Positions 1-64,000 of a stretch of 64,000 nucleotides of DNA are shown here, piece after piece; positions within the stretch are counted from its first letter, which is position 1, and each line of letters opens with the position of its first letter. Below the pieces are notes generated by a model, which was not told the origin of the DNA, did no database searches, and saw nothing but the letters and a program-made list of their open reading frames with translations. The DNA is taken from assembly GCF_001854125.1 (NCBI RefSeq), contig NZ_CP017715.1, positions 124,001-188,000 on the forward strand. The letters run 5' to 3'. Source of the DNA: Marinobacter salinus. Lineage in GTDB: Bacteria > Pseudomonadota > Gammaproteobacteria > Pseudomonadales > Oleiphilaceae. The position numbers and the translations under genes were made by a program.

Positions 1-414
1 TTCGAGGGCGACCAGACCTACACCGAAAAGCCCGGCCATCGGTTTGCCCTGAATGCGGATTTTGACGGACTGGACCCGGCGAACTACGACGCGTTGGTAG
101 TGCCCGGCGGTCGCGCACCCGAGTACCTGCGCCTTAACAAGGATGTGCAGAATCTGGTTCGCCATTTCTTCGAAACCAACAAGCCGGTGGCGGCGATCTG
201 CCACGGTGCCCAGTTGTTGGCCGCAGCAGGGGTTCTGGAGGGCCGAAAATGCTCTGCCTATCCGGCCTGCCAACCGGAAGTGGAACTGGCCGGCGGTACC
301 TTCGCCAGTATCGAGGTTGATCAGGCGGTAACCGATGCTAATCTGGTAACAGCGCCTGCGTGGCCCGCTCATCCGGCCTGGCTTGCGCAGTTCTTCACAT
401 TGCTGGATCAATAA
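1..414 (+). CDS. DJ-1/PfpI family protein (5' end missing)
   Basis: This is the C-terminal part of a DJ-1/PfpI-superfamily protein; the reading frame is open from base 1, so the start lies outside the window. The fragment contains [10 protein letters not shown] followed by the nucleophile elbow [13 protein letters not shown], whose Cys (about residue 67 of the fragment) is the family's reactive cysteine. Proteins of this type act as protein deglycases, stress proteins or putative proteases; the exact activity cannot be told from sequence. The order of motifs fits the YhbO/PfpI branch. A hairpin starts 6 nt after the stop and the next gene is co-directional. Confidence 0.88.
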
Positions 415-420
415 CGCAAC

Positions 421-442
421 AGGGGCCAGCCCACCGGCCCCT
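421..442 (+). terminator. GC-rich hairpin after the PfpI-type gene
   Basis: AGGGGCC and GGCCCCT form a perfect 7-bp stem with an 8-nt loop just after the stop codon. There is no clear T run, so it may be a weak terminator or an mRNA-stabilising hairpin. Confidence 0.45.
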
Positions 443-474
443 CAGCGCTCTCAATCGCTTCCAGGGAGGCCGTC

Positions 475-855
475 ATGTGCAAGCTCTTTATCAACGCCGA
501 GCCGGAGCTTTGGGTCAGCCGGACCCACTCCCTGCGTATTGACGGTATGGTGACCAGTGTGCGGATGGAAAACGCCTTCTGGCAGGTACTGGCAGAGCTG
601 GCCGAACGGGATGGCATGAACCTGCCGCAGATGATCACCCGGCTTTACCACGAATCCATTGATGCCGGCCACGACCTCGGCAACTTCACGTCCTTCCTCC
701 GGGTTTGTGCGCTCCGCTATCTTGAGCTGCAGCTGAGCGGCGACGTTCCCAGGGATACCCGGGTACCGATTGCCTCACTTGATGCCGACCGCATTCTCGC
801 TGGCAAACCCGGTGAGCCGGCAACACCGGAAGTGGTGACCAAAGCAAGGCACTGA
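475..855 (+). CDS. ribbon-helix-helix domain protein (RHH_4-like)
   Basis: A 126-residue protein starting at an ATG preceded by CAGGGAGG. The segment with SLRIDGMVTSVRMENAFW, followed by a helix containing AERDGMNLPQMITRLY, matches the ribbon-helix-helix fold of the RHH_4 type, in which an antiparallel beta ribbon contacts DNA. The N-terminus keeps the family pattern MCKLFI. It is probably a small DNA-binding regulator, but no target is evident. It is followed by a repeat motif and a slyD remnant rather than by an operon partner. Confidence 0.75.
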   Translation: MCKLFINAEPELWVSRTHSLRIDGMVTSVRMENAFWQVLAELAERDGMNLPQMITRLYHESIDAGHDLGNFTSFLRVCALRYLELQLSGDVPRDTRVPIASLDADRILAGKPGEPATPEVVTKARH

Positions 856-865
856 TCCCGGAACG

Positions 866-887
866 AAATCCGGGACAGATCTTATTT
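866..887 (+). repeat. dispersed CCGGGACAGAT motif, copy 1
   Basis: AAATCCGGGACAGATCTTAT is one of six imperfect intergenic copies in the window. Here it directly abuts the slyD remnant at 891-941. TCCCGG at 856-861 and CCGGGA at 870-875 also form a small inverted repeat around it. Confidence 0.6.
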
Positions 888-890
888 GAG

Positions 891-941
891 GCTGGTAAAA
901 CCCTGACCTTCGATATCGAAATCATCGAACTGCCGGTTTGA
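891..941 (+). pseudogene. remnant of the 3' end of a SlyD-type FKBP gene
   Basis: The frame reads AGKTLTFDIEIIELPV and stop. The first 39 nt differ by one base from the 3' part of the intact slyD gene at about 7849-7887, but no start or upstream domain is present. It is a gene-end fragment left beside a repeat motif, not a functional gene. Confidence 0.7.
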
Positions 942-1031
942 TCAATTCTGCGGTTTGCAGGAATAGTGGCCGTGAGTTAAACCTAATCGCGGGATTTTCG
1001 ATTTTCAGTGACCATTAGAGAGGCAGCTTGG

Positions 1032-1883
1032 ATGGCGACTATAAAACCTGGTGGCCTGGGAATTAAAACACGCCTGTTTCAGGTCATTTTCGAATCAGAT
1101 ACCCGCCTGGCCAAGGGCTTTGATATTTTCTTGGCGCTGCTGATATTCCTCAGCGTGGGGATTATTCTCCTGGACAGCGTTCCGGAATATCACGCTCGCT
1201 TCGGTGAGCTTTTTTATGTCGTGGAGTGGGGCATAACGCTGCTGTTCACCCTTGAGCTGGCCCTGCGCATCTATTGCCTGGAGAAACCGAAGCTTTACCT
1301 TAAAAGCTTTTACGGTGTTATCGACGTTCTGGCCGTCTTGCCTACCTGGCTGGCGCTATTGTTTCCGGGTGCGCAGACTCTCGTTGTCGTGCGTCTGCTG
1401 CGGACCCTGCGTCTGTTTCGGGTACTGGAAATGATGACAGTGGTGGGCGAGGGCCGTCTGCTGATGGACGCCCTGATTCGCAGCCGGCACCAGATCCTGC
1501 TTTTTCTGTTTGCAGTGTTGATGGTCGTGACCATCTTCTCTTCTTTGCTCTATCTCATTGAGCCGGCCGAGGCGGGCTTTACCAGTATTCCCAAATCCAT
1601 CTACTGGGGAATCGTGACACTGACAACCGTAGGTTATGGCGACATAACGCCGGTGACGGCCTTGGGGCAGTTCATTTCCATGATGATCATGTTGACGGGC
1701 TACTCGATTATTGCGCTTCCCGTTGGCGTATTTTCCGCGGAAGTGATTCGCGCCCTACGCGCGGAGCGGTACTCCGATGAAGCCTGCCCGGGATGCGGTA
1801 AACATCGACATGAAATAGACGCCAAATATTGTAAATACTGCGGTACCTGGCTTGATGAAGAGACACCCGAGCCGGTCGAGTGA
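1032..1883 (+). CDS. voltage-gated-type potassium channel with C-terminal zinc ribbon
   Basis: A six-transmembrane ion channel subunit of about 283 residues. The S4-like segment RLLRTLRLFRVLEMM carries regularly spaced arginines, and the pore has the selectivity filter TLTTVGYGD between S5 and S6, so K+ selectivity is expected. The tail holds two CxxC pairs (CPGCGKH and CKYCGTW), a small zinc ribbon after S6. I chose ATG 1032 because GAGAGG lies 8 nt upstream; a GTG at 1008 would add 8 residues. It stands alone, convergent with the tautomerase gene. Confidence 0.87.
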   Translation: MATIKPGGLGIKTRLFQVIFESDTRLAKGFDIFLALLIFLSVGIILLDSVPEYHARFGELFYVVEWGITLLFTLELALRIYCLEKPKLYLKSFYGVIDVLAVLPTWLALLFPGAQTLVVVRLLRTLRLFRVLEMMTVVGEGRLLMDALIRSRHQILLFLFAVLMVVTIFSSLLYLIEPAEAGFTSIPKSIYWGIVTLTTVGYGDITPVTALGQFISMMIMLTGYSIIALPVGVFSAEVIRALRAERYSDEACPGCGKHRHEIDAKYCKYCGTWLDEETPEPVE

Positions 1884-1899
1884 CCGGCCCATCTTGATT

Positions 1900-2121
1900 T
1901 CAGGCAGCAGAGGCCTGGATTTTGTGGACGTCGTCGCTGCTGAGGGGTTTTCCGCCGATTCCCCATTCTCCCTCGCTGACTTCATTGATGACTACCCAGG
2001 TCAGACCTCGCATCGCTTCGCCTTCAATCCCCACCATGGCGTCGGTGACTTTCGCGATCATCTCCTGCTTCTGTTTTTTGTCGAATACGTTCTCAATCAG
2101 GTTGATAGTGACTAATGGCAT
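1900..2121 (-). CDS. 4-oxalocrotonate tautomerase family protein
   Basis: A 73-residue protein beginning MPLVTINLIE. After removal of Met, Pro1 would be the catalytic base of the tautomerase superfamily. Length and the beta-alpha-beta pattern fit single-domain 4-OT-like subunits, which assemble as hexamers or dimers and interconvert enol and keto acids. The physiological substrate is unknown. It is transcribed divergently from the wHTH/TPR regulator gene at 2299, so the 177-nt gap between them probably holds both promoters. Confidence 0.8.
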   Translation of the reverse strand: MPLVTINLIENVFDKKQKQEMIAKVTDAMVGIEGEAMRGLTWVVINEVSEGEWGIGGKPLSSDDVHKIQASAA

Positions 2122-2298
2122 GGTTGTGCTCCTTTCTGTGGTAGAAAGCCTCCCCCGATGGGCGGCGTGTACAACAACTTGAGATCAGTCTACGAGGTTG
2201 CCCCGGGCCATACTTGGGGAAGCTGTGAGGAATATGTGGAGAATCTCGGGGTGTTGTCTGCTAATTTAGAAAGCAGCTAGCCATAGCGGAACAGATCC

Positions 2299-3900
2299 AT
2301 GATTTTCAGTTTTTCTGATTTTCAGTTGGACACCTATCAGCTCCAGCTGCGTCGCTCTGGCGCAGCCCAGCCTCTGGAGCCGCTTGTCTTCGATTTGCTG
2401 ACCTATCTGGTGACTCACCGCGACCGTATCGTGAGCCGGGCGGAACTGCTGGACCAGCTGTGGTCAGGCAAGGTTGTCAGCGAGTCCGCCTTGAGCAGTG
2501 CCATTAAAGCCGCTCGCCACGCCTTGGGGGATAGCGGGCAGACACAGGGCTTCATTGCCACGTTCAATCGTCGGGGCTATCGCTTTGTGGCCGACATTGA
2601 TGTGCCCGAGCCGCTTGCTCAGATCTCTGGCGCGGATGTCATGCAGCAGAGCGCTGCCGAGGCGCATCAGGAGCTGGCCGCCGCCTGCCTGTTTTCGCCC
2701 CGCAATGAGCGGGAGAAAGAACAGCCCGTGCTGGCGGTGCTTCCGTTCTCTCACGGCGTGGGCGTTGATCAGACCGCCTGGATTGCGGAAGTGCTCTGTG
2801 AAGATATCAGTATTCACCTGGCCCGCATTCCCGGCTTTCTGGTGCTGTCCCGCAATACCGCCTCCCAGTATCGCCAGCGGGAAGTGAGCATTCAGCACAT
2901 CGCAAGAGAGCTGGGTGTGGACTACGTCATCGAAGGCTCGGTGTGGCCCATGGGGGACAACCTGCGAGTCGGGGTCCAGCTGCTGGACGCGGAGAGCGGC
3001 AACATGCTCTGGTCGGACCGGAAACTGATCCCGGTGGACAGCCTGAACGCATTGGAAGAGGAGGTGGTGCGCGAGATCGTGAGCCGGATTGAGCCCCAAC
3101 TCAATCGGGCTGAGCTGATCCAGCTGCGAAAACGACGCACGGTGGATCTGGGTGCCTGGGCACTGTATCGCCAGGGACACGCCATTCTTGGCCAGAAAGG
3201 CTGGAGTGAGGAAAGCTTCACCGAAGCGGCCAATCTTCTGCGACAAGCGATCCAGCAGGATCCGGAACTCGCGTTTGCCCATGCCTATCTGGCCTTGATC
3301 ATTGCCATTGGTCATCTGGTGGGGCTCATTCGTGGGCATGAATGGCTCGTTGAGGCCAGCCAATCAGCTGAAAAAGCCGTGGCTCTGGACGGTCAGGATA
3401 CCGATGTTCTCGGCTATGCCGGCTGTGCGTTTGCCGATATGGGGGACCTGCAACGGGGCGTTGGCATGTTACGTCGCGCAGTAGAACTGGACCCAAGTAA
3501 CGCTCAGGCGATGACCGCGCTGGGGGCCGCCATGATTCGCCAGGGCGATGTTCAGGGCATCGACTTTATGCTCCGGGGTATGAAGATCAGCCCGCGAGAT
3601 AATCGTCGCTCGGCGTGGGGCGCGCTGCTCGCCCGGGGGATGCTCAATTTCGGCCAGATTGACAACGCCATTCGGACAGCCAGCGATGCCTGTCGTTGTG
3701 ATGACCGAATTTTCCTGCCCCGAGTTGTACTCGCCATTGCCCATATTCACGAGGGGAACATCCCGGGGGCAGTCGATGCCTTGAGCGATGCCCGTCGCAT
3801 CCGGCCGACTCTTGGTCAGAGAGAGATCGCCTGCTTTGCCAGCCGCGCCGAAATGGCGTTATTGCAAAAAGGCGGGGTGCTGGCTGGGCTGCCGTCCTAG
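2299..3900 (+). CDS. winged-helix regulator with TolB-like and TPR domains (CadC-like architecture)
   Basis: A 533-residue regulator. Residues 1-100 form an OmpR/PhoB-type winged helix (FDLLTYLVTHRDRIVSRAEL, then RGYRFVADI). Residues about 148-250 look like the TolB-like domain often fused to it (VLAVLPF, LGVDYVIEGSVW, DAESGNMLWSDR). The C-terminal half consists of TPR-like helix pairs, for example AVELDPSNAQAMTALGAAM. No transmembrane helix is obvious, so unlike CadC it is probably cytoplasmic. The signal and targets are unknown; the divergent tautomerase gene is the first candidate target. Confidence 0.82.
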   Translation: MIFSFSDFQLDTYQLQLRRSGAAQPLEPLVFDLLTYLVTHRDRIVSRAELLDQLWSGKVVSESALSSAIKAARHALGDSGQTQGFIATFNRRGYRFVADIDVPEPLAQISGADVMQQSAAEAHQELAAACLFSPRNEREKEQPVLAVLPFSHGVGVDQTAWIAEVLCEDISIHLARIPGFLVLSRNTASQYRQREVSIQHIARELGVDYVIEGSVWPMGDNLRVGVQLLDAESGNMLWSDRKLIPVDSLNALEEEVVREIVSRIEPQLNRAELIQLRKRRTVDLGAWALYRQGHAILGQKGWSEESFTEAANLLRQAIQQDPELAFAHAYLALIIAIGHLVGLIRGHEWLVEASQSAEKAVALDGQDTDVLGYAGCAFADMGDLQRGVGMLRRAVELDPSNAQAMTALGAAMIRQGDVQGIDFMLRGMKISPRDNRRSAWGALLARGMLNFGQIDNAIRTASDACRCDDRIFLPRVVLAIAHIHEGNIPGAVDALSDARRIRPTLGQREIACFASRAEMALLQKGGVLAGLPS

Positions 3901-3940
3901 GAGCACTTGAGGGCAGGGGCATCACTTCGGGTTGCAAACA

Positions 3941-3961
3941 AAAACCGGGACAGATTTATTT
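3941..3961 (+). repeat. dispersed CCGGGACAGAT motif, copy 2
   Basis: AAAACCGGGACAGATTTATT lies between the regulator gene and radD, outside both coding regions. It is a near match to the other five copies. Confidence 0.65.
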
Positions 3962-4037
3962 GCGCCTCGCAGGCAACGGCACCGGCATTTGCTAGTATGA
4001 CCGCCTTCTCCTCCTGATAACGATTAAGCACTGCAAC

Positions 4038-5825
4038 ATGAATGCTCCTTTCAAGCTTCGGCCCTACCAGCAGGAAGCAGTTGATGCCACATTGAGGCAT
4101 TTCCGCCAATCCGATGAGTCCGCCGTCATCGTGCTGCCGACCGGTGCGGGTAAAAGTCTGGTTATTGCCGAGTTGGCCCGCCTTGCCCGGCGCAAGATTC
4201 TGGTGCTGACTCACGTCAAAGAGCTTGTGGAGCAGAATCACGCCAAATACCAGAGCTATGGGTTAACGGGCGGCGTCTTCTCCGCCGGGCTGAAACGCAA
4301 GGAAAACCGGCATCAGGTCACCTTTGCCAGTGTGCAGTCCGTATCGGCGAATCTGGATCAGTTCAGGGATGAGTACTCGTTGGTCATCATCGATGAGTGC
4401 CATCGGGTCAGCGGTGAGGAGACCAGTCAGTATCAACGGATCATCGAGCTTCTGCGCCAACAGAATGATTCCCTCAAAGTGCTCGGGCTAACCGCCACAC
4501 CCTATCGTCTGGCCATGGGCTGGATCTACCGCTATCACTACCGGGGCTTTGTTCGCGGTTCCAGTGAAGAACAGGATAAGCCCTTCCAGCACTGCATCTA
4601 CGAACTGCCGTTGAGCTACATGATCAATCGGGGGTATCTCACCAGGCCTGAGTTGGTGAACGCGGCGGTGGCCCAATACGATTTCTCTGCGCTACCTGAG
4701 GACCGCTTTGGCGAATACGCCGAGAAGGACGTCAACCAGCTGCTGAGCAAACATAAGCGTGTGACCCGAGCCATCATTGAGCAGGTGGTCGAGCTGGCCG
4801 CTGAGCGTCAGGGCGTGATGATTTTTGCAGCCACGGTGGATCATGCGCGGGAGATCACCAGTTATCTGCCGGAACACGAAACGGCCCTGGTGACCGGCGG
4901 GACCGATCTCAAGGATCGGGGCTTGCTGATCCGGCGCTTCAAGCAGCGGGAGTTGAAGTATCTGGTGAACGTGTCTGTGCTTACCACGGGCTTTGATGCG
5001 CCCCATGTGGACTTTATCGCCATCCTTCGCCCGACCCAGTCGGTAAGCCTGTATCAGCAGATCGTGGGCCGCGGTCTTCGTCTGGACGAAGCTAAACAGG
5101 ATTGTCTGGTGATCGATTACGCGGGCAACCATGTGAATCTGCATCACCCGGAGGTAGGCGAGCCGAAACCGAACCCCGACAGTGAGCCGGTGCAGGTGTT
5201 CTGCCCGGGCTGTGGTTTTGCCAATATCTTCTGGGGCAAAACCGACAGCGAAGGGCGGGTTATCGAGCACTACGGGCGCCGTTGTCAGGGGCTGCTGGAG
5301 CCTGCGGAAGGGGATGAACCTGCTGCGCAGAACGGGCGCCCGCAACAGTGCGATTACCGTTTTGTTTTCAAGGAGTGCCCGCACTGCGGTGGCGAGAATG
5401 ATATTGCGGCCCGTAACTGTCACCAGTGCCACAAAGCCATCATCGACCCGGATGATCAGCTAAGAGATGCCCTGAAACTGAAGGATGCGATGGTGATCCG
5501 TTGCGCCGGGATCACGCTAGGTGTTGATGGGAGCAACCTGAAGATCACCTATCACGGTGAAGATGGGGAAGAACTCAGCGAGTCGTTTGATTTCGCCAGG
5601 CTGGCGCAGCGCACCGTCTTTAACAAGCTGTTCGGGCGTCGTTTCGCCAATGGCCAGGCGCCGAAAACGTTCAACAAGGCGGATGAGGTGCTGGAGAGTC
5701 AGGCATTGTTGCCTGCACCGGACTTTGTGATTGCCCGCAAGCAAAAGCACTATTGGCAGGTTCAGGAAAGGATCTTTGATTATCGGGGGCGGTATCGTAA
5801 GGCGAATGAAGCCGATAGATACTGA
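4038..5825 (+). CDS. radD: RadD-like superfamily 2 helicase/ATPase
   Basis: A 595-residue SF2 enzyme close in length to E. coli RadD (YejH), a DNA-repair ATPase that acts with recombination proteins. Walker A is LPTGAGKS at residues 33-40, the DECH box (IIDECHRV) lies at about 119-122, and motif VI reads QQIVGRGLR. The C-terminus carries zinc-binding CxxC sets (CPGCG, CPHCGG, CHQCHK), a RadD hallmark. It is a single gene, convergent with lldD and separated from it by a bidirectional terminator. A second, diverged copy of its last codons lies beyond lldD at 7306-7383. Confidence 0.88.
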
Positions 5826-5860
5826 GATTTGTCTCCCGGCTATAAGGCCGACCTTCGTTA

Positions 5861-5883
5861 GGGCGGGGCTTTTAGCCCCGCCC
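5861..5883. terminator. bidirectional hairpin between radD and lldD
   Basis: GGGCGGGGCTTTTAGCCCCG continues into CCC, giving a strong perfect stem between two convergent stops, 35 nt after radD and 5 nt after lldD. Confidence 0.75.
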
Positions 5884-5888
5884 AACCA

Positions 5889-7028
5889 TTATGATTTAGA
5901 TACCAGCAGGTCGCTGTTGAGCTCGCTGATTGATTTGGCGCCGGTCAGCACCATGGCGACCCGCATTTCTTTTTCGATCAACTCCAGCAGATTGCTGACA
6001 CCGGCCTGGCCGTCGACCGCCAGGGCGTAGATAAAGGCGCGGCCGAGCAGGGTGCAGTCGGCACCCAGCGCCAGCATGCGCACCACATCCAGGCCGGTGC
6101 GGACGCCCGAATCTGCCAGAATTTTCAGATCGCCCTTGACCGCATCGGCAATGGCCGGCAGCGCGCGGGCGCTGGACAGTGCCCCGTCAAGCTGGCGACC
6201 GCCGTGGTTGGAAACGACGATCCCGTCGGCGCCAAAGCGCACGGCATCGCGGGCATCCTCCGGGTCCAAAATGCCCTTGATGATCATCGGGCCATCCCAG
6301 AATTCGCGAATCCACTCAAGATCCTTCCAGGAGATGGATGCATCAAAGTTGTTCCCCAGCCAGCCGATGTAGTCCTCCAGACCGGTCGCGGTGCCGCGAT
6401 AGGCGGAGATGTTGCCCAGATCGTGCGGCTTGCCGAGCAGACCCACGTCATAGGCCCAGCGCGGGTGAATCATCGCCTGCAGGTAGCGGCGCATGGCCGC
6501 GTTAGGGCCGCTCATGCCCGAGTGCGCGTCTCGATAGCGGGCACCCGGAACCGGCATGTCGACGGTAAACACCAGGGTGGTGACACCGGCGGCTTTGGCG
6601 CGTTCCAGCGCGTTTTTCATAAAGCCGCGGTCCTTCAGCACATAGAGCTGGAACCACATGGGGCGGCTGATCGCCGGCGCGACCTCCTCAATCGGGCAGA
6701 CCGAAACGGTGGACAGGGTAAAAGGAATGCCCTTGTCCGCCGCCGCGCGCGCTGCCTGCACCTCGCCGCGGCGGGCGCACATACCGGCCAGGCCGACCGG
6801 CGCCAGAGCTACCGGCATGCTCAGGGTCTCGTCGAACAGCTGGGTTTCCAGGCTCAGCTCCTCCATGTTTTTCAGCACCCGCTGGCGCAAACCGATGTCG
6901 GCCAGATCCGCCACGTTGTGCTTGAGTGTGTGCTCGGCGAAGGAGCCCCCATCGACGTAATGGAACAGAAAGGGTGGCAGACGGCGCTTGGCGGCGGCGC
7001 GGTAGTCTGTCGAGGCGGAAATGATCAT
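5889..7028 (-). CDS. lldD: L-lactate dehydrogenase (FMN, quinone-linked)
   Basis: This 379-residue protein matches E. coli LldD almost end to end ([20 protein letters not shown] at the start, [13 protein letters not shown] near the end). It is an FMN-dependent alpha-hydroxy-acid oxidase family enzyme of the inner membrane face that oxidises L-lactate to pyruvate and passes electrons to quinone. The catalytic His lies in [12 protein letters not shown] 7028 gives the canonical N-terminus. Unusually there is no lldP or lldR beside it; an LldR-like operator lies 237 nt upstream, and radD sequence flanks the gene on both sides. Confidence 0.93.
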
Positions 7029-7264
7029 CGGGGATTCCTCACGGGCTCTTGAAAATATTACGGGGCAGCGCAGGGTAGTCCCCTTGCGACACAAAGGCTA
7101 ACCGTGGCCGAGACCGCGGAGCGAAAACTGGTAGGGCCAGATTACAGCAGTTGGGAGAATAGATTAGGAAAGCATAAAAAGCATGTCAAAAAGGTAATCA
7201 TATACTTAGGTAGAGAGATCCACGTGAGCTGATCACACAGTGGTACTGGTTAACCCTTTCTGTA

Positions 7265-7281
7265 AATTGGTCAGACCACAT
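7265..7281. promoter_or_regulatory. LldR/PdhR-type operator candidate upstream of lldD
   Basis: AATTGGTCAGACCACAT resembles the GntR/FadR-subfamily operator form AATTGGTnnnACCAATT used by LldR and PdhR. It lies in the leader of the lldD gene. No lldR gene is present in the window, so the regulator would act from elsewhere. Confidence 0.45.
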
Positions 7282-7305
7282 AATGGGTAATGGAAGTGGG
7301 GCAAA

Positions 7306-7383
7306 TTCGTCATCGCCCGCAAGCAAAAGCACTATTGGCAGGTGCAGGAACGGATTTTCGATTACCTGGGGAAGCTGAGTTAG
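7306..7383 (+). pseudogene. remnant of the 3' end of a radD-like gene
   Basis: The frame reads [20 protein letters not shown] then LGKLS and stop. The first 20 residues are identical to the RadD C-terminus encoded at about 5728-5787, but several codons differ synonymously and the final residues are different. It therefore looks like the 3' end of another radD allele rather than a fresh copy. No start or upstream portion is present. Confidence 0.75.
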
Positions 7384-7467
7384 GCCCAACGCTTTTAGAT
7401 GGCGGGCACTGGAGTCAACACCGTCGCTGATTATAATGGCGTACCTTAAACCATTGCAGAGAACCCT

Positions 7468-7947
7468 ATGCCCATCGAAAAGAATCAAGTCGTCCTGTTT
7501 CACTACAGCGTCCGTGATGAACAAGGCAACGTTGTTGAAAACTCCCATGGCGGCGAGCCGAACGCCTACCTGCATGGCCACGGCGGCATTATCCAGGGCC
7601 TGGAAGAAGCGCTGGAAGGTCGCGAGGCCGGCGATACGTTCAGCGTCACCGTCACTCCGGAAAAAGCCTACGGTCCGCGCAAGGCCGATGCCGTGCAGCG
7701 TGTGCCGATCAAGCATTTGATGGGTGCCAAACGCTGGAAATCGGGGATGATCGCCCAGGTGCAAACCGAGCAGGGCCCGCGCCATGTGCTCGTCGTCAAG
7801 GTCGGCCACAAGTTTGCCGATGTCGACACCAATCATCCGATGGCCGGTAAAACCCTGACCTTCGATATCGAAATCATCGAAGTTCGGGCCGCCGATCCGG
7901 AAGAGTTGGCGCACGGCCATGCACATGGGCCGGGTGGGCATCATTGA
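7468..7947 (+). CDS. slyD: SlyD-type FKBP peptidyl-prolyl cis-trans isomerase
   Basis: A 159-residue FKBP-type PPIase and chaperone. The N-terminal half carries the FKBP signature (VVLFHYSVRDEQGNVVENS, then YLHGHGGIIQGLEEALEG), with the inserted flap domain in the middle and the closing strand MAGKTLTFDIEIIEV. The tail HGHAHGPGGHH is histidine-rich, as in metal-binding SlyD proteins, though short. It accelerates proline isomerisation during folding, and in E. coli SlyD also helps nickel delivery. A fragment matching its 3' end is found at 891-941. Confidence 0.92.
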   Translation: MPIEKNQVVLFHYSVRDEQGNVVENSHGGEPNAYLHGHGGIIQGLEEALEGREAGDTFSVTVTPEKAYGPRKADAVQRVPIKHLMGAKRWKSGMIAQVQTEQGPRHVLVVKVGHKFADVDTNHPMAGKTLTFDIEIIEVRAADPEELAHGHAHGPGGHH

Positions 7948-8074
7948 AGGATTGAAAAGATCTGCCTTTCAGCGGCGTTGGCTGCACTGGTATTTTTCGC
8001 CATAAAACCCGAAAGACCTAAACCTGCGATAAGAGGAATGGGTTGTGGAAGACTAGATTGCATGGCCAGAGGAA

Positions 8075-9397
8075 GTGAAACATGCTAGTCAGATGAAACT
8101 ACTCTTTTTGATTGTTGCTTACCTTGTCGCTGTCACATTGCCGTTGATCTTGTCCGCGTGGGTCGGAGGGCCGCCACGCCAGTTCCACCAGGAACTGGCC
8201 TCTGGCCTGGGCATTCTTGCCTTCTCGATGGTCCTCGCGGAATTCATTCTGTCCGGCCGTTTCAAGGCCGTTTCAAATGGCGTGGGACTGGATGTGACAA
8301 TGCGGTTTCACCAGATCATGGCTCGCACGGCACTGGTCTTTGCTCTGCTGCACCCGTTTCTTTACCAGGGGACGCCGTCAGGTGGTCAACGCCCGTGGGA
8401 CCCGACGCGCGCATTGACGATCACGACTGATTTTTCCGTTCTGTCGACAGGTATTGCCGCCTTCCTGCTTCTTCCAAGCCTTGCTCTACTGGCAATCGGG
8501 CGCACCCAACTGGACTTCAAATACGAGACATGGCGCCTTTTACATGGGATCGGCGCGCTCCTGATCGCTGTTCTTCTGTTGCATCATACCGTGTATGCAG
8601 GGCGTTACGGATCGCAGCCTGTGATGAGCTGGGTGTGGCTGGCAATGACCGGAGTGGCTGTTGGGTCACTGCTTACTGTTTACCTGCTGGTTCCCCTTCT
8701 GCAGAAGGCACGCCCCTGGCGTGTGACCTCCACAGTCCGGTTGACGCCAAAGCAATGGGAAGTGACCGTGGAGCCAGACGGTCATCGTGGTCTTGATTAC
8801 AAAGCCGGGCAATTCGTCTGGCTGAATGTGGGGCACAGCGCCTTCTCGATGAAAGAAAACCCGTTCTCCATTTGCTCGGCGCCGGCGGCTGGGCCGGAAC
8901 TATCTTTCATGATCAAAGAGCTTGGCGACTTCACACGAACACTTGGCCAGATAAAATCTGGGACAGTCGCTTATGTTGACGGCCCTTATGGCAATCTTTC
9001 TGTCGATGGTCGCGCTGAACCTGGGGTCGCTCTTATCGCGGGTGGCGTTGGCCTTGCTCCGCTGCTGGGCATTCTCAGGCAAATGCGCCTGACCGGCGAT
9101 TCGCGTGAGGTGAAGTTGATCTATGGAAATCGGGTGATTGATCAGATTGCCTATCGTGAGGAGCTGAGTGAGGAGGACGTAGTCTACGTGCTGTCAGAAC
9201 CGCCAGAAAGCTGGCATGGAGAGGTAGGTTTCATAGATGCAGCGCTGATAGATCGCGTCTTTTCAGAGAAAGAGGTGAGCGAATGGGTCTTTGTGATGTG
9301 CGGACCGGCGATCATGATGGATATCGTCGAAGATCACCTGATAAAGAGGGGCACCCCCTCTCATCGTATCCTGTCGGAGCGGTTCAACTATGACTAA
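8075..9397 (+). CDS. ferric-reductase-like transmembrane flavocytochrome
   Basis: A 440-residue membrane oxidoreductase. The N-terminal half has about six transmembrane helices with paired histidines (RFHQIMARTALVFALLHPF and LLHGIGALLIAVLLLHHTVY) that could bind two hemes. The C-terminal half is a ferredoxin-reductase module with an FAD motif (ENPFSICSAP) and a nucleotide motif (GGVGLAPLLGIL), ending MCGPAIMMD. Family members move electrons from NAD(P)H across the membrane. The GTG start has GAGGAA directly against it; ATG 8093 is an alternative start. A 35-codon ORF overlaps its stop. Confidence 0.8.
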   Translation: MKHASQMKLLFLIVAYLVAVTLPLILSAWVGGPPRQFHQELASGLGILAFSMVLAEFILSGRFKAVSNGVGLDVTMRFHQIMARTALVFALLHPFLYQGTPSGGQRPWDPTRALTITTDFSVLSTGIAAFLLLPSLALLAIGRTQLDFKYETWRLLHGIGALLIAVLLLHHTVYAGRYGSQPVMSWVWLAMTGVAVGSLLTVYLLVPLLQKARPWRVTSTVRLTPKQWEVTVEPDGHRGLDYKAGQFVWLNVGHSAFSMKENPFSICSAPAAGPELSFMIKELGDFTRTLGQIKSGTVAYVDGPYGNLSVDGRAEPGVALIAGGVGLAPLLGILRQMRLTGDSREVKLIYGNRVIDQIAYREELSEEDVVYVLSEPPESWHGEVGFIDAALIDRVFSEKEVSEWVFVMCGPAIMMDIVEDHLIKRGTPSHRILSERFNYD

Positions 9398-9497
9398 TCC
9401 AATCAAGCATTTGAGCCAGCGGCGACAAGTTTCTTTGATCATCTGGGCGCTGAATATCACGTTGTGCCTGGCCCTTATCGTTTTTGTATTGCGCTAA
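9390..9497 (+). CDS. 35-residue single-span membrane protein overlapping the flavocytochrome gene
   Basis: ATG 9390 overlaps the upstream stop by 8 nt (ATGACTAA), an arrangement typical of translational coupling. The product begins MTNPIKHLSQRRQ and continues with one hydrophobic helix (VSLIIWALNITLCLALIVFV) ending in LR. It is a plausible small subunit or stabiliser of the flavocytochrome; that role is inferred only from position and topology. Confidence 0.55.
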   Translation: MTNPIKHLSQRRQVSLIIWALNITLCLALIVFVLR

Positions 9498-9501
9498 TTT
9501 G

Positions 9502-9533
9502 AAACCGGGACAGATTTTTTTCGGTCCCGGTTT
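9502..9533. repeat. palindromic copy of the CCGGGACAGAT motif (copy 3), possible terminator
   Basis: AAACCGGGAC and GTCCCGGTTT form a perfect 10-bp inverted repeat around a T-rich loop, followed by more T. It is the only copy in the window with both arms, and it sits 4 nt after the small membrane ORF, so it could terminate that transcript. Confidence 0.65.
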
Positions 9534-9597
9534 TTGGTCTATAGAGAACATCATGCGCAGTCGTTTTGACCAACCATCGTTTTGCCCGGAGCCCCAG

Positions 9598-9816
9598 ATG
9601 ATCAAGCCCAGTTGTTACAGCTGTCGGAAAAAGTTTGAGCCATCTGCGCTGAGGGTTTCTTACTCAAAAAACTACTGTGAGAGCTGCGGCGTGGGGCTGT
9701 TTGGTGAGGATTACTTCAGTTTCGCCAGAAAGCCCGCACCAACTACCCGGAAGAACCTGGCTGTCCATTTTGCAGTGCTTCTTTTCGGGGTTATTTGCTT
9801 GTTGTTATGGTTTTAG
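9598..9816 (+). CDS. small protein with zinc-finger pairs and one membrane helix
   Basis: A 72-residue hypothetical protein. It begins MIKPSCYSCRKKFEP, has a second cysteine pair in YCESCGVGLFGED, and ends with a single hydrophobic helix (VHFAVLLFGVICLLLWF). The two CxxC pairs suggest a zinc ribbon anchored in the membrane by its C-terminus. ATG 9598 is preceded by CGGAG; an ATG at 9553 would add 15 residues. I do not recognise a named family. Confidence 0.55.
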   Translation: MIKPSCYSCRKKFEPSALRVSYSKNYCESCGVGLFGEDYFSFARKPAPTTRKNLAVHFAVLLFGVICLLLWF

Positions 9817-9927
9817 TGAGCACCGGTTTTCAGGGCTGGTCAGTCCCGATTCTGGCGTTTGTGATGCTGCGCATCTACTCCAGATTGACTATGCTATACA
9901 AGGGCGTGTGAGAAAGGAGGAACTATC

Positions 9928-10170
9928 ATGCGTTATCTTGCGGCTCTGTTAATTGCGGTATTTTTTGCCGGCAATGCGCTAAGTGGCCAGTGCCCCTCTC
10001 TGGTTAGCCAGATCGATCAACAACTGCAGTCAGCACAGCTGGACAGTGAGACTGAGACCAGGGTCAAAGAGCTCCGGGATCAGGGTGAAGCTCTGCACAA
10101 TCAGGGTAAACATACCGAGTCAGTGAAGGTGCTCAAAAGAGCGATCAACGAACTGGAAGCTGCGTCGTAA
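9928..10170 (+). CDS. small exported hypothetical protein
   Basis: An 80-residue protein with a strong ribosome-binding site (AAAGGAGGA). Residues 1-19 form a signal peptide (RYLAALLIAVFFAGNALS) and the mature part is a short helical protein with a single Cys and heptad-like spacing (VKELRDQGEALHNQGKHTES). It may be a periplasmic helical hairpin. I know no function for it. Confidence 0.65.
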   Translation: MRYLAALLIAVFFAGNALSGQCPSLVSQIDQQLQSAQLDSETETRVKELRDQGEALHNQGKHTESVKVLKRAINELEAAS

Positions 10171-10181
10171 AAAGCAATTGG

Positions 10182-10214
10182 CCCTGGTAGTGGCGAATGC
10201 TGCCGCTACCAGGG
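10182..10214. repeat. inverted repeat downstream of the small exported protein gene
   Basis: CCCTGGTAGTGGC and GCCGCTACCAGGG pair over 13 positions with one G-T type mismatch and a 7-nt loop. No T tract follows, so it is a stable RNA hairpin of uncertain role. Confidence 0.5.
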
Positions 10215-10283
10215 GCGTGAACGTAAAGAGAGATGCGCCAGGTGTTAAATTGATGGAGTAAAACCTTTTTGGGGAGGCCTGTC

Positions 10284-11054
10284 ATGTCACTCCAAAACAA
10301 GAAAATGAGCCTGCTGAACCGTACGTTTATAGGTGTCTGTAAAACAGCTTTTAAGCCGATTTTTCGCCGATCCGCCCGTCAGGTTCTGAAGGGCCGGCTC
10401 TTGGATCTTGAAGAGCCGGAAAGGGGCCGGTGGCTTGAGTCAGATGTAAAAGAGTATCTCAAGCAAACATGGGCTCGGTCTGACTTGTTGTTGCCAATTT
10501 CCGAGCTTGATCAATTGCCCTCCTACGGTAACCGTCTCACTGTATACCTCGCAATAATCACGACAGCCGCGTACCAGGAAATGGTGGCCCGCGCAGTGCC
10601 TGCGGACTACGCCAAAACACTGGTGGGCGATCTGGGCTGGAAGGTTTATAGCTGGATGTTAACGACCGTATCTGTGCCTTTTCGTGTCACTAGCCGCGAC
10701 CCTGGAAGACGTATGGAGAGGGTTCTCCGGGCGTTAATGGTTTTCCCGTTCAGTGCGCCGGGTGCTCCAGGTTATGAGGTGAAAGTGTGGACGGAAGGAA
10801 GTAATACTTATACGCACTGGACCCACTGCCCACCACAAACCTTTGTTCGTCGGGTCATCGAGTTGAATGGAGACCAGGGCGAGCTGGATGCATTCTTTAA
10901 GTCCTGGTGTCTTTATGATTGGCCGGGTGCGGATGTTCTCGCCAACGACGGTCAGCACGGACATTACACTCGCCTGAATACCCTCTCCAGGGGCGATTCG
11001 GTTTGCGATATGTGCTGGCATGGTTGTGCGAAGTCTGGGAAAGAGAGAACGTGA
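10284..11054 (+). CDS. possible L-2-amino-thiazoline-4-carboxylic acid hydrolase family protein
   Basis: A 256-residue protein with start ATG 10284 and GGGGAGG 6 nt upstream. The C-terminus has NTLSRGDSVCDMCWHGC, which resembles the TLARG...CDF end of the ATC-hydrolase-like family; the middle, with a hydrophobic stretch around RLTVYLAIITTAAYQE, is helical. ATC hydrolases open a thiazoline ring in L-cysteine synthesis, but most members have no tested function. The match is by eye and weak. It stands alone, convergent with the DUF938 methyltransferase gene. Confidence 0.45.
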   Translation: MSLQNKKMSLLNRTFIGVCKTAFKPIFRRSARQVLKGRLLDLEEPERGRWLESDVKEYLKQTWARSDLLLPISELDQLPSYGNRLTVYLAIITTAAYQEMVARAVPADYAKTLVGDLGWKVYSWMLTTVSVPFRVTSRDPGRRMERVLRALMVFPFSAPGAPGYEVKVWTEGSNTYTHWTHCPPQTFVRRVIELNGDQGELDAFFKSWCLYDWPGADVLANDGQHGHYTRLNTLSRGDSVCDMCWHGCAKSGKERT

Positions 11055-11072
11055 AAAGCGGGCGCAGACCCG

Positions 11073-11669
11073 TCAGTGGCTGAAAACCAGCAGCCGGTTG
11101 TTGGCTGGCATAGCGTAGTTTGCCGCCAGAATGAGACCCACCGCCTCTGCCAGTGCAGATAGATCTTCCAGATCTCGTATGCCCATATGGGGTGCTCGGG
11201 CTCTAAGATGTTGGTCAAACTGTCGGTTGCTGTCACTGGAAAACTGGCCCTGGTGATTGAACGGGCCGTACAGGCAAAAGGCACCGTCTTTTGGCAGGCG
11301 CTCCCCGATGTGGTGGAACATCTGTTCGACTTCGTTCCATGCCATGATGTGGGCGGTGTTTGCTGAGAACACCCATCTGAAGGAGTCGACAGGCCAGTGG
11401 GAATTCCCTACGTCCAGCTCAATCATGGGCAGGACATTGGGCAGCGCGGCCTGTTGCAGTCGAGGGCGAGCGATGTGTGCAGCATCGGGGTGGTCAGTCG
11501 GTTGCCACTGCAGGTGGGGCATGGCCTTTGCGAAATGCACGGCGTGCTGTCCAGTGCCTGTCCCCACCTCCAATACCTTGCCCGGCCCCTCAAAGACCTC
11601 ACGCAGTCTCTCCAGTATCGGGGCTTTGTTGTTCTCACAAGCTTGAGAAAAGGGCAGGTTGGTAGTCAT
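11073..11669 (-). CDS. DUF938 family SAM-dependent methyltransferase
   Basis: A 198-residue class I methyltransferase. The SAM-binding motif I is VLEVGTGTGQHAVHFA (about residues 32-47), and the family's conserved segments LPFSQACENNKAPIL, DVGNSHWP and FCLYGPFNHQGQFSS are all present. Members of DUF938 have no established substrate. The start ATG 11669 has AAGGAG upstream, and the repeat motif at 11688-11709 sits immediately before that ribosome-binding site, in the leader or promoter. Confidence 0.83.
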   Translation of the reverse strand: MTTNLPFSQACENNKAPILERLREVFEGPGKVLEVGTGTGQHAVHFAKAMPHLQWQPTDHPDAAHIARPRLQQAALPNVLPMIELDVGNSHWPVDSFRWVFSANTAHIMAWNEVEQMFHHIGERLPKDGAFCLYGPFNHQGQFSSDSNRQFDQHLRARAPHMGIRDLEDLSALAEAVGLILAANYAMPANNRLLVFSH

Positions 11670-11687
11670 CGAGTCATACTCTCCTTG

Positions 11688-11709
11688 AAAATAGATCTGT
11701 CCCGGTTTT
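11688..11709 (-). repeat. dispersed CCGGGACAGAT motif, copy 4
   Basis: On the minus strand it reads AAAACCGGGACAGATCTATT, the best consensus copy. It lies just upstream of the methyltransferase ribosome-binding site. Confidence 0.65.
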
Positions 11710-11805
11710 CTGCTCGGCTGTAGATAACCAGAGCAATAATCGGATGGAAACGCCTGGCGAAGTCAGTTCAACTAGCCTTGTCCACTTCGAATAAAGGGTT
11801 ACGTC

Positions 11806-12738
11806 ATGAAGATGCCATCTGAACAGGAAATGCTGGCAGCAAAAGAGGGGAGGGGCAAGGCCTCCGATGGCCCCTGCAAGCGCTGCCAATCTATGGATGG
11901 AAGCCCGCGGGTTGGTCGGCTGGTGGAGATCGCCCGATATATCGAAGAGCATGCCGATGAACGGCTAACACTGGCCAGCTTGGCTGATCGGGCAGGACTC
12001 TCTCCATCAAGGCTGCAAAGAGTATTCAAAGACGCCTTTGGCATTTCCCCCAAAGCCTACCAGGACGCTGTGCGAATGCGACACTTCAAGCAATCCTTGA
12101 AGGACGGTGACAGCGTGACAGATGCGATTTTTTCCTCTGGATTCGGCTCCGTGAGCCGTGTCTACGGCGAAGCGACTCGCAATATTGGAATGGCGCCGAA
12201 GGCCTATCGGGCAGGTGGCGCTGGCGAGGCCATCATCTACGCATGTCGAGCCACTGCGCTTGGCCTCATGGCCATGGCAGCCACGGGTAAGGGCGTCTGT
12301 TTTGTCCAGTTTGGTGACGATGAAGCCTCACTGATCACCTGTCTGAAGGCGGAATTCCCTAAGGCTGAATTGACCGCTTCACCTGCTCAAAATGCTCCCG
12401 AACTTGATGCCTGGATGGAAGCATTGGATCGACATATCAGTGAAGGTGCTCCGAGACCTGATTTGCCGCTTGATATGCGGGGTACGGCGTTTCAAATGAA
12501 GGTATGGCAATTCCTGTTGAGCATCCCGGAAGGAGGTGCCCTCAGTTACAGTGAGGTGGCTGCGGAAATCGACAAGCCCAAAGCGGTGCGGGCAGTCGCA
12601 TCAGCTTGTGCGAAAAATCGTATTGCAGTGCTGATTCCTTGCCATCGAGTCTTACGAGGCGACGGAAGTCTTGGCGGATACCGCTGGGGATTGGGGCGAA
12701 AACGGGCATTGCTGGATGCGGAAAGGAAGTCGTCCTAG
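11806..12738 (+). CDS. Ada-like O6-methylguanine-DNA methyltransferase with AraC domain and shortened N-terminus
   Basis: A 310-residue Ada variant. An AraC-type helix-turn-helix (LTLASLADRAGLSPSRLQRV, then GISPKAYQ) precedes an MGMT domain with the alkyl-acceptor motif IPCHRVLRGDG and the GTAFQMKVW and YRWG signatures, so repair of O6-alkylguanine is expected. The N-terminus keeps the family beginning (MKMPSEQEML...DG) and then jumps directly to PCKRCQ, the last zinc pair of Ada. About 50 residues bearing the phosphotriester acceptor Cys38 and Cys42 are absent in frame. Methylation-triggered activation as in E. coli Ada is therefore unlikely. Confidence 0.85.
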   Translation: MKMPSEQEMLAAKEGRGKASDGPCKRCQSMDGSPRVGRLVEIARYIEEHADERLTLASLADRAGLSPSRLQRVFKDAFGISPKAYQDAVRMRHFKQSLKDGDSVTDAIFSSGFGSVSRVYGEATRNIGMAPKAYRAGGAGEAIIYACRATALGLMAMAATGKGVCFVQFGDDEASLITCLKAEFPKAELTASPAQNAPELDAWMEALDRHISEGAPRPDLPLDMRGTAFQMKVWQFLLSIPEGGALSYSEVAAEIDKPKAVRAVASACAKNRIAVLIPCHRVLRGDGSLGGYRWGLGRKRALLDAERKSS

Positions 12739-12893
12739 GCGCGCTTAAAAGACTCTGCGCTAGCCCGGTTGCCTGGAATGTCATGCCCGAATAGTCGGCT
12801 GTCATAAGGTTTTGGTATCTTCTGTAACGTTTCGGTTGTCCTGCTCGTCTAATGAGTGAACGCACTTCGTTGATTGTGTTTCGAGGGGGCACC

Positions 12894-13187
12894 ATGACCA
12901 CTTCAATTCAGACATCAGATCAAATGGATCTTGTTGCGGCAGGTATGAAACAGCTTTTGCGCCACTGGTATTGGCAAAAGTTTGTTCAAAACAGAAGCAC
13001 CGCTGAACTAATGGGAGGAGCCTGCGATGTTCGAAACAAGCAAGCACTGGGTATTGTGGCACTGCTGGACGTTGACCCGCAGCTTATAGACCAAGTGATG
13101 GACAAGGGAAAGCTCCCGTTCGTGCAGAGTTGCCACACCTATCTTAGAAGCTCTGAATTCCAAAGATCCTTGGGAAGAGACGCTTAA
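12894..13187 (+). CDS. hypothetical protein
   Basis: A 97-residue soluble protein with start ATG 12894 behind GAGGGGGC; an upstream ATG at 12852 would add 14 residues. It is mostly helical with two cysteines and no recognisable motif. Its stop overlaps the stop of the convergent membrane-protein gene by 4 nt. I do not recognise the family. Confidence 0.5.
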   Translation: MTTSIQTSDQMDLVAAGMKQLLRHWYWQKFVQNRSTAELMGGACDVRNKQALGIVALLDVDPQLIDQVMDKGKLPFVQSCHTYLRSSEFQRSLGRDA

Positions 13188-13387
13188 AGTTCAATGAACC
13201 TGGGTGTCAACATGAGCGCAGCGCCCACAGCCACCATGGCAAGGGTATCGGTCACCAGGTACGGAAAAAGAATCAGGGCGAGACCGCACCAGCGGGCGAC
13301 CATGTTCGATTGCCTTCGCCCGTAGATGAAATAACCGATGCCGATGGAGCTGAAAATGAGCCCCCAAACCAGGGTCGCAGTTTCCAT
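13184..13387 (-). CDS. small inner-membrane protein
   Basis: A 67-residue hydrophobic protein with two or three membrane helices (TLVWGLIFSSIGIGYFIYG; CGLALILFPYLVTDTLAMV; VGAALMLTP), separated by a short basic loop GRRQSNMVAR. Similar small proteins are common and uncharacterised in gammaproteobacteria. It is monocistronic. Confidence 0.6.
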   Translation of the reverse strand: METATLVWGLIFSSIGIGYFIYGRRQSNMVARWCGLALILFPYLVTDTLAMVAVGAALMLTPRFIEL

Positions 13388-13515
13388 AGAATGTATGCCT
13401 CCGGTGGAAAGCTTCTACCTTAATCTCTTAAGGGCCTCCTACCAAGAAACTATTATCTGGTGGCTCAGGCGAGCGATAAGACAATATGGGGGATGCATTT
13501 TCGGTTTTAAAAAAC

Positions 13516-13544
13516 AAAAAAGGCAGCCTGAGGCTGCCTTTTTT
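13516..13544 (-). terminator. rho-independent terminator of the cold-shock gene
   Basis: A perfect 13-bp stem (AAAAAAGGCAGCC pairing with GGCTGCCTTTTTT) with a 3-nt loop lies 22 nt beyond the csp stop, with A and T runs on both sides. It could act in both directions. Confidence 0.85.
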
Positions 13545-13566
13545 CGATCACGGTATTACCTGTTAT

Positions 13567-13773
13567 TTACAGGCCAATAACGTTCTCTGCCTGCGGGCCT
13601 TTCTGGCCTTCGGTCACGGTGAACTCAACTTCCTGGCCTTCGGCCAGAGTTTTGAAACCGCCACCCTGAATAGAGCTGTAATGAACAAAGACGTCTGCGC
13701 CGCCTTCACGAGTAATAAAGCCAAAACCTTTTGCTTCGTTGAAGAACTTAACGTTGCCGGTAATTGTAGACAT
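13567..13773 (-). CDS. CspA-family cold-shock protein
   Basis: A 68-residue single OB-fold protein with both RNA-binding motifs (KGFGFI and VFVHYSSI). It acts as an RNA chaperone that melts secondary structure and binds single-stranded nucleic acid. It fits the CspA/CspD size class; which paralogue it is cannot be told. A long AT-rich leader, as is usual for cold-inducible csp mRNAs, precedes it, and a strong terminator follows. Confidence 0.93.
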
Positions 13774-13990
13774 AAATAGATATCCTGAAATTAATCATAA
13801 ATGTGCCGTCGAAAGATCGTTGTGATCTTTGATCAGCGATATGCGGGAAACAAAAAAACTTGCAGGATCAAAAACAGGACAAGAGGTGTGACAACACAAA
13901 AGGTCTTATTCGTGAAATGCTTTGCTAAATCTTTCCAACGAGCGTCACAGTACGCTAATTAAGAGGCACTGCATAGGAAAGTTTTCAATA
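13774..13990 (-). promoter_or_regulatory. long leader region of the cold-shock gene
   Basis: About 200 nt without a gene lies upstream of the csp start, rich in A and T and in short self-complementary stretches (around 13808-13832, GATCGTTGTGATCTTTGATC). Cold-shock mRNAs commonly have a structured leader of this length that controls stability and translation. The assignment is by analogy only. Confidence 0.4.
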
Positions 13991-14002
13991 TTATACATGT
14001 GG

Positions 14003-14024
14003 AAAACCGGGGCAGACCTATTTC
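14003..14024 (+). repeat. dispersed CCGGGACAGAT motif, copy 5 (diverged)
   Basis: AAAACCGGGGCAGACCTATT differs from the consensus at two or three positions. It lies in the gap between the cold-shock gene leader and the next small gene. Confidence 0.55.
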
Positions 14025-14076
14025 GAAATACAGGGTGATCATTTTGGTCTGCTTGTCCCGGCTATTCTGGGGTAAC

Positions 14077-14262
14077 TCAGTGACGCGGGTTGTTGCTATC
14101 CGGGTATGTCTCGTCATCGGAGGTATTTTCATCCGAGGTAAGGTAGTAATCCTTTTCCTCGAATGTCTTCACCTCTGGGTCTTCAATGTTGTTTTTACGG
14201 CGCCCCCGATACAGCCAGAAGGCCACAACAGCAACAATAATGGCGAGTATGATCCACTTCAT
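14077..14262 (-). CDS. small membrane-anchored protein
   Basis: A 61-residue protein with one N-terminal membrane helix (WIILAIIVAVVAFWLYRG), a basic stop-transfer segment RRKNN, and an acidic cytoplasmic tail rich in Glu, Asp and Ser. It has no known domain. The ribosome-binding site GCGGAGGAAACGG supports the start. Confidence 0.55.
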   Translation of the reverse strand: MKWIILAIIVAVVAFWLYRGRRKNNIEDPEVKTFEEKDYYLTSDENTSDDETYPDSNNPRH

Positions 14263-14323
14263 GTCCGTTTCCTCCGCAAGTTAATGTCCCTTACATTCAG
14301 GACTCCGCGGAGCGATCCGTCAA

Positions 14324-15427
14324 CTAAAGTAAACCCGATTTGATCATGTCGAACGTGTCCAGAATCCGGGCCACAAACTGGTCTTTCGGGCGAAAGCTGC
14401 TCTGGGTGCTGAGTGTGATGTCTCTCTGCAGGTGATCCAGTAGCTTGCTCAGGCGCCGGCGATGCAAGCCGACCGCCGCCTGAACGGGGTCAAAAATAAC
14501 ACCGGACAACGCCGCGAAGGCCGCCAATGCCACCATGACAGCGACCATAACGCTGGCCGTCGTCGCCAGCGAAGGCTCCGGTGGAAATACGCTGTAATAC
14601 CATTCGCCGATGGTTTCGCCCAGGATAAAGTCGCGGGCGGCCAAGGTCTTGGCGAGCATGGATGCGAGCACCACCCCCAGCCCGATACCGCCCGGGGTAA
14701 ACTTCTGGAATGCAAACGCGCCCAATACGGTGCATGAAATGCTGTTGGTGATATCGGCAGATGCGGTTCGGGTCACCCGGTACTGACTGAGCGTGTCCGC
14801 GACCAGAGGCTCAATCAGCTTGCTGAACCGCTGGTGGTCGACCGGCTCGCAGGCATGGCTCTCATAGACCGCCTCCAGCGCCTCAATCAGATAGCGCTCT
14901 AGTAGTGGGCCTTCCTGGCGGTTGTTCAACAGGTCCGCCAGGATCAGGTTTGAGATGTGCTGTTGAACCTCGGTCGTAAACCCAGCGGGTACATGATCCG
15001 CTAAACTGTGCAGCCACATCAGGCCTGTGCGTTTGGGAACCAGAATTTTTATCAGGCACGCCAGGGCATAAAACGGTGCCCACAATAGGTTGATGGGGGC
15101 CCGCAACATGTCCCATCCCAGTGCCTTCCGGTTGGTCGCGATGGCACCGGGGTAATGGAAGTGACGGTCAATAAACGCCGGTACCCGCGCCCGGCAGTCG
15201 TCAAAGTATCGCTCGATGCCTGAGCGGATTGCCTGCTCAATCTCAACTTCAGAGACGTTTTGCTCGGGCGATGTGACTATGTGCATAGTGACAGGCCTAT
15301 CGGCAGGCAAGTGAGTGTCTGGCGCATTAAACCGCAAATGAGCAAGCCGGGCCACCTGTTCGGCGGCATCCATGAAAATCGGGACGACAAAATGGTGAAG
15401 TTCTGTTGAGCCCTGCCGATAACCCAT
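14324..15427 (-). CDS. conserved hypothetical membrane protein (DUF6635-like)
   Basis: A 367-residue protein. The soluble N-terminal part contains VSEVEIEQAIRSGIERYFDD and FIDRHFHYPG; membrane segments follow (INLLWAPFYALACLIKIL, GLGVVLASMLAKTLAA, VMVAVMVALAAFAALSGVIF). The order of segments resembles the DUF6635 family, which has no known function; this call is tentative. Start ATG 15427 has TAGGAAT upstream. It is divergent from the chemoreceptor gene, only 32 nt away, so the two share a compact promoter region. Confidence 0.6.
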   Translation of the reverse strand: MGYRQGSTELHHFVVPIFMDAAEQVARLAHLRFNAPDTHLPADRPVTMHIVTSPEQNVSEVEIEQAIRSGIERYFDDCRARVPAFIDRHFHYPGAIATNRKALGWDMLRAPINLLWAPFYALACLIKILVPKRTGLMWLHSLADHVPAGFTTEVQQHISNLILADLLNNRQEGPLLERYLIEALEAVYESHACEPVDHQRFSKLIEPLVADTLSQYRVTRTASADITNSISCTVLGAFAFQKFTPGGIGLGVVLASMLAKTLAARDFILGETIGEWYYSVFPPEPSLATTASVMVAVMVALAAFAALSGVIFDPVQAAVGLHRRRLSKLLDHLQRDITLSTQSSFRPKDQFVARILDTFDMIKSGLL

Positions 15428-15459
15428 GAAAGCGATTCCTACAGAGGACACTAACAAAA

Positions 15460-17151
15460 ATGAATGCAGTCGCTCCGGAAAGTCGTACACGGCAACCTTT
15501 GGTATGCCGTGTCAGCAGTGTTTTGGTTCTGGCCCTGTTTGCCCTGGTCGTGATGGTGCCGGAATTTGCCATGGCGGGGTTTGGATTGGCTGCCCTGATA
15601 ACCGGGGTGGCCTGGTGGCTGGGCCGTGATCGGGTGGCCAGCGCTGGACCGCCGGCGGGAGTCGATGCTGGCGAAGGCAACGGGGTGCTGGATATATCAA
15701 AGGACCAGCCGGTCGGCTCTGGACAGGCAGGGCGAATTGCCAGAGAACATAATGAACTGCTGGCCAGCATGAGGGGCGCCCTGTCGGATCTGCGCCATCA
15801 TGCGGTGCAGGTGGCGGTGCAGTCAGCCAGGCTGCGCAAACTCACCGGCGAGGCCCAGCAGAGCGCCCGCAAACAGGAAGAAGTCTCCGAGCTGATTGCC
15901 CAGTCCAGTGGGGAGGGCGCCACGGCACTGGAGGACATTACTCAGCGTACCGGATCGGTCTCGGAGCTCAATTCCCGTAATCTCGACGGGGTGCGCGAGT
16001 CCAATCAGGCGTTGTCTCAGGTGGCTGACCGAATCGGGCAGGTCAACGATCAGCTGCTGACCTTCCGCGAGACGGTGGCCGGGCTGAGCGATAGCGCTGG
16101 CAAAATCGGCAAGATTCTGGAAATGGTGCAGGGGTTCTCGGACCAGACCAACCTTCTGGCGCTGAATGCCGCCATCGAGGCTGCACGGGCGGGCGAGGCC
16201 GGTCGCGGTTTCGCCGTGGTGGCGGATGAAGTGCGCCAGCTGGCTCAGAAAATTGCGTCGGCGACGGGCGACGTGCATCAGATCATCAGCGATATGGATT
16301 CCCGGGTCGGGCGTACCGAAAAGGATACGGAGCAGTTGCTTGAGCAAACCGGCCAGGCCCGTGAGGAGGTGACCTCGACCGCCTCCCAGTTCGACGACAT
16401 GCTCCAGTACATTGAGCAGGCGCATGAGGAGCTGCTGTCCATCACCTCTTCGGTGGAGGAAGTCAGTATTACCAATCGCCAGGTGCATGAGCACGGCAAC
16501 GAGATCCATCAACTTGGCCGTGAACTGGCCGGGGAGATTGCCGAATCGGACGCTTACTCCGAGCAATTGCGCAAAGCCACCGAGGCCTCTATGGCGCTGC
16601 TGGCCCGTTACCGCATCGGCCGAGGCGCTTTCGAGGAAATTCTGGAGCAGCGTCAGACGCTGGCCGCGGAGTTCGAGGAAAAGCTCGCCGAGCTGGCACA
16701 GCAGGGTGTTGAAATTTTTGATCGCCATTACGAACCGGTTCCGAATACCTGGCCACAAAAATACCGGACCCGGTTCGTTGATCGCTTCAAAAAAGCGTTC
16801 CAGGACCTGACAGACCGCAGTAAGGAACGCTTTGATGGCACCGCCTACAGTCTGTTGGTGGACGCCAATGGCTACATTCCCGTTCATCACAAAGCCACGT
16901 CGCAGCCAATCACTGGCGACCATGACAAAGATCTTCTCTACAGTCGGGATCAGCGGCTTTATAACAGCAACGAAACCGAGAAGCGGCGGGCCAGCCACAC
17001 GGAACGGTTCCTTCTGCAAACCTATATCCGGGATACGGGAGAAATTCTGAACGACCTCTCGATTCCCGTGTATGTGAATGGCAAGCATTGGGGTGCGGTG
17101 GTTATGGGCTTCAATCCGGACCTTCTGCTGGCTGGTAACGGCAGGAGGTGA
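15460..17151 (+). CDS. methyl-accepting chemotaxis protein with C-terminal ligand-binding-like domain
   Basis: A 563-residue chemoreceptor. The N-terminus has two membrane helices ([20 protein letters not shown] and [14 protein letters not shown]) with almost no periplasmic loop. The signalling hairpin holds the conserved tip [19 protein letters not shown] (about residues 229-247). After it comes a soluble C-terminal domain of about 150 residues ([42 protein letters not shown]) that resembles a Cache-like sensor placed in the cytoplasm. Stimulus sensing is therefore probably intracellular, an inference from topology. Confidence 0.87.
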
Positions 17152-17230
17152 CGAAAACCGGGAGGCGATGCGCACGACCTGTCCATTTGTGGATTGACGG
17201 AGTCTGCCATCCACCCGCCCGGCGGCCTAC

Positions 17231-17899
17231 TCAGGCAAAGTCGTATTCCCCGCCTTTTTCGAGAGCCTTCTGGTAAGCCGGCCTGGTGTGCACTCGCTCC
17301 ACCCAGGCAGTGGTGTTAGGCCGGTCCTTGCCGACGATACCCCGGGCTACTGAGGCTTCCAAGGGAAAACTCATCTGGATATCCGCAGCGCTGAGCTTAT
17401 CCCCGAGAAACCAGGTGTTTTTCGCCAGGTGGGATTCAACAAAATCCAGGTGCGTCTTGATCATCGGGCCGATAAAAACTTCGTTGGTTTTGTCTGAGAT
17501 GCCCTTGGCCACCGGCTTGATAAAAAACGGCATCGGGCTGGTTTTCACCTTTTCAAACACCAGGCGCATCAGCAGCGGAGGCATCAAAGAGCCTTCGGCG
17601 TAGTGCAGCCAGTAGGTGTAATCAAGCCATGCCTGGCCGCCGCTCTCCGGCAGCATGGTGTCTTTGCCGTAGGTGTGGGCGAGGTATTCGATAATGGCAC
17701 CGGACTCCGCCACCACCAGATCGCCGTCGGTGATCACCGGAGATTTACCCAGCGGGTGTATTTTTTTGAGGCTTGCCGGCGCCAGCATGGTTTTGGGGGC
17801 GCGCTCGTAATGCTGGATCTCATAGGGCACGCCCAGCTCTTCCAGCATCCAGAGAACGCGTTGTGAACGGGAATTATTGAGGTGGTGAACTGTAATCAT
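17231..17899 (-). CDS. glutathione S-transferase family protein
   Basis: A 222-residue GST. The thioredoxin-like N-terminal domain begins MITVHHLNNSRSQRVLWMLE and includes HPLGKSPVITDGDLVVAES, the glutathione-binding SNAIL-like region with the conserved cis-Pro and Glu-Ser. The helical C-terminal domain follows (FLGDKLSAADIQMSFPLEA carries the N-capping box). It conjugates or reduces electrophiles with glutathione; its substrate is unknown. ATG 17899 is preferred since CGGAG lies 8 nt upstream. Confidence 0.87.
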   Translation of the reverse strand: MITVHHLNNSRSQRVLWMLEELGVPYEIQHYERAPKTMLAPASLKKIHPLGKSPVITDGDLVVAESGAIIEYLAHTYGKDTMLPESGGQAWLDYTYWLHYAEGSLMPPLLMRLVFEKVKTSPMPFFIKPVAKGISDKTNEVFIGPMIKTHLDFVESHLAKNTWFLGDKLSAADIQMSFPLEASVARGIVGKDRPNTTAWVERVHTRPAYQKALEKGGEYDFA

Positions 17900-17989
17900 G
17901 CAAAAACTCCGTTGCATCAGAAAAATGAGCAGGTGTGAAGAGTAGTCTCCAAATGGCTTTTTGGTTCACCGCCAACGTGATGTGAGTCA

Positions 17990-18883
17990 CTAACTTCGAT
18001 TACGGACAGCAAGAGCATGGCGCTTGAGGTCTTTGATAATCTCGGGCACCTTGAGGGGCAGTAACTTCCAGGCCGCTTTCACAAGGTAAATCACGACGTT
18101 CATCCGCTTATACCAGAGCACGCGCCGAATCTTTTTCATCATGGGGTTGTAGCCTTCCAGATATAGCTCTTCTATGCATTTGGCATTGTTGGTGAGACTG
18201 TATCGGCTTAAATCCAGTGGCACTACTATGTCCGCCTTTTTCAGCTGCTTGCGGGTATTGAAATCGATAGCAATGTTGATGGCGTTGCTGATCACATCAA
18301 AGGTGGCTTCCGGTTTCGGGTACCGGCTGACATGGCTCAGATCAACAGCCACGGTAATACCCGCGCCCATTTCTCCCAACGGTGAAATCGGAACATTTTC
18401 AACCAGCCCACCGTCGACCAGAATCCGGCCATCCACCTCCACGGGCACAAACAAGCCGGGCACTGCCATGGATGCACAGACGATATCCGCCAGGTTTCCT
18501 TTTCGGAAGATCAGTTGTTCGCCGGTTTCTATATCCGTTGCGCAAATAGCCAGAGGAATGTCGGCATCTTCGATCCGGACATCGCCGAGATCCCGGTGGA
18601 TCATCTCCCGAATGGCATGGGTGCTGAACAGGCCGCCGCGCTCGAAGGTAAAATTGATGATTTTCGAGAGGTTCAGCGTCGAGCAAATGGAAAGGATGGA
18701 TTCTGCCGGGCGGCCGAAAGCGAAATAACTGGCGACCAGCGCCCCCACGCTGGTACCCGCTATACAATGGATCCGGATCTGCTCTTCCTCAAAGGCCTTC
18801 AAAACACCAATGTGAGCAATGCCCTTTGCAGCACCGCCGCCCAGAGCCAGACCAATACGGGTATTAAAGGGATTGAGTTTCAT
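17990..18883 (-). CDS. patatin-like phospholipase (RssA-like)
   Basis: A 297-residue serine lipase-fold protein. It has the oxyanion loop GGGAAKGIAHIG, the nucleophile elbow GTSVGA (G-x-S-x-G) and the catalytic Asp in DGGLVENVP, so the Ser-Asp dyad is intact. Bacterial patatins hydrolyse acyl esters of phospholipids. There is no signal peptide, so it is likely cytoplasmic or membrane-associated; the basic C-terminus (KRHALAVRNRS) may aid membrane binding. It is divergent from the yqeY-like gene. Confidence 0.88.
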   Translation of the reverse strand: MKLNPFNTRIGLALGGGAAKGIAHIGVLKAFEEEQIRIHCIAGTSVGALVASYFAFGRPAESILSICSTLNLSKIINFTFERGGLFSTHAIREMIHRDLGDVRIEDADIPLAICATDIETGEQLIFRKGNLADIVCASMAVPGLFVPVEVDGRILVDGGLVENVPISPLGEMGAGITVAVDLSHVSRYPKPEATFDVISNAINIAIDFNTRKQLKKADIVVPLDLSRYSLTNNAKCIEELYLEGYNPMMKKIRRVLWYKRMNVVIYLVKAAWKLLPLKVPEIIKDLKRHALAVRNRS

Positions 18884-19058
18884 GCATCCGTGCCCGTTGA
18901 CGTTGTAGGTAAAGGAAAACGCTTTAAATTGAGTTTAACAGACTCGGCCCACCCCGTTCCTTGGTTGTTCACGATTGAACCCGCTTCGATTTTCCGTTAC
19001 ATCTACCTTCAGGTTTAATGCAATCAGTTCCCTTTACTCACATAACAGGAGGTCGGCG

Positions 19059-19514
19059 ATGACGGCAGCAACGCTCAAGGAACAACTGAACAGCGCCGTG
19101 AAAGAGGCGATGCGGAACAAGGATAAAACCCGGCTTGTCACCCTTCGTATGGCGCAGGCCGCGGTTAAACAGATCGAGATTGATGAGCGCCGCGACTTGT
19201 CTGACGAGGACGTTCTGAAGGTGCTGGACAAAATGCTCAAGCAACGTCGAGATGCCGCCAGTCAATACGATGAGGCCGGTCGAGAGGAGCTGGGTGACAA
19301 GGAGCGGGCCGAAATGGTGATCATTGAGGAATTCATGCCCGCCGCGCTGACCGAGGATGATCTGGACGGGTTGATCCGGTTGGCCATCAGCTCAACCGAC
19401 GCCCAGGGAATGCAGGATATGGGGCGTGTTATGAATGAGCTGAAGCCCCAGGTGCTTGGCCGGGTCGATATGGGACATTTGAGCAAAAAGGTGCGGGCAG
19501 CGCTGGCGGACTGA
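19059..19514 (+). CDS. GatB/YqeY domain protein
   Basis: A 151-residue YqeY-like protein (LKEQLNSAVKEAMRNKDKTR; AEMVIIEEFMPAALTEDDL; GRVMNELKPQVLGRVDMG). It is related to the C-terminal tRNA-binding tail of the amidotransferase subunit GatB; free-standing forms may bind tRNA, but their role is not settled. Start ATG 19059 follows ACAGGAGGTCGGCG. It is a single gene. Confidence 0.88.
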   Translation: MTAATLKEQLNSAVKEAMRNKDKTRLVTLRMAQAAVKQIEIDERRDLSDEDVLKVLDKMLKQRRDAASQYDEAGREELGDKERAEMVIIEEFMPAALTEDDLDGLIRLAISSTDAQGMQDMGRVMNELKPQVLGRVDMGHLSKKVRAALAD

Positions 19515-19607
19515 TGGGCTTCGCGATTTTCGGTGCCTTGAATTGTAGGTGCAGCGTACTCAGCTATGTAGGATAGTCAAGCCAGGCATCTAACCAGGAG
19601 ATCCGCC

Positions 19608-20246
19608 ATGCATGTGTTCATTGCAGGAGCCAACGGGCAAATCGGGCAACATTTGTTGCAGGAAATGGCAGACAGCCACCATGAGGCTCGGGCTCTGATC
19701 CGGCACCCGGATCAGGGGCCGGAATTGCAGCAACTGGGGGCAACGGAAACCGTACTGGGCGATCTGGAGCATGACTGCAGCGAGGCCATGCGGGGCTGTG
19801 ATGCAGTCATATTCACCGCTGGCTCAGGCCCTCATACCGGTCCGGATAAAACCATCGATGTGGATCAGGAAGGTGCTATCCGGCTGGTCGATACCGCCAG
19901 GGCCATGGGAATAAAGCGTTTTATCATGGTGAGCAGTATGCGTGCCGAGGAGCCGGAAAAGGGGCCGGAAAAACTCCGCCATTACCTTTGGGCCAAACAC
20001 AACGCCGATGAACACCTGAAGAACAGCGGCCTGGATTACACCATTGTTCGTCCGGGTCAGCTGACCAATGATGACGGGACCGGCAAGGTGATGGTGAGTG
20101 CGAGGCTGGAGGCGTTTGGTAAGATTTCACGGCAGGATGTTGCTCGCGTGCTGCTGGCGGTGTTGGATTCCGATAACACCACTAACCGGGTTTTCGATGT
20201 GGTATCCGGCGACACGCCGGTGCCCGAGGCACTGGCAAAGTTGTAA
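19608..20246 (+). CDS. NAD(P)-binding SDR-like oxidoreductase (YwnB/NmrA-like)
   Basis: A 212-residue atypical short-chain dehydrogenase with the Rossmann motif FIAGANGQIGQHLL at the N-terminus and a conserved YTIVRPGQLTNDDGTG segment. Such proteins bind NAD(P)H and act as reductases or redox sensors. The usual YxxxK is replaced by HYLWAKHN. It lies 5 nt upstream of the VWA-domain gene and may be the first gene of a three-gene unit with it and the J-domain gene. Confidence 0.85.
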   Translation: MHVFIAGANGQIGQHLLQEMADSHHEARALIRHPDQGPELQQLGATETVLGDLEHDCSEAMRGCDAVIFTAGSGPHTGPDKTIDVDQEGAIRLVDTARAMGIKRFIMVSSMRAEEPEKGPEKLRHYLWAKHNADEHLKNSGLDYTIVRPGQLTNDDGTGKVMVSARLEAFGKISRQDVARVLLAVLDSDNTTNRVFDVVSGDTPVPEALAKL

Positions 20247-20251
20247 CGTCC

Positions 20252-20947
20252 ATGTCCGACAAAGAGCTACGCACCAAATCCGATAAACAGTCTATCGATC
20301 AGTTTATCCATCAGGTCCGCACGCTGCCTGAACAAGGTGGAGGGCAGGGTCGGCTTATTTTCGCCCTGGACGCCACCGCGAGTCGGGAGGCAACCTGGGA
20401 TCAGGCCTGCCACTTGCAGAGTGAGCTGTTCATGGCGACCAGGGATTTGGGCGGCCTGGCGATTCAGCTGTGTTACTACCGTGGTTTTGGCGAATTCAAG
20501 GCCACCGGATTTGTCACCGAGACTGGTCAGTTGCTCAACCTGATGAACGGCGTTTCCTGCCTGGGTGGCCGCACCCAGATCAGCCGGGTGCTGGCACACG
20601 CGGTGAAGGAAACCCGCGCAAAGCCCGTCAAGGCCGTGGTGTTTATCGGGGACTGTTGTGAGGAACCAGTGGATGAGCTCTGCCATACCGCGGGGGAGCT
20701 GGGTATGCTACGAACCCCGGTGTTCATGTTCCACGAGGGCGCGGATGCCCATGCCAGGGCGGTGTTCCAGCAGGTGAGCAAGCTGTCCGGAGGTGCCTAT
20801 GCACCTTTCGATCGCAACAGCCCTCAGGTTCTCAAGGATCTTATGGCCGCCGTTGCGGTCTATGCTTCCGGGGGTGCCAAGGCTCTGCAGGATTTCTCCA
20901 GCCGAAGTTCCCCAGAGGTCAGGCGCCTGACAAAGCAGATCAGATAG
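20252..20947 (+). CDS. VWA-like domain protein
   Basis: A 231-residue soluble protein. LIFALDATASREATWDQ is a von Willebrand A beta-1 strand with a DxTxS version of the metal-binding (MIDAS) motif; later VVFIGDCCEEP and a conserved Thr-Gln loop (LGGRTQISR) complete the fold. It is likely to mediate protein contacts. It is followed closely by a membrane J-domain gene, a pairing I also associate with other proteobacteria. Function unknown. Confidence 0.75.
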   Translation: MSDKELRTKSDKQSIDQFIHQVRTLPEQGGGQGRLIFALDATASREATWDQACHLQSELFMATRDLGGLAIQLCYYRGFGEFKATGFVTETGQLLNLMNGVSCLGGRTQISRVLAHAVKETRAKPVKAVVFIGDCCEEPVDELCHTAGELGMLRTPVFMFHEGADAHARAVFQQVSKLSGGAYAPFDRNSPQVLKDLMAAVAVYASGGAKALQDFSSRSSPEVRRLTKQIR

Positions 20948-21002
20948 CGCTCGTTGCAGTCCAACTTCAAGCCATTGATGGGCCAATGCCCGGAGTATCT
21001 GA

Positions 21003-21722
21003 GTGCCATTAACGCTATTGGTTATTGTTGTGTCGGTTGTTGCGTGGGTCTGGTTGCGCAACCAGACGCCCAGCCAGCGCAAGCCGGCCATTATCAAGCT
21101 GGCGCTGATTGCTGGTATCGGGATGGTGGTTGTTCTGGCCGTTACCGGCCGGTTGCACTTTCTGTTTGTGTTGTTGGCATTTCTTTACCCGCTGCTGCGC
21201 CGGGTGCTGCCGGCTCTTTTAAGCGGGGGCGTGGCCGGAGTGGGTGGTGGTGCAAAGGCCAAAGCGGGCAATCAATCCCATGTTTCCACCGACATCCTCG
21301 AAATGAGTCTGGACCATGACTCCGGCACCATGAGCGGCGAGATCCTGAAAGGTCCCATGGCGGGTCGGATACTGGCGGATCTGAGCGAAGGTGAATTTCT
21401 TGAGCTGTTGCGATACTGCCGGGAACAAGACGAAGATTCTGCCCGGCTGCTGGAAACCTATCTTGATCGCCGGTTCGGAGACTCCTGGCGGGCTGACGAT
21501 GAGGCCTGCGCTGACGGCGAGGAATCCGGTGGGAGTGCCAATGCCGGCGGCCCTCTGACCGAAAACGAAGCGCTGGACATCCTCGGGCTGGCACCCGGTG
21601 CGAGTCGGGAGGAAATCATTCAGGCCCACCGCCGGATGATGCAGAAAGTGCACCCGGACCATGGTGGGAGTAACTATCTGGCTGCGCGTATCAATGAAGC
21701 CAAAGAGCGCCTGCTGGGCTGA
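21003..21722 (+). CDS. membrane-anchored J-domain protein
   Basis: A 239-residue protein with N-terminal membrane helices (LLVIVVSVVAWVWL; LALIAGIGMVVVLAV; LFVLLAFLYPLL), a central acidic region, and a C-terminal J domain (ALDILGLAPGASREEII, then KVHPDHGG with the HPD tripeptide). It should recruit and stimulate DnaK at the membrane. The GTG 21003 start has CGGAG upstream. It is downstream of the VWA-domain gene in the same direction with a 55-nt gap. Confidence 0.82.
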   Translation: MPLTLLVIVVSVVAWVWLRNQTPSQRKPAIIKLALIAGIGMVVVLAVTGRLHFLFVLLAFLYPLLRRVLPALLSGGVAGVGGGAKAKAGNQSHVSTDILEMSLDHDSGTMSGEILKGPMAGRILADLSEGEFLELLRYCREQDEDSARLLETYLDRRFGDSWRADDEACADGEESGGSANAGGPLTENEALDILGLAPGASREEIIQAHRRMMQKVHPDHGGSNYLAARINEAKERLLG

Positions 21723-21825
21723 CAGCCAAGCTACTGAACGCTTTCAGATTCAGCTTTTATTAACGCAAAGCTCGGCAAGTTAGCCAGAGCGACCATCCCT
21801 GATCACTCTAGCTGGATTGACCGCG

Positions 21826-23352
21826 CTATTTCACCAGGCGCGATCCAACGTATTCCATGTCATTCTTGATTTTGCCTAACCCCTTGCCTTTGTCGGTTCC
21901 GTTAACCGCGGAGGTGGTCATGGCAAAAGTCAGCACGGAATGGGCAACCGCATCGGACATTTCGTCGAGCGCTTGCAGGCTTATGTTGTCGAAGGTGTCA
22001 CAAGCCAGGTGGTAACAGGGGTCGTACTGGTCACCGGCGGTGCCGCCATACAGGGAGGCTTCGTCCGGTGTTTTGATCCCTTCCGCGCCAGTGAACAGTC
22101 CACCCGCCGGGATACCAACCCCGATAAACGGTCCGTAATCGGAGCGGCCGTCAAACGCGGTTGGTTCGACCGGTAAAGACATTTCCTCAAAGTACTCAAG
22201 GAAGACGCTTTCAATGGTCTTGGAGCCGTTCGGGCCGGCTAAAGGCGTATCGGACCCATCGCCATCGTAAACGAAGCGGACGAAGTTCGGTGAGCCGATC
22301 ATGTCGAAGTTCAGGTTCAGCGCAATGTCTTTGATATCGCGCGGGGTTAACTGATCAACGTAGTACTGTGCTCCCAGTAGACCGGCTTCCTCCGCACCCC
22401 ACCAGGCAAAGCGAACCTGATTTCTTGGAGTAATTTGCTGTTCCGCCATCTGGATGGCGGTTTCGAGGATTGCGGCCGAACCACTGCCGTTATCCTGGAT
22501 GCCGGGGCCTTCCGCTACGGAGTCCAGGTGTGCGCCCACAACAACGACACGATCGTCGCGGCCCGCCGGGGAGTTGGCGATGACGTTGGAGGTGGTGCGG
22601 ATTTCTGAACTGGCGTCCACAATCAGATTGACCTGAACACCGCCGGCGGCGAGCTCAACTCCGACATCGAAAGCAGCGCCTACTGCCGGCACCGTAAGCC
22701 CGGGGCCGCCGAGTGTTCCCAGGAAGTTGTCCGTGCGCCCTGGCTGGCCCTCGTTGAAGATAATGACGCCGCTGGCGCCAGCACCCTCAGCGTTCTGTGC
22801 TTTCTGGGCGAATGAGCAGGACCCTCTTTGTACCACGGCGATGTTTCCGGGCGTAAACCCGATGAAATCGGAGGCCTCACAGCCGCTGGTTGAGGTGTTG
22901 GCGTCCGGGCCGGGCGGCAATGCCAGGTCGACCCCTTCGGCAAAGGCCGTTACGTTGCCGCTGCCGGAGTAAGTCATGGTGGCAAAGCCAGTCAGGCCAA
23001 AGTACTCATAAACGGTGGGAGTCGGTGCTATCTGCTCCAGAGTGGCGGCAGTGTTTTCTTCGAAGAATGGATAGTCGAAGTCCTGGATGGTTACGTCATA
23101 CCCTGCTGCGGTCATTTGCTCAACCACGTAGTCGACGGAAGCCTGGTAGCCGGGTGAGGATGCTTCGCGGGTTCCGCCATTGGCATCAGCGGCTGCCTGA
23201 AAGGCGGCCTGGTGACTCCGAACACCCTCTACAGTAACGGCTTCTCGAAGGGTGTAGGTCTCGACGCTGGTAGCTGCGTGCGCAGGTAGGCCGGTCGCGG
23301 CTGCGACCACTGCAATGGCCAGGGGAGTACGTCTAAGCTGTACGTTGATCAT
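21826..23352 (-). CDS. secreted M28-family metallo-aminopeptidase with PA domain
   Basis: A 508-residue exported zinc peptidase. Residues 1-27 are a signal peptide ending AHA. A protease-associated insert (IAVVQRGSCSFAQKAQNAEG) precedes the di-zinc catalytic domain: GAHLDSV, an Asp in QDNGSGSA, the Glu pair WWGAEEAG, an Asp in NFDMIGSPN and the late His in CYHLACDT. This is the aminopeptidase Y/leucine aminopeptidase type of M28. It would release N-terminal residues from peptides outside the cytoplasm. The start ATG 23352 has AAGGAG upstream. Confidence 0.9.
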   Translation of the reverse strand: MINVQLRRTPLAIAVVAAATGLPAHAATSVETYTLREAVTVEGVRSHQAAFQAAADANGGTREASSPGYQASVDYVVEQMTAAGYDVTIQDFDYPFFEENTAATLEQIAPTPTVYEYFGLTGFATMTYSGSGNVTAFAEGVDLALPPGPDANTSTSGCEASDFIGFTPGNIAVVQRGSCSFAQKAQNAEGAGASGVIIFNEGQPGRTDNFLGTLGGPGLTVPAVGAAFDVGVELAAGGVQVNLIVDASSEIRTTSNVIANSPAGRDDRVVVVGAHLDSVAEGPGIQDNGSGSAAILETAIQMAEQQITPRNQVRFAWWGAEEAGLLGAQYYVDQLTPRDIKDIALNLNFDMIGSPNFVRFVYDGDGSDTPLAGPNGSKTIESVFLEYFEEMSLPVEPTAFDGRSDYGPFIGVGIPAGGLFTGAEGIKTPDEASLYGGTAGDQYDPCYHLACDTFDNISLQALDEMSDAVAHSVLTFAMTTSAVNGTDKGKGLGKIKNDMEYVGSRLVK

Positions 23353-23531
23353 GAGTGTAGCTCCTTGCTGTTTTATTTTTATCTTTCCCTGGACACAGCT
23401 CGCGTTTCCAAACCGCAGAATCTCCTGCGACGGATTAAGCGTATCAGCTTTCATCCATCCCGCCAGTTTTGGTGGCCCTATTTCTAATGAACGCCGTGGT
23501 GCCAACGTTCCGGGACGCCGATACGTCCTGG

Positions 23532-23548
23532 AATCTGTCCCGGTTTTT
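23532..23548 (-). repeat. dispersed CCGGGACAGAT motif, copy 6
   Basis: On the minus strand AAAAACCGGGACAGATT lies upstream of the M28 peptidase gene and 37 nt before the small membrane ORF on the other strand. Confidence 0.6.
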
Positions 23549-23585
23549 GTTACGTTAGACTTCAATCCTTCTGGAGGAACTTGCC

Positions 23586-23765
23586 ATGGGAACCCTGCTG
23601 ACGATTCTCGCTGTGCTGTTTGTCGCTCTCATCATTATTGTCCCGCTGGTCGAAAAATATGCTCCCAAAGGGGAAGACCGGAGTTACGGCAATATTACGA
23701 GGTGGGTCATACCGCTGGTGGCGTTGCTGATCTTGCTGCAGCTATTCCGGCATTACTTCATGTGA
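23586..23765 (+). CDS. 59-residue two-span membrane protein
   Basis: ATG 23586 is preceded by CTGGAGGAACTTGCC, a good ribosome-binding site. The product has two hydrophobic helices (LLTILAVLFVALIIIVPLV and WVIPLVALLILLQLF) joined by a charged loop EKYAPKGEDRSYGN. No family is recognised. Its size and clear initiation signals suggest a real small membrane protein. Confidence 0.6.
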   Translation: MGTLLTILAVLFVALIIIVPLVEKYAPKGEDRSYGNITRWVIPLVALLILLQLFRHYFM

Positions 23766-23824
23766 GGCTCTAGGGTTCAATTGAGCTTAAGCATCTCATT
23801 GATCCGCGCATCCGGTCGTTCCCC

Positions 23825-24280
23825 TCAGGTCCGGGTAAGCGCAAAACTGAGCAGCCATCGGTTCCCGCGCTCAATTTTTGACACCCGGTGCTGGTGGAGG
23901 TCCGGGCGAAAGAGGTATACCCGACCGAACAGATTGAATATGTTTTTCTCACAGACGAACTCACCGCCTGTTTTAGGCTTAACCAGTACGCAATTGAGCT
24001 TCCAGAGCCGCCCTTCCGATACCATGTCCACATGAGGCACGACTTTGTGGCCCTCCGGGTAGCGGACCAGGTAAATGTTCAGGCGTCTGGAGTGGAAAAG
24101 AATCCGGGTTTTTACGTTCGCGTGCATGTGCTCAGGTCCGGGGCGAAAAATGATTTGGAAAGTCTGCGTGAGTTGCCAAGGGATCGTCAATCCGAGTTTA
24201 TCGGCAGGATGGAGATCAACACGACAGGTCCTGGATCCTGAGTGATCTGAATGGCGGGTTTGGTTACACTGGCTCCACAA
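23825..24280 (-). CDS. putative 2OG-Fe(II) oxygenase-like protein
   Basis: About 151 residues in frame, but the start is unclear: only a TTG (24280) is available upstream of the conserved part and an internal ATG lies at residue 52. The core YPEGHKVVPHVDMVSEGR gives an HxD pair, and RVYLFRPDLHQHRVSKIERG supplies the distal His and Arg of a jelly-roll 2-oxoglutarate/iron oxygenase. A protein or small-molecule hydroxylase is possible. The gene starts 20 nt from the divergent NADAR gene. Confidence 0.55.
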   Translation of the reverse strand: MWSQCNQTRHSDHSGSRTCRVDLHPADKLGLTIPWQLTQTFQIIFRPGPEHMHANVKTRILFHSRRLNIYLVRYPEGHKVVPHVDMVSEGRLWKLNCVLVKPKTGGEFVCEKNIFNLFGRVYLFRPDLHQHRVSKIERGNRWLLSFALTRT

Positions 24281-24300
24281 TTTCAGCGCGGTAATATCCT

Positions 24301-24783
24301 ATGTCTCTTTTTTCGGCGGATAACGGTGAGAGTGACCTGTATCTCTCTCGTACCGATCCAGAGAGCCCATTTGGGACGCATGCAGCCTTCAGCTTTGAGT
24401 TGGAGGGAAAGATCTGGCCCACCGTGGAACACTATTTTCAGGGCATGAAGTTTACTGATGAAGTCTGGCAGGAAAAGATTCGTGCGGCGGCCACGCCAGG
24501 TCTGGCAAGAAAACTGGGCCGCAAGCGTAATAAGAGTTTTCGGCGGGACTGGAAGCAGGTACGCGAAACCGTCATGACGCGGGGTGTTTACGTACGCTGT
24601 CGCACCCACCCCGAGCTGACCGAACAACTCCTGAAAACCCGCGACCAGAAGATTGTGGAAAACAGCAATTTTGATTACTTCTGGGGCTGTGGCCGTGATC
24701 GTCGGGGCGATAATTGCTACGGCAAAGTACTGATGAACGTCCGGGACAAGCTCCGGGAAGAGCAGGAGTCTGCAAGAGCTTAG
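24301..24783 (+). CDS. NADAR family N-glycosidase-like protein (YbiA type)
   Basis: A 160-residue NADAR-domain protein. FELEGKIWPTVEHYFQGMKF and the C-terminal FDYFWGCGRDRRGDNCYGKVLM are the family's signature segments. NADAR proteins cleave N-glycosidic bonds: YbiA-type enzymes remove riboflavin-pathway intermediates, and others remove ADP-ribose from guanine in toxin-immunity and antiphage systems. No toxin partner is visible here, so a housekeeping damage-control role is more likely. It is divergent from the oxygenase-like gene. Confidence 0.85.
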   Translation: MSLFSADNGESDLYLSRTDPESPFGTHAAFSFELEGKIWPTVEHYFQGMKFTDEVWQEKIRAAATPGLARKLGRKRNKSFRRDWKQVRETVMTRGVYVRCRTHPELTEQLLKTRDQKIVENSNFDYFWGCGRDRRGDNCYGKVLMNVRDKLREEQESARA

Positions 24784-24892
24784 GGGAAAACCAGGGGGCA
24801 ACTGAGAAAGGGCAGGAGCGCAGCAACGACAGCACCCACTGACCATCTCCGAAGCCCATGGGTCGCCCCGGACTGCTTCCCTTCAGAAATTT

Positions 24893-25336
24893 TTACTTGG
24901 CGGTCGTCACGTATTTCAGCACTTCAACAACCTGCTCGGGAGTTTGTGCCCAGGCCATGGCGGCGGCGTCCACTTCCTTGAGGGGGTGAACGATGTCGTC
25001 ATTGTGCAGGGTGATGTAGGGCGTCCCCATGGCGGCGCAGTAGCCGGCATCGAAAGCCGCATTCCATTGCTTGTATTTGTCGCCGAACCGGATCACCGCC
25101 AGATCGCATTGCTCCAGCATGGTCTTGGTTCGAATGCCATTAACCTTTGATGATTGGTGGTCGCGCCAGAAGGCTACTTCCGGCTTACCCAGCACATCGC
25201 CGGCAGCATCGCTGGCTTCATGATTGGTTACCGGTGCGGTGAACTCCACCGGTAACCCGGCAGCTTCCGCCCCGGCCTGAATCTGTTCACGCCAGTCAGT
25301 GTGAATTTCGCCAGATAGATAAACGGTCCAGATCAT
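24893..25336 (-). CDS. YtoQ family protein
   Basis: A 147-residue protein with the family's start MIWTVYLSGEIHTDWREQI and conserved ITLHNDDIVHPLKEVDAAAM. The fold is probably nucleoside 2-deoxyribosyltransferase-like, as the pattern of small-residue loops suggests, but the reaction is unknown. It is convergent with the NADAR gene; a nucleotide-related role would fit both, though this is speculation. Confidence 0.8.
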   Translation of the reverse strand: MIWTVYLSGEIHTDWREQIQAGAEAAGLPVEFTAPVTNHEASDAAGDVLGKPEVAFWRDHQSSKVNGIRTKTMLEQCDLAVIRFGDKYKQWNAAFDAGYCAAMGTPYITLHNDDIVHPLKEVDAAAMAWAQTPEQVVEVLKYVTTAK

Positions 25337-25623
25337 GGAGGTTTCCTCGGTTGTGTTGGAATGGGTCGGTTGTCAGTCCTGTACTGGACTATTTTGGTGC
25401 TGATCGCAAAAAAGAATAAAAAACAGTGCTTTTTGACGCAAACGTATTTTCCGGTTTTTTCATGTTGTAGAGTATCGGCTCTGGCAACATGTAAGGGATG
25501 ACATCCGGTTCAGAGAAGAACCATCTTCCGCGTCTTCGGTACCCGTCCCTTTCCTACTGTTCTCATTTTTTGTATCAGTTGCACAAAGAACCATCGTTCT
25601 TGGCAGGTTTAGGAGCCCAATCC

Positions 25624-26589
25624 ATGAAAAAAATAGTTCCCTGGCTGATGTTAGGGGTTCTGTCTGGCTGCGCTACGCAAACGCCTCAAATGAAAGAGGT
25701 TGAACCGGCAGTGTCTGCCGAGCAACAGCGAGCGGCGCAGCAGGCCGCGATAGAGGCAAACAAGCCTGAGACTCTGAGCCTTAAACGGAAAATCGCGGTG
25801 GGTCGACTTTCCAACGAGACCAACTACGGACGCAGTTTGCTGCGCTCGAACGCCGAGGATCAGCTTGGCTCCAAAGTCACAGACATGTTCCTTCAGGCTC
25901 TGGCAAATAGCGAGAGTTATCTGGTTTTTGAACGGCCGGATATTGAGCTGTTGAGCAAGGAAGCAGAGTTGTCTGGCCAGGAAATCTCGATCACGGGTGT
26001 TGATACTCTGGTAATTGGTTCGTTAACCCAGTTTGGTCGTGCCACGACCGGCGAGCGAGGGTTCCTCTCTTCCTCGAAAAAGCAGGAAGCGACGGCAACG
26101 GTCGACCTCAGGTTGGTTGATGTAACGACGGGCAGGGTGTTTGCCTCTGTGACGGGCTCGGGTTCTTCATCCACCGAACAGGCCCGCACCATGGGATTTG
26201 GTTCTGCTGCGGGATATGACGGCAGCCTGAATGATCAGGCCATTGCGGCAGCCGTTACAGCAGCCGTCGATAAGATGACCGGTTTGTTCCTGGAGAAGCC
26301 CTGGACAGCTGATTTGCTGGCGCAGGAAGACGGCCTCGTTTATATCAGTGGCGGCAGGAATCAGGGTGTCCGTGAAGGGATGGTTTTCACCATCGAAACA
26401 CGGGGCAAGAAAGTGAAATCCCAGACCACAGGCACAACGATTTCGCTGCCGGGGAAGGACGTTGCCGAGCTCAAGGTGATCGGCCTGTTTGGTGATGATC
26501 CTCTCGATCAGGGGGCAATCGGAGAAGTATCAAATGGCTCTTTGCAGGGTTATGAGCTTAGCGACCTGCGTGTTAAGGAGAAGAAGTGA
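25624..26589 (+). CDS. CsgG/HfaB family outer-membrane lipoprotein
   Basis: A 321-residue lipoprotein with lipobox LSGC at residues 15-18. KRKIAVGRLSNETNYGRSLL and DTLVIGSLTQFGR are typical of CsgG/HfaB proteins, which form ring-shaped outer-membrane secretion or assembly complexes. No curli subunit genes are near. It is the first gene of a tight four-gene operon, overlapping the next gene in TGATG. The start ATG 25624 gives a short basic signal peptide. Confidence 0.88.
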   Translation: MKKIVPWLMLGVLSGCATQTPQMKEVEPAVSAEQQRAAQQAAIEANKPETLSLKRKIAVGRLSNETNYGRSLLRSNAEDQLGSKVTDMFLQALANSESYLVFERPDIELLSKEAELSGQEISITGVDTLVIGSLTQFGRATTGERGFLSSSKKQEATATVDLRLVDVTTGRVFASVTGSGSSSTEQARTMGFGSAAGYDGSLNDQAIAAAVTAAVDKMTGLFLEKPWTADLLAQEDGLVYISGGRNQGVREGMVFTIETRGKKVKSQTTGTTISLPGKDVAELKVIGLFGDDPLDQGAIGEVSNGSLQGYELSDLRVKEKK

Positions 26590-26909
26590 TGAGGATCCTA
26601 TTGGCATTGCTGGTGTGCTTCACCCTGGCGGCTTGTGTCCAGGCGCCGTCACGCAATACCCAGGTTGTGGATGATCGCCCGGGTCTGGCTTTCGAGGTGA
26701 ACTCGGTGGCTGCGGAATACTATGAGCTGCGGATTGATGATGTTTCTTATGGTTATGTGCGCCAATACCTGGCCGGTGAAAACCTGCTGAAACTCATTGA
26801 TGGGACCCATCAGGTAGAACTTCTTTCCGACGGGAAGGTGGTTTACCAGCAAGAAGTGTATCTCGGGGCGGGCTCTAACCGGATTCTGAAGGTAGGGAAC
26901 TATGACTGA
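26589..26909 (+). CDS. small lipoprotein between CsgG and DUF4810 genes
   Basis: A 106-residue lipoprotein (lipobox LAAC at about residues 14-17) with a beta-rich mature part (YYELRIDDVSYGYVRQYL; HQVELLSDGKVVYQQEVYLG). The fold may be PEGA-like. Its ATG overlaps the CsgG stop by one base and its end overlaps the DUF4810 start by 8 nt, so it is translationally coupled on both sides. It is not part of the three-gene CsgG/DUF4810/DUF799 unit as I know it. Confidence 0.72.
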   Translation: MRILLALLVCFTLAACVQAPSRNTQVVDDRPGLAFEVNSVAAEYYELRIDDVSYGYVRQYLAGENLLKLIDGTHQVELLSDGKVVYQQEVYLGAGSNRILKVGNYD

Positions 26910-27249
26910 AAAATATCTTCTTGGGTTGTCATTACTGGTTCTGCTGACTGGTTGTGCGAGCAATCAGGGCCTCTACGAGTGGGGGCAGTACCAGGAAACG
27001 CTGTTTGTGGTTTACCACGAACCGGAACTCAAGGAAGAGGCTCTGAGAGGCTACCTTGAGTTTGTTGAAACGGGTGGAACGCCGCAGCACCCGATTGCTC
27101 CCGGCCTTTACGCCGAAGCCGGCACGTTTATGCTGGAGCAGGGTGACGTTGATACCGCAATTAAGTTCTACAAAATGGAATACGAAGCATGGCCCGAGAG
27201 CCAGCCGATGCTGGGTATGTTGATTGAGAACCTGGAGGCCAGAAAATGA
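26902..27249 (+). CDS. DUF4810 domain lipoprotein
   Basis: A 115-residue lipoprotein (LTGC lipobox) matching DUF4810: LYEWGQYQETLFVVYHEPE and APGLYAEAGTFMLEQGD. The middle resembles one TPR-like helical pair. It normally sits between CsgG and DUF799 genes and is presumed to be part of the same envelope complex. It overlaps both neighbours (8 nt and 4 nt). Confidence 0.87.
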   Translation: MTEKYLLGLSLLVLLTGCASNQGLYEWGQYQETLFVVYHEPELKEEALRGYLEFVETGGTPQHPIAPGLYAEAGTFMLEQGDVDTAIKFYKMEYEAWPESQPMLGMLIENLEARK

Positions 27250-27914
27250 GTAAGTTGAAACTGTGCCTCGTGTTTTGCCTCGTCGCCCTGGCCACCGGTT
27301 GCGCCACCTCCGGAAATCCGAATCGCCTGAATGCATTCCACGATGCGGCGCCGAGGTCTGTTCTGGTGGTTCCGCCTGTCAATATGACCACGGATGTGCA
27401 GGGGACAACTTCAGTATTGGCAACCTTGCCATTCTATCTCGCTGAAAGAGGCTACTACGTTTTTCCCGTGAATACGGTAAAAACGCTGCTGGAATACGAA
27501 GGTTACTATGAGCCGGCCGAAGCACATGCGGCACCGCCGGAACAGCTGGCGAATCTGTTCAAAGCGGACTCCATTCTCTATGTGACGATTCACGAGTGGA
27601 CGTCGCGGTACATGCTGCTGACGACAACAACCGAGGTGGATTTCGAGTACCGCATTGTTAATGCAGACGGCGCTGAGCTCTGGTCTGCACGGCAGCAAAT
27701 GACCTACACGCCGGACAATAACAGTTCCGGCAACCCGCTGATTGATCTGATTGCCATGGCGGTTACTGCGGCGGTTGAGAGAGCTGCACCAAATTACCTT
27801 CCACTAACCCGGCAGGCGAATTCATTGGCCTTTTACGGTCCTAACGGTGTTCCTCCCGGGCCATACAGCCCGTTGTATGAGCAGTATTACAAACAGTTGG
27901 ATGCTGCCCAGTAG
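27246..27914 (+). CDS. DUF799/GNA1162 family lipoprotein
   Basis: A 222-residue lipoprotein (ATGC lipobox) of the GNA1162/DUF799 family: SVLVVPPVNMTTDVQGTTS, RGYYVFPVNTVKTLLEYEG, FKADSILYVTIHEWTSRYM. The structure of family members is TolB-N-like and they are surface-exposed in Neisseria. It is the last gene of the CsgG operon and is followed by a strong terminator. The function of the assembly is unknown. Confidence 0.88.
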   Translation: MSKLKLCLVFCLVALATGCATSGNPNRLNAFHDAAPRSVLVVPPVNMTTDVQGTTSVLATLPFYLAERGYYVFPVNTVKTLLEYEGYYEPAEAHAAPPEQLANLFKADSILYVTIHEWTSRYMLLTTTTEVDFEYRIVNADGAELWSARQQMTYTPDNNSSGNPLIDLIAMAVTAAVERAAPNYLPLTRQANSLAFYGPNGVPPGPYSPLYEQYYKQLDAAQ

Positions 27915-27944
27915 CGCTTGGTGTTCGCGGATATTGCCTGACTG

Positions 27945-27973
27945 AAAACAGCCCCTTCCGGGGCTGTTTTCTT
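27945..27973. terminator. bidirectional rho-independent terminator
   Basis: AAAACAGCCCC and GGGGCTGTTTT form a perfect 11-bp stem with a TTCC loop between the end of the CsgG operon and the end of the convergent monooxygenase gene, with A and T runs on both sides. Confidence 0.88.
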
Positions 27974-28012
27974 TGAATCAGCCGTTGCGCTGAGCGTCAG
28001 CGGCCAAGGACA

Positions 28013-29911
28013 TCACCGGGAGCGGTGCAGGGCTCCATCGAAGAACGAGGCAAGCTCATCGACGTTGCCCAGTGGGAGCACCTGCGAAACGTAATGGTCC
28101 GGTCGCACTACGACAACGGCGCCGTTTCTGTCGATACCGCGGGTATCGAAAATGTCGACTTCCGGATCGATGGCGTAGACCTTTTCATAGTCTGTTACTT
28201 GGAAGGGCCCCACCTTCGGCGCAAAGATGGCGGAGATGTTCGGGCCAAATTCGATCTCCCCATGGGGTTGTTGGTAGATCACCTTGACGTCGAAGATGCT
28301 GTCCAGGTCCGAGCCCTCGGGCGTGTACTTCACAACCGGCGAGTCGGGTGAGCTGAACAGCCACTCCGCCCATGCGGCCAAACGGGAATCCTCCCCGGGA
28401 CGGGCCTTGTCGGCGAAGGCGTAGATTCGCCAACGGCCGTCGGCGGTGGCATGGTGACCCAAGTGGACATCATTGCCATCGCAAACGCGCGTTACCCGCT
28501 CCGATTTGAACCGTTTGCCAACGGGGAAGCCGGTGGCCAGGTTCTGGTGTTCTGTGGTGCCGGTGATCATCGACTCCGTGTACTCGGTCATGAAGCCAGC
28601 CGGAAACTCGGCGGTTTTCACGTAAAAATCCGCCAGCTCTTTCGGATCCTCGAACTCCTCGGCGGGCTTGGCCATCAAGCTCGACCATTCCCGATCGAAG
28701 TCGATCAGGTTCTGCGCGACAACCTGGCGTTCACTCGAATAGGTACTGAGTAGAGATTCGGGTGCAATGCCGGAGAGCACATGGCCCAGCTTCCAGGCGA
28801 TGTTCCAACCGTCCTGCATGGATACGTTCATGCCCTGACCTGCTTTGGCGCTGTGGGTATGGCAGGCGTCACCGGTGATAAACACCCGTGGAGCCCGGGA
28901 GTCTTCTTCGCCGGGTGGAACGTCATCGAATTTGTCGGTCACTCGGTGGCCAACCTCATAGACGGCGTACCAGGCGCAGTTCTTCACCTCCAGGGTATAA
29001 GGGTGCAAGATCTGGTTGGCCTTCTTGATGGTGGTTTCCAGGGTGGTCTGGCGTATCTGGTGATTGTCATCCTCGGGGACTTCGCCGAGGTCGACGTACA
29101 TCCGGAACAGGTGACCGCCTTCGCGGGGAATGAGCAGAATACTGCCACCGGTTGATGACTGAATGGCACACTTGGTGCGGATATCCGGGAAGTCGGTGGT
29201 GGCCAGCACATCCATCACACCCCAGGCATGATTCGAAACCGCGCCGATGTGCTTGCGGCCAATCGATTCACGAACGCGACTGTGTGCGCCATCGCAACCG
29301 ATGACGTATTTGGCTTTCACCGTGCATTCCTGACCTTCGTTATCGCCCGCGGTATGGCGCAATGTGACTTCGACGGGATAGTCCTCGCCGTCGTGAGTCG
29401 TCAGCCCTACGAACTCCAGGCCGAAGTCGGGGGTCAGCCGGGCGGGGGCGTTTTTGGCGAACTCGGCGAAGTAATCGAGAACCCGGGCCTGGTTGACGAT
29501 CAGATGGGGAAACTCGCTGATCTTACCGCCGGGATCATCTAATGCCACCGAGGAGCGGGCAATGTGCTCCGGGTTATCGGCATCCGGGGCCCAGAACGCC
29601 ATCTCGGTTATACGGTAGGCCTCTTCAGTGATTCTTCCGGCAAAACCGAATGCCTGGAATGTTTCGACGCTGCGTGCCTGGATGCCATCGGCCTGGCCGA
29701 TTTCCAATCGTCCCGAACGCCGTTCGACGACACGAGTAGTAATGTTCGGAAACTTGGCCAACTGGGCAGCGGCAATCATGCCGGCAGGTCCGCTGCCGAC
29801 GATGAGCACATCCACGGTATCCGGCAATGTCTCCGGGCGGTCAATGCCCGTGCCGGACGCTTCCTCGACTCTCGGATCGGTGGATACGTATCCGTGATGG
29901 TGAAATTGCAT
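28013..29911 (-). CDS. MobA-like FAD-dependent aromatic monooxygenase
   Basis: A 632-residue flavoprotein of the phenol 2-monooxygenase type, closest in my reading to 3-hydroxybenzoate 4-monooxygenase (MobA). GxGxxG reads VGSGPAGM (about 38-45), the DG motif GCDGAHSRVRE, and the GD motif FITGDACHTHSAKAGQGMN; a C-terminal thioredoxin-like domain follows. It hydroxylates an aromatic ring using NAD(P)H and O2. As the last gene of the hpa island, which lacks hpaBC, it probably makes homoprotocatechuate; 3-hydroxyphenylacetate is the likely substrate by analogy with MobA regiochemistry. Start supported by GGAGAAG. Confidence 0.82.
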   Translation of the reverse strand: MQFHHHGYVSTDPRVEEASGTGIDRPETLPDTVDVLIVGSGPAGMIAAAQLAKFPNITTRVVERRSGRLEIGQADGIQARSVETFQAFGFAGRITEEAYRITEMAFWAPDADNPEHIARSSVALDDPGGKISEFPHLIVNQARVLDYFAEFAKNAPARLTPDFGLEFVGLTTHDGEDYPVEVTLRHTAGDNEGQECTVKAKYVIGCDGAHSRVRESIGRKHIGAVSNHAWGVMDVLATTDFPDIRTKCAIQSSTGGSILLIPREGGHLFRMYVDLGEVPEDDNHQIRQTTLETTIKKANQILHPYTLEVKNCAWYAVYEVGHRVTDKFDDVPPGEEDSRAPRVFITGDACHTHSAKAGQGMNVSMQDGWNIAWKLGHVLSGIAPESLLSTYSSERQVVAQNLIDFDREWSSLMAKPAEEFEDPKELADFYVKTAEFPAGFMTEYTESMITGTTEHQNLATGFPVGKRFKSERVTRVCDGNDVHLGHHATADGRWRIYAFADKARPGEDSRLAAWAEWLFSSPDSPVVKYTPEGSDLDSIFDVKVIYQQPHGEIEFGPNISAIFAPKVGPFQVTDYEKVYAIDPEVDIFDTRGIDRNGAVVVVRPDHYVSQVLPLGNVDELASFFDGALHRSR

Positions 29912-30070
29912 GGTGACTTCTCCTTTTTTGTTTTCTGGGGCCGTACGGATGGTAGTGAGACCTCTCTACGCTGCCTCTTGTAGGAATCCGCTTTTTTGTA
30001 GGTATGTGGTGGCTTCAGTTAATTCTGCGGAGTTAAGTCTGTGCAGGAAATGTAAAAATCTGGCTTGTTA

Positions 30071-30081
30071 TTGCACTTTTC
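30071..30081 (-). promoter_or_regulatory. GAAAAGTGCAA motif upstream of the MobA-like gene
   Basis: GAAAAGTGCAA on the minus strand, 160 nt before the start codon. The same 11-mer occurs at a similar distance upstream of hpaD, suggesting a shared activator site. Confidence 0.4.
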
Positions 30082-30151
30082 TGTATTTGGTCGAGTTGCC
30101 ATAGATCACGGCCTACCCGCTGCAGGCCGTTACAGTCTCTGGTGCTTGGCC

Positions 30152-31078
30152 TCAGATACGGCTTGAGCCGGGAATAAAGGACTCGGTGACTGAGGCCTGC
30201 GGAGCAGGAACCTTGTCGCCGCTGACCTTGGATACCGGGAATACGGCGTTGATCTGGCCAGTCCCTGAGCTGCCGAAGTACGGTGTCAGTATTTCCGCTT
30301 TCTGGTCGTACTCGGACCAGCCCAGTGCGCCCAGCAGCATGGCGGTGTCATGCATAAAGCCTTCACCGTGACCCTTTACGGCGTATTCGGGCAGCATTTC
30401 GCAGAAGTCTTCCCACTCGCCGTTTTCCCACATCCGAACCACTTCGTGATCCAGGCGTTCGAGGAACGGAGACCAGGTTTTGGTGGCGAACTTTGGTGCC
30501 TGACCATTCTGGGCAAAGCGGTGGGAGAGCGAGCCGCTGGCAAATATCGCCACGGTGCCATCGTAGTGCTCTTCGATCGCCTTGCGCATGGCCCAGCCCA
30601 GACGGGCACTGTCATTCAGGTAGTGCACGGTGCACATTGCAGAGACGGAGATTACCTTGAAGTGGCGGTCTTCGTTCATATAGCGCATCGGTACCAGAGT
30701 GCCGTACTCGGGATCGAGGGTGGTCTTGTCATGGGCCAGTGTTTCCACGCCCTGAGCATTGCATTCGGCCGCCAGAATTTTGCCGAGCTCAGGATTTCCG
30801 TCGTATTCAAACTTCATATTAGAGATGAAGTGAGGCAGTTCACCACTGGTGTAATTACCTTTGAAGTGTTCGCCACAATTGATGTGGTAGTTGGCGTTTA
30901 CCAGCCAATGGGTATCGAATACGACAATGGTATCCACACCCAGCTCACGGCAGCGGCGGCCGATCTCGATATGACCGTCGATGGCCGGTTGGCGAAAGCC
31001 CTTCTGCGGACCGTCCAGCTCGGATAGATACATGGATGGCACATGCGTGATCTTAGCGGCAAGCGCGAGTTTTCCCAT
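30152..31078 (-). CDS. hpaD: 3,4-dihydroxyphenylacetate 2,3-dioxygenase
   Basis: A 308-residue LigB-type extradiol dioxygenase that follows E. coli HpcB/HpaD closely (MGKLALAAKITHVPSMYLSE; DTIVVFDTHWLVNANYHIN; YGTLVPMRYMNED). Iron-binding and catalytic histidines lie in ITHVPS, DTHWLV and SGSLSHRF. It cleaves homoprotocatechuate to 5-carboxymethyl-2-hydroxymuconic semialdehyde. The C-terminus is about 20 residues longer than in E. coli. The gene has its own 224-nt upstream region with the GAAAAGTGCAA motif. Confidence 0.94.
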   Translation of the reverse strand: MGKLALAAKITHVPSMYLSELDGPQKGFRQPAIDGHIEIGRRCRELGVDTIVVFDTHWLVNANYHINCGEHFKGNYTSGELPHFISNMKFEYDGNPELGKILAAECNAQGVETLAHDKTTLDPEYGTLVPMRYMNEDRHFKVISVSAMCTVHYLNDSARLGWAMRKAIEEHYDGTVAIFASGSLSHRFAQNGQAPKFATKTWSPFLERLDHEVVRMWENGEWEDFCEMLPEYAVKGHGEGFMHDTAMLLGALGWSEYDQKAEILTPYFGSSGTGQINAVFPVSKVSGDKVPAPQASVTESFIPGSSRI

Positions 31079-31229
31079 GACAGTTTCCTTTTGTTGTTGA
31101 AGGTTGTGGGTGCATTGGGTGACAACGTGCCTTGTTGTTGATTTTGATTGGCAGCGCCTGGTTCCAGTATTTGTAACTCAATTATTCTCGGCTCTTCTTT
31201 GACAGGAAATGCAGTATTCACGTTAAAAG

Positions 31230-31240
31230 TTGCACTTTTC
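31230..31240 (-). promoter_or_regulatory. GAAAAGTGCAA motif upstream of hpaD
   Basis: Same 11-mer and orientation as at 30071, 152 nt before the hpaD start. It may be a target of the AraC-type regulator HpaA; that link is inferred. Confidence 0.4.
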
Positions 31241-31302
31241 GGTTTTGTTGCCCGGCATAGCCTGACTCCCCAGTGCTGGTTTCCGGGACCATGGTGCTCT
31301 CC

Positions 31303-32505
31303 TCAGGCTTCTGCTTCCGGGCTGCGCTGCCGACTAACCGCATAATAGTGAGCACCAAGCGCCGCTACGGGCGCCAGAAAGATGCAGAAGGCAATCGCCA
31401 GCACGCCTTCGCCGAGCAGCAACGGCATGAGCTGAGCAATCACGGAGCCCGTTAAAAGTTGTATGAACCCCATCAGCCCCGAAGCGGTGGCCGCCGATGT
31501 GGGCGAGCAGCTGATCGCAGCGGATTGGGCGTTGGGCTGGCTGAGTCCCCGGCCGAACGTAACCACGGCCATTGGCAGGAACAGCGTGGCGTAGCTCAGC
31601 TCGCCACCGAGCGCGAAACCGAGCAGTGTCAGTGCGCCGGTCAGTGAAAGCGCGTTGCCGAGTAGCATTACCTGATCGGCACTGGCGTGCCTGGCAAGCC
31701 GCGTCGACAGGAAGCTGCCAGTCATAAATGCCAGCGAAACTGCCAGAAACCAGGTGCCAAACAGGGCAGAACTACCACCGAGCCGATCGACTATATAGGG
31801 GGCGGTGCCAACGAATATATAGAACGCTGCGGCGATGAAGGTAGTGGAGAGTGCATAGCCGATATACCCCCCTGAGCTGAAGACACCTGCATAGCGCTGA
31901 ATGACCGGGCCCAGCCGCAGGCTGTCACTTTTCTCACGACAGGTCTCAGGAAGCTGCAGTGTGGCCACCAGCAGCGCTATGATCCCCATGCCCAGGGAAA
32001 CATAAAAGATGGACTGCCATCCCGCCCAGAGATTCAGGTAGCCGCCTAGCATCGGGGCGATTGCCTGGGAGGTGGCTATTGCCATTACGACATAACCCAT
32101 GCGACTGGCGGCTCCCTCCCGGCCATAGATGTCGATGATAATCGTGCGCGCCAGTACCATTGCAGCACTACCCCCGAGTGCCTGCAGCACACGGCCGGCG
32201 ATCAATAGTGTGACATCGGGCGCGAGTGCTGCGAGCAGGCTCCCGAGCGTGTGGAGGGCAAGTCCCCCGAGCAGGATAGGGCGTCGCCCGAAGTGGTCGG
32301 CAAGTGGGCCGGAGAGTAACTGGCCGAATGCCAGCATGAACAGATAAGCCGTAAAACTTAGCTGAATCACCCCGACCCCGGTCCGGAGGTCCCTCGCAGC
32401 GTCCGGCATTGCTGGCACGAACAGGTTGAGCGCCATTGGGCTCGCCATGGCGATAATTGTCATCAGGGCGATAGACAGTTTGCGAACCGGGGTGTCGGCT
32501 GTCAT
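31303..32505 (-). CDS. Bcr/CflA-type MFS transporter
   Basis: A 400-residue protein with about 12 membrane helices. The loop motif GPLADHFGRRPILLGG between helices 2 and 3 and RTIIIDIYGREGAASRMGYV are typical of the Bcr/CflA drug-H+ antiporter branch. It lies inside the hpa island where an HpaX-type importer could be expected, but the motif suits export, perhaps of toxic catechol or semialdehyde intermediates. Two tandem candidate HpaR boxes lie upstream. The ribosome-binding site is weak. Confidence 0.87.
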   Translation of the reverse strand: MTADTPVRKLSIALMTIIAMASPMALNLFVPAMPDAARDLRTGVGVIQLSFTAYLFMLAFGQLLSGPLADHFGRRPILLGGLALHTLGSLLAALAPDVTLLIAGRVLQALGGSAAMVLARTIIIDIYGREGAASRMGYVVMAIATSQAIAPMLGGYLNLWAGWQSIFYVSLGMGIIALLVATLQLPETCREKSDSLRLGPVIQRYAGVFSSGGYIGYALSTTFIAAAFYIFVGTAPYIVDRLGGSSALFGTWFLAVSLAFMTGSFLSTRLARHASADQVMLLGNALSLTGALTLLGFALGGELSYATLFLPMAVVTFGRGLSQPNAQSAAISCSPTSAATASGLMGFIQLLTGSVIAQLMPLLLGEGVLAIAFCIFLAPVAALGAHYYAVSRQRSPEAEA

Positions 32506-32614
32506 TTTTTGATGCTGTCTCAGTGCAGGGCGCGCAAGAGTGAGCGCAGCTCACGTTCTTTCAGCATTGCGAAGAAATCTCCACCGGACGAGGCGCGGCG
32601 ACGGTCACTCAATA

Positions 32615-32658
32615 ATAATTAATATATTAACTATAAAACTAGTTAACATATTATCTAA
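32615..32658. promoter_or_regulatory. two tandem candidate HpaR operators upstream of the MFS gene
   Basis: The 20-mer at 32639-32658 (CTAGTTAACATATTATCTAA) matches the hpaH-promoter palindrome at 18 of 20 positions; the one at 32615-32634 matches at 16. Their centres are 24 nt apart. They sit between hpaR and the MFS gene, so they probably control the latter. Confidence 0.6.
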
Positions 32659-32703
32659 TGTCAATGCCTTGAGGTATGGCGATCGCCAGTCCAGGAAGTG
32701 CGT

Positions 32704-33126
32704 TCAGGGCTTAACGTCACAGAGTTTGTTCAGCAACTCTTCCAGTTTTTTCATGTCCTCGGGCGAGAAGCGCTCGGTCATTTCAAGGTAGCGTGCTTCG
32801 AGGAGGGGGCTCATTCGGGCGAACATCTCCTTGGATTTGTCGGTCAGGCTGATCAGGATCCGGCGCTGATCCTCGCTGGACTTTCGGCGCTTTATGTAAC
32901 CCTGTTGTTCCAGCCGGTTAATGATTCCCGTGAGGCTGGGGCTCAGTATGCAGCACAGTTCCGCCAGTTGTTTTGATTCCAGTTCCTCGAATTCATTGAG
33001 CGCGCGGATGACACGCCATTGCTGCTCGGTAAGGGGAATTTCCTGAAGCAGGGGGCGGAAAAAGGCCATGGCAGCCTCGCGGGCCTTGAGCAGCCGGAGG
33101 GGGAGCGAGTCATTAAACTTGCGCAT
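32704..33126 (-). CDS. hpaR: MarR-family homoprotocatechuate operon repressor
   Basis: A 140-residue MarR-type regulator matching HpaR/HpcR (SLPLRLLKAREAAMAFFRPL; LTEQQWRVIRALNEFEELES; CILSPSLTGIINRLEQQGYI). It should repress the meta-cleavage genes and release DNA on binding a pathway intermediate. Palindromic boxes of the expected MarR type occur in four promoter regions of the island, including its own, which suggests autoregulation. The AT-rich start region has only a weak ribosome-binding site. Confidence 0.92.
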   Translation of the reverse strand: MRKFNDSLPLRLLKAREAAMAFFRPLLQEIPLTEQQWRVIRALNEFEELESKQLAELCCILSPSLTGIINRLEQQGYIKRRKSSEDQRRILISLTDKSKEMFARMSPLLEARYLEMTERFSPEDMKKLEELLNKLCDVKP

Positions 33127-33197
33127 GAATTGGATTACCTTGGTCGTCCGGTCTTTGGGAGTTCGCCTGATGGCTGCGAAAACCAGCAGAGGATCAT

Positions 33198-33217
33198 TTT
33201 ATTAATGTATTAAGGAA
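33198..33217. promoter_or_regulatory. weak candidate HpaR operator upstream of hpaR
   Basis: TTTATTAATGTATTAAGGAA matches the reverse complement of the hpaH-promoter palindrome at 14 of 20 positions and lies 72 nt before the hpaR start. It could serve autoregulation. Confidence 0.35.
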
Positions 33218-33220
33218 TGT

Positions 33221-34140
33221 CTAGTGTGTTCCGCGGGCCGCCGTGTGCTTGCGGAATTGCTGGGCGGTCATCCCGGTATGCTTCTTGAAGAAACGTGAGA
33301 AGTAAGCAGGATCGGAGAAGCCCAGCTGGTAGCAAATCTCGTTACTGGAAAGATTGCTGAAAATCAGCATGCGCTTGCTTTCCTGAATCACCCGGTCGTG
33401 GATCAGCCGTTTGGGGGCCTGTTGGCAATTCGTTGACATGTCTGGTTCAAACGACTTTCTGAAATCGCCATTTCCGTGGTGTAGCGAGGCAGATGCCACT
33501 GCTCCTGATAGTGTTCCTCGATCATATCGGTGAAACGACGGAACAGCCGCAGATCCTCATTGTTTACGGTTCTGCTGGCGGATCGTTTGAAAGAAAGCCG
33601 GGCCATGCGGATCAGTAACAGCCGGACCAGACTCTTAGTTGCCAGCTCCTTCGCCATTTCATCCGAAGACCATTCCAGCTGGATATCTTCCAGTATGCGC
33701 GCCAGCAGTGTCCATTGGGTTCTCTGTCCCCTGGGTAGCCGGTCCCGCTCCAGACAGATGCCTTCGGTGAGGCTGGTGTCGATTTCGCGACCGACGTTGT
33801 CCTGCATGAGTTGCCATACCACGGACTGATGAATCGTCAGCACGTGCCCGCGGGCACTGGGATCGGTGCGGAAGGAGTGGGGAATAGACGCCGGCGTATA
33901 GAAACAGCTGGGTCCGTTTACTTCGTAGACCTTGTCATCGATATGAAAATCGATTGCGCCATGATCGATATAGTGAATCTGGACATACTGGGCATGGCGG
34001 TGTACCGGCATGTCGCGGCCATAGAATGCAGCCAGGTTTTCCAGCACATCATAGTGTATGGGCGCATCCAGATAGCGCCTGTCGTAATCCTGACCCAGGA
34101 TGATGTTGGGAATCCATTCGGTGTGATCGGCTTCGCTCAT
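33221..34140 (-). pseudogene. hpaA: hpaA, AraC-family activator, broken by a frameshift
   Basis: The first part (start ATG 34140, MSEADHTEWIPNIILGQDYD) is a cupin-type sensor followed by the first AraC helix-turn-helix (ISESRLNQTCQRIANRPP). The frame then ends in NG-stop at about 33403. The second half (PKRLIHDRVIQESKRMLIFS to FFKKHTGMTAQQFRKHT) continues in another frame. One extra C in the CCCCC run at about 33413-33417 would restore a 306-residue HpaA, similar in length to E. coli HpaA (about 296). HpaA normally activates the hydroxylase genes. It may be inactivated or a sequencing error in the homopolymer. Confidence 0.85.
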
Positions 34141-34222
34141 GGCGCGAATATAGCAGAAGTTGGAAAGGACCGGGGCCCGCGCAGCGAGGCGGGGCCCGGT
34201 TGGTTTAGCCTGGAGCGCGCAA

Positions 34223-35758
34223 TCAGCCTTTACCAAGCTGCGGTACCCGGTGGGTCCCGTGCGCGATGCAGACGTTCTTGGTTTCCATATAGAAGTCAAA
34301 GCTCCAGTCGCCGCCGTCACGGCCGATACCTGACATCTTGATGCCCCCGAACGGGGACGGCAGGTTACGGTTGTTTTCCGAGTTCACCCACAGCATGCCG
34401 GCTTCGACGTGCCTGGCCATGCGCATGGCACGGCCGGTGTTCTCCGTCCAGATATAGCCGGACAGGCCGTATTCCGTATCGTTGGCAATCGCGATGGCTT
34501 CCTCTTCGGTATCGAAGGTGATTGCGGTCAGTACCGGGCCGAAGATTTCTTCCTGTGCGATGCGCATCCTGCTGCTGGCTTCGGTGAACAGGGTCGGCTC
34601 CAGGTAGTTGCCGGCCGGGTCCAGGTCGCCGCTTGCCTCGGTAATGCGCTTGCCGCCTACGGCGATGTTGGCGCCGTCCTCTTTGGCAATGTCGAAGTAG
34701 CTCGAAACCTTGTCGTAATGCTCGGTGTGGACCAGCGGACCGACTTCGGTATTCGGATCCAGCGGGTGACCGACTTTCAGATTGCGAACTCTCTGTTCCA
34801 GTGCGGCGAGGAACTTGTCGCGAATGCCGCTCTGGATCAGTAGACGGCTCGAGGAGGTACAGCGCTGGCCATTGAGGCTGTAGATCATGAACACGACGGC
34901 ATCCAGTGCCCGCTCGAAGTCGGCGTCGTCAAACACGATGACCGGGTTCTTCCCGCCCAGTTCGAAATGCATGCGTTTCAGGCTGTCAGCACCCTGGCGC
35001 ATGACGTGGGAGCCTGTGGCGGATTCCCCTACCAGGGCCACGGCCTTGATTGCCGGGTGTTCGGTCATTCGCTTGCCAACGCTCTCGCCGAAGCCGTTGA
35101 CCATGTTCCAGACTCCCTTCGGCAGAACTTCATCGGCGATCTCTGCCAGGATGTAGGCACTCAGGGGCGTCAACTCAGCCGGCTTGTGGACAACGGTACA
35201 GCCTGCCGCCAGGGCAGGCGCGATTTTCCAGGTAGACAGCATGAACGGTGTGTTCCAGGGCGTGATGATGCCCACCGGGCCAATCGCGTTGCGTACGGTA
35301 AAGTTAGTGTGTTCCTGCTGCTGGAGGGCGAGGCCGTCCTGGGCTTCCGGCGCCTTGTCAGCGAAGAATCGGAAGTTGGCAGCACCGCGTTCGGCTGCCT
35401 TTTTCATGAAACGGATCGCCTGGCCGCAGTCCATGGATTCGACCAGGGCGATTTCGTCGGCACGCTCTACAAGTCGGTCGGCGAATTTGTTCAGCAGCCG
35501 CTTGCGTTCGGCGCCCGGTGTGGCAGCCCAGGCTTCAAACGCATCCTCGGCAGCCTTGCAGGCGGCATTCATGTCGTCGGTTGAGCCGGCCATGATCTTG
35601 CCGATGGGGCTGTTGTCGGTCGGCGTGATGTTATCGTACTCGCTGCCGCCATTGCCCAGAGTGAACTCACCGTTGATATAGTGACCGGTAGTGTTGTTCC
35701 TGAAGCGCTCCAGGTAGCGCTGGGCACGTTCCAGGTTGGTCGCTTGCGTATCGCTCAT
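34223..35758 (-). CDS. hpaE: 5-carboxymethyl-2-hydroxymuconate semialdehyde dehydrogenase
   Basis: A 511-residue aldehyde dehydrogenase. The general-base Glu lies in FELGGKNPVI and the nucleophile Cys in NGQRCTSSSRL; the NAD-binding segment includes ITPWNTPFMLSTWKIAPALA. Its place between hpaG2 and hpaA and its length fit HpaE, which oxidises the ring-cleavage semialdehyde to 5-carboxymethyl-2-hydroxymuconate with NAD+. It begins 18 nt after hpaG2 with a good ribosome-binding site (AGGAGAACC). Confidence 0.93.
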   Translation of the reverse strand: MSDTQATNLERAQRYLERFRNNTTGHYINGEFTLGNGGSEYDNITPTDNSPIGKIMAGSTDDMNAACKAAEDAFEAWAATPGAERKRLLNKFADRLVERADEIALVESMDCGQAIRFMKKAAERGAANFRFFADKAPEAQDGLALQQQEHTNFTVRNAIGPVGIITPWNTPFMLSTWKIAPALAAGCTVVHKPAELTPLSAYILAEIADEVLPKGVWNMVNGFGESVGKRMTEHPAIKAVALVGESATGSHVMRQGADSLKRMHFELGGKNPVIVFDDADFERALDAVVFMIYSLNGQRCTSSSRLLIQSGIRDKFLAALEQRVRNLKVGHPLDPNTEVGPLVHTEHYDKVSSYFDIAKEDGANIAVGGKRITEASGDLDPAGNYLEPTLFTEASSRMRIAQEEIFGPVLTAITFDTEEEAIAIANDTEYGLSGYIWTENTGRAMRMARHVEAGMLWVNSENNRNLPSPFGGIKMSGIGRDGGDWSFDFYMETKNVCIAHGTHRVPQLGKG

Positions 35759-35776
35759 AATGGTTCTCCTGAAGGC

Positions 35777-36559
35777 TCAGTATTTGTCGCCGTAGTACTC
35801 TTTCTCGGAGACGATGCGTGTCTCGAGCGAGCAGATATTTTCGATGGTGCAGACCACGGTGTCTCCGGGCTGCATGTCGACCATACCGTGCGGGGTGCCG
35901 GTGGCGATCATGTCACCCGGGTTCAGGGTCATGATCTTGCTCAGGTACTCCACCAGGAAGGGAATGTCGAAGATCATGTCCCTCGTTGAGCCGTCCTGAG
36001 TGATCTTGCCGTTGACTTCGGTAGTCAGGCGCAGGTTGTTGACGTCTGCGACGTCATCGCGGTCGACAATCCACGGCCCCATCGGTAACAGGGAGTCCCG
36101 GCTCTTTACCCGCAGGTTCGGGCGGTAGTAGTTCTCCAGATAGTCTCGGATTGCGAAGTCGTTGCACACGGTATAGCCAGCTACATAGTCCATCGCATCT
36201 TCACGCTTGATGTTCTTGCCTCTTTTGCCGATCACCGCCACCAGCTCACATTCGTAATGCTGGAACTCGATGTTGTCGGGACGGTAGCTGACCTGTTTGT
36301 GCCCGGTCAGGGTATTGGCGTGCTTGATGAATACCAGTGGTTCCTTGGGCGGCTCGAACGCCAGCTCGGTGGCGTGATCGGCATAGTTCAGGCCCAGTGC
36401 GAAAATGGTGCCCGGTTGCTTGACCGGCGGCAGCCAGGTGATATCACCCGAATCCAGTGCTACGTCCAGCACCTCGCCGCCACTGGTCGTGATGCGATCG
36501 TTGGTATCGATGTCGATATCCAGCTCGCGGCCGTCAAAAATGATGCGTGCGTGTCTCAT
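35777..36559 (-). CDS. hpaG2: HpaG C-terminal-type subunit (COHED decarboxylase/isomerase)
   Basis: A 260-residue fumarylacetoacetate-hydrolase-fold protein equivalent to the second half of E. coli HpaG (GTIFALGLNYADHATELAFE; DYVAGYTVCNDFAIRDYLEN; YYRPNLRVKSRDSLLPMG). The metal-binding acids are present in HYECELVAVIGK. With the hpaG1 product it should decarboxylate 5-oxopent-3-ene-1,2,5-tricarboxylate and isomerise the product. The split into two genes is as in Pseudomonas rather than the fused enterobacterial form. It starts 3 nt after the hpaG1 stop. Confidence 0.9.
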   Translation of the reverse strand: MRHARIIFDGRELDIDIDTNDRITTSGGEVLDVALDSGDITWLPPVKQPGTIFALGLNYADHATELAFEPPKEPLVFIKHANTLTGHKQVSYRPDNIEFQHYECELVAVIGKRGKNIKREDAMDYVAGYTVCNDFAIRDYLENYYRPNLRVKSRDSLLPMGPWIVDRDDVADVNNLRLTTEVNGKITQDGSTRDMIFDIPFLVEYLSKIMTLNPGDMIATGTPHGMVDMQPGDTVVCTIENICSLETRIVSEKEYYGDKY

Positions 36560-36562
36560 GGC

Positions 36563-37231
36563 TCAGGCACCTCCCAGTGTATTGGTCAGGGTGCCGACAC
36601 CCTCGATGGTTGCTTCTACCTTGTCTCCCCTGGCGACCGGAACGCGTTCACCGGCAAAGCCGACGGCGATGACCTCTCCCGGTTGCAGGGTCATAATCCA
36701 GGATATTTTGCTGATCAGCTCGGCAACGCTGCGTTGCATATTCGCCAACGGAAACACGCTCTTCTGTTCGCCATTGACGAGAACATTGACCGTGAGGGCA
36801 TCCGGATTGTCGATAGTGTCGGCCGGGACAATTTCCGGGCCGACCGGCGCGGAAGTGTCCAGGCATTTGCCCTTGATATCGGGCCGGAAGTAGTTTTCTT
36901 CCGGCAGCGAAAAATCGCTGACGATGGTGTAGCCACGGACATAATCCAGTGCTTCAGCCTGACTGACGCGGCAGGTTTCCCGGCCAATGACCACGCCCAG
37001 GCTGGCGCCAACGGCCATGGCTTGAACATCGTTGCCGGCGAAATCTTTCGCCCATTCCACCTCCGCACCATCAACATTCCAGGTATTGCGGGGCTTGTAA
37101 TACAGCACCGGCTGGGTCGGCGGTTTTTTGTAGGGCGCTTCGTTGAAGGTGCCCTCCAGAGCCACCAGCTGCGACTTGTCATTCAGTGCGACGCAGACCA
37201 GCTTGCTGTTAACCAGGGTGTTTGCTGTCAT
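36563..37231 (-). CDS. hpaG1: HpaG N-terminal-type subunit (COHED isomerase/decarboxylase)
   Basis: A 222-residue protein equivalent to the first half of E. coli HpaG (FNEAPYKKPPTQPVLYYKPR; ALDYVRGYTIVSDFSLPEEN; YFRPDIKGKCLDTSAPVG). As in E. coli's N-terminal half, the metal-binding ExE segment is replaced (GASLGVVIGR), so it probably pairs with HpaG2 for activity. ATG 37231 gives MTANTLVNSKLVCVALN; upstream alternatives lack support. It lies 32 nt after hpaI. Confidence 0.88.
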   Translation of the reverse strand: MTANTLVNSKLVCVALNDKSQLVALEGTFNEAPYKKPPTQPVLYYKPRNTWNVDGAEVEWAKDFAGNDVQAMAVGASLGVVIGRETCRVSQAEALDYVRGYTIVSDFSLPEENYFRPDIKGKCLDTSAPVGPEIVPADTIDNPDALTVNVLVNGEQKSVFPLANMQRSVAELISKISWIMTLQPGEVIAVGFAGERVPVARGDKVEATIEGVGTLTNTLGGA

Positions 37232-37263
37232 GAGTAACCTTTTCCTGTTGCGGCCGTCGTTGA

Positions 37264-38070
37264 TCAATAGCCGGCCTGAGGTTTGTCGTCTTTAACTGGA
37301 GCGCCCTGTTTGAAACGCTGCGCCAGCTTGCGGGTTTCTGTGGCCAGAATCATGGTGTCGACGCCAACGCCAACGAAGTTGGCGCCTTGTTGGATGTAGC
37401 TTTCCGCCAGGGATGGGTCGAGACAGAGCAAGCCCGCGTATTTGCCGGCAGAACGTATCCTGTTGAGACCCTCGTCGATGACCTCAATGACCGCCGGATT
37501 GCCTGCGTCGCCGATATAACCCATGGATGCGGAAAGATCGGACGGCCCGATGAAAACCCCGTCCACGCCCTCAACTGCCAGGATCTCATCGAGGTTGTCC
37601 ATGGCGCTGGCGGTTTCCACCTGGACAATCAGGCAGATCTCGTCATTGGCCTTCTTCATGTAGCCTGGTACCTGATTCCAGCGGGCCGCGCGAGCGAGCG
37701 ACGTGCCGAGGCCGCGAATGCCGTCCGGTGGGTAGCGAACCGCCTGCACCAGCCGTTTCGCCTGTTCTGCGTCCTCTACCATGGGGACCAGCAGCGTCTG
37801 TACACCGATATCCAGCAGCTGTTTGATGAGTGCCGTATTGCCCTCGACACAACGCACGATCGGGGCGACATCGTAGGGAGCCATTGCCTGCAGGTGAGAC
37901 AGGATTGTGCGCAGGTCGAACGGGGCATGTTCGCCGTCGATGAGTAGCCAATCGAAGCCGGCTACCGCGGCAATTTCGGCGGCGCTGTTGTCCGGCAGGC
38001 CCAGCCAGAGCCCATATTGGGTTTCACCCGTGGCCAGCCCCTGTTTGAAACGGTTCTTGGGCAGTTCCAT
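37264..38070 (-). CDS. hpaI: 4-hydroxy-2-oxoheptane-1,7-dioate aldolase
   Basis: A 268-residue class II metal-dependent aldolase of the HpcH/HpaI family. QYGLWLGLPDNSAAEIAAVA, FDWLLIDGEHAPFDLRTIL and VEGVDGVFIGPSDLSASMGY match E. coli HpaI throughout, including the metal ligands around QVET and GPSDLS. It splits 4-hydroxy-2-oxoheptanedioate into pyruvate and succinic semialdehyde, the last step encoded here; no succinate semialdehyde dehydrogenase gene is present in the window. Confidence 0.94.
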   Translation of the reverse strand: MELPKNRFKQGLATGETQYGLWLGLPDNSAAEIAAVAGFDWLLIDGEHAPFDLRTILSHLQAMAPYDVAPIVRCVEGNTALIKQLLDIGVQTLLVPMVEDAEQAKRLVQAVRYPPDGIRGLGTSLARAARWNQVPGYMKKANDEICLIVQVETASAMDNLDEILAVEGVDGVFIGPSDLSASMGYIGDAGNPAVIEVIDEGLNRIRSAGKYAGLLCLDPSLAESYIQQGANFVGVGVDTMILATETRKLAQRFKQGAPVKDDKPQAGY

Positions 38071-38094
38071 GCTCGTGTCCTCGATGCGGTCTGT

Positions 38095-38898
38095 TTATTC
38101 GAAGTTCAGGGTCACGCCACCCAGAGAACCGAAATCGGCATGTACGGTATCGCCGGCCTTGACCGGGACCGGCCGGGTGAAGGAGCCGGACAGAATAACC
38201 TGACCCGGTTCGAGGCCCACGCCGTGCGGTGCAAAGCGCTTGCAGACCCATGTGATTCCCTTGAGCGGATTGCCCAGAACGCCGCCAGCGAGCCCGGTCT
38301 CTTCGATCTGGCCGTTCAGGTAAAGCATGCAGCCGGCCCAGCGCAGGTCGATGTCCATTGGTTTGATGGGGCGGCCTCCCATGACGATGCCGGCATTGGC
38401 GGCATTGTCGGAGATGGTGTCATAGACTTTGCGTGTGTAGCCGGTTTCGGGATCGGTGCGAAGGCAGCGGGCCGCAATCAGTTCGAGCGACGGGATGATG
38501 TAGTCAGTTGCGTTGATAACATCGAAAATGGTGATGTTGTCGCCGAACAGGGGCTTTTTCAGCACGAAGGCCAGCTCGACCTCTATGCGAGGGTCGAGGA
38601 AGTCCGATGCCTTGATGGTGGCACCATCCTCGAGCAGCATGTCATCAAGCAGAACCCCATAGTCCGGTTCATCGATATTCGAGGACATCTGCATAGCGCG
38701 GGAGGTCAGGCCAATCTTGTAGCCGATCACCTCACGGCCTTCGGCCACCTTGCGATCCACCCAGGCCTTCTGGATGGCATAGGCCTCCTCCATAGTCATG
38801 TCCGGATACTCGAGCGTCAGGGCCGGGATCTGTTTGCGGCTGGTCTCAGCTTGGTATAGGCGGTCGGCAGCCGTTTCGATCTGATCTTTCGTCAACAT
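38095..38898 (-). CDS. hpaH: 2-oxo-hept-3-ene-1,7-dioate hydratase
   Basis: A 267-residue protein, the same length as E. coli HpaH (MTMEEAYAIQKAWVDRKVAE; VIGYKIGLTSRAMQMSSNID; RIEVELAFVLKKPLFGDN). It adds water to 2-oxohept-3-enedioate in a metal-dependent reaction. It is the first gene of the leftward hpa transcript; the 307-nt divergent region to hpaF holds two candidate HpaR operators. ATG 38898 gives the canonical start MLTKDQIETAADRLY. Confidence 0.93.
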   Translation of the reverse strand: MLTKDQIETAADRLYQAETSRKQIPALTLEYPDMTMEEAYAIQKAWVDRKVAEGREVIGYKIGLTSRAMQMSSNIDEPDYGVLLDDMLLEDGATIKASDFLDPRIEVELAFVLKKPLFGDNITIFDVINATDYIIPSLELIAARCLRTDPETGYTRKVYDTISDNAANAGIVMGGRPIKPMDIDLRWAGCMLYLNGQIEETGLAGGVLGNPLKGITWVCKRFAPHGVGLEPGQVILSGSFTRPVPVKAGDTVHADFGSLGGVTLNFE

Positions 38899-39014
38899 GC
38901 TTGCAATGCACCTTTTTTTGTCGGGTGGATGACCGGTGGTGGTCTGTCTCGGGCTGAAGTCGCTCAAGTCCTGAGTCCGGAACGAGCGCTGGGCCCAGCA
39001 ATAATTATGATATT

Positions 39015-39034
39015 TTAGTTAACATATTAACTAA
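39015..39034. promoter_or_regulatory. candidate HpaR operator, hpaH promoter
   Basis: TTAGTTAACATATTAACTAA is an almost perfect 20-bp palindrome (only the central positions break symmetry), 117 nt before hpaH. It is the best copy of a motif repeated in four promoter regions of the island. Confidence 0.7.
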
Positions 39035-39105
39035 GTCAAGAGTCCGATAGAGGCTGCTGAATGCTCATTTCCCAGATGGATTTCATTTTCGGGAGCGAGT
39101 TGACA

Positions 39106-39125
39106 AAACTTAATATGTTAATTAG
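39106..39125. promoter_or_regulatory. candidate HpaR operator, hpaF-TRAP promoter
   Basis: AAACTTAATATGTTAATTAG shares the 12-nt core TTAATATGTTAA with the reverse complement of the hpaH-promoter palindrome (15 of 20 positions in all). It lies 81 nt before hpaF. Confidence 0.6.
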
Positions 39126-39205
39126 ATTCTGGATAATCCCGGTTTCGAAAACGTTGCCGGGGGCATCCAATAACAACGATGAACCTATTATCCGGGACTC
39201 ATCCT

Positions 39206-39592
39206 ATGCCTCATTTCATCGTCGAGTATTCAGGTAACCTCCACGACCGTCTGGAGTTCCAGTCTCTGTTCTCACGTTTACACGAATACGTTGTCTCTAC
39301 CGGGGCTTTCCCAATTGGTGGTGTTCGTAGTCGGGCTATTCGTTGTGACGACTTCCGGGTCGCGGATGGCAGGGAAGACTTCTCCTTCCTGAACCTGACC
39401 CTGAAGATTGGCCATGGCCGGGACATGGATCTGAAAAAGGAAGTCGCCGAGCGGGTGTTTGACATTCTGTGCGACTGGATGAAGCCGGTCACCGATACCA
39501 GCTATTGCCAGATCTCATTCGAGATGACGGAGCTGGATCCCGTTCTCAAATTCAACAGGAACAACATTCATCCACTTTTCGCGGATACCTGA
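39206..39592 (+). CDS. hpaF: 5-carboxymethyl-2-hydroxymuconate isomerase
   Basis: A 128-residue protein close in size to E. coli HpaF (126). After Met removal Pro1 (MPHFIVEYSGNL) is the catalytic base of this tautomerase-superfamily enzyme. Other conserved stretches are PIGGVRSRAIRCDDFRVADG and FLNLTLKIGHGRD. It converts the muconate product of HpaE into the oxo form used by HpaG. It is read divergently from the rest of the pathway and leads the TRAP transporter operon, 83 nt away. Confidence 0.92.
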   Translation: MPHFIVEYSGNLHDRLEFQSLFSRLHEYVVSTGAFPIGGVRSRAIRCDDFRVADGREDFSFLNLTLKIGHGRDMDLKKEVAERVFDILCDWMKPVTDTSYCQISFEMTELDPVLKFNRNNIHPLFADT

Positions 39593-39675
39593 AGGGAGTC
39601 TGAAGCGTTCATTGGGACTTCCCGGGCCGCGGCAATGCAAGCGATAACTACAAAATAATCAGGAGATAGGCCGTT

Positions 39676-40713
39676 ATGACAACAACAAAGATCTTTACCA
39701 AAGCCGCCATACTTTCATTGGGGCTGGCGATTTCCGGCAGCGCTCTTGCCGCCACGACGTTGCACGTGGGCACCTGGCTGCCGCCGACCAACCCGCAGAA
39801 CGCAGTGGTCTGGCCGACATGGGCCAAATGGGTCGAAGAGGCAACCGAAGGACGGGTTAAGGTTGAAATCGAAAATGATCTGGGCCACCCGAAAACCATG
39901 TTCCAGCTGGTAGAGGACGGTGTCGTCAACGCCGGATTCAGTTACCACGGTTACGTTCCGGGCCGTTTCCAGTTGCCCCAGATGGTGGAATTGCCGGGTC
40001 TGGGAGTAGGCGCCGAGGCGGCTTCCGTTGCACTCTGGCGGGTGTATAACAAGTACTTCATGGACTCCGGTGAGTTTGAAGGTTTGACCCTCATAGGCAC
40101 GTTTACCCATGGTCCGGGCTATATCCATTCCATTGAGCCGATCACCTCCTTCGATCAGATAAAGGACAAGAAGATTCGTATTGGTGGTGGCGTCCAGACC
40201 GAGCTTGGCAAGCGGATGGACGTGACTCCGGTTTCGGCACCCGCCCCAAAAGTCTATCAAATGATGCAGCAGGGGGTGATTGATGGCGCCTTCCTCCCCA
40301 TGGGTGAGCAGAAGACCCTGCGTCTCAAGGAAGTGGCGCCCAACGTCACCATGCTCCCTGGAGGCATGTACCTCGGCAGCTTTTCCATGTTCATCGATCC
40401 ATACTTCCTGGAAAAGCTGGACCCCAAGGATCGCGAGGCGATCATGAGCGTATCGGGCGAAAAACTCTCCGCCCTGGCCGGACGCGCCTGGGATGGTATT
40501 GATGACGAGGGCCTGAAGGCCGCGCAGGAAGCCGGCGTGAACATCATCCAGGTCAAGGAAGGTGATCAGATGGCGCAGGACTTCCAGAAGCTGATTCAGG
40601 GCATGGACGAACAGTGGATCCAGAACGTGTCTGATCGTGCCCCGAATGCCCGACAGGCGCTCAAGGAGCTGCGGACCGTTGCCCGAGAGTATGAGCGTGA
40701 ACACCAGGAGTAA
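39676..40713 (+). CDS. TRAP transporter substrate-binding protein (DctP type)
   Basis: A 345-residue periplasmic solute receptor with a signal peptide ending in GSALA. LEKLDPKDREAIMSVSGEKL and IKDKKIRIGGGVQTEL are typical of the DctP family, including the Arg region that binds a carboxylate. By its place after hpaF and under a candidate HpaR box, the ligand is likely a hydroxyphenylacetate or related aromatic acid (inferred). It is 4 nt from the dctQ-type gene. Confidence 0.9.
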   Translation: MTTTKIFTKAAILSLGLAISGSALAATTLHVGTWLPPTNPQNAVVWPTWAKWVEEATEGRVKVEIENDLGHPKTMFQLVEDGVVNAGFSYHGYVPGRFQLPQMVELPGLGVGAEAASVALWRVYNKYFMDSGEFEGLTLIGTFTHGPGYIHSIEPITSFDQIKDKKIRIGGGVQTELGKRMDVTPVSAPAPKVYQMMQQGVIDGAFLPMGEQKTLRLKEVAPNVTMLPGGMYLGSFSMFIDPYFLEKLDPKDREAIMSVSGEKLSALAGRAWDGIDDEGLKAAQEAGVNIIQVKEGDQMAQDFQKLIQGMDEQWIQNVSDRAPNARQALKELRTVAREYEREHQE

Positions 40714-40717
40714 CCGC

Positions 40718-41233
40718 ATGTCTCTCGCTACATGGGTTAACAGGCATTATAGCGAGAAGGGGCCAGCCAAGTGGCTGGTCTTCCTTCTGGAGGTTGTGGC
40801 AGCGTCAGTTCTCTTCCTGCTTATGTTGACTACCTGCGTGGACGTGGCCGGACGCTACCTCTTCAACAGTCCCGTTCCCGGGGCCACTGAGCTCACCCGG
40901 CTCGGCCTTGCCCTCATGGTATTCGCGGCGATGCCGGTTATCACTTATCGGGGTGGGCATATTGTGGTGGATCTGCTGGACAATGTGCTTGGGGAAAAGG
41001 TGTTGAAGGTTCTTGGGCTGCTTTCCGCCCTTGTTATCTCCTCTTCGATGTACTTCCTTGCGGTACGGATCTTTGAGCTCGGCGAGAGGTCGATCCGGCG
41101 TGGTGTTGTGACGGAATTTCTCGGCCTTCCCAGTGGTTATATCACTGAGTACATCGCCATTATGAGCTGGCTGACCGCCGCGTGCATGATAACGCTCGGC
41201 GTTTATCGCGTCTTGTTCACTCCTGACAAATAA
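40718..41233 (+). CDS. TRAP transporter small permease (DctQ type)
   Basis: A 171-residue four-helix membrane protein with the DctQ signature of a charged residue followed by GRYLFNSPVPGATELTRLGL. It forms the small subunit that joins the DctM-type permease. The start ATG 40718 is 4 nt after the receptor gene. Confidence 0.9.
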   Translation: MSLATWVNRHYSEKGPAKWLVFLLEVVAASVLFLLMLTTCVDVAGRYLFNSPVPGATELTRLGLALMVFAAMPVITYRGGHIVVDLLDNVLGEKVLKVLGLLSALVISSSMYFLAVRIFELGERSIRRGVVTEFLGLPSGYITEYIAIMSWLTAACMITLGVYRVLFTPDK

Positions 41234-41256
41234 ACCAATCAGTTACGGAAAATTCT

Positions 41257-42585
41257 ATGACCGTCGTGCTGACCGGCTTTGCCGTTCTCCTTTTCCTGAT
41301 CGTGGTTCTGAGGGTGCCAATTGCCTTTGCCATGGGCCTGGTCGGTTTCTTTGGTTTTGCCTTTCTGATGGGGCTGGACCTGAACAACGTCATGGATTTC
41401 CGCTGGCGGGGCGCTCTGTCGATGGCGTCGAACCGGGTGATCGATACGGTCCAGAATTATGGCCTGTCGGTAATTCCGTTGTTCGTGCTGATGGGTAACC
41501 TGGTGACCCGTTCGGGCCTGGCCCAGGAGCTTTACCATGTTTCCAATGCCTTTCTCGGTCATCGAAAGGGCGGGTTGTCCATGGCAACGGTGGTCGCCTG
41601 TGGTGGCTTCTCGGCGATTTGCGGCTCCAGTCTGGCGACCTCCGCGACCATGGGCAAGGTGGCCATGCCACCGATGCGCAAATACGGTTATGCCGATTCT
41701 TTGGCCACCGCTTCTATCGCTGCTGGCGGCACCTTGGGCATCCTGATTCCGCCGAGCGTGATTCTGATAATTTACGGTCTGCTGACCGAGTCATCTATCC
41801 GTGAACTGTTCGCCGCCGGTTTCATTCCGGGCATCCTCGGCATGCTGATGTATATGGTCGCCGTGCGTTATGTGGTTTGGCGGGATCCCGCCGCCGGCCC
41901 CGCAGGTGGGAAAGCCGATTGGTCGGAACGTTTGCGCGCACTGAAAGGAGTTTGGGGCGTATTGCTGTTGTTCACCGTCGTCATGGGCGGTATCTATCTC
42001 GGTATATTCACGCCGACGGAAGCGGCGGGCATCGGTGCCGGTGGCGCTTTTGTGATTGCCCTCGCCCGGCGCAGCCTCACCTTGCCGACACTCTTTGAAA
42101 CATTGGCGGATACAGCGCGTACTTCTGCAATGCTGTTTGCCGTGGTGATCGGGGCGCTGATTTTCTCGGACTTTATTAACCGGGCCGGGCTGCCGGATAT
42201 GCTGCTGGGGTTCGTGACTGCACTGGATGTGGCCCCGATTGTCGTGATTCTGGCAATTTTGGCCATCTATATCGTTCTTGGGATGGTGTTTGAGAGCCTG
42301 TCGATGATCCTGTTAACGGTGCCGGTATTCTATCCGCTGGTGGAGAGTATGGGCTTCGATCTGGTGTGGTTCGGCATAGTTGTTGTTGTCGTGACTGAGA
42401 TCAGTCTGATTACGCCACCCGTGGGTATGAACGTCTTTGTGCTCAGTGCAGTGCTCAGAGATGTCAAAACGGGCACTATCTTCAAGGGTGTTACTCCGTT
42501 CTGGTGTGCCGATATCGTGCGCTTGGCGCTGATTGTGTTTATTGCCCAGATTGCACTGTTTTTGCCGGAGATGCTGTACCACTAA
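41257..42585 (+). CDS. TRAP transporter large permease (DctM type)
   Basis: A 442-residue, about 12-helix permease of the DctM/ion-transporter superfamily. Conserved stretches include VIPLFVLMGNLVTRSGLAQE, CGGFSAICGSSLATSATMGK and GGTLGILIPPSVILIIYG. It drives sodium- or proton-coupled uptake of the ligand delivered by the receptor protein. It is followed 43 nt later by a universal stress protein gene, the arrangement known for the Halomonas TeaABC-TeaD system. Confidence 0.92.
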   Translation: MTVVLTGFAVLLFLIVVLRVPIAFAMGLVGFFGFAFLMGLDLNNVMDFRWRGALSMASNRVIDTVQNYGLSVIPLFVLMGNLVTRSGLAQELYHVSNAFLGHRKGGLSMATVVACGGFSAICGSSLATSATMGKVAMPPMRKYGYADSLATASIAAGGTLGILIPPSVILIIYGLLTESSIRELFAAGFIPGILGMLMYMVAVRYVVWRDPAAGPAGGKADWSERLRALKGVWGVLLLFTVVMGGIYLGIFTPTEAAGIGAGGAFVIALARRSLTLPTLFETLADTARTSAMLFAVVIGALIFSDFINRAGLPDMLLGFVTALDVAPIVVILAILAIYIVLGMVFESLSMILLTVPVFYPLVESMGFDLVWFGIVVVVVTEISLITPPVGMNVFVLSAVLRDVKTGTIFKGVTPFWCADIVRLALIVFIAQIALFLPEMLYH

Positions 42586-42628
42586 GCGGCACAGCGTTAC
42601 CTGTCACGGGTGGGTAGAGGAGAAGAAG

Positions 42629-43123
42629 ATGTTTCATGATGTTAAAAAGATTTTATATGTCTCCGATCTTGATCAAGGTTCACGTCCGGCATTCCGTGCA
42701 GCGGTCAGTCTGTGTGGTCACTACTCCGGAGCTCAGATCACATACCTGTATGTGATTGAGTCCCTGTCGGGCACTACACGTAGTGTGCTGAGTAATATGA
42801 TGGAAAAAGAAGAGCTCGACGACATGCTGAACAAGGGTGTTGAGGCGTTGAGCGTCAAAATTCGCGGGCGGATAGAGCGCTTCTGCGAGGAAGAGCTGGA
42901 AGAGCACGAAGTGTTAGGCATGAAGAATATTGAGGCGCGCATCGAGGAAGGCACGCCCTGGCGCAAAATCCTTGAAGTCGGCGACGAGATGAATGCCGAT
43001 GTGATTGTTATGGGAACCCGCAAGCACAGCGCGCTAGGTCAGGCACTGATGGGTTCTACCGCGACCAAGACGCTGACTCACTCTAAGCGTCCTGTGCTGA
43101 TCGTGCCTCTGGGTGTTGCCTGA
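42629..43123 (+). CDS. universal stress protein linked to the TRAP operon
   Basis: A 164-residue UspA-fold protein (ILYVSDLDQGSRPAFRAAV; NADVIVMGTRKHSALGQALM). The ATP-binding signature G-2x-G-9x-G-S/T appears as GTRK...GST, with Lys in place of the second Gly, so nucleotide binding may be altered. In Halomonas the TRAP-linked UspA protein TeaD regulates transport, which is a fair model here. Its 3' end overlaps the convergent EamA transporter gene by 41 nt. Confidence 0.85.
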   Translation: MFHDVKKILYVSDLDQGSRPAFRAAVSLCGHYSGAQITYLYVIESLSGTTRSVLSNMMEKEELDDMLNKGVEALSVKIRGRIERFCEEELEEHEVLGMKNIEARIEEGTPWRKILEVGDEMNADVIVMGTRKHSALGQALMGSTATKTLTHSKRPVLIVPLGVA

Positions 43124-44063
43124 TATAGCCTGTGTCATCTCCAGGCGGCTGGCAATTTTTGACTGAAGCCGCCCGGTTACTCACCCGCAGTCCCGCAATG
43201 ACCATGATGGCGCCTAGCCAGATGCTGAGTGAATAGCTCTCGTTAAACCATGCGATGCCGATGATCAAGCCGAATACCGCGGCTACCGCGCCAAGTTGAC
43301 TGTAGAAAACCGGGCTGGTGCGCTTTTGAAGCTCGAAAGCGCAGTAGTAAGTCAATGCCGTGAGCAGGCCCTGCAAGATGATGATGCCCAGAAACGGCTG
43401 GCCAAAGTCCTGCGAAAACAGGGGCGTTTCGGTAAGTAATGCAAGCGCGCCCAGTGAAATGGCGGACGCGAGTAAAGTGCCGGCCGCCAGAATCAACGGT
43501 TTCGTCTGTCTGGGCCAGGCCACCGAGCGGTAAACATTGCCGATCGATAACATGGCGGGGATGAGGAAGCCGAGGGCGAACCATAGCCCATTCGCTTGGT
43601 TCATTTCTGAATGGCGCTGCAAAACAATCCAGGCGCATGCCGAAACCGCAATCGATAAGCCGGTGAGTTTAGTCCAGTTACGTTGCTCGAGCCCCATCGT
43701 TGTGGCAATCAGAAAAGTGAATATCGGCGGCAGGGCGTACATGATACCGATGAAGCCGGCGCCCAGTTTGTTGACAAGGTAGAACGCGATGGCATTAGGA
43801 ATCGCAATCCCCGTCAGGCCACTGATCACGAAGTAGGTGGTCAGGCGCCGTTCGAAGATTGCGCTGAACCTGGCTGAACCCAGCAGCAGAACCGAGCCGG
43901 CAATGAGCGTTTGCCAGAAGGCATAGGTGACGGCTGGCACACCCTGAGCAGTGGCAGCTTTCGCGAGTGCCAGCATTAATGCGATCAGAAAGCCATTGGC
44001 GACTAGCAGGCCCCAGGCAATGGTCTGGGGCGGAAGCGGTAAGCGTTGTATTAGGGCCATCAT
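43083..44063 (-). CDS. EamA/DMT family transporter
   Basis: A 326-residue protein with ten membrane helices in two EamA repeats (LVANGFLIALMLALAKAATA; GAGFIGIMYALPPIFTFLIA; SPVFYSQLGAVAAVFGLIIG). Most family members export metabolites such as amino acids or nucleosides; no substrate is indicated. It is divergent from the LysR gene and shares a TTCC-N5-GGAA box region with it. The tail overlaps the stress-protein gene on the other strand. Confidence 0.85.
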   Translation of the reverse strand: MMALIQRLPLPPQTIAWGLLVANGFLIALMLALAKAATAQGVPAVTYAFWQTLIAGSVLLLGSARFSAIFERRLTTYFVISGLTGIAIPNAIAFYLVNKLGAGFIGIMYALPPIFTFLIATTMGLEQRNWTKLTGLSIAVSACAWIVLQRHSEMNQANGLWFALGFLIPAMLSIGNVYRSVAWPRQTKPLILAAGTLLASAISLGALALLTETPLFSQDFGQPFLGIIILQGLLTALTYYCAFELQKRTSPVFYSQLGAVAAVFGLIIGIAWFNESYSLSIWLGAIMVIAGLRVSNRAASVKNCQPPGDDTGYIRQHPEARSAQDA

Positions 44064-44158
44064 TGTCAGCTTACTCCAGGGTGAGAATGTGAACGTGGTG
44101 AGTCTTAGTGTGCCGGAGTCCATTCGATTGATAATTGGAGCTATTCGAACAATACTTA

Positions 44159-44177
44159 TTCCAATTCGGAAAATATT
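44159..44177. promoter_or_regulatory. TTCC-N5-GGAA box, LysR/EamA divergent promoter
   Basis: TTCCAATTCGGAAAATATT closely resembles TTCCAGATTGGAAAATATA upstream of the nitroreductase gene. It ends 4 nt before the LysR start codon, a position typical of autoregulation. Confidence 0.5.
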
Positions 44178-44180
44178 GAG

Positions 44181-45083
44181 GTGTGTGTGGCCACTGACAA
44201 ACTCGTCGCCATGAAGGTTTTTCGCCGTGTTGCGGAGCTGGGAAGTTTCACGAAGGCTGCGGATGACCTGAATATTACGGCTGCTACCGTCAGCAAACAC
44301 ATTGCTTTCCTGGAACAGGATATCGACACTCGCTTGATCAACCGGACGACGCGTCGGATGAACCTCACCGATGCCGGCCTGGCATTTCTGAAGCGGGCCC
44401 AGGCGCTTCTGGACGACCTTGAGGATGCTGAGCTGGAGGCCAGAGGGTTTCAGGCAGAGCCCCGAGGGACGATTCGTATCAATGTGCCCATGTCGTTTGG
44501 TCTGACCCACATCACCGAAGCCATCGACAGCTTTCTGAAGCGCTATCCCGACATCGACGTTGACCTGCAACTCAGCGACCGGATGGTCGATCTGGTGGAG
44601 CAGGGCGTTGATATTGCGATTCGGGTACGCAGTGCGCTCTCGGACTCGAGCCTGCTTGCCAAGCCTCTCAGAAAATCGAGGAACATCGTGTGTGCCTCCC
44701 CCGGGTATCTGGAGGCTGCACCCGAGATCCATTCGCCTGCTGACCTCGTTCGGCACAATTGCCTGATGTTTACTCTTCATGACAGACCCAGGGTCTGGGA
44801 GCTGGGGGAAGAGGAGGTCACGGTGAGTGGCAACTTCCGGACCGACAGTAGCCTGGCAATCCGCCAGAACCTGTTGCGGGGTTTAGGGGTAGGCCTCCTG
44901 CCGCGTTTTCTGGTGCAACAGGACATAGAGAACGGCTCATTGATTCCCCTGCTCCAGGGTTTCTCTCCAAAGCCATATACCGTATTCGCCCTTTTCCCTC
45001 CCGGGAAAAAACGGCCGACGAAAGTCAGGCTTTTACTGGAACATCTGGACCAGCATCTGGGTGAGAAGCCCTATTGGGAGTAG
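44181..45083 (+). CDS. LysR-family transcriptional regulator
   Basis: A 300-residue LysR regulator. Helix-turn-helix residues 10-60 read FRRVAELGSFTKAADDLNIT and VSKHIAFLEQDIDTRLINRT; the effector domain follows (GTIRINVPMSFGLTHITEA; GVDIAIRVRSALSDSSLLAK). It belongs to the CrgA/YhjC-like branch. Start codon choice lies between GTG 44181 and GTG 44187. Likely targets are the divergent EamA gene and the downstream nitroreductase gene, through the shared box. Confidence 0.9.
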   Translation: MCVATDKLVAMKVFRRVAELGSFTKAADDLNITAATVSKHIAFLEQDIDTRLINRTTRRMNLTDAGLAFLKRAQALLDDLEDAELEARGFQAEPRGTIRINVPMSFGLTHITEAIDSFLKRYPDIDVDLQLSDRMVDLVEQGVDIAIRVRSALSDSSLLAKPLRKSRNIVCASPGYLEAAPEIHSPADLVRHNCLMFTLHDRPRVWELGEEEVTVSGNFRTDSSLAIRQNLLRGLGVGLLPRFLVQQDIENGSLIPLLQGFSPKPYTVFALFPPGKKRPTKVRLLLEHLDQHLGEKPYWE

Positions 45084-45123
45084 GGTCTGGTGGTTCAGGC
45101 TGATTGATTTTCTGTCATTATTG

Positions 45124-45142
45124 TTTCCAGATTGGAAAATAT
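45124..45142. promoter_or_regulatory. TTCC-N5-GGAA box upstream of the nitroreductase gene
   Basis: TTTCCAGATTGGAAAATATA contains a 5-bp inverted repeat (TTTCC/GGAAA) and shares its AATAT extension with the box at 44159. It lies about 80 nt before the nitroreductase start. Confidence 0.5.
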
Positions 45143-45219
45143 ATAGTTCAATTTCCTCTATTTAACCGGGGTTCGCGATTTCATAAAGTGACTGCTTCAA
45201 CCTGAAGGAGGAGCACCCC

Positions 45220-45876
45220 ATGAAGCGCCAATCTGCATTGATTCATTCTGCTTTGGACTGGCGTTATGCCGTCCGTGAATTTTCTCCTGAAAAGCTGAAC
45301 GCCCAGACCGTTGATACGCTGATTGATGCCGCGCGTAAAAGTGCCTCGTCCTATGGCTTGCAACCCTACAAGGTGATCCTGATTGACTCCGAAGCGGTGC
45401 GGCGAGACCTGTTGCCGTATTCCTTCGGCCAGCAAAAGGTGTTGGACTGCTCCCATCTTCTCGTCTTCGCAGCGGATACCCGCATCGGCGATCAAACGGT
45501 GGAGCGGTATGTGGAGCAGTACGTTAAGGTCAGAGGCGTTCCCGCTGAAGAAATTGCGGGCTATGCCAATCATATGAAGCAGGCTCTGGCATCCAAATCC
45601 CTGGTGGAGAAAAGGGAATGGGCGCACCAGCAATGCTACATCGCACTCGGGACCTTGCTAATGGCGGCGGCGGTGCTGGAAATCGACAGCTGCCCGATGA
45701 CCGGCATCGACAATACGGCTTATGACGAAATACTGGGTCTGACCGACCAGGGGCTTGAGACCTCCGCTATAGTGGCTTTGGGGCACCGAAGTGCAAGGGA
45801 CCAAAGCCGCGAGTTGGCGAAGGTGCGGTTTGATTTCGAGGATTTTGTTATCAAGCTGCAGCGACAGAGCTCATGA
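45220..45876 (+). CDS. NfsB-like nitroreductase family protein
   Basis: A 218-residue FMN-dependent reductase. The N-terminal RYAVREFSPEKL and SASSYGLQPYKVILI are the FMN-phosphate-binding segments of the NfsB group, and GLETSAIVALGHRS closes the site. It would reduce nitroaromatics or quinones with NAD(P)H, or act in oxidative stress. It begins behind AAGGAGGAG and is followed 122 nt later by a stress protein gene. Confidence 0.88.
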   Translation: MKRQSALIHSALDWRYAVREFSPEKLNAQTVDTLIDAARKSASSYGLQPYKVILIDSEAVRRDLLPYSFGQQKVLDCSHLLVFAADTRIGDQTVERYVEQYVKVRGVPAEEIAGYANHMKQALASKSLVEKREWAHQQCYIALGTLLMAAAVLEIDSCPMTGIDNTAYDEILGLTDQGLETSAIVALGHRSARDQSRELAKVRFDFEDFVIKLQRQSS

Positions 45877-45998
45877 ACTACCCGGGCGCCTCTTTGCAAC
45901 AGAGTTTGCGAAACCCTGGGGTGTTGACCTGCGTCAACCATGCGGGGCCTGAAGCGGTGATACTTTGTCAGTACACGTCATACGAAAGAGGTTTCACC

Positions 45999-46439
45999 AT
46001 GGAAAAGGGTTCTCCGAGTATTGTTGTCGCCTGTGATGGTTCAGAGCAGTCGAGTGGAGCGGCAAAAATGGCCGCTGAGTTGGCAAAAGCCACCGGTCAG
46101 CCACTCAAACTGGTATCCGTGTATCCCTACTCGAAATCATCGACGTTGGTAGTTGCAGGTGTTGAACACAGCAAGATCGAGGCGGAAAAGCAAAAGTATG
46201 GCCGGGAGGTATTCGACGCTGCGAAAGAAGCCATGGACAAAGAGGTTCCGGTTGCAGAAGAGGTGCTTCTCCACGGTGATCCGGCACACGAAATCCTGGA
46301 ATACATGCAGGGTCATCCAGGCACTCATCTGGTGCTGGGTCGCCGTGGTCATTCAATGGTTCGCAGCCTCACACTTGGTAGCGTGAGCGAAAAAATCGTC
46401 AGGCATGCGGTCGGGCCGGTTACCGTTGTCGGGGCTTGA
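45999..46439 (+). CDS. universal stress protein
   Basis: A 146-residue UspA protein (SIVVACDGSEQSSGAAKMAA). Unlike the TRAP-linked paralogue it has the intact ATP-binding signature G-2x-G-9x-GS (GRRGHSMVRSLTLGS), so ATP binding is expected. The start ATG 45999 follows AAAGAGG. It probably forms a stress-related unit with the nitroreductase gene, under the same LysR regulator (inferred). Confidence 0.88.
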   Translation: MEKGSPSIVVACDGSEQSSGAAKMAAELAKATGQPLKLVSVYPYSKSSTLVVAGVEHSKIEAEKQKYGREVFDAAKEAMDKEVPVAEEVLLHGDPAHEILEYMQGHPGTHLVLGRRGHSMVRSLTLGSVSEKIVRHAVGPVTVVGA

Positions 46440-46471
46440 GATTCGGGTGTATGAGTGAGAGCTTCAGGGCT

Positions 46472-47209
46472 TTAGAGCACTTGTTCAAACAGCTGCCCGA
46501 GCCCTGACTGCGGCGTCAGTTTTCCACACAGGCGCAGGGCTTCCCAGAAACTCACTTGATTGGCCGTCAGCACAGGCTTCCCGGTCGCTTCCTCCAGGTC
46601 GCCTAGCCAGGCGGCAGAGTGGAGGGCCGTATCAGGAATGAGCAGTGCGTCGGCATGCTTGCGCGTATTGGCCAGTGCAAAGTCGATGATCTCGTCCTTG
46701 TTCAGGGTGCCTACCTCAGCTGCGGTCACGATTCCGCGGCTGGCAAGATGCACTACCTCAATTTCGAAATGGTTGAGGAACTCCCGGAATCGCTGTGCGA
46801 CGTCTTCCGGATAGGTGGCAGCAATAGCCACCCGCTTTGCACCAATGGCTTTCACCGCTCGGGCAAACGCCATGGCCGTTGTGGACGCGGGTACACTGAG
46901 AAGTTTCTCAAGGGTGTCGATCTGTTGGCGTATGCCGTCCAGGCCAAGCACGAAGCTCGCGCTGGTGGAGGTCCACATTACCGATTCAATTTCTGAGCCA
47001 GCGAGGGCTTCCGCGCCTTTCGAAAGGCGGCGGATGCTTCCCATTTCACTGAGAGCCTCAACGGTATGGGCGTCTTCCACGAATTCGGTGTGGATGAGGG
47101 TGACCTCGGCCGGTGGCTCTACCATGGAACCCATCAGGGGATAATCATCCTCGGCTGCATGGCCCGGGTAGAGGAATCCGAGTCTGGCTGGAGGCAGGGT
47201 ATGGCTCAT
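46472..47209 (-). CDS. maleate isomerase/arylmalonate decarboxylase family protein without catalytic cysteines
   Basis: A 245-residue Asp/Glu racemase-fold protein (ARLGFLYPGHAAEDDYPLMG; GAKRVAIAATYPEDVAQRF; TGKPVLTANQVSFWEALRLC). In active maleate isomerases two cysteines face each other across the site; here the first position reads VMWTSTSAS and the second LLIPDTALHS, so neither is Cys. Racemase or isomerase chemistry of the usual kind is unlikely; a lyase or binding role is possible. It stands alone, convergent with the stress-protein gene. Confidence 0.72.
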   Translation of the reverse strand: MSHTLPPARLGFLYPGHAAEDDYPLMGSMVEPPAEVTLIHTEFVEDAHTVEALSEMGSIRRLSKGAEALAGSEIESVMWTSTSASFVLGLDGIRQQIDTLEKLLSVPASTTAMAFARAVKAIGAKRVAIAATYPEDVAQRFREFLNHFEIEVVHLASRGIVTAAEVGTLNKDEIIDFALANTRKHADALLIPDTALHSAAWLGDLEEATGKPVLTANQVSFWEALRLCGKLTPQSGLGQLFEQVL

Positions 47210-47291
47210 TGATCGTTCCCTCGCTGGCAGTGATTGACGTGCTTCTACAATAGACGAAAACTGAAGACGCAGCAGTTATTGGAGATTGGTA

Positions 47292-47687
47292 ATGAGCACC
47301 CAGTGGCTTCTGGTACTGGCGGACCTGCTCCTGATCCTGCATACGATGCTGGTGGCCTTCGTTATTCTGGGGCTTGTGGCGATTTTCGCTGGTCATTTCC
47401 GCGAATGGCAGTGGGTACGCAATTTCTGGTTCCGCCTCAGCCACCTGATTGTTATCGCTATCGTTGTTCTGCAATCCTGGCTGGGCGTGCTATGCCCGCT
47501 GACGGCGTGGGAAATGGCGCTTAGAGAAAAGGCGGGTGACGCGGGCTACGAAGGTTCCTTCATTCAGCATTGGTTACAGTCCATTCTGTACTACAGTGCA
47601 CCGGACTGGGTGTTTATCCTGGCCTACTCCGTTTTCGGCACGCTGGTTCTGGTCAGCTGGTTTATAGTGAGGCCGGGGCCTCACTGA
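47292..47687 (+). CDS. DUF2784 family membrane protein
   Basis: A 131-residue protein with four membrane helices (LADLLLILHTMLVAFVILGL; LSHLIVIAIVVLQSWLGVLC; WVFILAYSVFGTLVLVSWFI). LCPLTAWEMALREKAGDAGY is the conserved DUF2784 loop. The function is unknown. ATG 47292 is preceded by GGAG at 8 nt. Its 3' end overlaps the convergent phaC gene by 7 nt. Confidence 0.85.
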   Translation: MSTQWLLVLADLLLILHTMLVAFVILGLVAIFAGHFREWQWVRNFWFRLSHLIVIAIVVLQSWLGVLCPLTAWEMALREKAGDAGYEGSFIQHWLQSILYYSAPDWVFILAYSVFGTLVLVSWFIVRPGPH

Positions 47688-49576
47688 GCCACTTTCGTGC
47701 GGGCCGTTGCCGCTTTGCTCGACGCAGTTTTTTTTCGCGCAGGTTGCCGGCGCTTCTGCACAAGTGGAGCCGGTGGCGCAGGCTGGTTTCGCACGTAGGC
47801 CCCGGGCGCTGGTTCGATGACCGGCAGGTTTCCTTCCTCGGCAGAACGGGCCTTCACTTCACCACCACCAAACTGTTCAGCCCAGGCAGCCCAGTCTGGC
47901 CACCAGGAACCTTCGAACTGTCTGGCTCCCTGCAGCCAGGCGTCCGGATCCAGATTGCTCTCATCGTTGAGGCGGTAGCCATACTTTTTCCGCTCCGGCG
48001 GGTTGATGATGCCAGCGATATGTCCGGAGCCTCCAAGTGCAAAACGCACCGGGCCACCGAGGTAGCGCGAACCCCGATAACAGGAAATCCAGGGGGCGAT
48101 GTGGTCCTCAATAGCCGAGGCGAAGTAACTCGGCACCTTAACTTTGCCCAGGTCGATTGGAATGCCCGCCAGTTCGATCCCCCCGGGCTCACGCAGCCGG
48201 TTATTAAGGTACATGTTGCGCAGGTAGAAGCTGTGCATGGCCGCCGGCATTCGGGTGGCGTCCGAGTTCCAGTACAAGAGGTCGAAGGGAGCGGTATCGC
48301 GTCCCAGCAGGTAGTTGTTGACGAAGAAGGACCATATCAGGCTGTTGGCCCGAAGCATGTTGAAGGCCGTCGCCATGGAGGCGCCCTCCAGGTAGCCCTG
48401 CTCGTTCATGGCTTTCTCGAGCTTGCCTACGGCATCCTCGTCAATGAACACTTCCAGATCGCCAACCTCGGAGAAGTCCATCAGGCTGTTGAGGAAGGTG
48501 GCGCTCTTGACCCTGTCGTCCCCGCGTGCAGCCAGCCAGGCCAGGGTGCAGCCGAGCAGGGTGCCGCCAATGCAGTAGCCGACCGTATTCAGTTCGCGCT
48601 CACCGGTGGCTTGCTCAATGGCGTCCATGGCGGCGATCGGGCCTTCAAGCATGTAGTCTTCGAAGCTCTTGTGGGCCAGTTCCGGCCCGGGATTCACCCA
48701 GGAGACCACGAATACCGTGTGGCCCTGTTCTACCCAGTAGCGAATGAACGATTTTTTCTCACCCAGATCGAGGATGTAGTACTTGTTGATCCATGGCGGG
48801 ATCACGAGCAACGGCCGACGGTGCACGGTGTCGGTGGTTGGTCGGTACTGGATAAGCTGCATCAGCTGGTTCTGGAATATAACGTCGCCTGGTGTGTTAG
48901 CAAGGTTATCTCCAACGGCAAAAGCGTCCGGGTCGGACATGCGAAAGGGCATCGGGCCTGCGCCTTCGTCCAGATCGCGCAACAGATTGGCCAGGCCGCG
49001 CAGCAGGTTCCGGCCGCGCGTCCGGATTGTTGCGCGCAACACCTCTGGATTGCTCAGGATGAAGTTGCTGGGGGCCAGAGCGTCGGTCATCTGGCCGGTA
49101 AAGAATCTCAGCTTGCGCCGGGTGTGGTCGTCCAGGCCGCGGACATCATCGAGGGTGTCCATGATCCAGCGATTCGACAGCAGGTAGCCCTGCTTGATGA
49201 CATTGAACGCCATGACCTCGTTCCAGGCCTGGTCGCGAAACCGCCCATCACCAGGCTCTGGCTCCGCCACGGCTAACGGCTTTTTAGTTACGCTGCTGGC
49301 CAGCAAGCCGGACCAGAACTGCGTGGCGTCCTTCACCAGACGCATCTGGGCGAACATCAGGGTGTCGGGCTGGGTAGCGAGCCGGCCGGTCAGGGCGACA
49401 AAGGGTTTGGTCATGCTCTTGACGCTGACCGGGTTGGGAGGGGCGCCGCGCAATCGGCGCAGGATTGAGCGTTTCAGCAGGTGGCCACCATGCACCCCCG
49501 CTCTCACCAGTGAACGACGTACCACATCAGGCTCGAATTCCGGCTGGGCTGTGGTCTTAATCGGTTTGTCTGCCAT
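47681..49576 (-). CDS. phaC: polyhydroxyalkanoate synthase (class I type)
   Basis: A 631-residue PHA synthase. The lipase-like box is GYCIGG (nucleophile Cys), the catalytic Asp lies in SAIEDHIAPW and the His in GGSGHIAGI; PPWINKYYILDLGEKKSFIR and WNSDATRMPAAMHSFYLRN are class I signatures. It polymerises (R)-3-hydroxyacyl-CoA into storage granules. It is longer than usual because of a basic, Ala/Lys-rich tail (RKKTASSKAATARTK) that might bind DNA or phasins. ATG 49576 with GGAGAG is preferred to an upstream TTG. The phaB gene lies 24 nt upstream. Confidence 0.94.
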   Translation of the reverse strand: MADKPIKTTAQPEFEPDVVRRSLVRAGVHGGHLLKRSILRRLRGAPPNPVSVKSMTKPFVALTGRLATQPDTLMFAQMRLVKDATQFWSGLLASSVTKKPLAVAEPEPGDGRFRDQAWNEVMAFNVIKQGYLLSNRWIMDTLDDVRGLDDHTRRKLRFFTGQMTDALAPSNFILSNPEVLRATIRTRGRNLLRGLANLLRDLDEGAGPMPFRMSDPDAFAVGDNLANTPGDVIFQNQLMQLIQYRPTTDTVHRRPLLVIPPWINKYYILDLGEKKSFIRYWVEQGHTVFVVSWVNPGPELAHKSFEDYMLEGPIAAMDAIEQATGERELNTVGYCIGGTLLGCTLAWLAARGDDRVKSATFLNSLMDFSEVGDLEVFIDEDAVGKLEKAMNEQGYLEGASMATAFNMLRANSLIWSFFVNNYLLGRDTAPFDLLYWNSDATRMPAAMHSFYLRNMYLNNRLREPGGIELAGIPIDLGKVKVPSYFASAIEDHIAPWISCYRGSRYLGGPVRFALGGSGHIAGIINPPERKKYGYRLNDESNLDPDAWLQGARQFEGSWWPDWAAWAEQFGGGEVKARSAEEGNLPVIEPAPGAYVRNQPAPPAPLVQKRRQPARKKTASSKAATARTKVAQ

Positions 49577-49600
49577 GGTCACGCTCTCCAACCGGCGGCA

Positions 49601-50344
49601 CTACATGTATACGCCGCCGTTCACATTGATCTGCTGGCCGGTGATGTAGTCCCCTTCTGCTGCCAGGAACACCACTGCTCGCGCAATTTCCTCGGGCTGG
49701 CCAAAACGGCCCATCGGTACCCGCGCAATGATCTGTTCGCGGATGTTCTCGGGCACCTGGGCGAGCATTTCGGTCTCCGTAAAGCCCGGGGCGATGGCAT
49801 TAACGGTAATATTGTACTTGGCCATTTCCAGCGCCAGGGTCTTGGTGAACGCAATGATTCCGCCCTTGCTGGCTGCATAGTTGGCCTGGCCGAAGTTTCC
49901 GGCCTGGCCGACGAAAGAGGTGATGTTGATGATGCGGCCATACTTCTGGTCCATCATGTTCTTCAGGACCTCCGAGCAGGTCGCGTAGACGCTTCCCAGA
50001 TTGGTGTCGAGGACATCATTCCAGTCGTCGTCGGTGAGCTTCTTCATGGACTTGTCGCGGGTAATGCCGGCATTGTTCACCAGAATATCGATGCGCCCCC
50101 ACTGGTCATGGACCTGACGTATCAGGCTCCGGGCCTCTGGCATCTGGGAAAGGTCGGCCTGGATGGCCAGGGCCCGTGCGCCGGTCGCCTCAATCTCTTT
50201 GACGACTTCATCCGCTTCGGGCTGACGCGATCGGTAGTTGATGGCGACGTCGGCGCCGCGCTGGGCTAACTGAAGTGCGATATGCCGGCCGATGCCGCGA
50301 GAGGCGCCGGTGACGATGGCGACCTTGCCTTCGAGGTCTTGCAT
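49601..50344 (-). CDS. phaB: acetoacetyl-CoA reductase (FabG-like SDR)
   Basis: A 247-residue classical short-chain dehydrogenase with GASRGIG (NADP-binding), NNAG, the catalytic Ser in NITSFVGQ and YAASK. It is very similar to FabG, but its place directly before phaC indicates reduction of acetoacetyl-CoA to (R)-3-hydroxybutyryl-CoA. The start ATG 50344 has AAGGAGAG upstream. A perfect 22-bp inverted repeat lies 31 nt upstream of it. Confidence 0.88.
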   Translation of the reverse strand: MQDLEGKVAIVTGASRGIGRHIALQLAQRGADVAINYRSRQPEADEVVKEIEATGARALAIQADLSQMPEARSLIRQVHDQWGRIDILVNNAGITRDKSMKKLTDDDWNDVLDTNLGSVYATCSEVLKNMMDQKYGRIINITSFVGQAGNFGQANYAASKGGIIAFTKTLALEMAKYNITVNAIAPGFTETEMLAQVPENIREQIIARVPMGRFGQPEEIARAVVFLAAEGDYITGQQINVNGGVYM

Positions 50345-50374
50345 GACACTCTCCTTGGGATCTTTTTGTTATTC

Positions 50375-50425
50375 AGCTTGAGATTAGAGTAATTGGCGAT
50401 CTCCCAATTACTCTAATCTCAAGCT
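50375..50425. repeat. perfect 22-bp inverted repeat between phaZ and phaB
   Basis: The arms at 50375-50396 and 50404-50425 are exact reverse complements, beginning AGCTTGAGATTAGAG, with a 7-nt loop CGATCTC. No T tract follows on either strand. It may be a transcript hairpin, a processing signal between phaZ and phaB, or a protein-binding palindrome near the phaB promoter. Confidence 0.85.
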
Positions 50426-50471
50426 AGCAGAGCGCCTACGACCCCACAAGAAATGAGCGTAAAGCCACAGG

Positions 50472-51689
50472 TCATGCCGCGCGAATGAAGCCCCGTAATT
50501 TCGGTGCAATGACCTCACGCCAGCGGCTGCCATTGAACACCCCATAATGCCCGGCATCCGGCTGAAGATGATGCAGGCGCCGGGAGTCCGGTACATTGAC
50601 ACAAAGGTTGTGGGCGGCCCGGGTCTGTCCGGGACTGGAAATATCGTCTTGTTCGCCTTCGATGGTCATCAGCGCGGTGTCGTGGATAGCAGCCGGATTC
50701 ACCAGACGCCCCCGGTGGCGGAAGCAGCCGCGGGCCAGGTGAAACTCCTGGAAGACCCGTTGGATGGTATCGAGGTAATAGGTTGCCGGCAGATCCATCA
50801 CCGCCAGGTACTCGTCATAGAATTCACGGTGGCGGCTGACCTTGTCGACCTCGTCATCGCGGAGCGAATTGAACAGCCCACGATAGGCATCAATGTGGCG
50901 GTCGAGGTTCATGTTCACAAACCCGGTGAGTTGCAGGAATCCGGGGTAGACCTTGCGCATGGCACCAGGGTAGGGCGCGGGTACCGGGTGAACCAGGTTG
51001 CGCTTGAACCAGGCAAGATTGTGCTCCGTGGCCAGTTTGCAGGGCGCGGTAGGATCGACTCGACCGTCTACAGGACCGCTCATCAGCGCCAGCGAGCGGG
51101 GTGCAGAAGGATGGCCATCCTCGGCCATGATGGCAGTGGCCGCGAGCACGGGCACCACTGGCTGGCACACCGCCAGTACGTGAGTATCGGGACCCAGGTG
51201 GTCAATAAAGTCAATGACGTAGTCAATGTAATCATCGAGGCCGAAATCGCCCGCCGACAGAGGAACCTGGCAGGCATCGCGCCAGTCGGTGATGTACACG
51301 TCATGATCCGGCAGCATGGCCTCCACGGTGCCACGCAGTAGCGAGGCAAAATGCCCGGAAAGCGGTGCGACGATCAGCAATTTGGGGTCGTCGGGCCGAG
51401 CCACACTGCGTTGAAAGTGTTTGAGCTGCGCAAACGGATTGCGTTTGACAATGACTTCCTGGACGTCAACTCGCTCGCCGTCACAGAGGGTGGTGTGCAG
51501 GTTGAAGGCCGGCTTCGAGTACCGGCGGGTGAGGTCTCCAAACACCCCATAGGCCGAGGCAACGCTGCGTGCTCCGGGTATGCGGGACAGGGGATTCAGA
51601 GGGTGTCGCAGCAGGGTGCTCTGGGCGCCGGTCATCATGCGTAGGGGCATCAGCGCGGCGCGGCTCATCTCGTGGGCGAAATACATCAT
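50472..51689 (-). CDS. phaZ: intracellular polyhydroxyalkanoate depolymerase
   Basis: A 405-residue PhaZ-type depolymerase. The nucleophile is a Cys in VLAVCQPVVPVLAA, in place of Ser in a lipase box, as in the intracellular PhaZ1 family. SGPVDGRVDPT and the C-terminal DAGHYGVFNGSRWRE, with the catalytic His, are also conserved. It degrades granule polymer to hydroxybutyrate oligomers in the cytoplasm. It is co-directional with phaB and phaC, 128 nt upstream of phaB. Confidence 0.9.
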   Translation of the reverse strand: MMYFAHEMSRAALMPLRMMTGAQSTLLRHPLNPLSRIPGARSVASAYGVFGDLTRRYSKPAFNLHTTLCDGERVDVQEVIVKRNPFAQLKHFQRSVARPDDPKLLIVAPLSGHFASLLRGTVEAMLPDHDVYITDWRDACQVPLSAGDFGLDDYIDYVIDFIDHLGPDTHVLAVCQPVVPVLAATAIMAEDGHPSAPRSLALMSGPVDGRVDPTAPCKLATEHNLAWFKRNLVHPVPAPYPGAMRKVYPGFLQLTGFVNMNLDRHIDAYRGLFNSLRDDEVDKVSRHREFYDEYLAVMDLPATYYLDTIQRVFQEFHLARGCFRHRGRLVNPAAIHDTALMTIEGEQDDISSPGQTRAAHNLCVNVPDSRRLHHLQPDAGHYGVFNGSRWREVIAPKLRGFIRAA

Positions 51690-51871
51690 GGCATTGTCCT
51701 GCTTGAGTTCTGGGTTGCGGCATAGTCGAGCAGATCCCTTGTCTCATGCGCCACCTGATGGTCACTTTGGAAGCAACGTGAAAACACACTAGCACATAGT
51801 GACTGACTGGTGTGATGCGATCTATCAGGCGCGATCGGCGGATTATTGGGGTTTCTGACCTCTGCGGGATA

Positions 51872-51912
51872 GCTGGCTACCCGTTATCCAATCTCGATCA
51901 CGGGTAGCCAGC
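51872..51912 (-). terminator. 12-bp inverted repeat after the CSLREA protein gene
   Basis: GCTGGCTACCCG and CGGGTAGCCAGC pair perfectly across a 17-nt loop, 25 nt beyond the stop of the minus-strand gene. A smaller CCCC/GGGG hairpin lies between. No T run is present, so the terminator call is tentative. Confidence 0.5.
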
Positions 51913-51936
51913 CCTCTGAGGCCCCAAACGGGGAGG

Positions 51937-53664
51937 TTAGCGGGATTTGGTAACACTGTATCGGCGACGCACTACCAGTCCGCCAATCGCCAAAACCACA
52001 ATGCCCGGCAGTAAGGGATCAAAAGGCGCCTTGGGGTTAGCGGTGCAGCCTCCGCTGCTACCCGAGCCTGAGATAGTCGGTGGCGTGGGTACCTCAAAGG
52101 CGCCGATATCGGGGGTGTCGTCACGGGTGATGCCGCGCTGGTCAGTGGTTACGCCGGCTGTAGCAACACCGGCCGCCAACGCAGGGCTACCCTCAAGCAA
52201 CGCATGGGTCTGTGTGAAACCGCCGTTGTCAGCCAGGATGTCAATCTTCGGGTCGACATTGTTGATGTCCGTGGTATCGTCCAGCCATACCACGGTTGTA
52301 ACGCAGCTGTTGTCACTGCTCAGGTTGTGACCGAGGGAGATCACGGAGGTGTTGCTTCCGGTTTTTCCGCAGTTGGCTGGAATTCGATTGTCAGGGTCTG
52401 ATCCCGTCAGGTTGCCCTCCAGCAGCACGTTTTTCAGTGTGATCGTAACGCCGCCCGCCGGGACGGTGTTGATGCCGGCACCTGCAGTTGGACTGTCCGA
52501 GTTGGCGATATTTCTGGCAATGGTAACGAAGTTCAGATTCGCAGAGCCATTGCTGTAAAGCCCTCCACCCACATCTGTGCCCAGGTTGCCACTGATCGTC
52601 GAATTCAGCATGTTGATCGTGACTCCGGAGCGGCTGCTGATCGCACCTCCGCCGATGGCTTCGTTACCGCTAAAGGTAACGCCATTCATGGTAACCGGTG
52701 TTGCACCGGTCGCAAACAAACCACCGCCACCTTCGGCCACGTTGCCACTGACGGTTGAGTCGGTGATGGACGTGGTGGCTTCGTTATAGAGCCCGCCACC
52801 ATTGGTTGCGGAGGTGTTGTTGCTCAGCACGATATTGGTCGCTGTGGTGGCCGCCGCGATATAGGCACCGCCGCCGTCACCCTGCGCGCTGTTTCCATCA
52901 ATCACGACGTCTGAGAGGGAGAGGGAATAGTCTGTTCCTCCTTCTTCACCGCCGGTGGAACCACCTGTTCCGCCCGAGTTGGCATTTTCGGACCCTTCCA
53001 GGTTGGGATCGATTTCCACTACCGCCGCTCCTGCGCCAAGCGCAAGCGCACCACCGGCACGGCGAAGGAAATAATTGGTTGGATCAGGCCCGGTATCGGG
53101 AGTGGGGTTTGCCACGCCCAGATCCACCTCGAAGGTCTGTCCACTGGCTAGTGTGACGCCTGCAATCGCCACGTCCACGTTAGCCGTGTTGGCGTCATCG
53201 GTGTAGATGTGAAAAATCCGGTCAGCCGCAGTAGCGTCAGCTGCCGTGGGGTCCCATTCAATTCGGGTTGTGTCCGAGCCGTCTCCTGTAATGGTCACAC
53301 TCTGAATCAGGTCGAGATCACCGATTGCGGCATCGGGCGTGTTCGCGACGGTGGGAGGGTTGGTGGCCGGGTCCGCTGGCGTCTCATCCAGTCCAGCAAT
53401 GGTCAGTCGGTATGTGCCTGCTGGCAAGTTGATGGTATCGCTGGTGCCGTAAACACCGTCAGCTGCACAATCGCCCGCGGTGCTGCCTGTCGTGTTGATG
53501 GCGATGACGGCCTCGCGAAGCGAGCACAGCCCGTCGCCAGAGGTCAAGTCGTCAGCGGTTGTGTCCACAGAAAGCGTTGCAGCATTTGCCCCGGACGCTG
53601 TGATAGCTGCCCCGACCGCGAGCGAGAATAGGAAAGGGGGTAGAGAAGCAGAATGTGTCTTCAT
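51937..53664 (-). CDS. CSLREA/beta-helix surface protein with JDVT-CTERM-like sorting tail
   Basis: A 575-residue exported protein. A signal peptide (ends ASGANA) is followed by a CSLREA motif (GDGLCSLREAVIAIN) and then right-handed beta-helix repeats rich in Asn, Gly and Thr (NTSATNGGGLYNEATTSITD). The choice-of-anchor Q type is likely. The tail has GGCTANPKAPFDPLLPG, a hydrophobic helix and RRR, like the JDVT-CTERM sorting signal recognised by a dedicated membrane protease. It would be cell-surface anchored or processed. The matching protease gene is not in the window. Confidence 0.8.
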   Translation of the reverse strand: MKTHSASLPPFLFSLAVGAAITASGANAATLSVDTTADDLTSGDGLCSLREAVIAINTTGSTAGDCAADGVYGTSDTINLPAGTYRLTIAGLDETPADPATNPPTVANTPDAAIGDLDLIQSVTITGDGSDTTRIEWDPTAADATAADRIFHIYTDDANTANVDVAIAGVTLASGQTFEVDLGVANPTPDTGPDPTNYFLRRAGGALALGAGAAVVEIDPNLEGSENANSGGTGGSTGGEEGGTDYSLSLSDVVIDGNSAQGDGGGAYIAAATTATNIVLSNNTSATNGGGLYNEATTSITDSTVSGNVAEGGGGLFATGATPVTMNGVTFSGNEAIGGGAISSRSGVTINMLNSTISGNLGTDVGGGLYSNGSANLNFVTIARNIANSDSPTAGAGINTVPAGGVTITLKNVLLEGNLTGSDPDNRIPANCGKTGSNTSVISLGHNLSSDNSCVTTVVWLDDTTDINNVDPKIDILADNGGFTQTHALLEGSPALAAGVATAGVTTDQRGITRDDTPDIGAFEVPTPPTISGSGSSGGCTANPKAPFDPLLPGIVVLAIGGLVVRRRYSVTKSR

Positions 53665-53949
53665 CTTAAAATTCCTTCTTTATAGAGCACTCTGACTGAA
53701 TTACCGTTGGTCAATAAATAACCTTCACTTCATTTATAAAGTTAGAACCATTGCTGACACCCTGAAACCTTTAATTCACGCCCAGTGCTGCGACTTTGAC
53801 CTTGGTCAAGCTTTCGGTGAATTGGCGATGGTGGTCCGTAGGCACCGAAACCGGTTTACCGGTTATTACACCCCGGGTTGAGCTGACTGGGATTCGCCAG
53901 ATAGCGTTAACTGCTAGTATGCTTGTCAGCCACTTACGCAGGAGGCCGG

Positions 53950-54273
53950 ATGTCTGAAGATCCCCTGAAACCACTTTCCGATATGGCCAGCGATGCCCAT
54001 GCACGCATTCAGGCTGCACATCAGCACATCAACCCGGTGGTGGAGGTGCGGCGCGGTATGCGCGATGCCGGCATTCCCGCCGATGTGATGACTCTGGACT
54101 GTCTACGCACCCGCCGTCGCATTACGCTTATCCTGCATGATGAACAACCGGGAGTTCTGCTCTATCAATTCGTAACCATTGAGGATGAGGTCGGCACTGA
54201 ATTTGAACAGATGCCTCTGGCCGAGTTAACAACAGAGACGCTTTTTGATTGGATGCGGGATTATTTCGGGTAA
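53950..54273 (+). CDS. conserved hypothetical protein
   Basis: A 107-residue soluble protein with start ATG 53950 after GCAGGAGGCC. The segment DVMTLDCLRTRRRITLILHDE and a beta-rich middle end in LTTETLFDWMRDYFG. I do not recognise a named domain. It is monocistronic and followed by a strong bidirectional terminator. Confidence 0.6.
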   Translation: MSEDPLKPLSDMASDAHARIQAAHQHINPVVEVRRGMRDAGIPADVMTLDCLRTRRRITLILHDEQPGVLLYQFVTIEDEVGTEFEQMPLAELTTETLFDWMRDYFG

Positions 54274-54303
54274 TTCGGAAGACATTCCAGGGCGTTCAAC
54301 GAA

Positions 54304-54330
54304 AAAAGGCCGCAGACGCGGCCTTTTCTA
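54304..54330. terminator. bidirectional rho-independent terminator
   Basis: AAAAGGCCGC and GCGGCCTTTT form a perfect 10-bp stem with loop AGAC between two convergent genes, flanked by A and T. Confidence 0.88.
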
Positions 54331-54347
54331 TGCATTTCTTACTAACG

Positions 54348-54971
54348 TTACCTGCGACGGCGAGACATGCCCAGCCCAAAGAGCCCCAGGCTCAACATCG
54401 CAATAGTGCCCGGCTCAGGTACTGCAACCGTCACTTTCACATCGTCCAGAAAATTCCCGATGGTGCCAGTCTCTGGAACCACTGAGGTGAACATGATGCG
54501 CGTGTTGATAGCCGTGGCCACGAATGAGTTCGAAAAGAGTTTCCAGCCGTCTGTCGTGTGATTGGAGAGCTGCCAGGAAAGGGTGGCACTTCCTTCCGGA
54601 ATGACTGAAAACGCGAAGACTTCAGTGTCGCTCCGGCGGGCCTGATATGCAAAACTCATGTCGTAAGCCTGTCCGATAACGGTGGCAATGTCCTGGAAAA
54701 TGCTAAATGCGGTTCCGGTTCCAGGATCGGAGTTCAGTTCGGCAAACTGGGAACCCTCGTATGCTGTTTCACCGTTGTAGTTGTCCCAGATTTCGATACG
54801 GCTTCCGTCCCAGCCCGGTACTTCGCTGGCATCAAACGATTTCCAGGCGCCTGAAGCGACATCCGGGTCCTCAAAACTGCCATTTACGATAAGGTTGGCA
54901 CTGGCAGGTGCGGCAACGGCAAGAGACAGGGTAAGAGCACTGAGAGCGGTGATACGGCTGAACAACGACAT
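54348..54971 (-). CDS. PEP-CTERM sorting-domain exported protein
   Basis: A 207-residue secreted protein with a signal peptide ending APASA and a beta-sandwich domain starting LIVNGSFEDPDVASGAWKSF (DUF642/CBM-like start). The C-terminus is a PEP-CTERM signal: VPEPGTIAMLSLGLFGLG followed by SRRRR. Such proteins are cut by exosortase and exported with extracellular polysaccharide. No exosortase gene is in the window. Confidence 0.87.
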   Translation of the reverse strand: MSLFSRITALSALTLSLAVAAPASANLIVNGSFEDPDVASGAWKSFDASEVPGWDGSRIEIWDNYNGETAYEGSQFAELNSDPGTGTAFSIFQDIATVIGQAYDMSFAYQARRSDTEVFAFSVIPEGSATLSWQLSNHTTDGWKLFSNSFVATAINTRIMFTSVVPETGTIGNFLDDVKVTVAVPEPGTIAMLSLGLFGLGMSRRRR

Positions 54972-55275
54972 GGGTACTTCCTCAACTGCATAATTTGGTA
55001 GCTAAGGGAGATATAGCAAGTGGGGTGCCATTCTGGTTTTTTGTTCTAATTTTCAGTGTATTGTTGAGTTTTTTGTCGAACGGAAAAAAGCAGTGTGTAA
55101 AATTATCCGACGTATTCTGTTTCTGATCTGAAACAGTACGCTACCGCCAGTCATCAGTACTTTACACTTTGCTATATAACCAACCCCATAAGCATGCTAA
55201 AAGGTGTCCGCATCGACGGCCGGCAGTGTTTCCGTGAGTGCCGGAAGTTGCCTCCTTAATCATCAGGGTTTCAGT
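54972..55275. other. 304-nt gene-free region
   Basis: AT-rich region between the divergent PEP-CTERM and SEC-C genes. It presumably holds both promoters. I see no repeat, RNA gene or operator that I can support. Confidence 0.4.
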
Positions 55276-55620
55276 ATGTCAGATAAATTTTTCTTTAAAG
55301 GCCGACAGGATGCGCGCCAGCATCACACGGCTTATGGCGGCTTCCAGACCAATGCCAGGCAAAAAAGTGGTACCAAGAAGCACCCTCTAACCCTGGTTGT
55401 TACCAGTGAAGCGCGTAAGCAAGAGGTCGAGGCACAAGTCGCAGAGGCAAAGCTGTACGCCGAGATAACAGTGGATACCCGCGAAACGGCGGTCGAATCC
55501 ATCGGGGCTCTGACTGTGCTGCTGAACAAGGGACCCACTGTTGAGCAAGCCAAAGCTCCGTCACGTAACGATCCCTGCAGTTGCGGCAGTGGCCTTAAAT
55601 TCAAGAAGTGTTGTGGCTAG
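55276..55620 (+). CDS. SEC-C motif protein (PBPRA1643 family)
   Basis: A 114-residue protein. The C-terminus has a zinc-binding SEC-C motif (RNDPCSCGSGLKFKKCCG) like that of SecA. The N-terminal FFFKGRQDARQHHTAYGGF and KKHPLTLVVTSEARKQEVE match the PBPRA1643 SWIM/SEC-C family, common in marine gammaproteobacteria and of unknown function. Start ATG 55276 gives MSDKFFFKGRQ. It lies 19 nt upstream of the DUF3010 gene, probably in the same operon. Confidence 0.85.
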   Translation: MSDKFFFKGRQDARQHHTAYGGFQTNARQKSGTKKHPLTLVVTSEARKQEVEAQVAEAKLYAEITVDTRETAVESIGALTVLLNKGPTVEQAKAPSRNDPCSCGSGLKFKKCCG

Positions 55621-55639
55621 CGGTTAGTGAGGAGTTCAG

Positions 55640-56071
55640 ATGATTATTTGCGGTGTTGAACTGACTGGCAGTGATGCTGTTATTTGTTTGCTGAACCTGG
55701 ACCAGGGGCAGTTCAGCCTGCCTGAGTGCAAGGTGCGCAAGCTGGCCCTCAAAAAGAACCATACCCGGGATGACCTGCTGGATTTTCAGGCTGCCTTTGC
55801 TGCGCTTATGTCGGAGTATGGTGTTCAAAAAGTGGTCATTAAAGAGCGCATGCCCAAAGGCAAGTTTGCCGGTGGTGCCGTCAGTTTCAAGCTGGAGGCA
55901 ACCATTCAGCTGATTTCCATTGGTAATCTGGAAGTCGATACCATCTCGCCGGCGGTGATCAAATCTACGCTGGCGGCACACCCATTGCCCATTCCGTTTG
56001 CGGAGACCGGCCTGAAAGTCTTTCAGGAAACGGCCTTCACCGTCGCTTATGTGGGGCACATGGCGAAATAG
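55640..56071 (+). CDS. DUF3010 family protein
   Basis: A 143-residue protein with a RuvC/RNase H-like look (MIICGVELTGSDAVICLLNL at the start, KVVIKERMPKGKFAGGAVSF in the middle). It matches DUF3010, whose function is unknown. The pairing with the SEC-C gene suggests a shared process. Confidence 0.82.
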   Translation: MIICGVELTGSDAVICLLNLDQGQFSLPECKVRKLALKKNHTRDDLLDFQAAFAALMSEYGVQKVVIKERMPKGKFAGGAVSFKLEATIQLISIGNLEVDTISPAVIKSTLAAHPLPIPFAETGLKVFQETAFTVAYVGHMAK

Positions 56072-56487
56072 ATTTGAGCCAGTGAGCGGCCTGTCTCAGC
56101 GACGTCGTAGATTGCGTATCCGGTTGGCTCTGGGGTTGGTGCTGACATCTCGATAACCTCGCTTGTCATAAGGTCATCTGGTCGTCCAGACAGGAATTCG
56201 GCTGTGGCAGCCGTCCGGGTCGTCCCGGAAACAGAGACAGAAAACCCGGAGCCGGGGTTTCCGCAATGAAATGGTACAAAGCGGAATCTATGCCAAAACG
56301 CAACGGCTAACGGAGAATGGCTTTGCAGACAAGCGTTTGCGTATCACATTTGAGATGGGGGCTGGCGCGCTATCCCCGGGGGAACCGAATTGCGCGCCTC
56401 AAAAACAGGCAACAGCAGGCTGTGAATGTTTCATCCTGGTGCGCAGAGAGCAGGCCTGTCAGCGTGTTGCCGAACCGCCCGCTGATT
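56072..56487. other. 416-nt gene-free region
   Basis: Between the DUF3010 gene and the 3' end of the flavin reductase gene. An imperfect GC-rich hairpin (AAAACCCGG/CCGGGGTTT) lies at 56241-56260. I see no convincing coding frame or RNA gene. Confidence 0.4.
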
Positions 56488-57108
56488 TTATCCAGGCCGA
56501 TGCATCTGAAATTTCTGGGATTCACCCACTGAAAAGTAGTCCGCCGGTCCGCCACCGCGAAGTACCGGCTCAGCCGCTGCGGTGTCGTAAACGCCATCCC
56601 GAAGCAGGTGTTGCGCGATATGAACGCCAACCACTTCACCGAAAACCATCCAGGTGTCCACGTTATGCCCATCGGCACCCGCAAGCTGAAGCACCTGGGA
56701 AACCCGACACTCCAACGTTACCGGACTCTCCGCCACATGGGGCGCTGAAATAACCCGTGAGGGTTCCGGGGTCAGGCCCGCGAGGGCGAACTCATCGACT
56801 TCCGGTCCTACCATGGCACACGTCTGGTTCATCGCTTCGCTCAATGAGCGAGTCACCAGGTTCCAGCAGAACTCGCCGGTTGCTTCGGCATTCCGGACCG
56901 AGTCCTTGTATCCGACGCTGGAGAATCCGACGATCGGGGGATGATAGTTGAAGGCATTGAAGAAGCTGTAAGGCGCGAGGTTGAGCACCCCCTCCCGGCT
57001 CCTGGAGGAGATCCATCCAATGGGTCGCGGTGCCACCAGGGCATTGAACGGGTCATGAGCCAGGCCGTGGCCATTGGACGGTTCGTAAAAGTGTGGATCA
57101 TTTGGCAT
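56488..57108 (-). CDS. flavin reductase-like (FMN split-barrel) protein
   Basis: A 206-residue protein. LVAPRPIGWISSRSREGVLN, YSFFNAFNYHPPIVGFSS and the end segment ADYFSVGESQKFQMHRPG fit the flavin reductase-like FMN-binding family. It may supply reduced flavin to a partner oxygenase or act by itself as a reductase. No partner oxygenase is adjacent. It is monocistronic. Confidence 0.85.
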   Translation of the reverse strand: MPNDPHFYEPSNGHGLAHDPFNALVAPRPIGWISSRSREGVLNLAPYSFFNAFNYHPPIVGFSSVGYKDSVRNAEATGEFCWNLVTRSLSEAMNQTCAMVGPEVDEFALAGLTPEPSRVISAPHVAESPVTLECRVSQVLQLAGADGHNVDTWMVFGEVVGVHIAQHLLRDGVYDTAAAEPVLRGGGPADYFSVGESQKFQMHRPG

Positions 57109-57242
57109 GTATCGTTCCTGAAAGTTGATGGTTAGGCGGGGATTATACGCTTGCTACTTCGGGGCCGCTCACTGCCCGCCCCTGATAGGGGTAGATACCC
57201 ATTCCCATCGGCATAGGCGCTTGCCAAGGTCTTTTGAGCCAG

Positions 57243-57566
57243 CTGTCCGCCATCCATCAGCAAGCTTTCGGTGTGACGTTTCGTGTGGAAGAAGATGGCA
57301 AGCTCAAGTCCGGAGAAACCCTGGCTGAGGCGGTTGCGGCCGTTTCCCCGGCCGTTTATGCCGATCAAATACAAACATGGGGCGCAGAAGGGGTGGCTGT
57401 CGTGGGTGGCTGCTGTGAAATAACACCCACCCATATTCGCCAGATTGCGGACGCACTGGCTGGCAGGTTTCAGCTGATTCGGTTTTCCGAGCTGGGCCAG
57501 GCAATCGGCAGCAGGTGGTGTCGGGGCGAAAGCGAAGTTTGCCTTCTACCGCCCCGACGAGTCTAA
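57243..57566 (+). pseudogene. decayed homocysteine S-methyltransferase gene
   Basis: Two family segments remain in one frame: FRVEEDGKLKSGETLAEAVA and then, after only a few residues, SPAVYADQIQTWGAEGVAVV with GGCCEITPTHIRQIADAL. The GGCC zinc-binding pair is intact, but the N-terminal barrel and the region between the segments, roughly 60 residues or more in family members, are missing. This looks like a gene that lost its 5' part and an internal piece. Confidence 0.65.
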
Positions 57567-57808
57567 TCTGCGAGTCTTCGCTTTGAGCGACGTTGCTCTA
57601 TATAGGTCAGCGCATCGCTTCTCAACGGCAGCTTGAGCGCACTGACAAGTTCCTGCCGTGAATAGCCCAGGTCGCAGATAATCTCATCCCGCTCCCCCAG
57701 AAGTGTCGTTGCGATACGCCTGAACTGCTGCCTGCGGGAATAGCTTTCCATCCAGGAGGAGAGGGGCATCAGCCTGGATGCGCGGTGATTGTCTCTATGA
57801 GCCAGCAT
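57563..57808 (-). CDS. DUF1127-like small protein
   Basis: An 81-residue basic protein. YSRRQQFRRIATTLLGERDE and ICDLGYSRQELVSALKLPL resemble the DUF1127 helical pattern (arginine-rich helix, then a D-L/I-G-hydrophobic-S-R motif). DUF1127 proteins in other bacteria bind RNA or take part in phosphate and carbon control. The start ATG 57808 has GAGAGG at 9 nt. It is divergent from the LysR gene. Confidence 0.65.
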   Translation of the reverse strand: MLAHRDNHRASRLMPLSSWMESYSRRQQFRRIATTLLGERDEIICDLGYSRQELVSALKLPLRSDALTYIEQRRSKRRLAD

Positions 57809-58000
57809 GTGTCGTCACCTCTCTATGGAATTCCGGAATTTACAAGGCATCCGTTTGGGTCAGGGAAAGCTCTCAAACAGTGCGCCATGGAACTAGGATG
57901 GAGGTCTTCTTGCCTTCAATCAAACGAAAAGAATTTAACTCTTCGTTCAGATATACTTAAGTCATTGTTGATCAATTATCCTTCGGGAAGGTCCGTTAAA

Positions 58001-58861
58001 GTGAAAATTCCGCTGCTTGATAATGACGTATTAAGAACCTTTGTCGCGATTTCCGAGTGCGGAACGTTCACGGGTGCGGCAAAGATGGTTCACCGAACGC
58101 CCTCGGCATTAAGCATGCAGATCAAACAGCTCGAGCAGAACCTGGGGAAGACCCTGTTTCTTCGTGAACCGCGACAGGTCCGTTTAACTGCAGAGGGTGA
58201 GGTGCTGCTGGGTTACAGCCGTCGGTTGTTGCGGCTCAATGAAGAAGCGGTCCAGCATTTCGTTGCGCCTACACTTGAAGGCAAGGTGGGTATTGGCACC
58301 TCGGACGACGTTGGTACCCGGATTTTGCCGGAAGTTCTTGGCCAGTTTGCCCGATCTTATCCGGCCGTGCTGGTGAATGTTGTTGTCGGATCAAGCAAGC
58401 AGAACCTGGAGCGACTGGATGCGGGAGAGCTCGATATGGCCCTGGTCACGGTAGCCGATGGGGTTAAAAAAATCCGTGGTGAGGTCGTGCATGAGGAGCC
58501 TCTGGTGTGGGCGGGCCGCGAGGGATCCTCTGCGTTCCAGCGGACGCCTGTGCCAGTTGCGGTGGCGCATGAGGGATGTTCCTGGCGTCGGATGACGTTG
58601 CGGGCACTTGACCGGGCCGGGACACCCTACCGCATTGCATATACCTGTGAGCACTGCTCCGGCCAGGAGGCCGCCATGCTGGCGGACCTTGCCATTGCGC
58701 CCTTTCCCGAGAGCCTTGTGCGCTCGCCCCTGAAACAGGTTGCAAGTGACGATCTGCCCGAGATAGGCTCCTACCAGCTGGCACTGGTCCGCCGGGGTTC
58801 CAACCCCCTTAATGATGCCCTGGCGAGCCACGTTAAAGGGGCATTCCAGAACCTGCAATAA
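58001..58861 (+). CDS. LysR-family transcriptional regulator
   Basis: A 286-residue LysR regulator. Helix-turn-helix: LRTFVAISECGTFTGAAKMV and PSALSMQIKQLEQNLGKTLF; effector domain: GKVGIGTSDDVGTRILPEVL and LDAGELDMALVTVADGVKK. The GTG 58001 start follows GGGAAGG and gives the usual N-terminal length. The long AT-rich leader and the divergent DUF1127-like gene suggest that gene as a target. Confidence 0.9.
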   Translation: MKIPLLDNDVLRTFVAISECGTFTGAAKMVHRTPSALSMQIKQLEQNLGKTLFLREPRQVRLTAEGEVLLGYSRRLLRLNEEAVQHFVAPTLEGKVGIGTSDDVGTRILPEVLGQFARSYPAVLVNVVVGSSKQNLERLDAGELDMALVTVADGVKKIRGEVVHEEPLVWAGREGSSAFQRTPVPVAVAHEGCSWRRMTLRALDRAGTPYRIAYTCEHCSGQEAAMLADLAIAPFPESLVRSPLKQVASDDLPEIGSYQLALVRRGSNPLNDALASHVKGAFQNLQ

Positions 58862-58927
58862 TTTTTAGCCCCATGGTACAGAGTCGTGATGTTCCGTGGC
58901 TTGCGTCACCAAAGCGGAATGCCTTTA

Positions 58928-59302
58928 ATGAAGTTTCCTACAGTTACGGTCGTCCTGGTTTCAGCCGCATTGATTTTCGTGGTCTGGGAACAAACCCGTG
59001 AGCAGCCAGAGCCGATCGACGCCAGTCGCTTTACCCGCCTGGCTTCGGATCCGGTGGAACGTAGCGCTGTCCTGGACTACGTGACTGCGCGGATTCCCGA
59101 GCTGTGCGAAGAAGCAGTCGGGACATCCAAAGGCAGTGAAGAACTTTCTATGTGCATTGAAAGCAGCGGAGCGCGGGAACCTGCCTGTCGGCGTGCCATG
59201 GCTGACAGGTTCCCCGGTATCGTTGCATCTGACGCCGTATTCCGGGATCTTTCGATTACGATGATGAGCTGCCTGGTTCCACGATCAGGGCTGATTGATT
59301 AG
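58928..59302 (+). CDS. exported or membrane-anchored hypothetical protein
   Basis: A 124-residue protein with an N-terminal hydrophobic segment (FPTVTVVLVSAALIFVVW) and a soluble part with five cysteines (PELCEEA, LSMCIES, EPACRRAM, MMSCLVP), compatible with disulfides in the periplasm. No family is recognised. ATG 58919 or 58928 is the likely start. Confidence 0.6.
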   Translation: MKFPTVTVVLVSAALIFVVWEQTREQPEPIDASRFTRLASDPVERSAVLDYVTARIPELCEEAVGTSKGSEELSMCIESSGAREPACRRAMADRFPGIVASDAVFRDLSITMMSCLVPRSGLID

Positions 59303-59324
59303 TCGTTCATTGAGCGACTGGGCT

Positions 59325-60443
59325 TCAGAGCTCCCCATATCCGGAGTCACGGTGTCTTCTGCCACTCAGTCTGTCCAGTATGAAGTGAGCTGCTCGCAGT
59401 ACGCCCATGAGCAGCGGTCCAAAGAGCCAAAGCAGCCAGCTGCCAAGGTAAAGAGCCGGAATCAATAGCAGCAACCATCCAGCAAACTGAACGGCCAGCG
59501 CGGGATAGCCCAACACATCCGCAACACCCGCGAAAAAGTCACTGATAAGGCTGGGATGGGCAATCACGAGGTAGCCGGCACCAATAACCAGGGGCCACTT
59601 CGCGTAGCGGGCGCTGCTCAGCACCATACGACCACCCTGACTGACACGTGCCGCCAAAGCCGCCGAACGGGTGCCGCGGCTCGCACCTTTGGTGGTGACC
59701 GTTGCGGCGCGTCCCATGCGGAGTACTTTTACGGCACTGGCGAAGACCAGAACATCGACCGATGCCCAGCCGAGATCGCTGGCGCTAAGTTCTTCACCCG
59801 CGCGATAACTGGTTTCCAGGCTACGGATGCCGCTGGTGAAAAACTGGTTCAGTCCCTCCAGCATGCGTTCCGTGACGATCCACTGGGTTCCACCCTCGGC
59901 ATCCACAATAAACTGACCGAGGAAATCATGACCTTCACTCTTGATAAAGTTCACCGCATACCAGCCTCTCTCTTCCGGGGTTAGCGACCGGTACGGGTCT
60001 TTGGCCTGGTCTGTGGTATCGGGGGTGCCGGCAAAATATTGTTTTATTGCCTGGTAGCGCTGTCTTGCCTGATTCATCAGCTCAATGGAGCGGATAGGCC
60101 GTGCCAGAAAATGATGGATTGGTAGCAGTATCGCCTCCCCATATTGCCTCAGAATAGCCTGAAATTCAGGTTCCGTGCCGTACAGCGAAAATACGGTAGG
60201 GGCCATGTCGGGATAGCGGATAAACGCGGCCTGCGCTTTCAGGATCAGCAACGGGTCGTCGGCAAGGTCCAGCAGTATTGCCTGCAACTCGACCGGTTGT
60301 TCACCAATGCCAGGAAATTCACCCAAGACATCGTCGGCCTGAATCTGAATCAATTTCTGCTCAATAGGCACAGGGCGGGCGGCCACGCTGAAAACGGTCG
60401 CCAGCACGAGGGCCAAGCCACAAATTATGAAAAGTTTCTTCAC
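59325..60443 (-). CDS. hypothetical membrane protein with signal sequence
   Basis: A 372-residue protein of unknown function. It has an N-terminal signal sequence (KLFIICGLALVLATVFSVAA), a helical periplasmic-like part with a conserved-looking SLTPEERGWYAVNFIKSEGH, a cluster of small residues (TTKGASRGTRSAALAARVSQ), and C-terminal membrane helices (AKWPLVIGAGYLVIAHPSLI; LAVQFAGWLLLLIPALYLGS). It is divergent from the STAS-like gene. Confidence 0.65.
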   Translation of the reverse strand: MKKLFIICGLALVLATVFSVAARPVPIEQKLIQIQADDVLGEFPGIGEQPVELQAILLDLADDPLLILKAQAAFIRYPDMAPTVFSLYGTEPEFQAILRQYGEAILLPIHHFLARPIRSIELMNQARQRYQAIKQYFAGTPDTTDQAKDPYRSLTPEERGWYAVNFIKSEGHDFLGQFIVDAEGGTQWIVTERMLEGLNQFFTSGIRSLETSYRAGEELSASDLGWASVDVLVFASAVKVLRMGRAATVTTKGASRGTRSAALAARVSQGGRMVLSSARYAKWPLVIGAGYLVIAHPSLISDFFAGVADVLGYPALAVQFAGWLLLLIPALYLGSWLLWLFGPLLMGVLRAAHFILDRLSGRRHRDSGYGEL

Positions 60444-60557
60444 ATGCTCACCAATCGGAATTACTCACAGCCATGGGCACACCCGGCCTGTTCCAAGTCT
60501 ACAATGGATAACTGTACACTGATTTGGGCGCAAGGACTGAGCAAGGAGGGTCTGGAA

Positions 60558-60938
60558 ATGACAATCAAACAGCATGGCGTGTCCATCGGCATTAACAGGG
60601 TCGATGATGATGTTTTTCTGTCCTTCAAGGCACAGGGAAAGCTGACCCACGATGACTTCAAAACGATTAGCCCGATGATTAATGGTGCCCTGGAGGGAGT
60701 GGAAAAACGGAAAGTTAAAGTGCTCTTTGATGCCTCGGAACTTGAGGGCTGGGAAGTGCGGGCGGCCTGGGATGATTTCAATCTGTCTTTAAAGCATGGC
60801 CTGCAAGTAGACAAAATCGCGGTTTTTGGTCACAAGGTCTGGCAGGACAACATCGCAAAGGTTGCCAACTGGTTCATGGCGGGCGAGCTGAAGTTCTTCG
60901 AGCATGAGGCAGATGCTCTCATGTGGTTGAATGGATAA
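60558..60938 (+). CDS. STAS/SEC14 (SpoIIAA-like) domain protein
   Basis: A 126-residue SpoIIAA-like protein: LSFKAQGKLTHDDFKTISPM, KVKVLFDASELEGWEVRAAW and KIAVFGHKVWQDNIAKVANW. The fold resembles CRAL-TRIO and STAS domains; proposed roles are lipid or membrane association. ATG 60558 follows AAGGAGGG. It is monocistronic. Confidence 0.85.
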   Translation: MTIKQHGVSIGINRVDDDVFLSFKAQGKLTHDDFKTISPMINGALEGVEKRKVKVLFDASELEGWEVRAAWDDFNLSLKHGLQVDKIAVFGHKVWQDNIAKVANWFMAGELKFFEHEADALMWLNG

Positions 60939-60998
60939 CGTTTACTGAGGCATTTGTCACTAGTCGTATCGCTCACCATTTTGTCCCGGCGCGGGTTA

Positions 60999-61016
60999 GC
61001 GGGCCCCGGGGCCCGC
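60999..61016. repeat. 18-bp perfect GC palindrome
   Basis: GCGGGCCCCGGGGCCCGC lies between the convergent STAS-like and oleate hydratase genes, with no T run. It may help to end both transcripts. Confidence 0.5.
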
Positions 61017-61044
61017 ATCGTAGGTCGTCAGTTTTTAGCGTCTC

Positions 61045-63066
61045 TCAGCGACGCCTGCTCAGGTTGTCTATTGCCCCCTGAATCCACCTTTTCGCCGTGT
61101 CCAGCGTGTGGCTGTCTTCGATCAGGCTGCGCAGCGTGCTCAGCTGTTGTTCAAACAGTCCGTGCGTGCGCAGGTCCTCGGGCTTTTCACCGGGGCCGAG
61201 CGGCAGGATATTTTCCAGATAAGTTCCCCCCAGAACCCTGCGAAGGATGCCTTCGCCCAGAAATGCCTCGTCGTTGTTCAGCGTACGAGTTGCCCGCAAC
61301 AAACGGCGAATATCGTATTGGCCAGGATAGATGTCAGGCACCTGTTTCTTGATGCCAAGAAGGCTGTATACGCCGATGCGAGCCGTGCGAACTGAGCTTT
61401 CCAGGGTGAATACCACGTCGTTGTGGGTTTCTACAAATTGACCCAGGCAGGCGAGGTTGGTGGAGCCCTCCGGTACCGCCCAGGGGCGATCACCTCTGGC
61501 GCGGGGCATGAACTGAGCTGTGATGTAGGGCATCAGGGCGGTGCGGACTTTGGTGGCGGCGATGACTTCGTCCACCTGGTTGATGAGTCCGAGGTGGTAA
61601 CACAGCTCGATCAGTATTTCCTTGCCAGTACATTCCGGCATAGGCTTTTTCACATAGTCGCCGGGCTTGTCCATCATCAAGGCATAGACCCAAGGCACGA
61701 TGACATCAGCGGGCTGGTCCGGAAAATGGGGCTGGCGGTTGACGGTGAAGCTCATTAACCAGGCCGAGTCGGTGAAGGTGATGATGCCGCCAGTGACCGT
61801 TTTTCCGGAATAAGGGTCGTTGACTGACAGTTCTTTCAGCTTCTCCGTCAGCGGCGACGGTCTGCAGGTCAGTGTTGCCGACTCCCATGTTGAAGCGGGT
61901 ACGTTACCGCAGAATTTGTCAGGGCGCCCGAACGCCGGTGACTTCCCTGCGAGGTTTCTCCAAAGCTGCCAGCTTGAACCAACGTTAGGGTCCGCCTCGT
62001 TTACCCGTAATTCGGGAGCCGTATCGTCATCACCGTAGGCGGTGTCCTCTACGATCGAGCCTGTGGTTACGAACACCAGATCGCGCTGGTGAACCTTGAT
62101 GGTTTTGTCCCCACTGCTGGTGTGGCACTGGATTCCGGTGGTGGTTTTGGTGTCGCCACTGATATCCATCTCCAGGTCATACACGATGGTGTCGTACTGG
62201 ACCTTGACGCCCTGTTTCTTCAGCCACGCCATTAATGGGCGAACAAAGCTGTCGTACTGGTTATATTTCGGAAAGACGAGCGAGGTCATGTCGTTCAGAC
62301 CGTCCATAAGATGCAGGAAACGGTGCATATACAGCTTCATTTCCAGCACCGAATGCCAGTTTTCGAAAGCAAACATGGTGCGCCAGAAGGTGTAGAAGTT
62401 GCTGTTCAGAAAGCCCTCGCTGAACCAGTCCTCCACCTTGATGTCGTCCAGGTCTTCCTTGCGTGCCAGGAAAAGCCGTACCAGCTCCAACTGCTGTAGC
62501 CGGCTAAGTCCCATTGTTGAAAAGTCCCGGATCTGGCCCTGTTTTTCGAGAAGCCGAGCTTTTGACCAGTTCTTGTCGGAGTCATTTACGATCCGGTACT
62601 CGTCGAGCACGGTGAAAGGCTCGGGTAATTCCAGAGCAGGTATTTCCGAGAACACATCCCAGAAGTTCTGGTAGGTCATCTCCATCTCGCGGCCACCGCG
62701 GACGATGTAGCCATCCTCGGCATTGCCCGCGCCATCAAGCGCGCCGCCTTCGACCTCCTGGGATTCAAGAATCGTAATGTTCCCTGCCGGCATGTGGCCG
62801 TCCCGGATAAGGAAGAAGGCTGCCGAAAGGCCTCCAATGCCGCTGCCAATGATGTAGGCATGGCGTTTCTCGATGTCCCTGGTGGGCAGTGGACGGTGAT
62901 TGACGTAGCTCCCATGCAGGTCTGCGGGTGGCAGTGGCGTATCAAGGCCGTTATGTAGGTGCCTGGATGAGGCGTCCGGAGTTACATCCACGGCTTGTTT
63001 GGTCATGGCGTCAATGTGAGTTTTAAGACGGGAGGTATCGAATTTGGGCGATTGACGGCGGGTCAT
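61045..63066 (-). CDS. ohyA: oleate hydratase
   Basis: A 673-residue FAD protein. [20 protein letters not shown] binds FAD, and [20 protein letters not shown] carries the family's catalytic Glu region. It hydrates the cis-9 double bond of oleic and related acids to 10-hydroxy fatty acids. The N-terminus has an extra 60 or so residues before the FAD motif compared with shorter hydratases. Start ATG 63066 has AAGGAG upstream. It is monocistronic. Confidence 0.92.
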
Positions 63067-63421
63067 GGTGGTCTCCTTCCTGGGAGTATGTTTGGTGCGT
63101 AAACGGCCAGCTGTGTTTATAGCATGGGGTGGCCCTTCGCCCGATGATCAGGGTCAAGGCGGTGCTCTTTCGGGAGCTGCGCTGTTTAAATTTGTAATTT
63201 CCGGATCATTAGCGGCGCTGAATTCACATGGCCCGCAGTAGGCGTTATTTTAATTAAGTAATAAAAACATAAGGTTGCGATCAGTCTTAAGGATTTTTTG
63301 GAGTTACATTGGATGTCTTGATGTTGTCAATTGTAAGTGTCATTTTTCTGACGAATTTGGGCGCGTGAATCGGAGCCGAGTCGCAAAACATCACAAAGCC
63401 GGGGTGTATCATTTTTGTACT
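63067..63421. other. 355-nt gene-free region
   Basis: Divergent intergenic region between the oleate hydratase and lipoprotein genes. It is AT-rich around 63240-63350 and presumably holds both promoters. I see no clear operator, repeat or RNA gene. Confidence 0.4.
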
Positions 63422-64000
63422 ATGTCAAATAAACGGTGCAAAAACATGTCAAATCGCGGCAATAAAATGGTTAAGCAAGGACTGCTGATTTTACCCCTGG
63501 CGGCACTGCTTTCCGGCTGCGGTCTGGATTTTTCCGAGGATAACAGCGTCACTGGGAGTAGCGGCGCGCCGTTGCAGGACTCAGGCGAGCCGATGGCTCA
63601 GGTTGCGGGGGCCGCAATAAAGGGTGTGATTCGACAGGGCCTGGTAACGGCTAATCGTCTGGAGTCAGACAAAGCGGGAATTTATGTCGCTGACCGATTG
63701 GCTGCGAAGCCGGTACGAACGGCTGACGACGGCAGTTATGAGTTGCGTTTGCGTGGTAAAGCTGACGGTTGGGCTTTGGTGGAACTTCGGGCCGATCAGT
63801 CCACGCGTATGGTCTGTGACGTGTTGCCAGGTTGTGACCAGGCGAATGGTGAAACAGTTGCTTTCGGTCAGACCCTGGGCCTGGGCAGCGACTTTGCGCT
63901 TCGTGGTGCCGGGGATCTGATTACCGAGACAGTGTACCTGACACCGCTGACTCATCTGGCGGTGGCCCTGGCGGAGCGCAACAGCGAGGGGCTTTCCCCG
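63422..64000 (+). CDS. lipoprotein (3' end outside the window)
   Basis: The frame is open to the last base, giving 193 residues so far. MVKQGLLILPLAALLSGC is a lipoprotein signal with lipobox LSGC, followed by a low-complexity linker (EDNSVTGSSGAPLQDSGEP) and a beta-rich domain (DDGSYELRLRGKADGWALVE) with a Cys pair (MVCDVLPGCDQ). No good ribosome-binding site distinguishes ATG 63422, 63446 and 63467; the last gives the most usual signal peptide. The family is not recognised. Confidence 0.7.
   Translation, partial: MSNKRCKNMSNRGNKMVKQGLLILPLAALLSGCGLDFSEDNSVTGSSGAPLQDSGEPMAQVAGAAIKGVIRQGLVTANRLESDKAGIYVADRLAAKPVRTADDGSYELRLRGKADGWALVELRADQSTRMVCDVLPGCDQANGETVAFGQTLGLGSDFALRGAGDLITETVYLTPLTHLAVALAERNSEGLSP

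Follow-up and report, generated by a model that had tools for sequence, protein, structure and literature searches.

Which enzyme makes homoprotocatechuate at a locus that carries the whole lower pathway, in a genome where neither HpaB nor the C2 oxygenase was found? Hydroxylation of 4-hydroxyphenylacetate (4-HPA) in the homoprotocatechuate pathway is typically performed by two-component flavin enzymes (PMC12718150). We analysed a window of 64 kb (the whole stretch of DNA considered here, 64,000 nucleotides) from a Marinobacter-like genome that consists of one contig and is 99.92% complete. Our results make it very likely that the flavoprotein encoded at 28013-29911 is the pathway's one-component hydroxyphenylacetate hydroxylase, predicted to convert 4-HPA (and perhaps 3-hydroxyphenylacetate, 3-HPA) to homoprotocatechuate and to stand in for HpaBC or C1-C2.

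Gene content of the locus and search for the usual hydroxylases

Searches with NCBIfam and Pfam profiles identified HpaD, E, F, G, H and I, the full homoprotocatechuate meta-cleavage set; the NCBIfam calls for HpaD, HpaE, the HpaG subunits, HpaI, HpaH and HpaR were scores above curated cut-offs. The minus strand carries the gene of the 632-residue monooxygenase (28013-29911), hpaD for an iron-dependent homoprotocatechuate 2,3-dioxygenase of the LigB type (30152-31078; TIGR02298, 454 bits, above cut-off), an MFS transporter gene of the Bcr/CflA family (31303-32505; TIGR00710, 221 bits, above cut-off), and hpaR for a MarR-type regulator (32704-33126; TIGR02337, 163 bits, above cut-off). These are followed on the same strand by hpaA (33221-34140), hpaE for the CHMS dehydrogenase (34223-35758; TIGR02299, 793 bits), hpaG2 and hpaG1 for the C-type and N-type subunits of the decarboxylase/isomerase (35777-36559; TIGR02303, 383 bits; and 36563-37267; TIGR02305, 250 bits), hpaI for the aldolase (37264-38070; TIGR02311, 381 bits) and hpaH for the hydratase (38095-38967; TIGR02312, 436 bits). 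The plus strand carries hpaF for the CHM isomerase (39179-39592; Pfam CHMI, 150 bits) and a gene for a TRAP transporter large permease (41257-42585; TIGR00786, 324 bits). The ORFs at 39676-40713 and 40637-41233 had no NCBIfam match at the threshold used and are taken, by position only, as the TRAP binding protein and small permease.

Palindromes that may be HpaR operators were located on the plus strand in two of the intergenic regions, as two AT-rich TTAAYATRTTAA-like sequences 5' of the MFS gene (32619-32654) and as two TTAAYATRTTAA palindromes in the gap between hpaH and hpaF (39019-39030 and 39110-39121). A TTAATGTATTAA palindrome lies 5' of hpaR (33202-33213, plus strand). The AraC-type hpaA gene, which sits between hpaR and hpaE, is broken near 33415: positions 33403-34140 are in one frame and the last DNA-binding part is in another, and its score with the HpaA model (234.9 bits) is below the cut-off of 274.65. 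The gene is intact in a single frame in the loci of relatives (L159-L163).

The genome-wide search for hydroxylases was directed at the oxygenase components HpaB and C2. No HpaB was found in the whole genome with the PF03241 profile (0/1 genome), and no C2 oxygenase with NF045920, whose best score, 19.3 bits, lies below its cut-off of 650. When C2 was sought elsewhere in the genome with PF08028, 17 matches were obtained; seven of these were scanned with NCBIfam and resemble ordinary acyl-CoA dehydrogenases, the best of the seven also by its PDB relatives (60 of 122 listed). The original prediction had described a complete lower pathway (hpaD, E, G1, G2, H, I, F), missing hpaB and hpaC genes and a MobA-like flavoprotein of 632 residues as the sole ring hydroxylase of the locus; the profiles recovered all of the lower-pathway genes, the search for hpaBC elsewhere in the genome gave no HpaB oxygenase, and the flavoprotein is indeed the one ring hydroxylase at the locus, with MobA as its best solved relative.

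Domains, active site and phylogeny of the monooxygenase

The monooxygenase combines FAD_binding_3 (214.9 bits) and Phe_hydrox_dim (187.8 bits) in one chain (Pfam) and is thus a class A one-component flavoprotein with a phenol-hydroxylase C-terminal domain. Its top NCBIfam model is NF006144, 'phenol 2-monooxygenase' (1016.6 bits, cut-off 560), a subfamily-level name that says nothing about the substrate, and its closest solved structure is 2dkh, the 3-hydroxybenzoate hydroxylase MobA of Comamonas testosteroni (645.7 bits). The MobA ligands for the hydroxyl and carboxylate groups are D75, H136, K247 and Y272 (PMC3546652). All four (D75, H135/H136, K247 and Y271/Y272) were conserved in 100 of the 100 aligned rows, and this set is therefore not diagnostic of MobA. 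Where the monooxygenase has the carboxylate-binding His and Lys, the phenol hydroxylase 1pn0 has Q and R; the H136/K247 pair is also found in every MobA-like row and hence does not separate these from the new clade. His228 and Ile258 are present in 90 of 90 new-clade rows, where MobA has Gln and Val.

Trees were built from 42 and 32 rows picked by hand from the 100-row alignment. In the 42-row tree, 32 new-clade rows form one side of a branch with 100/100 support, and MobA falls with nine MobA-like rows. The stem of the new clade was long (1.06 changes per column), and no grouping of the monooxygenase with MobA was seen in the tree. The proposed comparison with relatives thus gave the enzyme a clade of its own and removed it from the MobA group. 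It resembles MobA in its domains, its one-component use of FAD and its four polar substrate ligands, and hydroxylation ortho to the OH is expected of both, whereas the long-stem clade, the His228/Ile258 pair and the association with hpa genes belong to the new clade. A phage origin was considered and rejected, with two records giving MhpA-type matches of 25% identity.

Linkage to hpa clusters and a promoter motif shared with C1-C2 hydroxylases

A relative at least 66% identical was present in 15 of the 37 genomes examined and lay beside hpaD, within about 8.2 kb, in all 15. In a sample of 35 HpaD_Fe genomes from the order, 13 had a close relative, 19 had C2 and none had both (3.8e-7 by genomes, 0.0034 by genera); all 13 relatives were at least 66% identical and each was within about 8.2 kb of hpaD. 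We then considered 80 loci from named genomes, which overlap in part with the genomes of the order sample (L044 and L071 are from the same genome, G431). The gene, hpaE and a further hpa gene were found on one fetched stretch in 48 of the 80, by a rule applied to our own gene calls; L030, L043 and L047, which have hpa genes by tblastn, fall outside this rule. Among the 32 remaining genomes, 29 encode a TIGR02295 HpaD above cut-off and one more a TIGR02298 HpaD, and two have no HpaD above cut-off with either model. The monooxygenase family accompanies two unrelated dioxygenases, the LigB type of this locus and the TIGR02295 type of Actinobacterial clusters, and does so in Proteobacteria and Actinobacteria. 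The exceptions to its exclusion of other hydroxylases are G004, a Marinobacter in which the gene and C2 both lie next to hpaD and both carry the motif described below, and G235, with the gene and HpaB; HpaB is also present in 15 of the 48 linked genomes.

A 41-base motif was trained on seven C1/C2 sites from outside Marinobacter that contain the exact element GAAAARTRCAA, with five of the seven coming from a single genus; the training set excluded C2 promoters that lack the element or carry it with one mismatch. The two best matches in the window were the bipartite operator-like site 5' of the monooxygenase gene (30041-30081, minus strand, 53.9 bits) and a second copy 5' of hpaD (31200-31240, minus strand, 37.6 bits), while the next match scored 15.2 bits and the shuffled maximum was 16.0. 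The best C1-C2-like motif in the 64 kb thus stands 5' of the proposed hydroxylase, as would be expected of a hydroxylase promoter under HpaA control. The monooxygenase site is identical to one C2 promoter at 38 of 41 bases. Its 11-base element, GAAAAGTGCAA, is an exact match at 30071-30081, 170 nt ahead of the start codon, and the hpaD copy of the element is at 31230-31240, 162 nt ahead of the hpaD start codon.

Counted by distinct position, the exact element occurs 32 times in 49 stretches totalling 864 kb, whereas shuffled sequences gave a mean of 1.15. Of the 32, 28 were on the same strand as, and less than 350 nt upstream of, a gene for the monooxygenase (13), C2 (7), HpaD (6), C1 (1) or a P450 (1). 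Outside Marinobacter the full motif at the gene was weak, from 8.9 to 15.6 bits in L151, L153, L155, L157 and L016, where only the first 11 bases are in common and the scores are near the shuffled maximum. The Actinobacterial stretches L032, L199 and L200 had no match above 6.4 bits, and M. orientalis (L020) has the gene without the exact element. As an outside check, the full motif was run on the promoter of hpaB from E. coli and failed to find it; only a half-site with one mismatch is present there, at -123, and three such half-sites occur in the 14 kb. The hydroxylase promoter of E. coli is activated by HpaA with 4-HPA (PMC4468947), and this, together with the co-occurrence of hpaA, makes the motif a candidate HpaA binding site. 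Since hpaA is frame-broken in the source genome, the regulatory reading for this locus rests on relatives.

Substrate of the enzyme and meaning for the family

Linkage, exclusion with C2, the promoter motif and the separate clade strongly support the replacement of a two-component enzyme by a one-component MobA-like flavoprotein, the part of the original prediction that stood. Neither of the outcomes that the prediction named as refuting it turned up in the profile searches, which found no HpaB or C2 and no intradiol dioxygenase in the genome. The prediction's choice of 3-HPA as substrate is not favoured. The regiochemical argument for 3-HPA does not single it out, because ortho hydroxylation of 4-HPA gives the same product. 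We consider 3-HPA possible and 4-HPA the most likely substrate, because of the shared promoters, the mutual exclusion with C2 and the nearby amine oxidases.

An enzyme specific for 3-HPA, with the geometry of MobA extended by one CH2, in a genome unable to use 4-HPA, is unlikely. It would agree with the retention of H136 and K247, the residues that bind a carboxylate placed meta to the OH in MobA, with the entry of 3-HPA into the homoprotocatechuate pathway that is possible in E. coli (PMC7201708), and with G004, where the gene and C2, each with the motif, would be expected if the two isomers were split between them. However, the near-complete exclusion with C2, a 4-HPA enzyme, and the near-identical promoter suggest the same job, and the cluster module of L152 has a counterpart in the C2 genome G409 (L174) that includes a 'tyramine oxidase subunit B'. 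A copper amine oxidase close to the gene in three Actinobacterial loci and on two plasmids, and FeaR-like regulators in six loci (the best one below its cut-off), also fit 4-HPA, as does Arthrobacter arilaitensis, which uses tyrosine, has homoprotocatechuate genes and has a 4-HPA hydroxylase given as 'not located' (PMC2991359). It is quite improbable that the enzyme acts on a compound earlier in the route (tyramine, 4-hydroxyphenylacetaldehyde or a methoxylated analogue), with homoprotocatechuate formed one step later: some copies have genes for an amine oxidase, an aldehyde dehydrogenase, a styrene-monooxygenase-like enzyme or a P450 in their vicinity, but no such neighbour was recognised beside the window's copy, the conserved carboxylate ligands suit an acid, and the partner across phyla is the hpa cluster rather than an amine oxidase.

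The names carried by public entries fared worse. MobA is the best solved relative and some entries are called 3-hydroxybenzoate 4-monooxygenase, yet a true enzyme of this kind in an incidental hpa neighbourhood is highly improbable, given a clade separate from MobA and a family that travels with two kinds of homoprotocatechuate dioxygenase across phyla. In the genome itself, ring-cleavage enzymes of the intradiol and LigB types were sought with PF00775 and the LigB-type HpaD model; no intradiol dioxygenase acting on protocatechuate or catechol (0/1 genome) and no second LigB-type match were found, and by these two models there is therefore no obvious ring-cleavage enzyme for protocatechuate. 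A phenol 2-monooxygenase, as the NCBI model (NF006144, 1016.6 bits) and many entries label it, can be given almost no weight, against the carboxylate pair that 1pn0 lacks, a genome without a PF00775 dioxygenase for catechol, and a promoter motif in common with 4-HPA hydroxylases.

As a one-component hydroxyphenylacetate hydroxylase, the enzyme would use NAD(P)H to reduce its bound FAD, and a C4a-hydroperoxyflavin would hydroxylate the ring at the position ortho to the phenol OH, in the manner of MobA and phenol hydroxylase. The catechol so formed would be cleaved by HpaD and passed on through HpaE, F, G, H and I; if the motif is an HpaA site, the gene would answer to a hydroxyphenylacetate. 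The enzyme would fill the same slot as C1-C2, with which it shares the promoter motif and, in several clusters, hpaD, MFS and HpaA neighbours, but C1-C2 is an unrelated acyl-CoA dehydrogenase-like oxygenase with a separate reductase rather than a self-contained FAD enzyme. The HpaBC system of E. coli (PF03241) delivers the same product to the same lower pathway and is an unrelated two-component family. MhaAB, the 3-HPA 6-hydroxylase of Pseudomonas putida U, is a flavoprotein system acting on 3-HPA, but it yields homogentisate instead of homoprotocatechuate and works with a coupling protein (PMC3053370).

Among the matches listed in open-licence PMC, we found no description of a one-component hydroxylase that converts 4-HPA or 3-HPA for the homoprotocatechuate pathway and no report of growth phenotypes for gene-carrying Marinobacter strains. 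M. salarius and M. similis are reported to be p-hydroxyphenylacetate negative (PMC4157798), which would count against the proposed role if they carry the gene. The names among the 120 matches listed for the family include phenol 2-monooxygenase, 3-hydroxybenzoate 4-monooxygenase and FAD-binding monooxygenase; they include A. globiformis (P0154) and no copy from A. arilaitensis.

We lean towards a broader reading, in which the family comprises widespread, misnamed one-component 4-HPA 3-hydroxylases and is the missing first enzyme of the homoprotocatechuate route for tyrosine and tyramine in many Actinobacteria. Some clusters of the family adjoin amine oxidases and aldehyde dehydrogenases that could supply 4-HPA from tyramine. 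The family would have entered Proteobacterial hpa clusters at least twice, displacing the two-component enzyme, with a near-copy of that enzyme's promoter in Marinobacter. More than one transfer of the enzyme between Actinobacteria and Proteobacteria is envisaged, and its gene would have come to sit behind a C2-type promoter in the Marinobacter lineage. If this is true, a large set of proteins bearing those three names would need renaming, genome annotation could indicate which bacteria grow on tyrosine, tyramine and hydroxyphenylacetates, and the family may supply the hydroxylase 'not located' in A. arilaitensis (PMC2991359). It would also offer a reductase-free catalyst for catechols and a clean example of an enzyme being replaced by an unrelated one while both use a common regulatory site.

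The hpa locus and its monooxygenase

The genome carrying the window is Marinobacter-like, with a single contig of 4,121,005 bases and a completeness of 99.92%. A minus-strand gene run consists of hpaH, hpaI, hpaG1, hpaG2, hpaE, hpaA, hpaR, an MFS transporter gene, hpaD and the gene of the 632-residue one-component FAD monooxygenase (MO, 28013-29911), whose start lies 240 nt past the hpaD stop codon; hpaF and a TRAP transporter are on the plus strand. Profile searches of the window placed all lower-pathway enzyme models above their cut-offs, and the PF03241 search of the whole genome for the HpaB oxygenase was empty, which bears out the original prediction of an hpa pathway lacking HpaB. A search of the genome for C2, the acyl-CoA-dehydrogenase-like oxygenase of the other known, Acinetobacter-type, two-component 4-hydroxyphenylacetate (4-HPA) 3-hydroxylase, did not recover it (NF045920, 19.3 bits against a cut-off of 650); of 17 matches to PF08028, the seven scanned resemble acyl-CoA dehydrogenases. 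No intradiol dioxygenase was found in the genome with PF00775, and the single match to the LigB-type HpaD model was HpaD itself.

The hpaA gene of the window (33221-34140, minus strand) is frame-broken near position 33415, at a G run, and is unbroken in loci L159-L163; either the final DNA-binding portion has truly been lost or the assembly is wrong at this point. On its low-coordinate side the MO gene adjoins lipoprotein genes of CsgG-like and GNA1162-like type (25498-27914), with no evident pathway tie. Two hpaD-like genes are present in clusters of genus g39 (L166, L167 and L168); relative to the HpaD of the window, one shows about 52-54% identity and the other 90%.

The MO is a single chain with FAD_binding_3 and phenol-hydroxylase dimerisation domains. 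Its closest named relatives, 90-95% identical, include those of M. guineae, M. pelagius and M. orientalis, and its best solved relative is the 3-hydroxybenzoate 4-hydroxylase MobA (2dkh). The published account of MobA (PMC3546652) assigns Asp75 and Tyr271 to the substrate hydroxyl and His135 and Lys247 to the carboxylate. These four ligands are kept in the MO as D75, Y272, H136 and K247, and in 100 of 100 aligned rows, including ten MobA-like ones, whereas phenol hydroxylase 1pn0 has Gln and Arg at the two carboxylate positions occupied by His and Lys in the MO. A tree built from 42 chosen rows of the 100 aligned set the MO in a separate group: a branch with 100/100 support divided 32 rows, comprising the MO and close relatives, from MobA and nine further MobA-like sequences. 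The MO clade is uniform at two positions, with His at 228 and Ile at 258 throughout its 90 rows, where the remaining ten carry Gln or Lys and Val or Met, respectively.

Distribution of the MO and of the two-component hydroxylases

The MO is patchy within the genus, a copy at least 87% identical being present in 4 of 37 same-genus genomes of a first sample. In a sample of 390 genomes of the order, the LigB-type homoprotocatechuate 2,3-dioxygenase (TIGR02298) was above its cut-off in 35, to which two already known MO carriers, G004 and G019, were added. Among these 37 genomes, MO relatives at least 66% identical were found in 15, all beside hpaD (widest gap about 8.2 kb, in G306), C2 above its cut-off in 20 and HpaB in three (G235, G039 and G310). 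The MO occurred together with C2 in G004 only and with HpaB in G235 only. When G004 and G019 are left out (n = 35), 13 genomes have the MO, 19 have C2, none has both and three have neither, namely G310 (with HpaB), G132 and G313 (a short contig). The probability of zero overlap was 3.8e-7 by genomes, a value made too small by kinship, and 0.0034 by 17 genera.

More distant MO matches (42-48%) numbered 18, with 14 on contigs other than that of hpaD, three far off on the same contig and the remaining one, in G132, 3.5 kb from hpaD. This homologue (L154, 5447-7381, minus strand; 42-43% identical) belongs to another clade and lies inside an hpa cluster; its genome has neither HpaB nor C2, and the sister genome G160 (L165) has C2 in the corresponding position. 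It is perhaps a second, independent replacement. In Marinobacter genome G004, C1 (the reductase partner), C2, hpaD and the MO gene stand side by side (L159, 4289-10130), which may be an intermediate state found in nature or an arrangement for two substrates.

Beyond the order, 80 loci from named genomes, mostly Actinobacteria with an MO identity of 67-73%, were compared, linkage being defined as the presence of the MO in one fetched stretch with hpaE (identity of 40% or more) and one or more other hpa genes. Linked loci numbered 48 of 80; among the other 32 genomes, the TIGR02295 type of HpaD was above its cut-off in 29, TIGR02298 in M. halodurans and neither in two. The homoprotocatechuate dioxygenases that accompany the MO thus come from two families unrelated to each other. 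HpaB was above its cut-off in 15 of the 48 linked genomes, and C2 in none of the 33 linked genomes without HpaB, 28 of which gave weaker matches.

In a second tree, of 32 rows, the Proteobacterial MO copies require three phylum-label changes, at least two of them forced by well-supported branches, and none of 200 bootstrap trees had one change; such label counts are blind to gain versus loss, and the tree has no fixed root. The nesting suggests that the MO may have been transferred repeatedly from Actinobacteria.

A shared operator-like site

The 11-mer GAAAAGTGCAA, with at most one mismatch, occurs at two places only in the 64-kb window, 170 nt 5' of the MO gene and 162 nt 5' of hpaD; the number is ordinary (1.36 expected) and the positions are unusual. 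Exact GAAAARTRCAA was found at 25 sites in 36 loci of the order, 21 of them 91-256 nt 5' of the MO (10), C2 (6), hpaD (4) or P450 (1) genes. Across 49 stretches (864 kb), 33 hits, one of which fell in an overlap, gave 32 distinct exact sites, against a mean of 1.15 and a maximum of 3 in 20 shuffles, and 28 of these lay less than 350 nt 5' of, and on the strand of, the MO (13), C2 (7), hpaD (6), C1 (1) or P450 (1) genes. All 15 MO stretches with a detected hpaA have an exact site 5' of the MO gene or of the preceding hpaD. HpaA was not detected in L152 and L154, which have no exact site, nor within the L016 stretch, which yet has one; M. orientalis (L020), with an HpaA match of 70 residues only, has none.

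Most C2 loci and those of Marinobacter have a longer form of the site, about 41 bases, in which two TRCA cores are spaced 21 bases apart, an arrangement to be expected for an AraC-type operator. A motif trained on seven C1/C2 promoters with exact sites, five from one genus and Marinobacter excluded, scored 53.9 bits at the MO promoter, 37.6 at the hpaD promoter and 15.2 at the next place in the window, the best score in 60 shuffled windows being 16.0. The MO site is identical to one C2 site at 38 of 41 positions, and in G004 the scores were 51.1 (MO) and 43.6 (C2). MO sites outside Marinobacter (L151, L153, L155, L157 and L016) scored only 8.9-15.6, so that clear sharing there is limited to the first half, and the full motif found nothing in three Actinobacterial stretches tried.

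In E. coli, HpaA with 4-HPA is reported to turn on the hydroxylase promoter (PMC4468947). A one-mismatch half-site lies 123 nt 5' of E. coli hpaB, one of three such in 14 kb, and the full motif misses it; on these grounds the site is inferred to be HpaA-like. Palindromes of the TTAAYATRTTAA type lie at hpa intergenic regions of the window (32619-32654, 33202-33213, 39019-39030 and 39110-39121). Five of six window matches with at most two mismatches fall in such regions and none 5' of the MO gene; they are likely HpaR sites.

Probable substrate of the MO and proposed replacement of the hydroxylase

The original prediction that a one-component MobA-like enzyme stands in place of HpaBC is supported by the linkage to hpaD, the lack of C2 overlap in 35 genomes and the shared promoter motif; its choice of 3-hydroxyphenylacetate (3-HPA) as substrate is less well supported, 4-HPA being favoured. 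Either isomer would yield homoprotocatechuate if hydroxylated ortho to the hydroxyl, and most E. coli strains take both through HpaB (PMC7201708). Two findings speak for 3-HPA: the MO keeps the carboxylate ligands of MobA, and it occurs alongside C2 in G004. Activity on 3-HPA alone appears unlikely. C2 is a 4-HPA enzyme and the MO takes its place behind a near-identical promoter, which argues for 4-HPA as the probable main substrate; equal use of both isomers, or something else, takes up the remaining probability.

By clustering, the MO cluster of G306 (L152) includes FAD oxidoreductase, RidA-like, ornithine-cyclodeaminase-like and aldehyde dehydrogenase genes, with a counterpart in C2 genome G409 (L174), one member of which an NCBI model calls tyramine oxidase subunit B. 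Three Actinobacterial loci have a copper amine oxidase gene near that of the MO, and six loci have a FeaR-like regulator, which is below its cut-off. On two plasmids, pTC2 (P. aurescens TC1) and one from Rhodococcus NBC_00297, a region of about 26 kb contains, according to the annotation tables, the MO, hpa genes, aldehyde dehydrogenases and an amine oxidase; the pTC2 table is incomplete and does not list hpaD. A. arilaitensis Re117 is reported to use tyrosine and to have homoprotocatechuate genes, with no 4-HPA 3-monooxygenase that its authors could locate (PMC2991359).

A protein of about 1000 residues is encoded near the MO in L151, 2349(-), and L153, 14229(+), the latter with P450, reductase-like and flavodoxin domains and a GAAAARTRCAA element of its own 91 nt 5' of the gene; it possibly supplies a hydroxyphenylacetate. 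Styrene-monooxygenase-like genes, the one scanned being below its cut-off, lie near the MO in L024, L036, L041 and L042 (Prauserella and Saccharopolyspora), with a flavin-reductase-like gene also in L024, L036 and L042, suggesting a link from styrene to hydroxyphenylacetate.

The MO is of a known enzyme class and hpa is a known pathway; we found no description of their pairing in the open literature. Replacement of the two-component hydroxylase by the MO is well supported.
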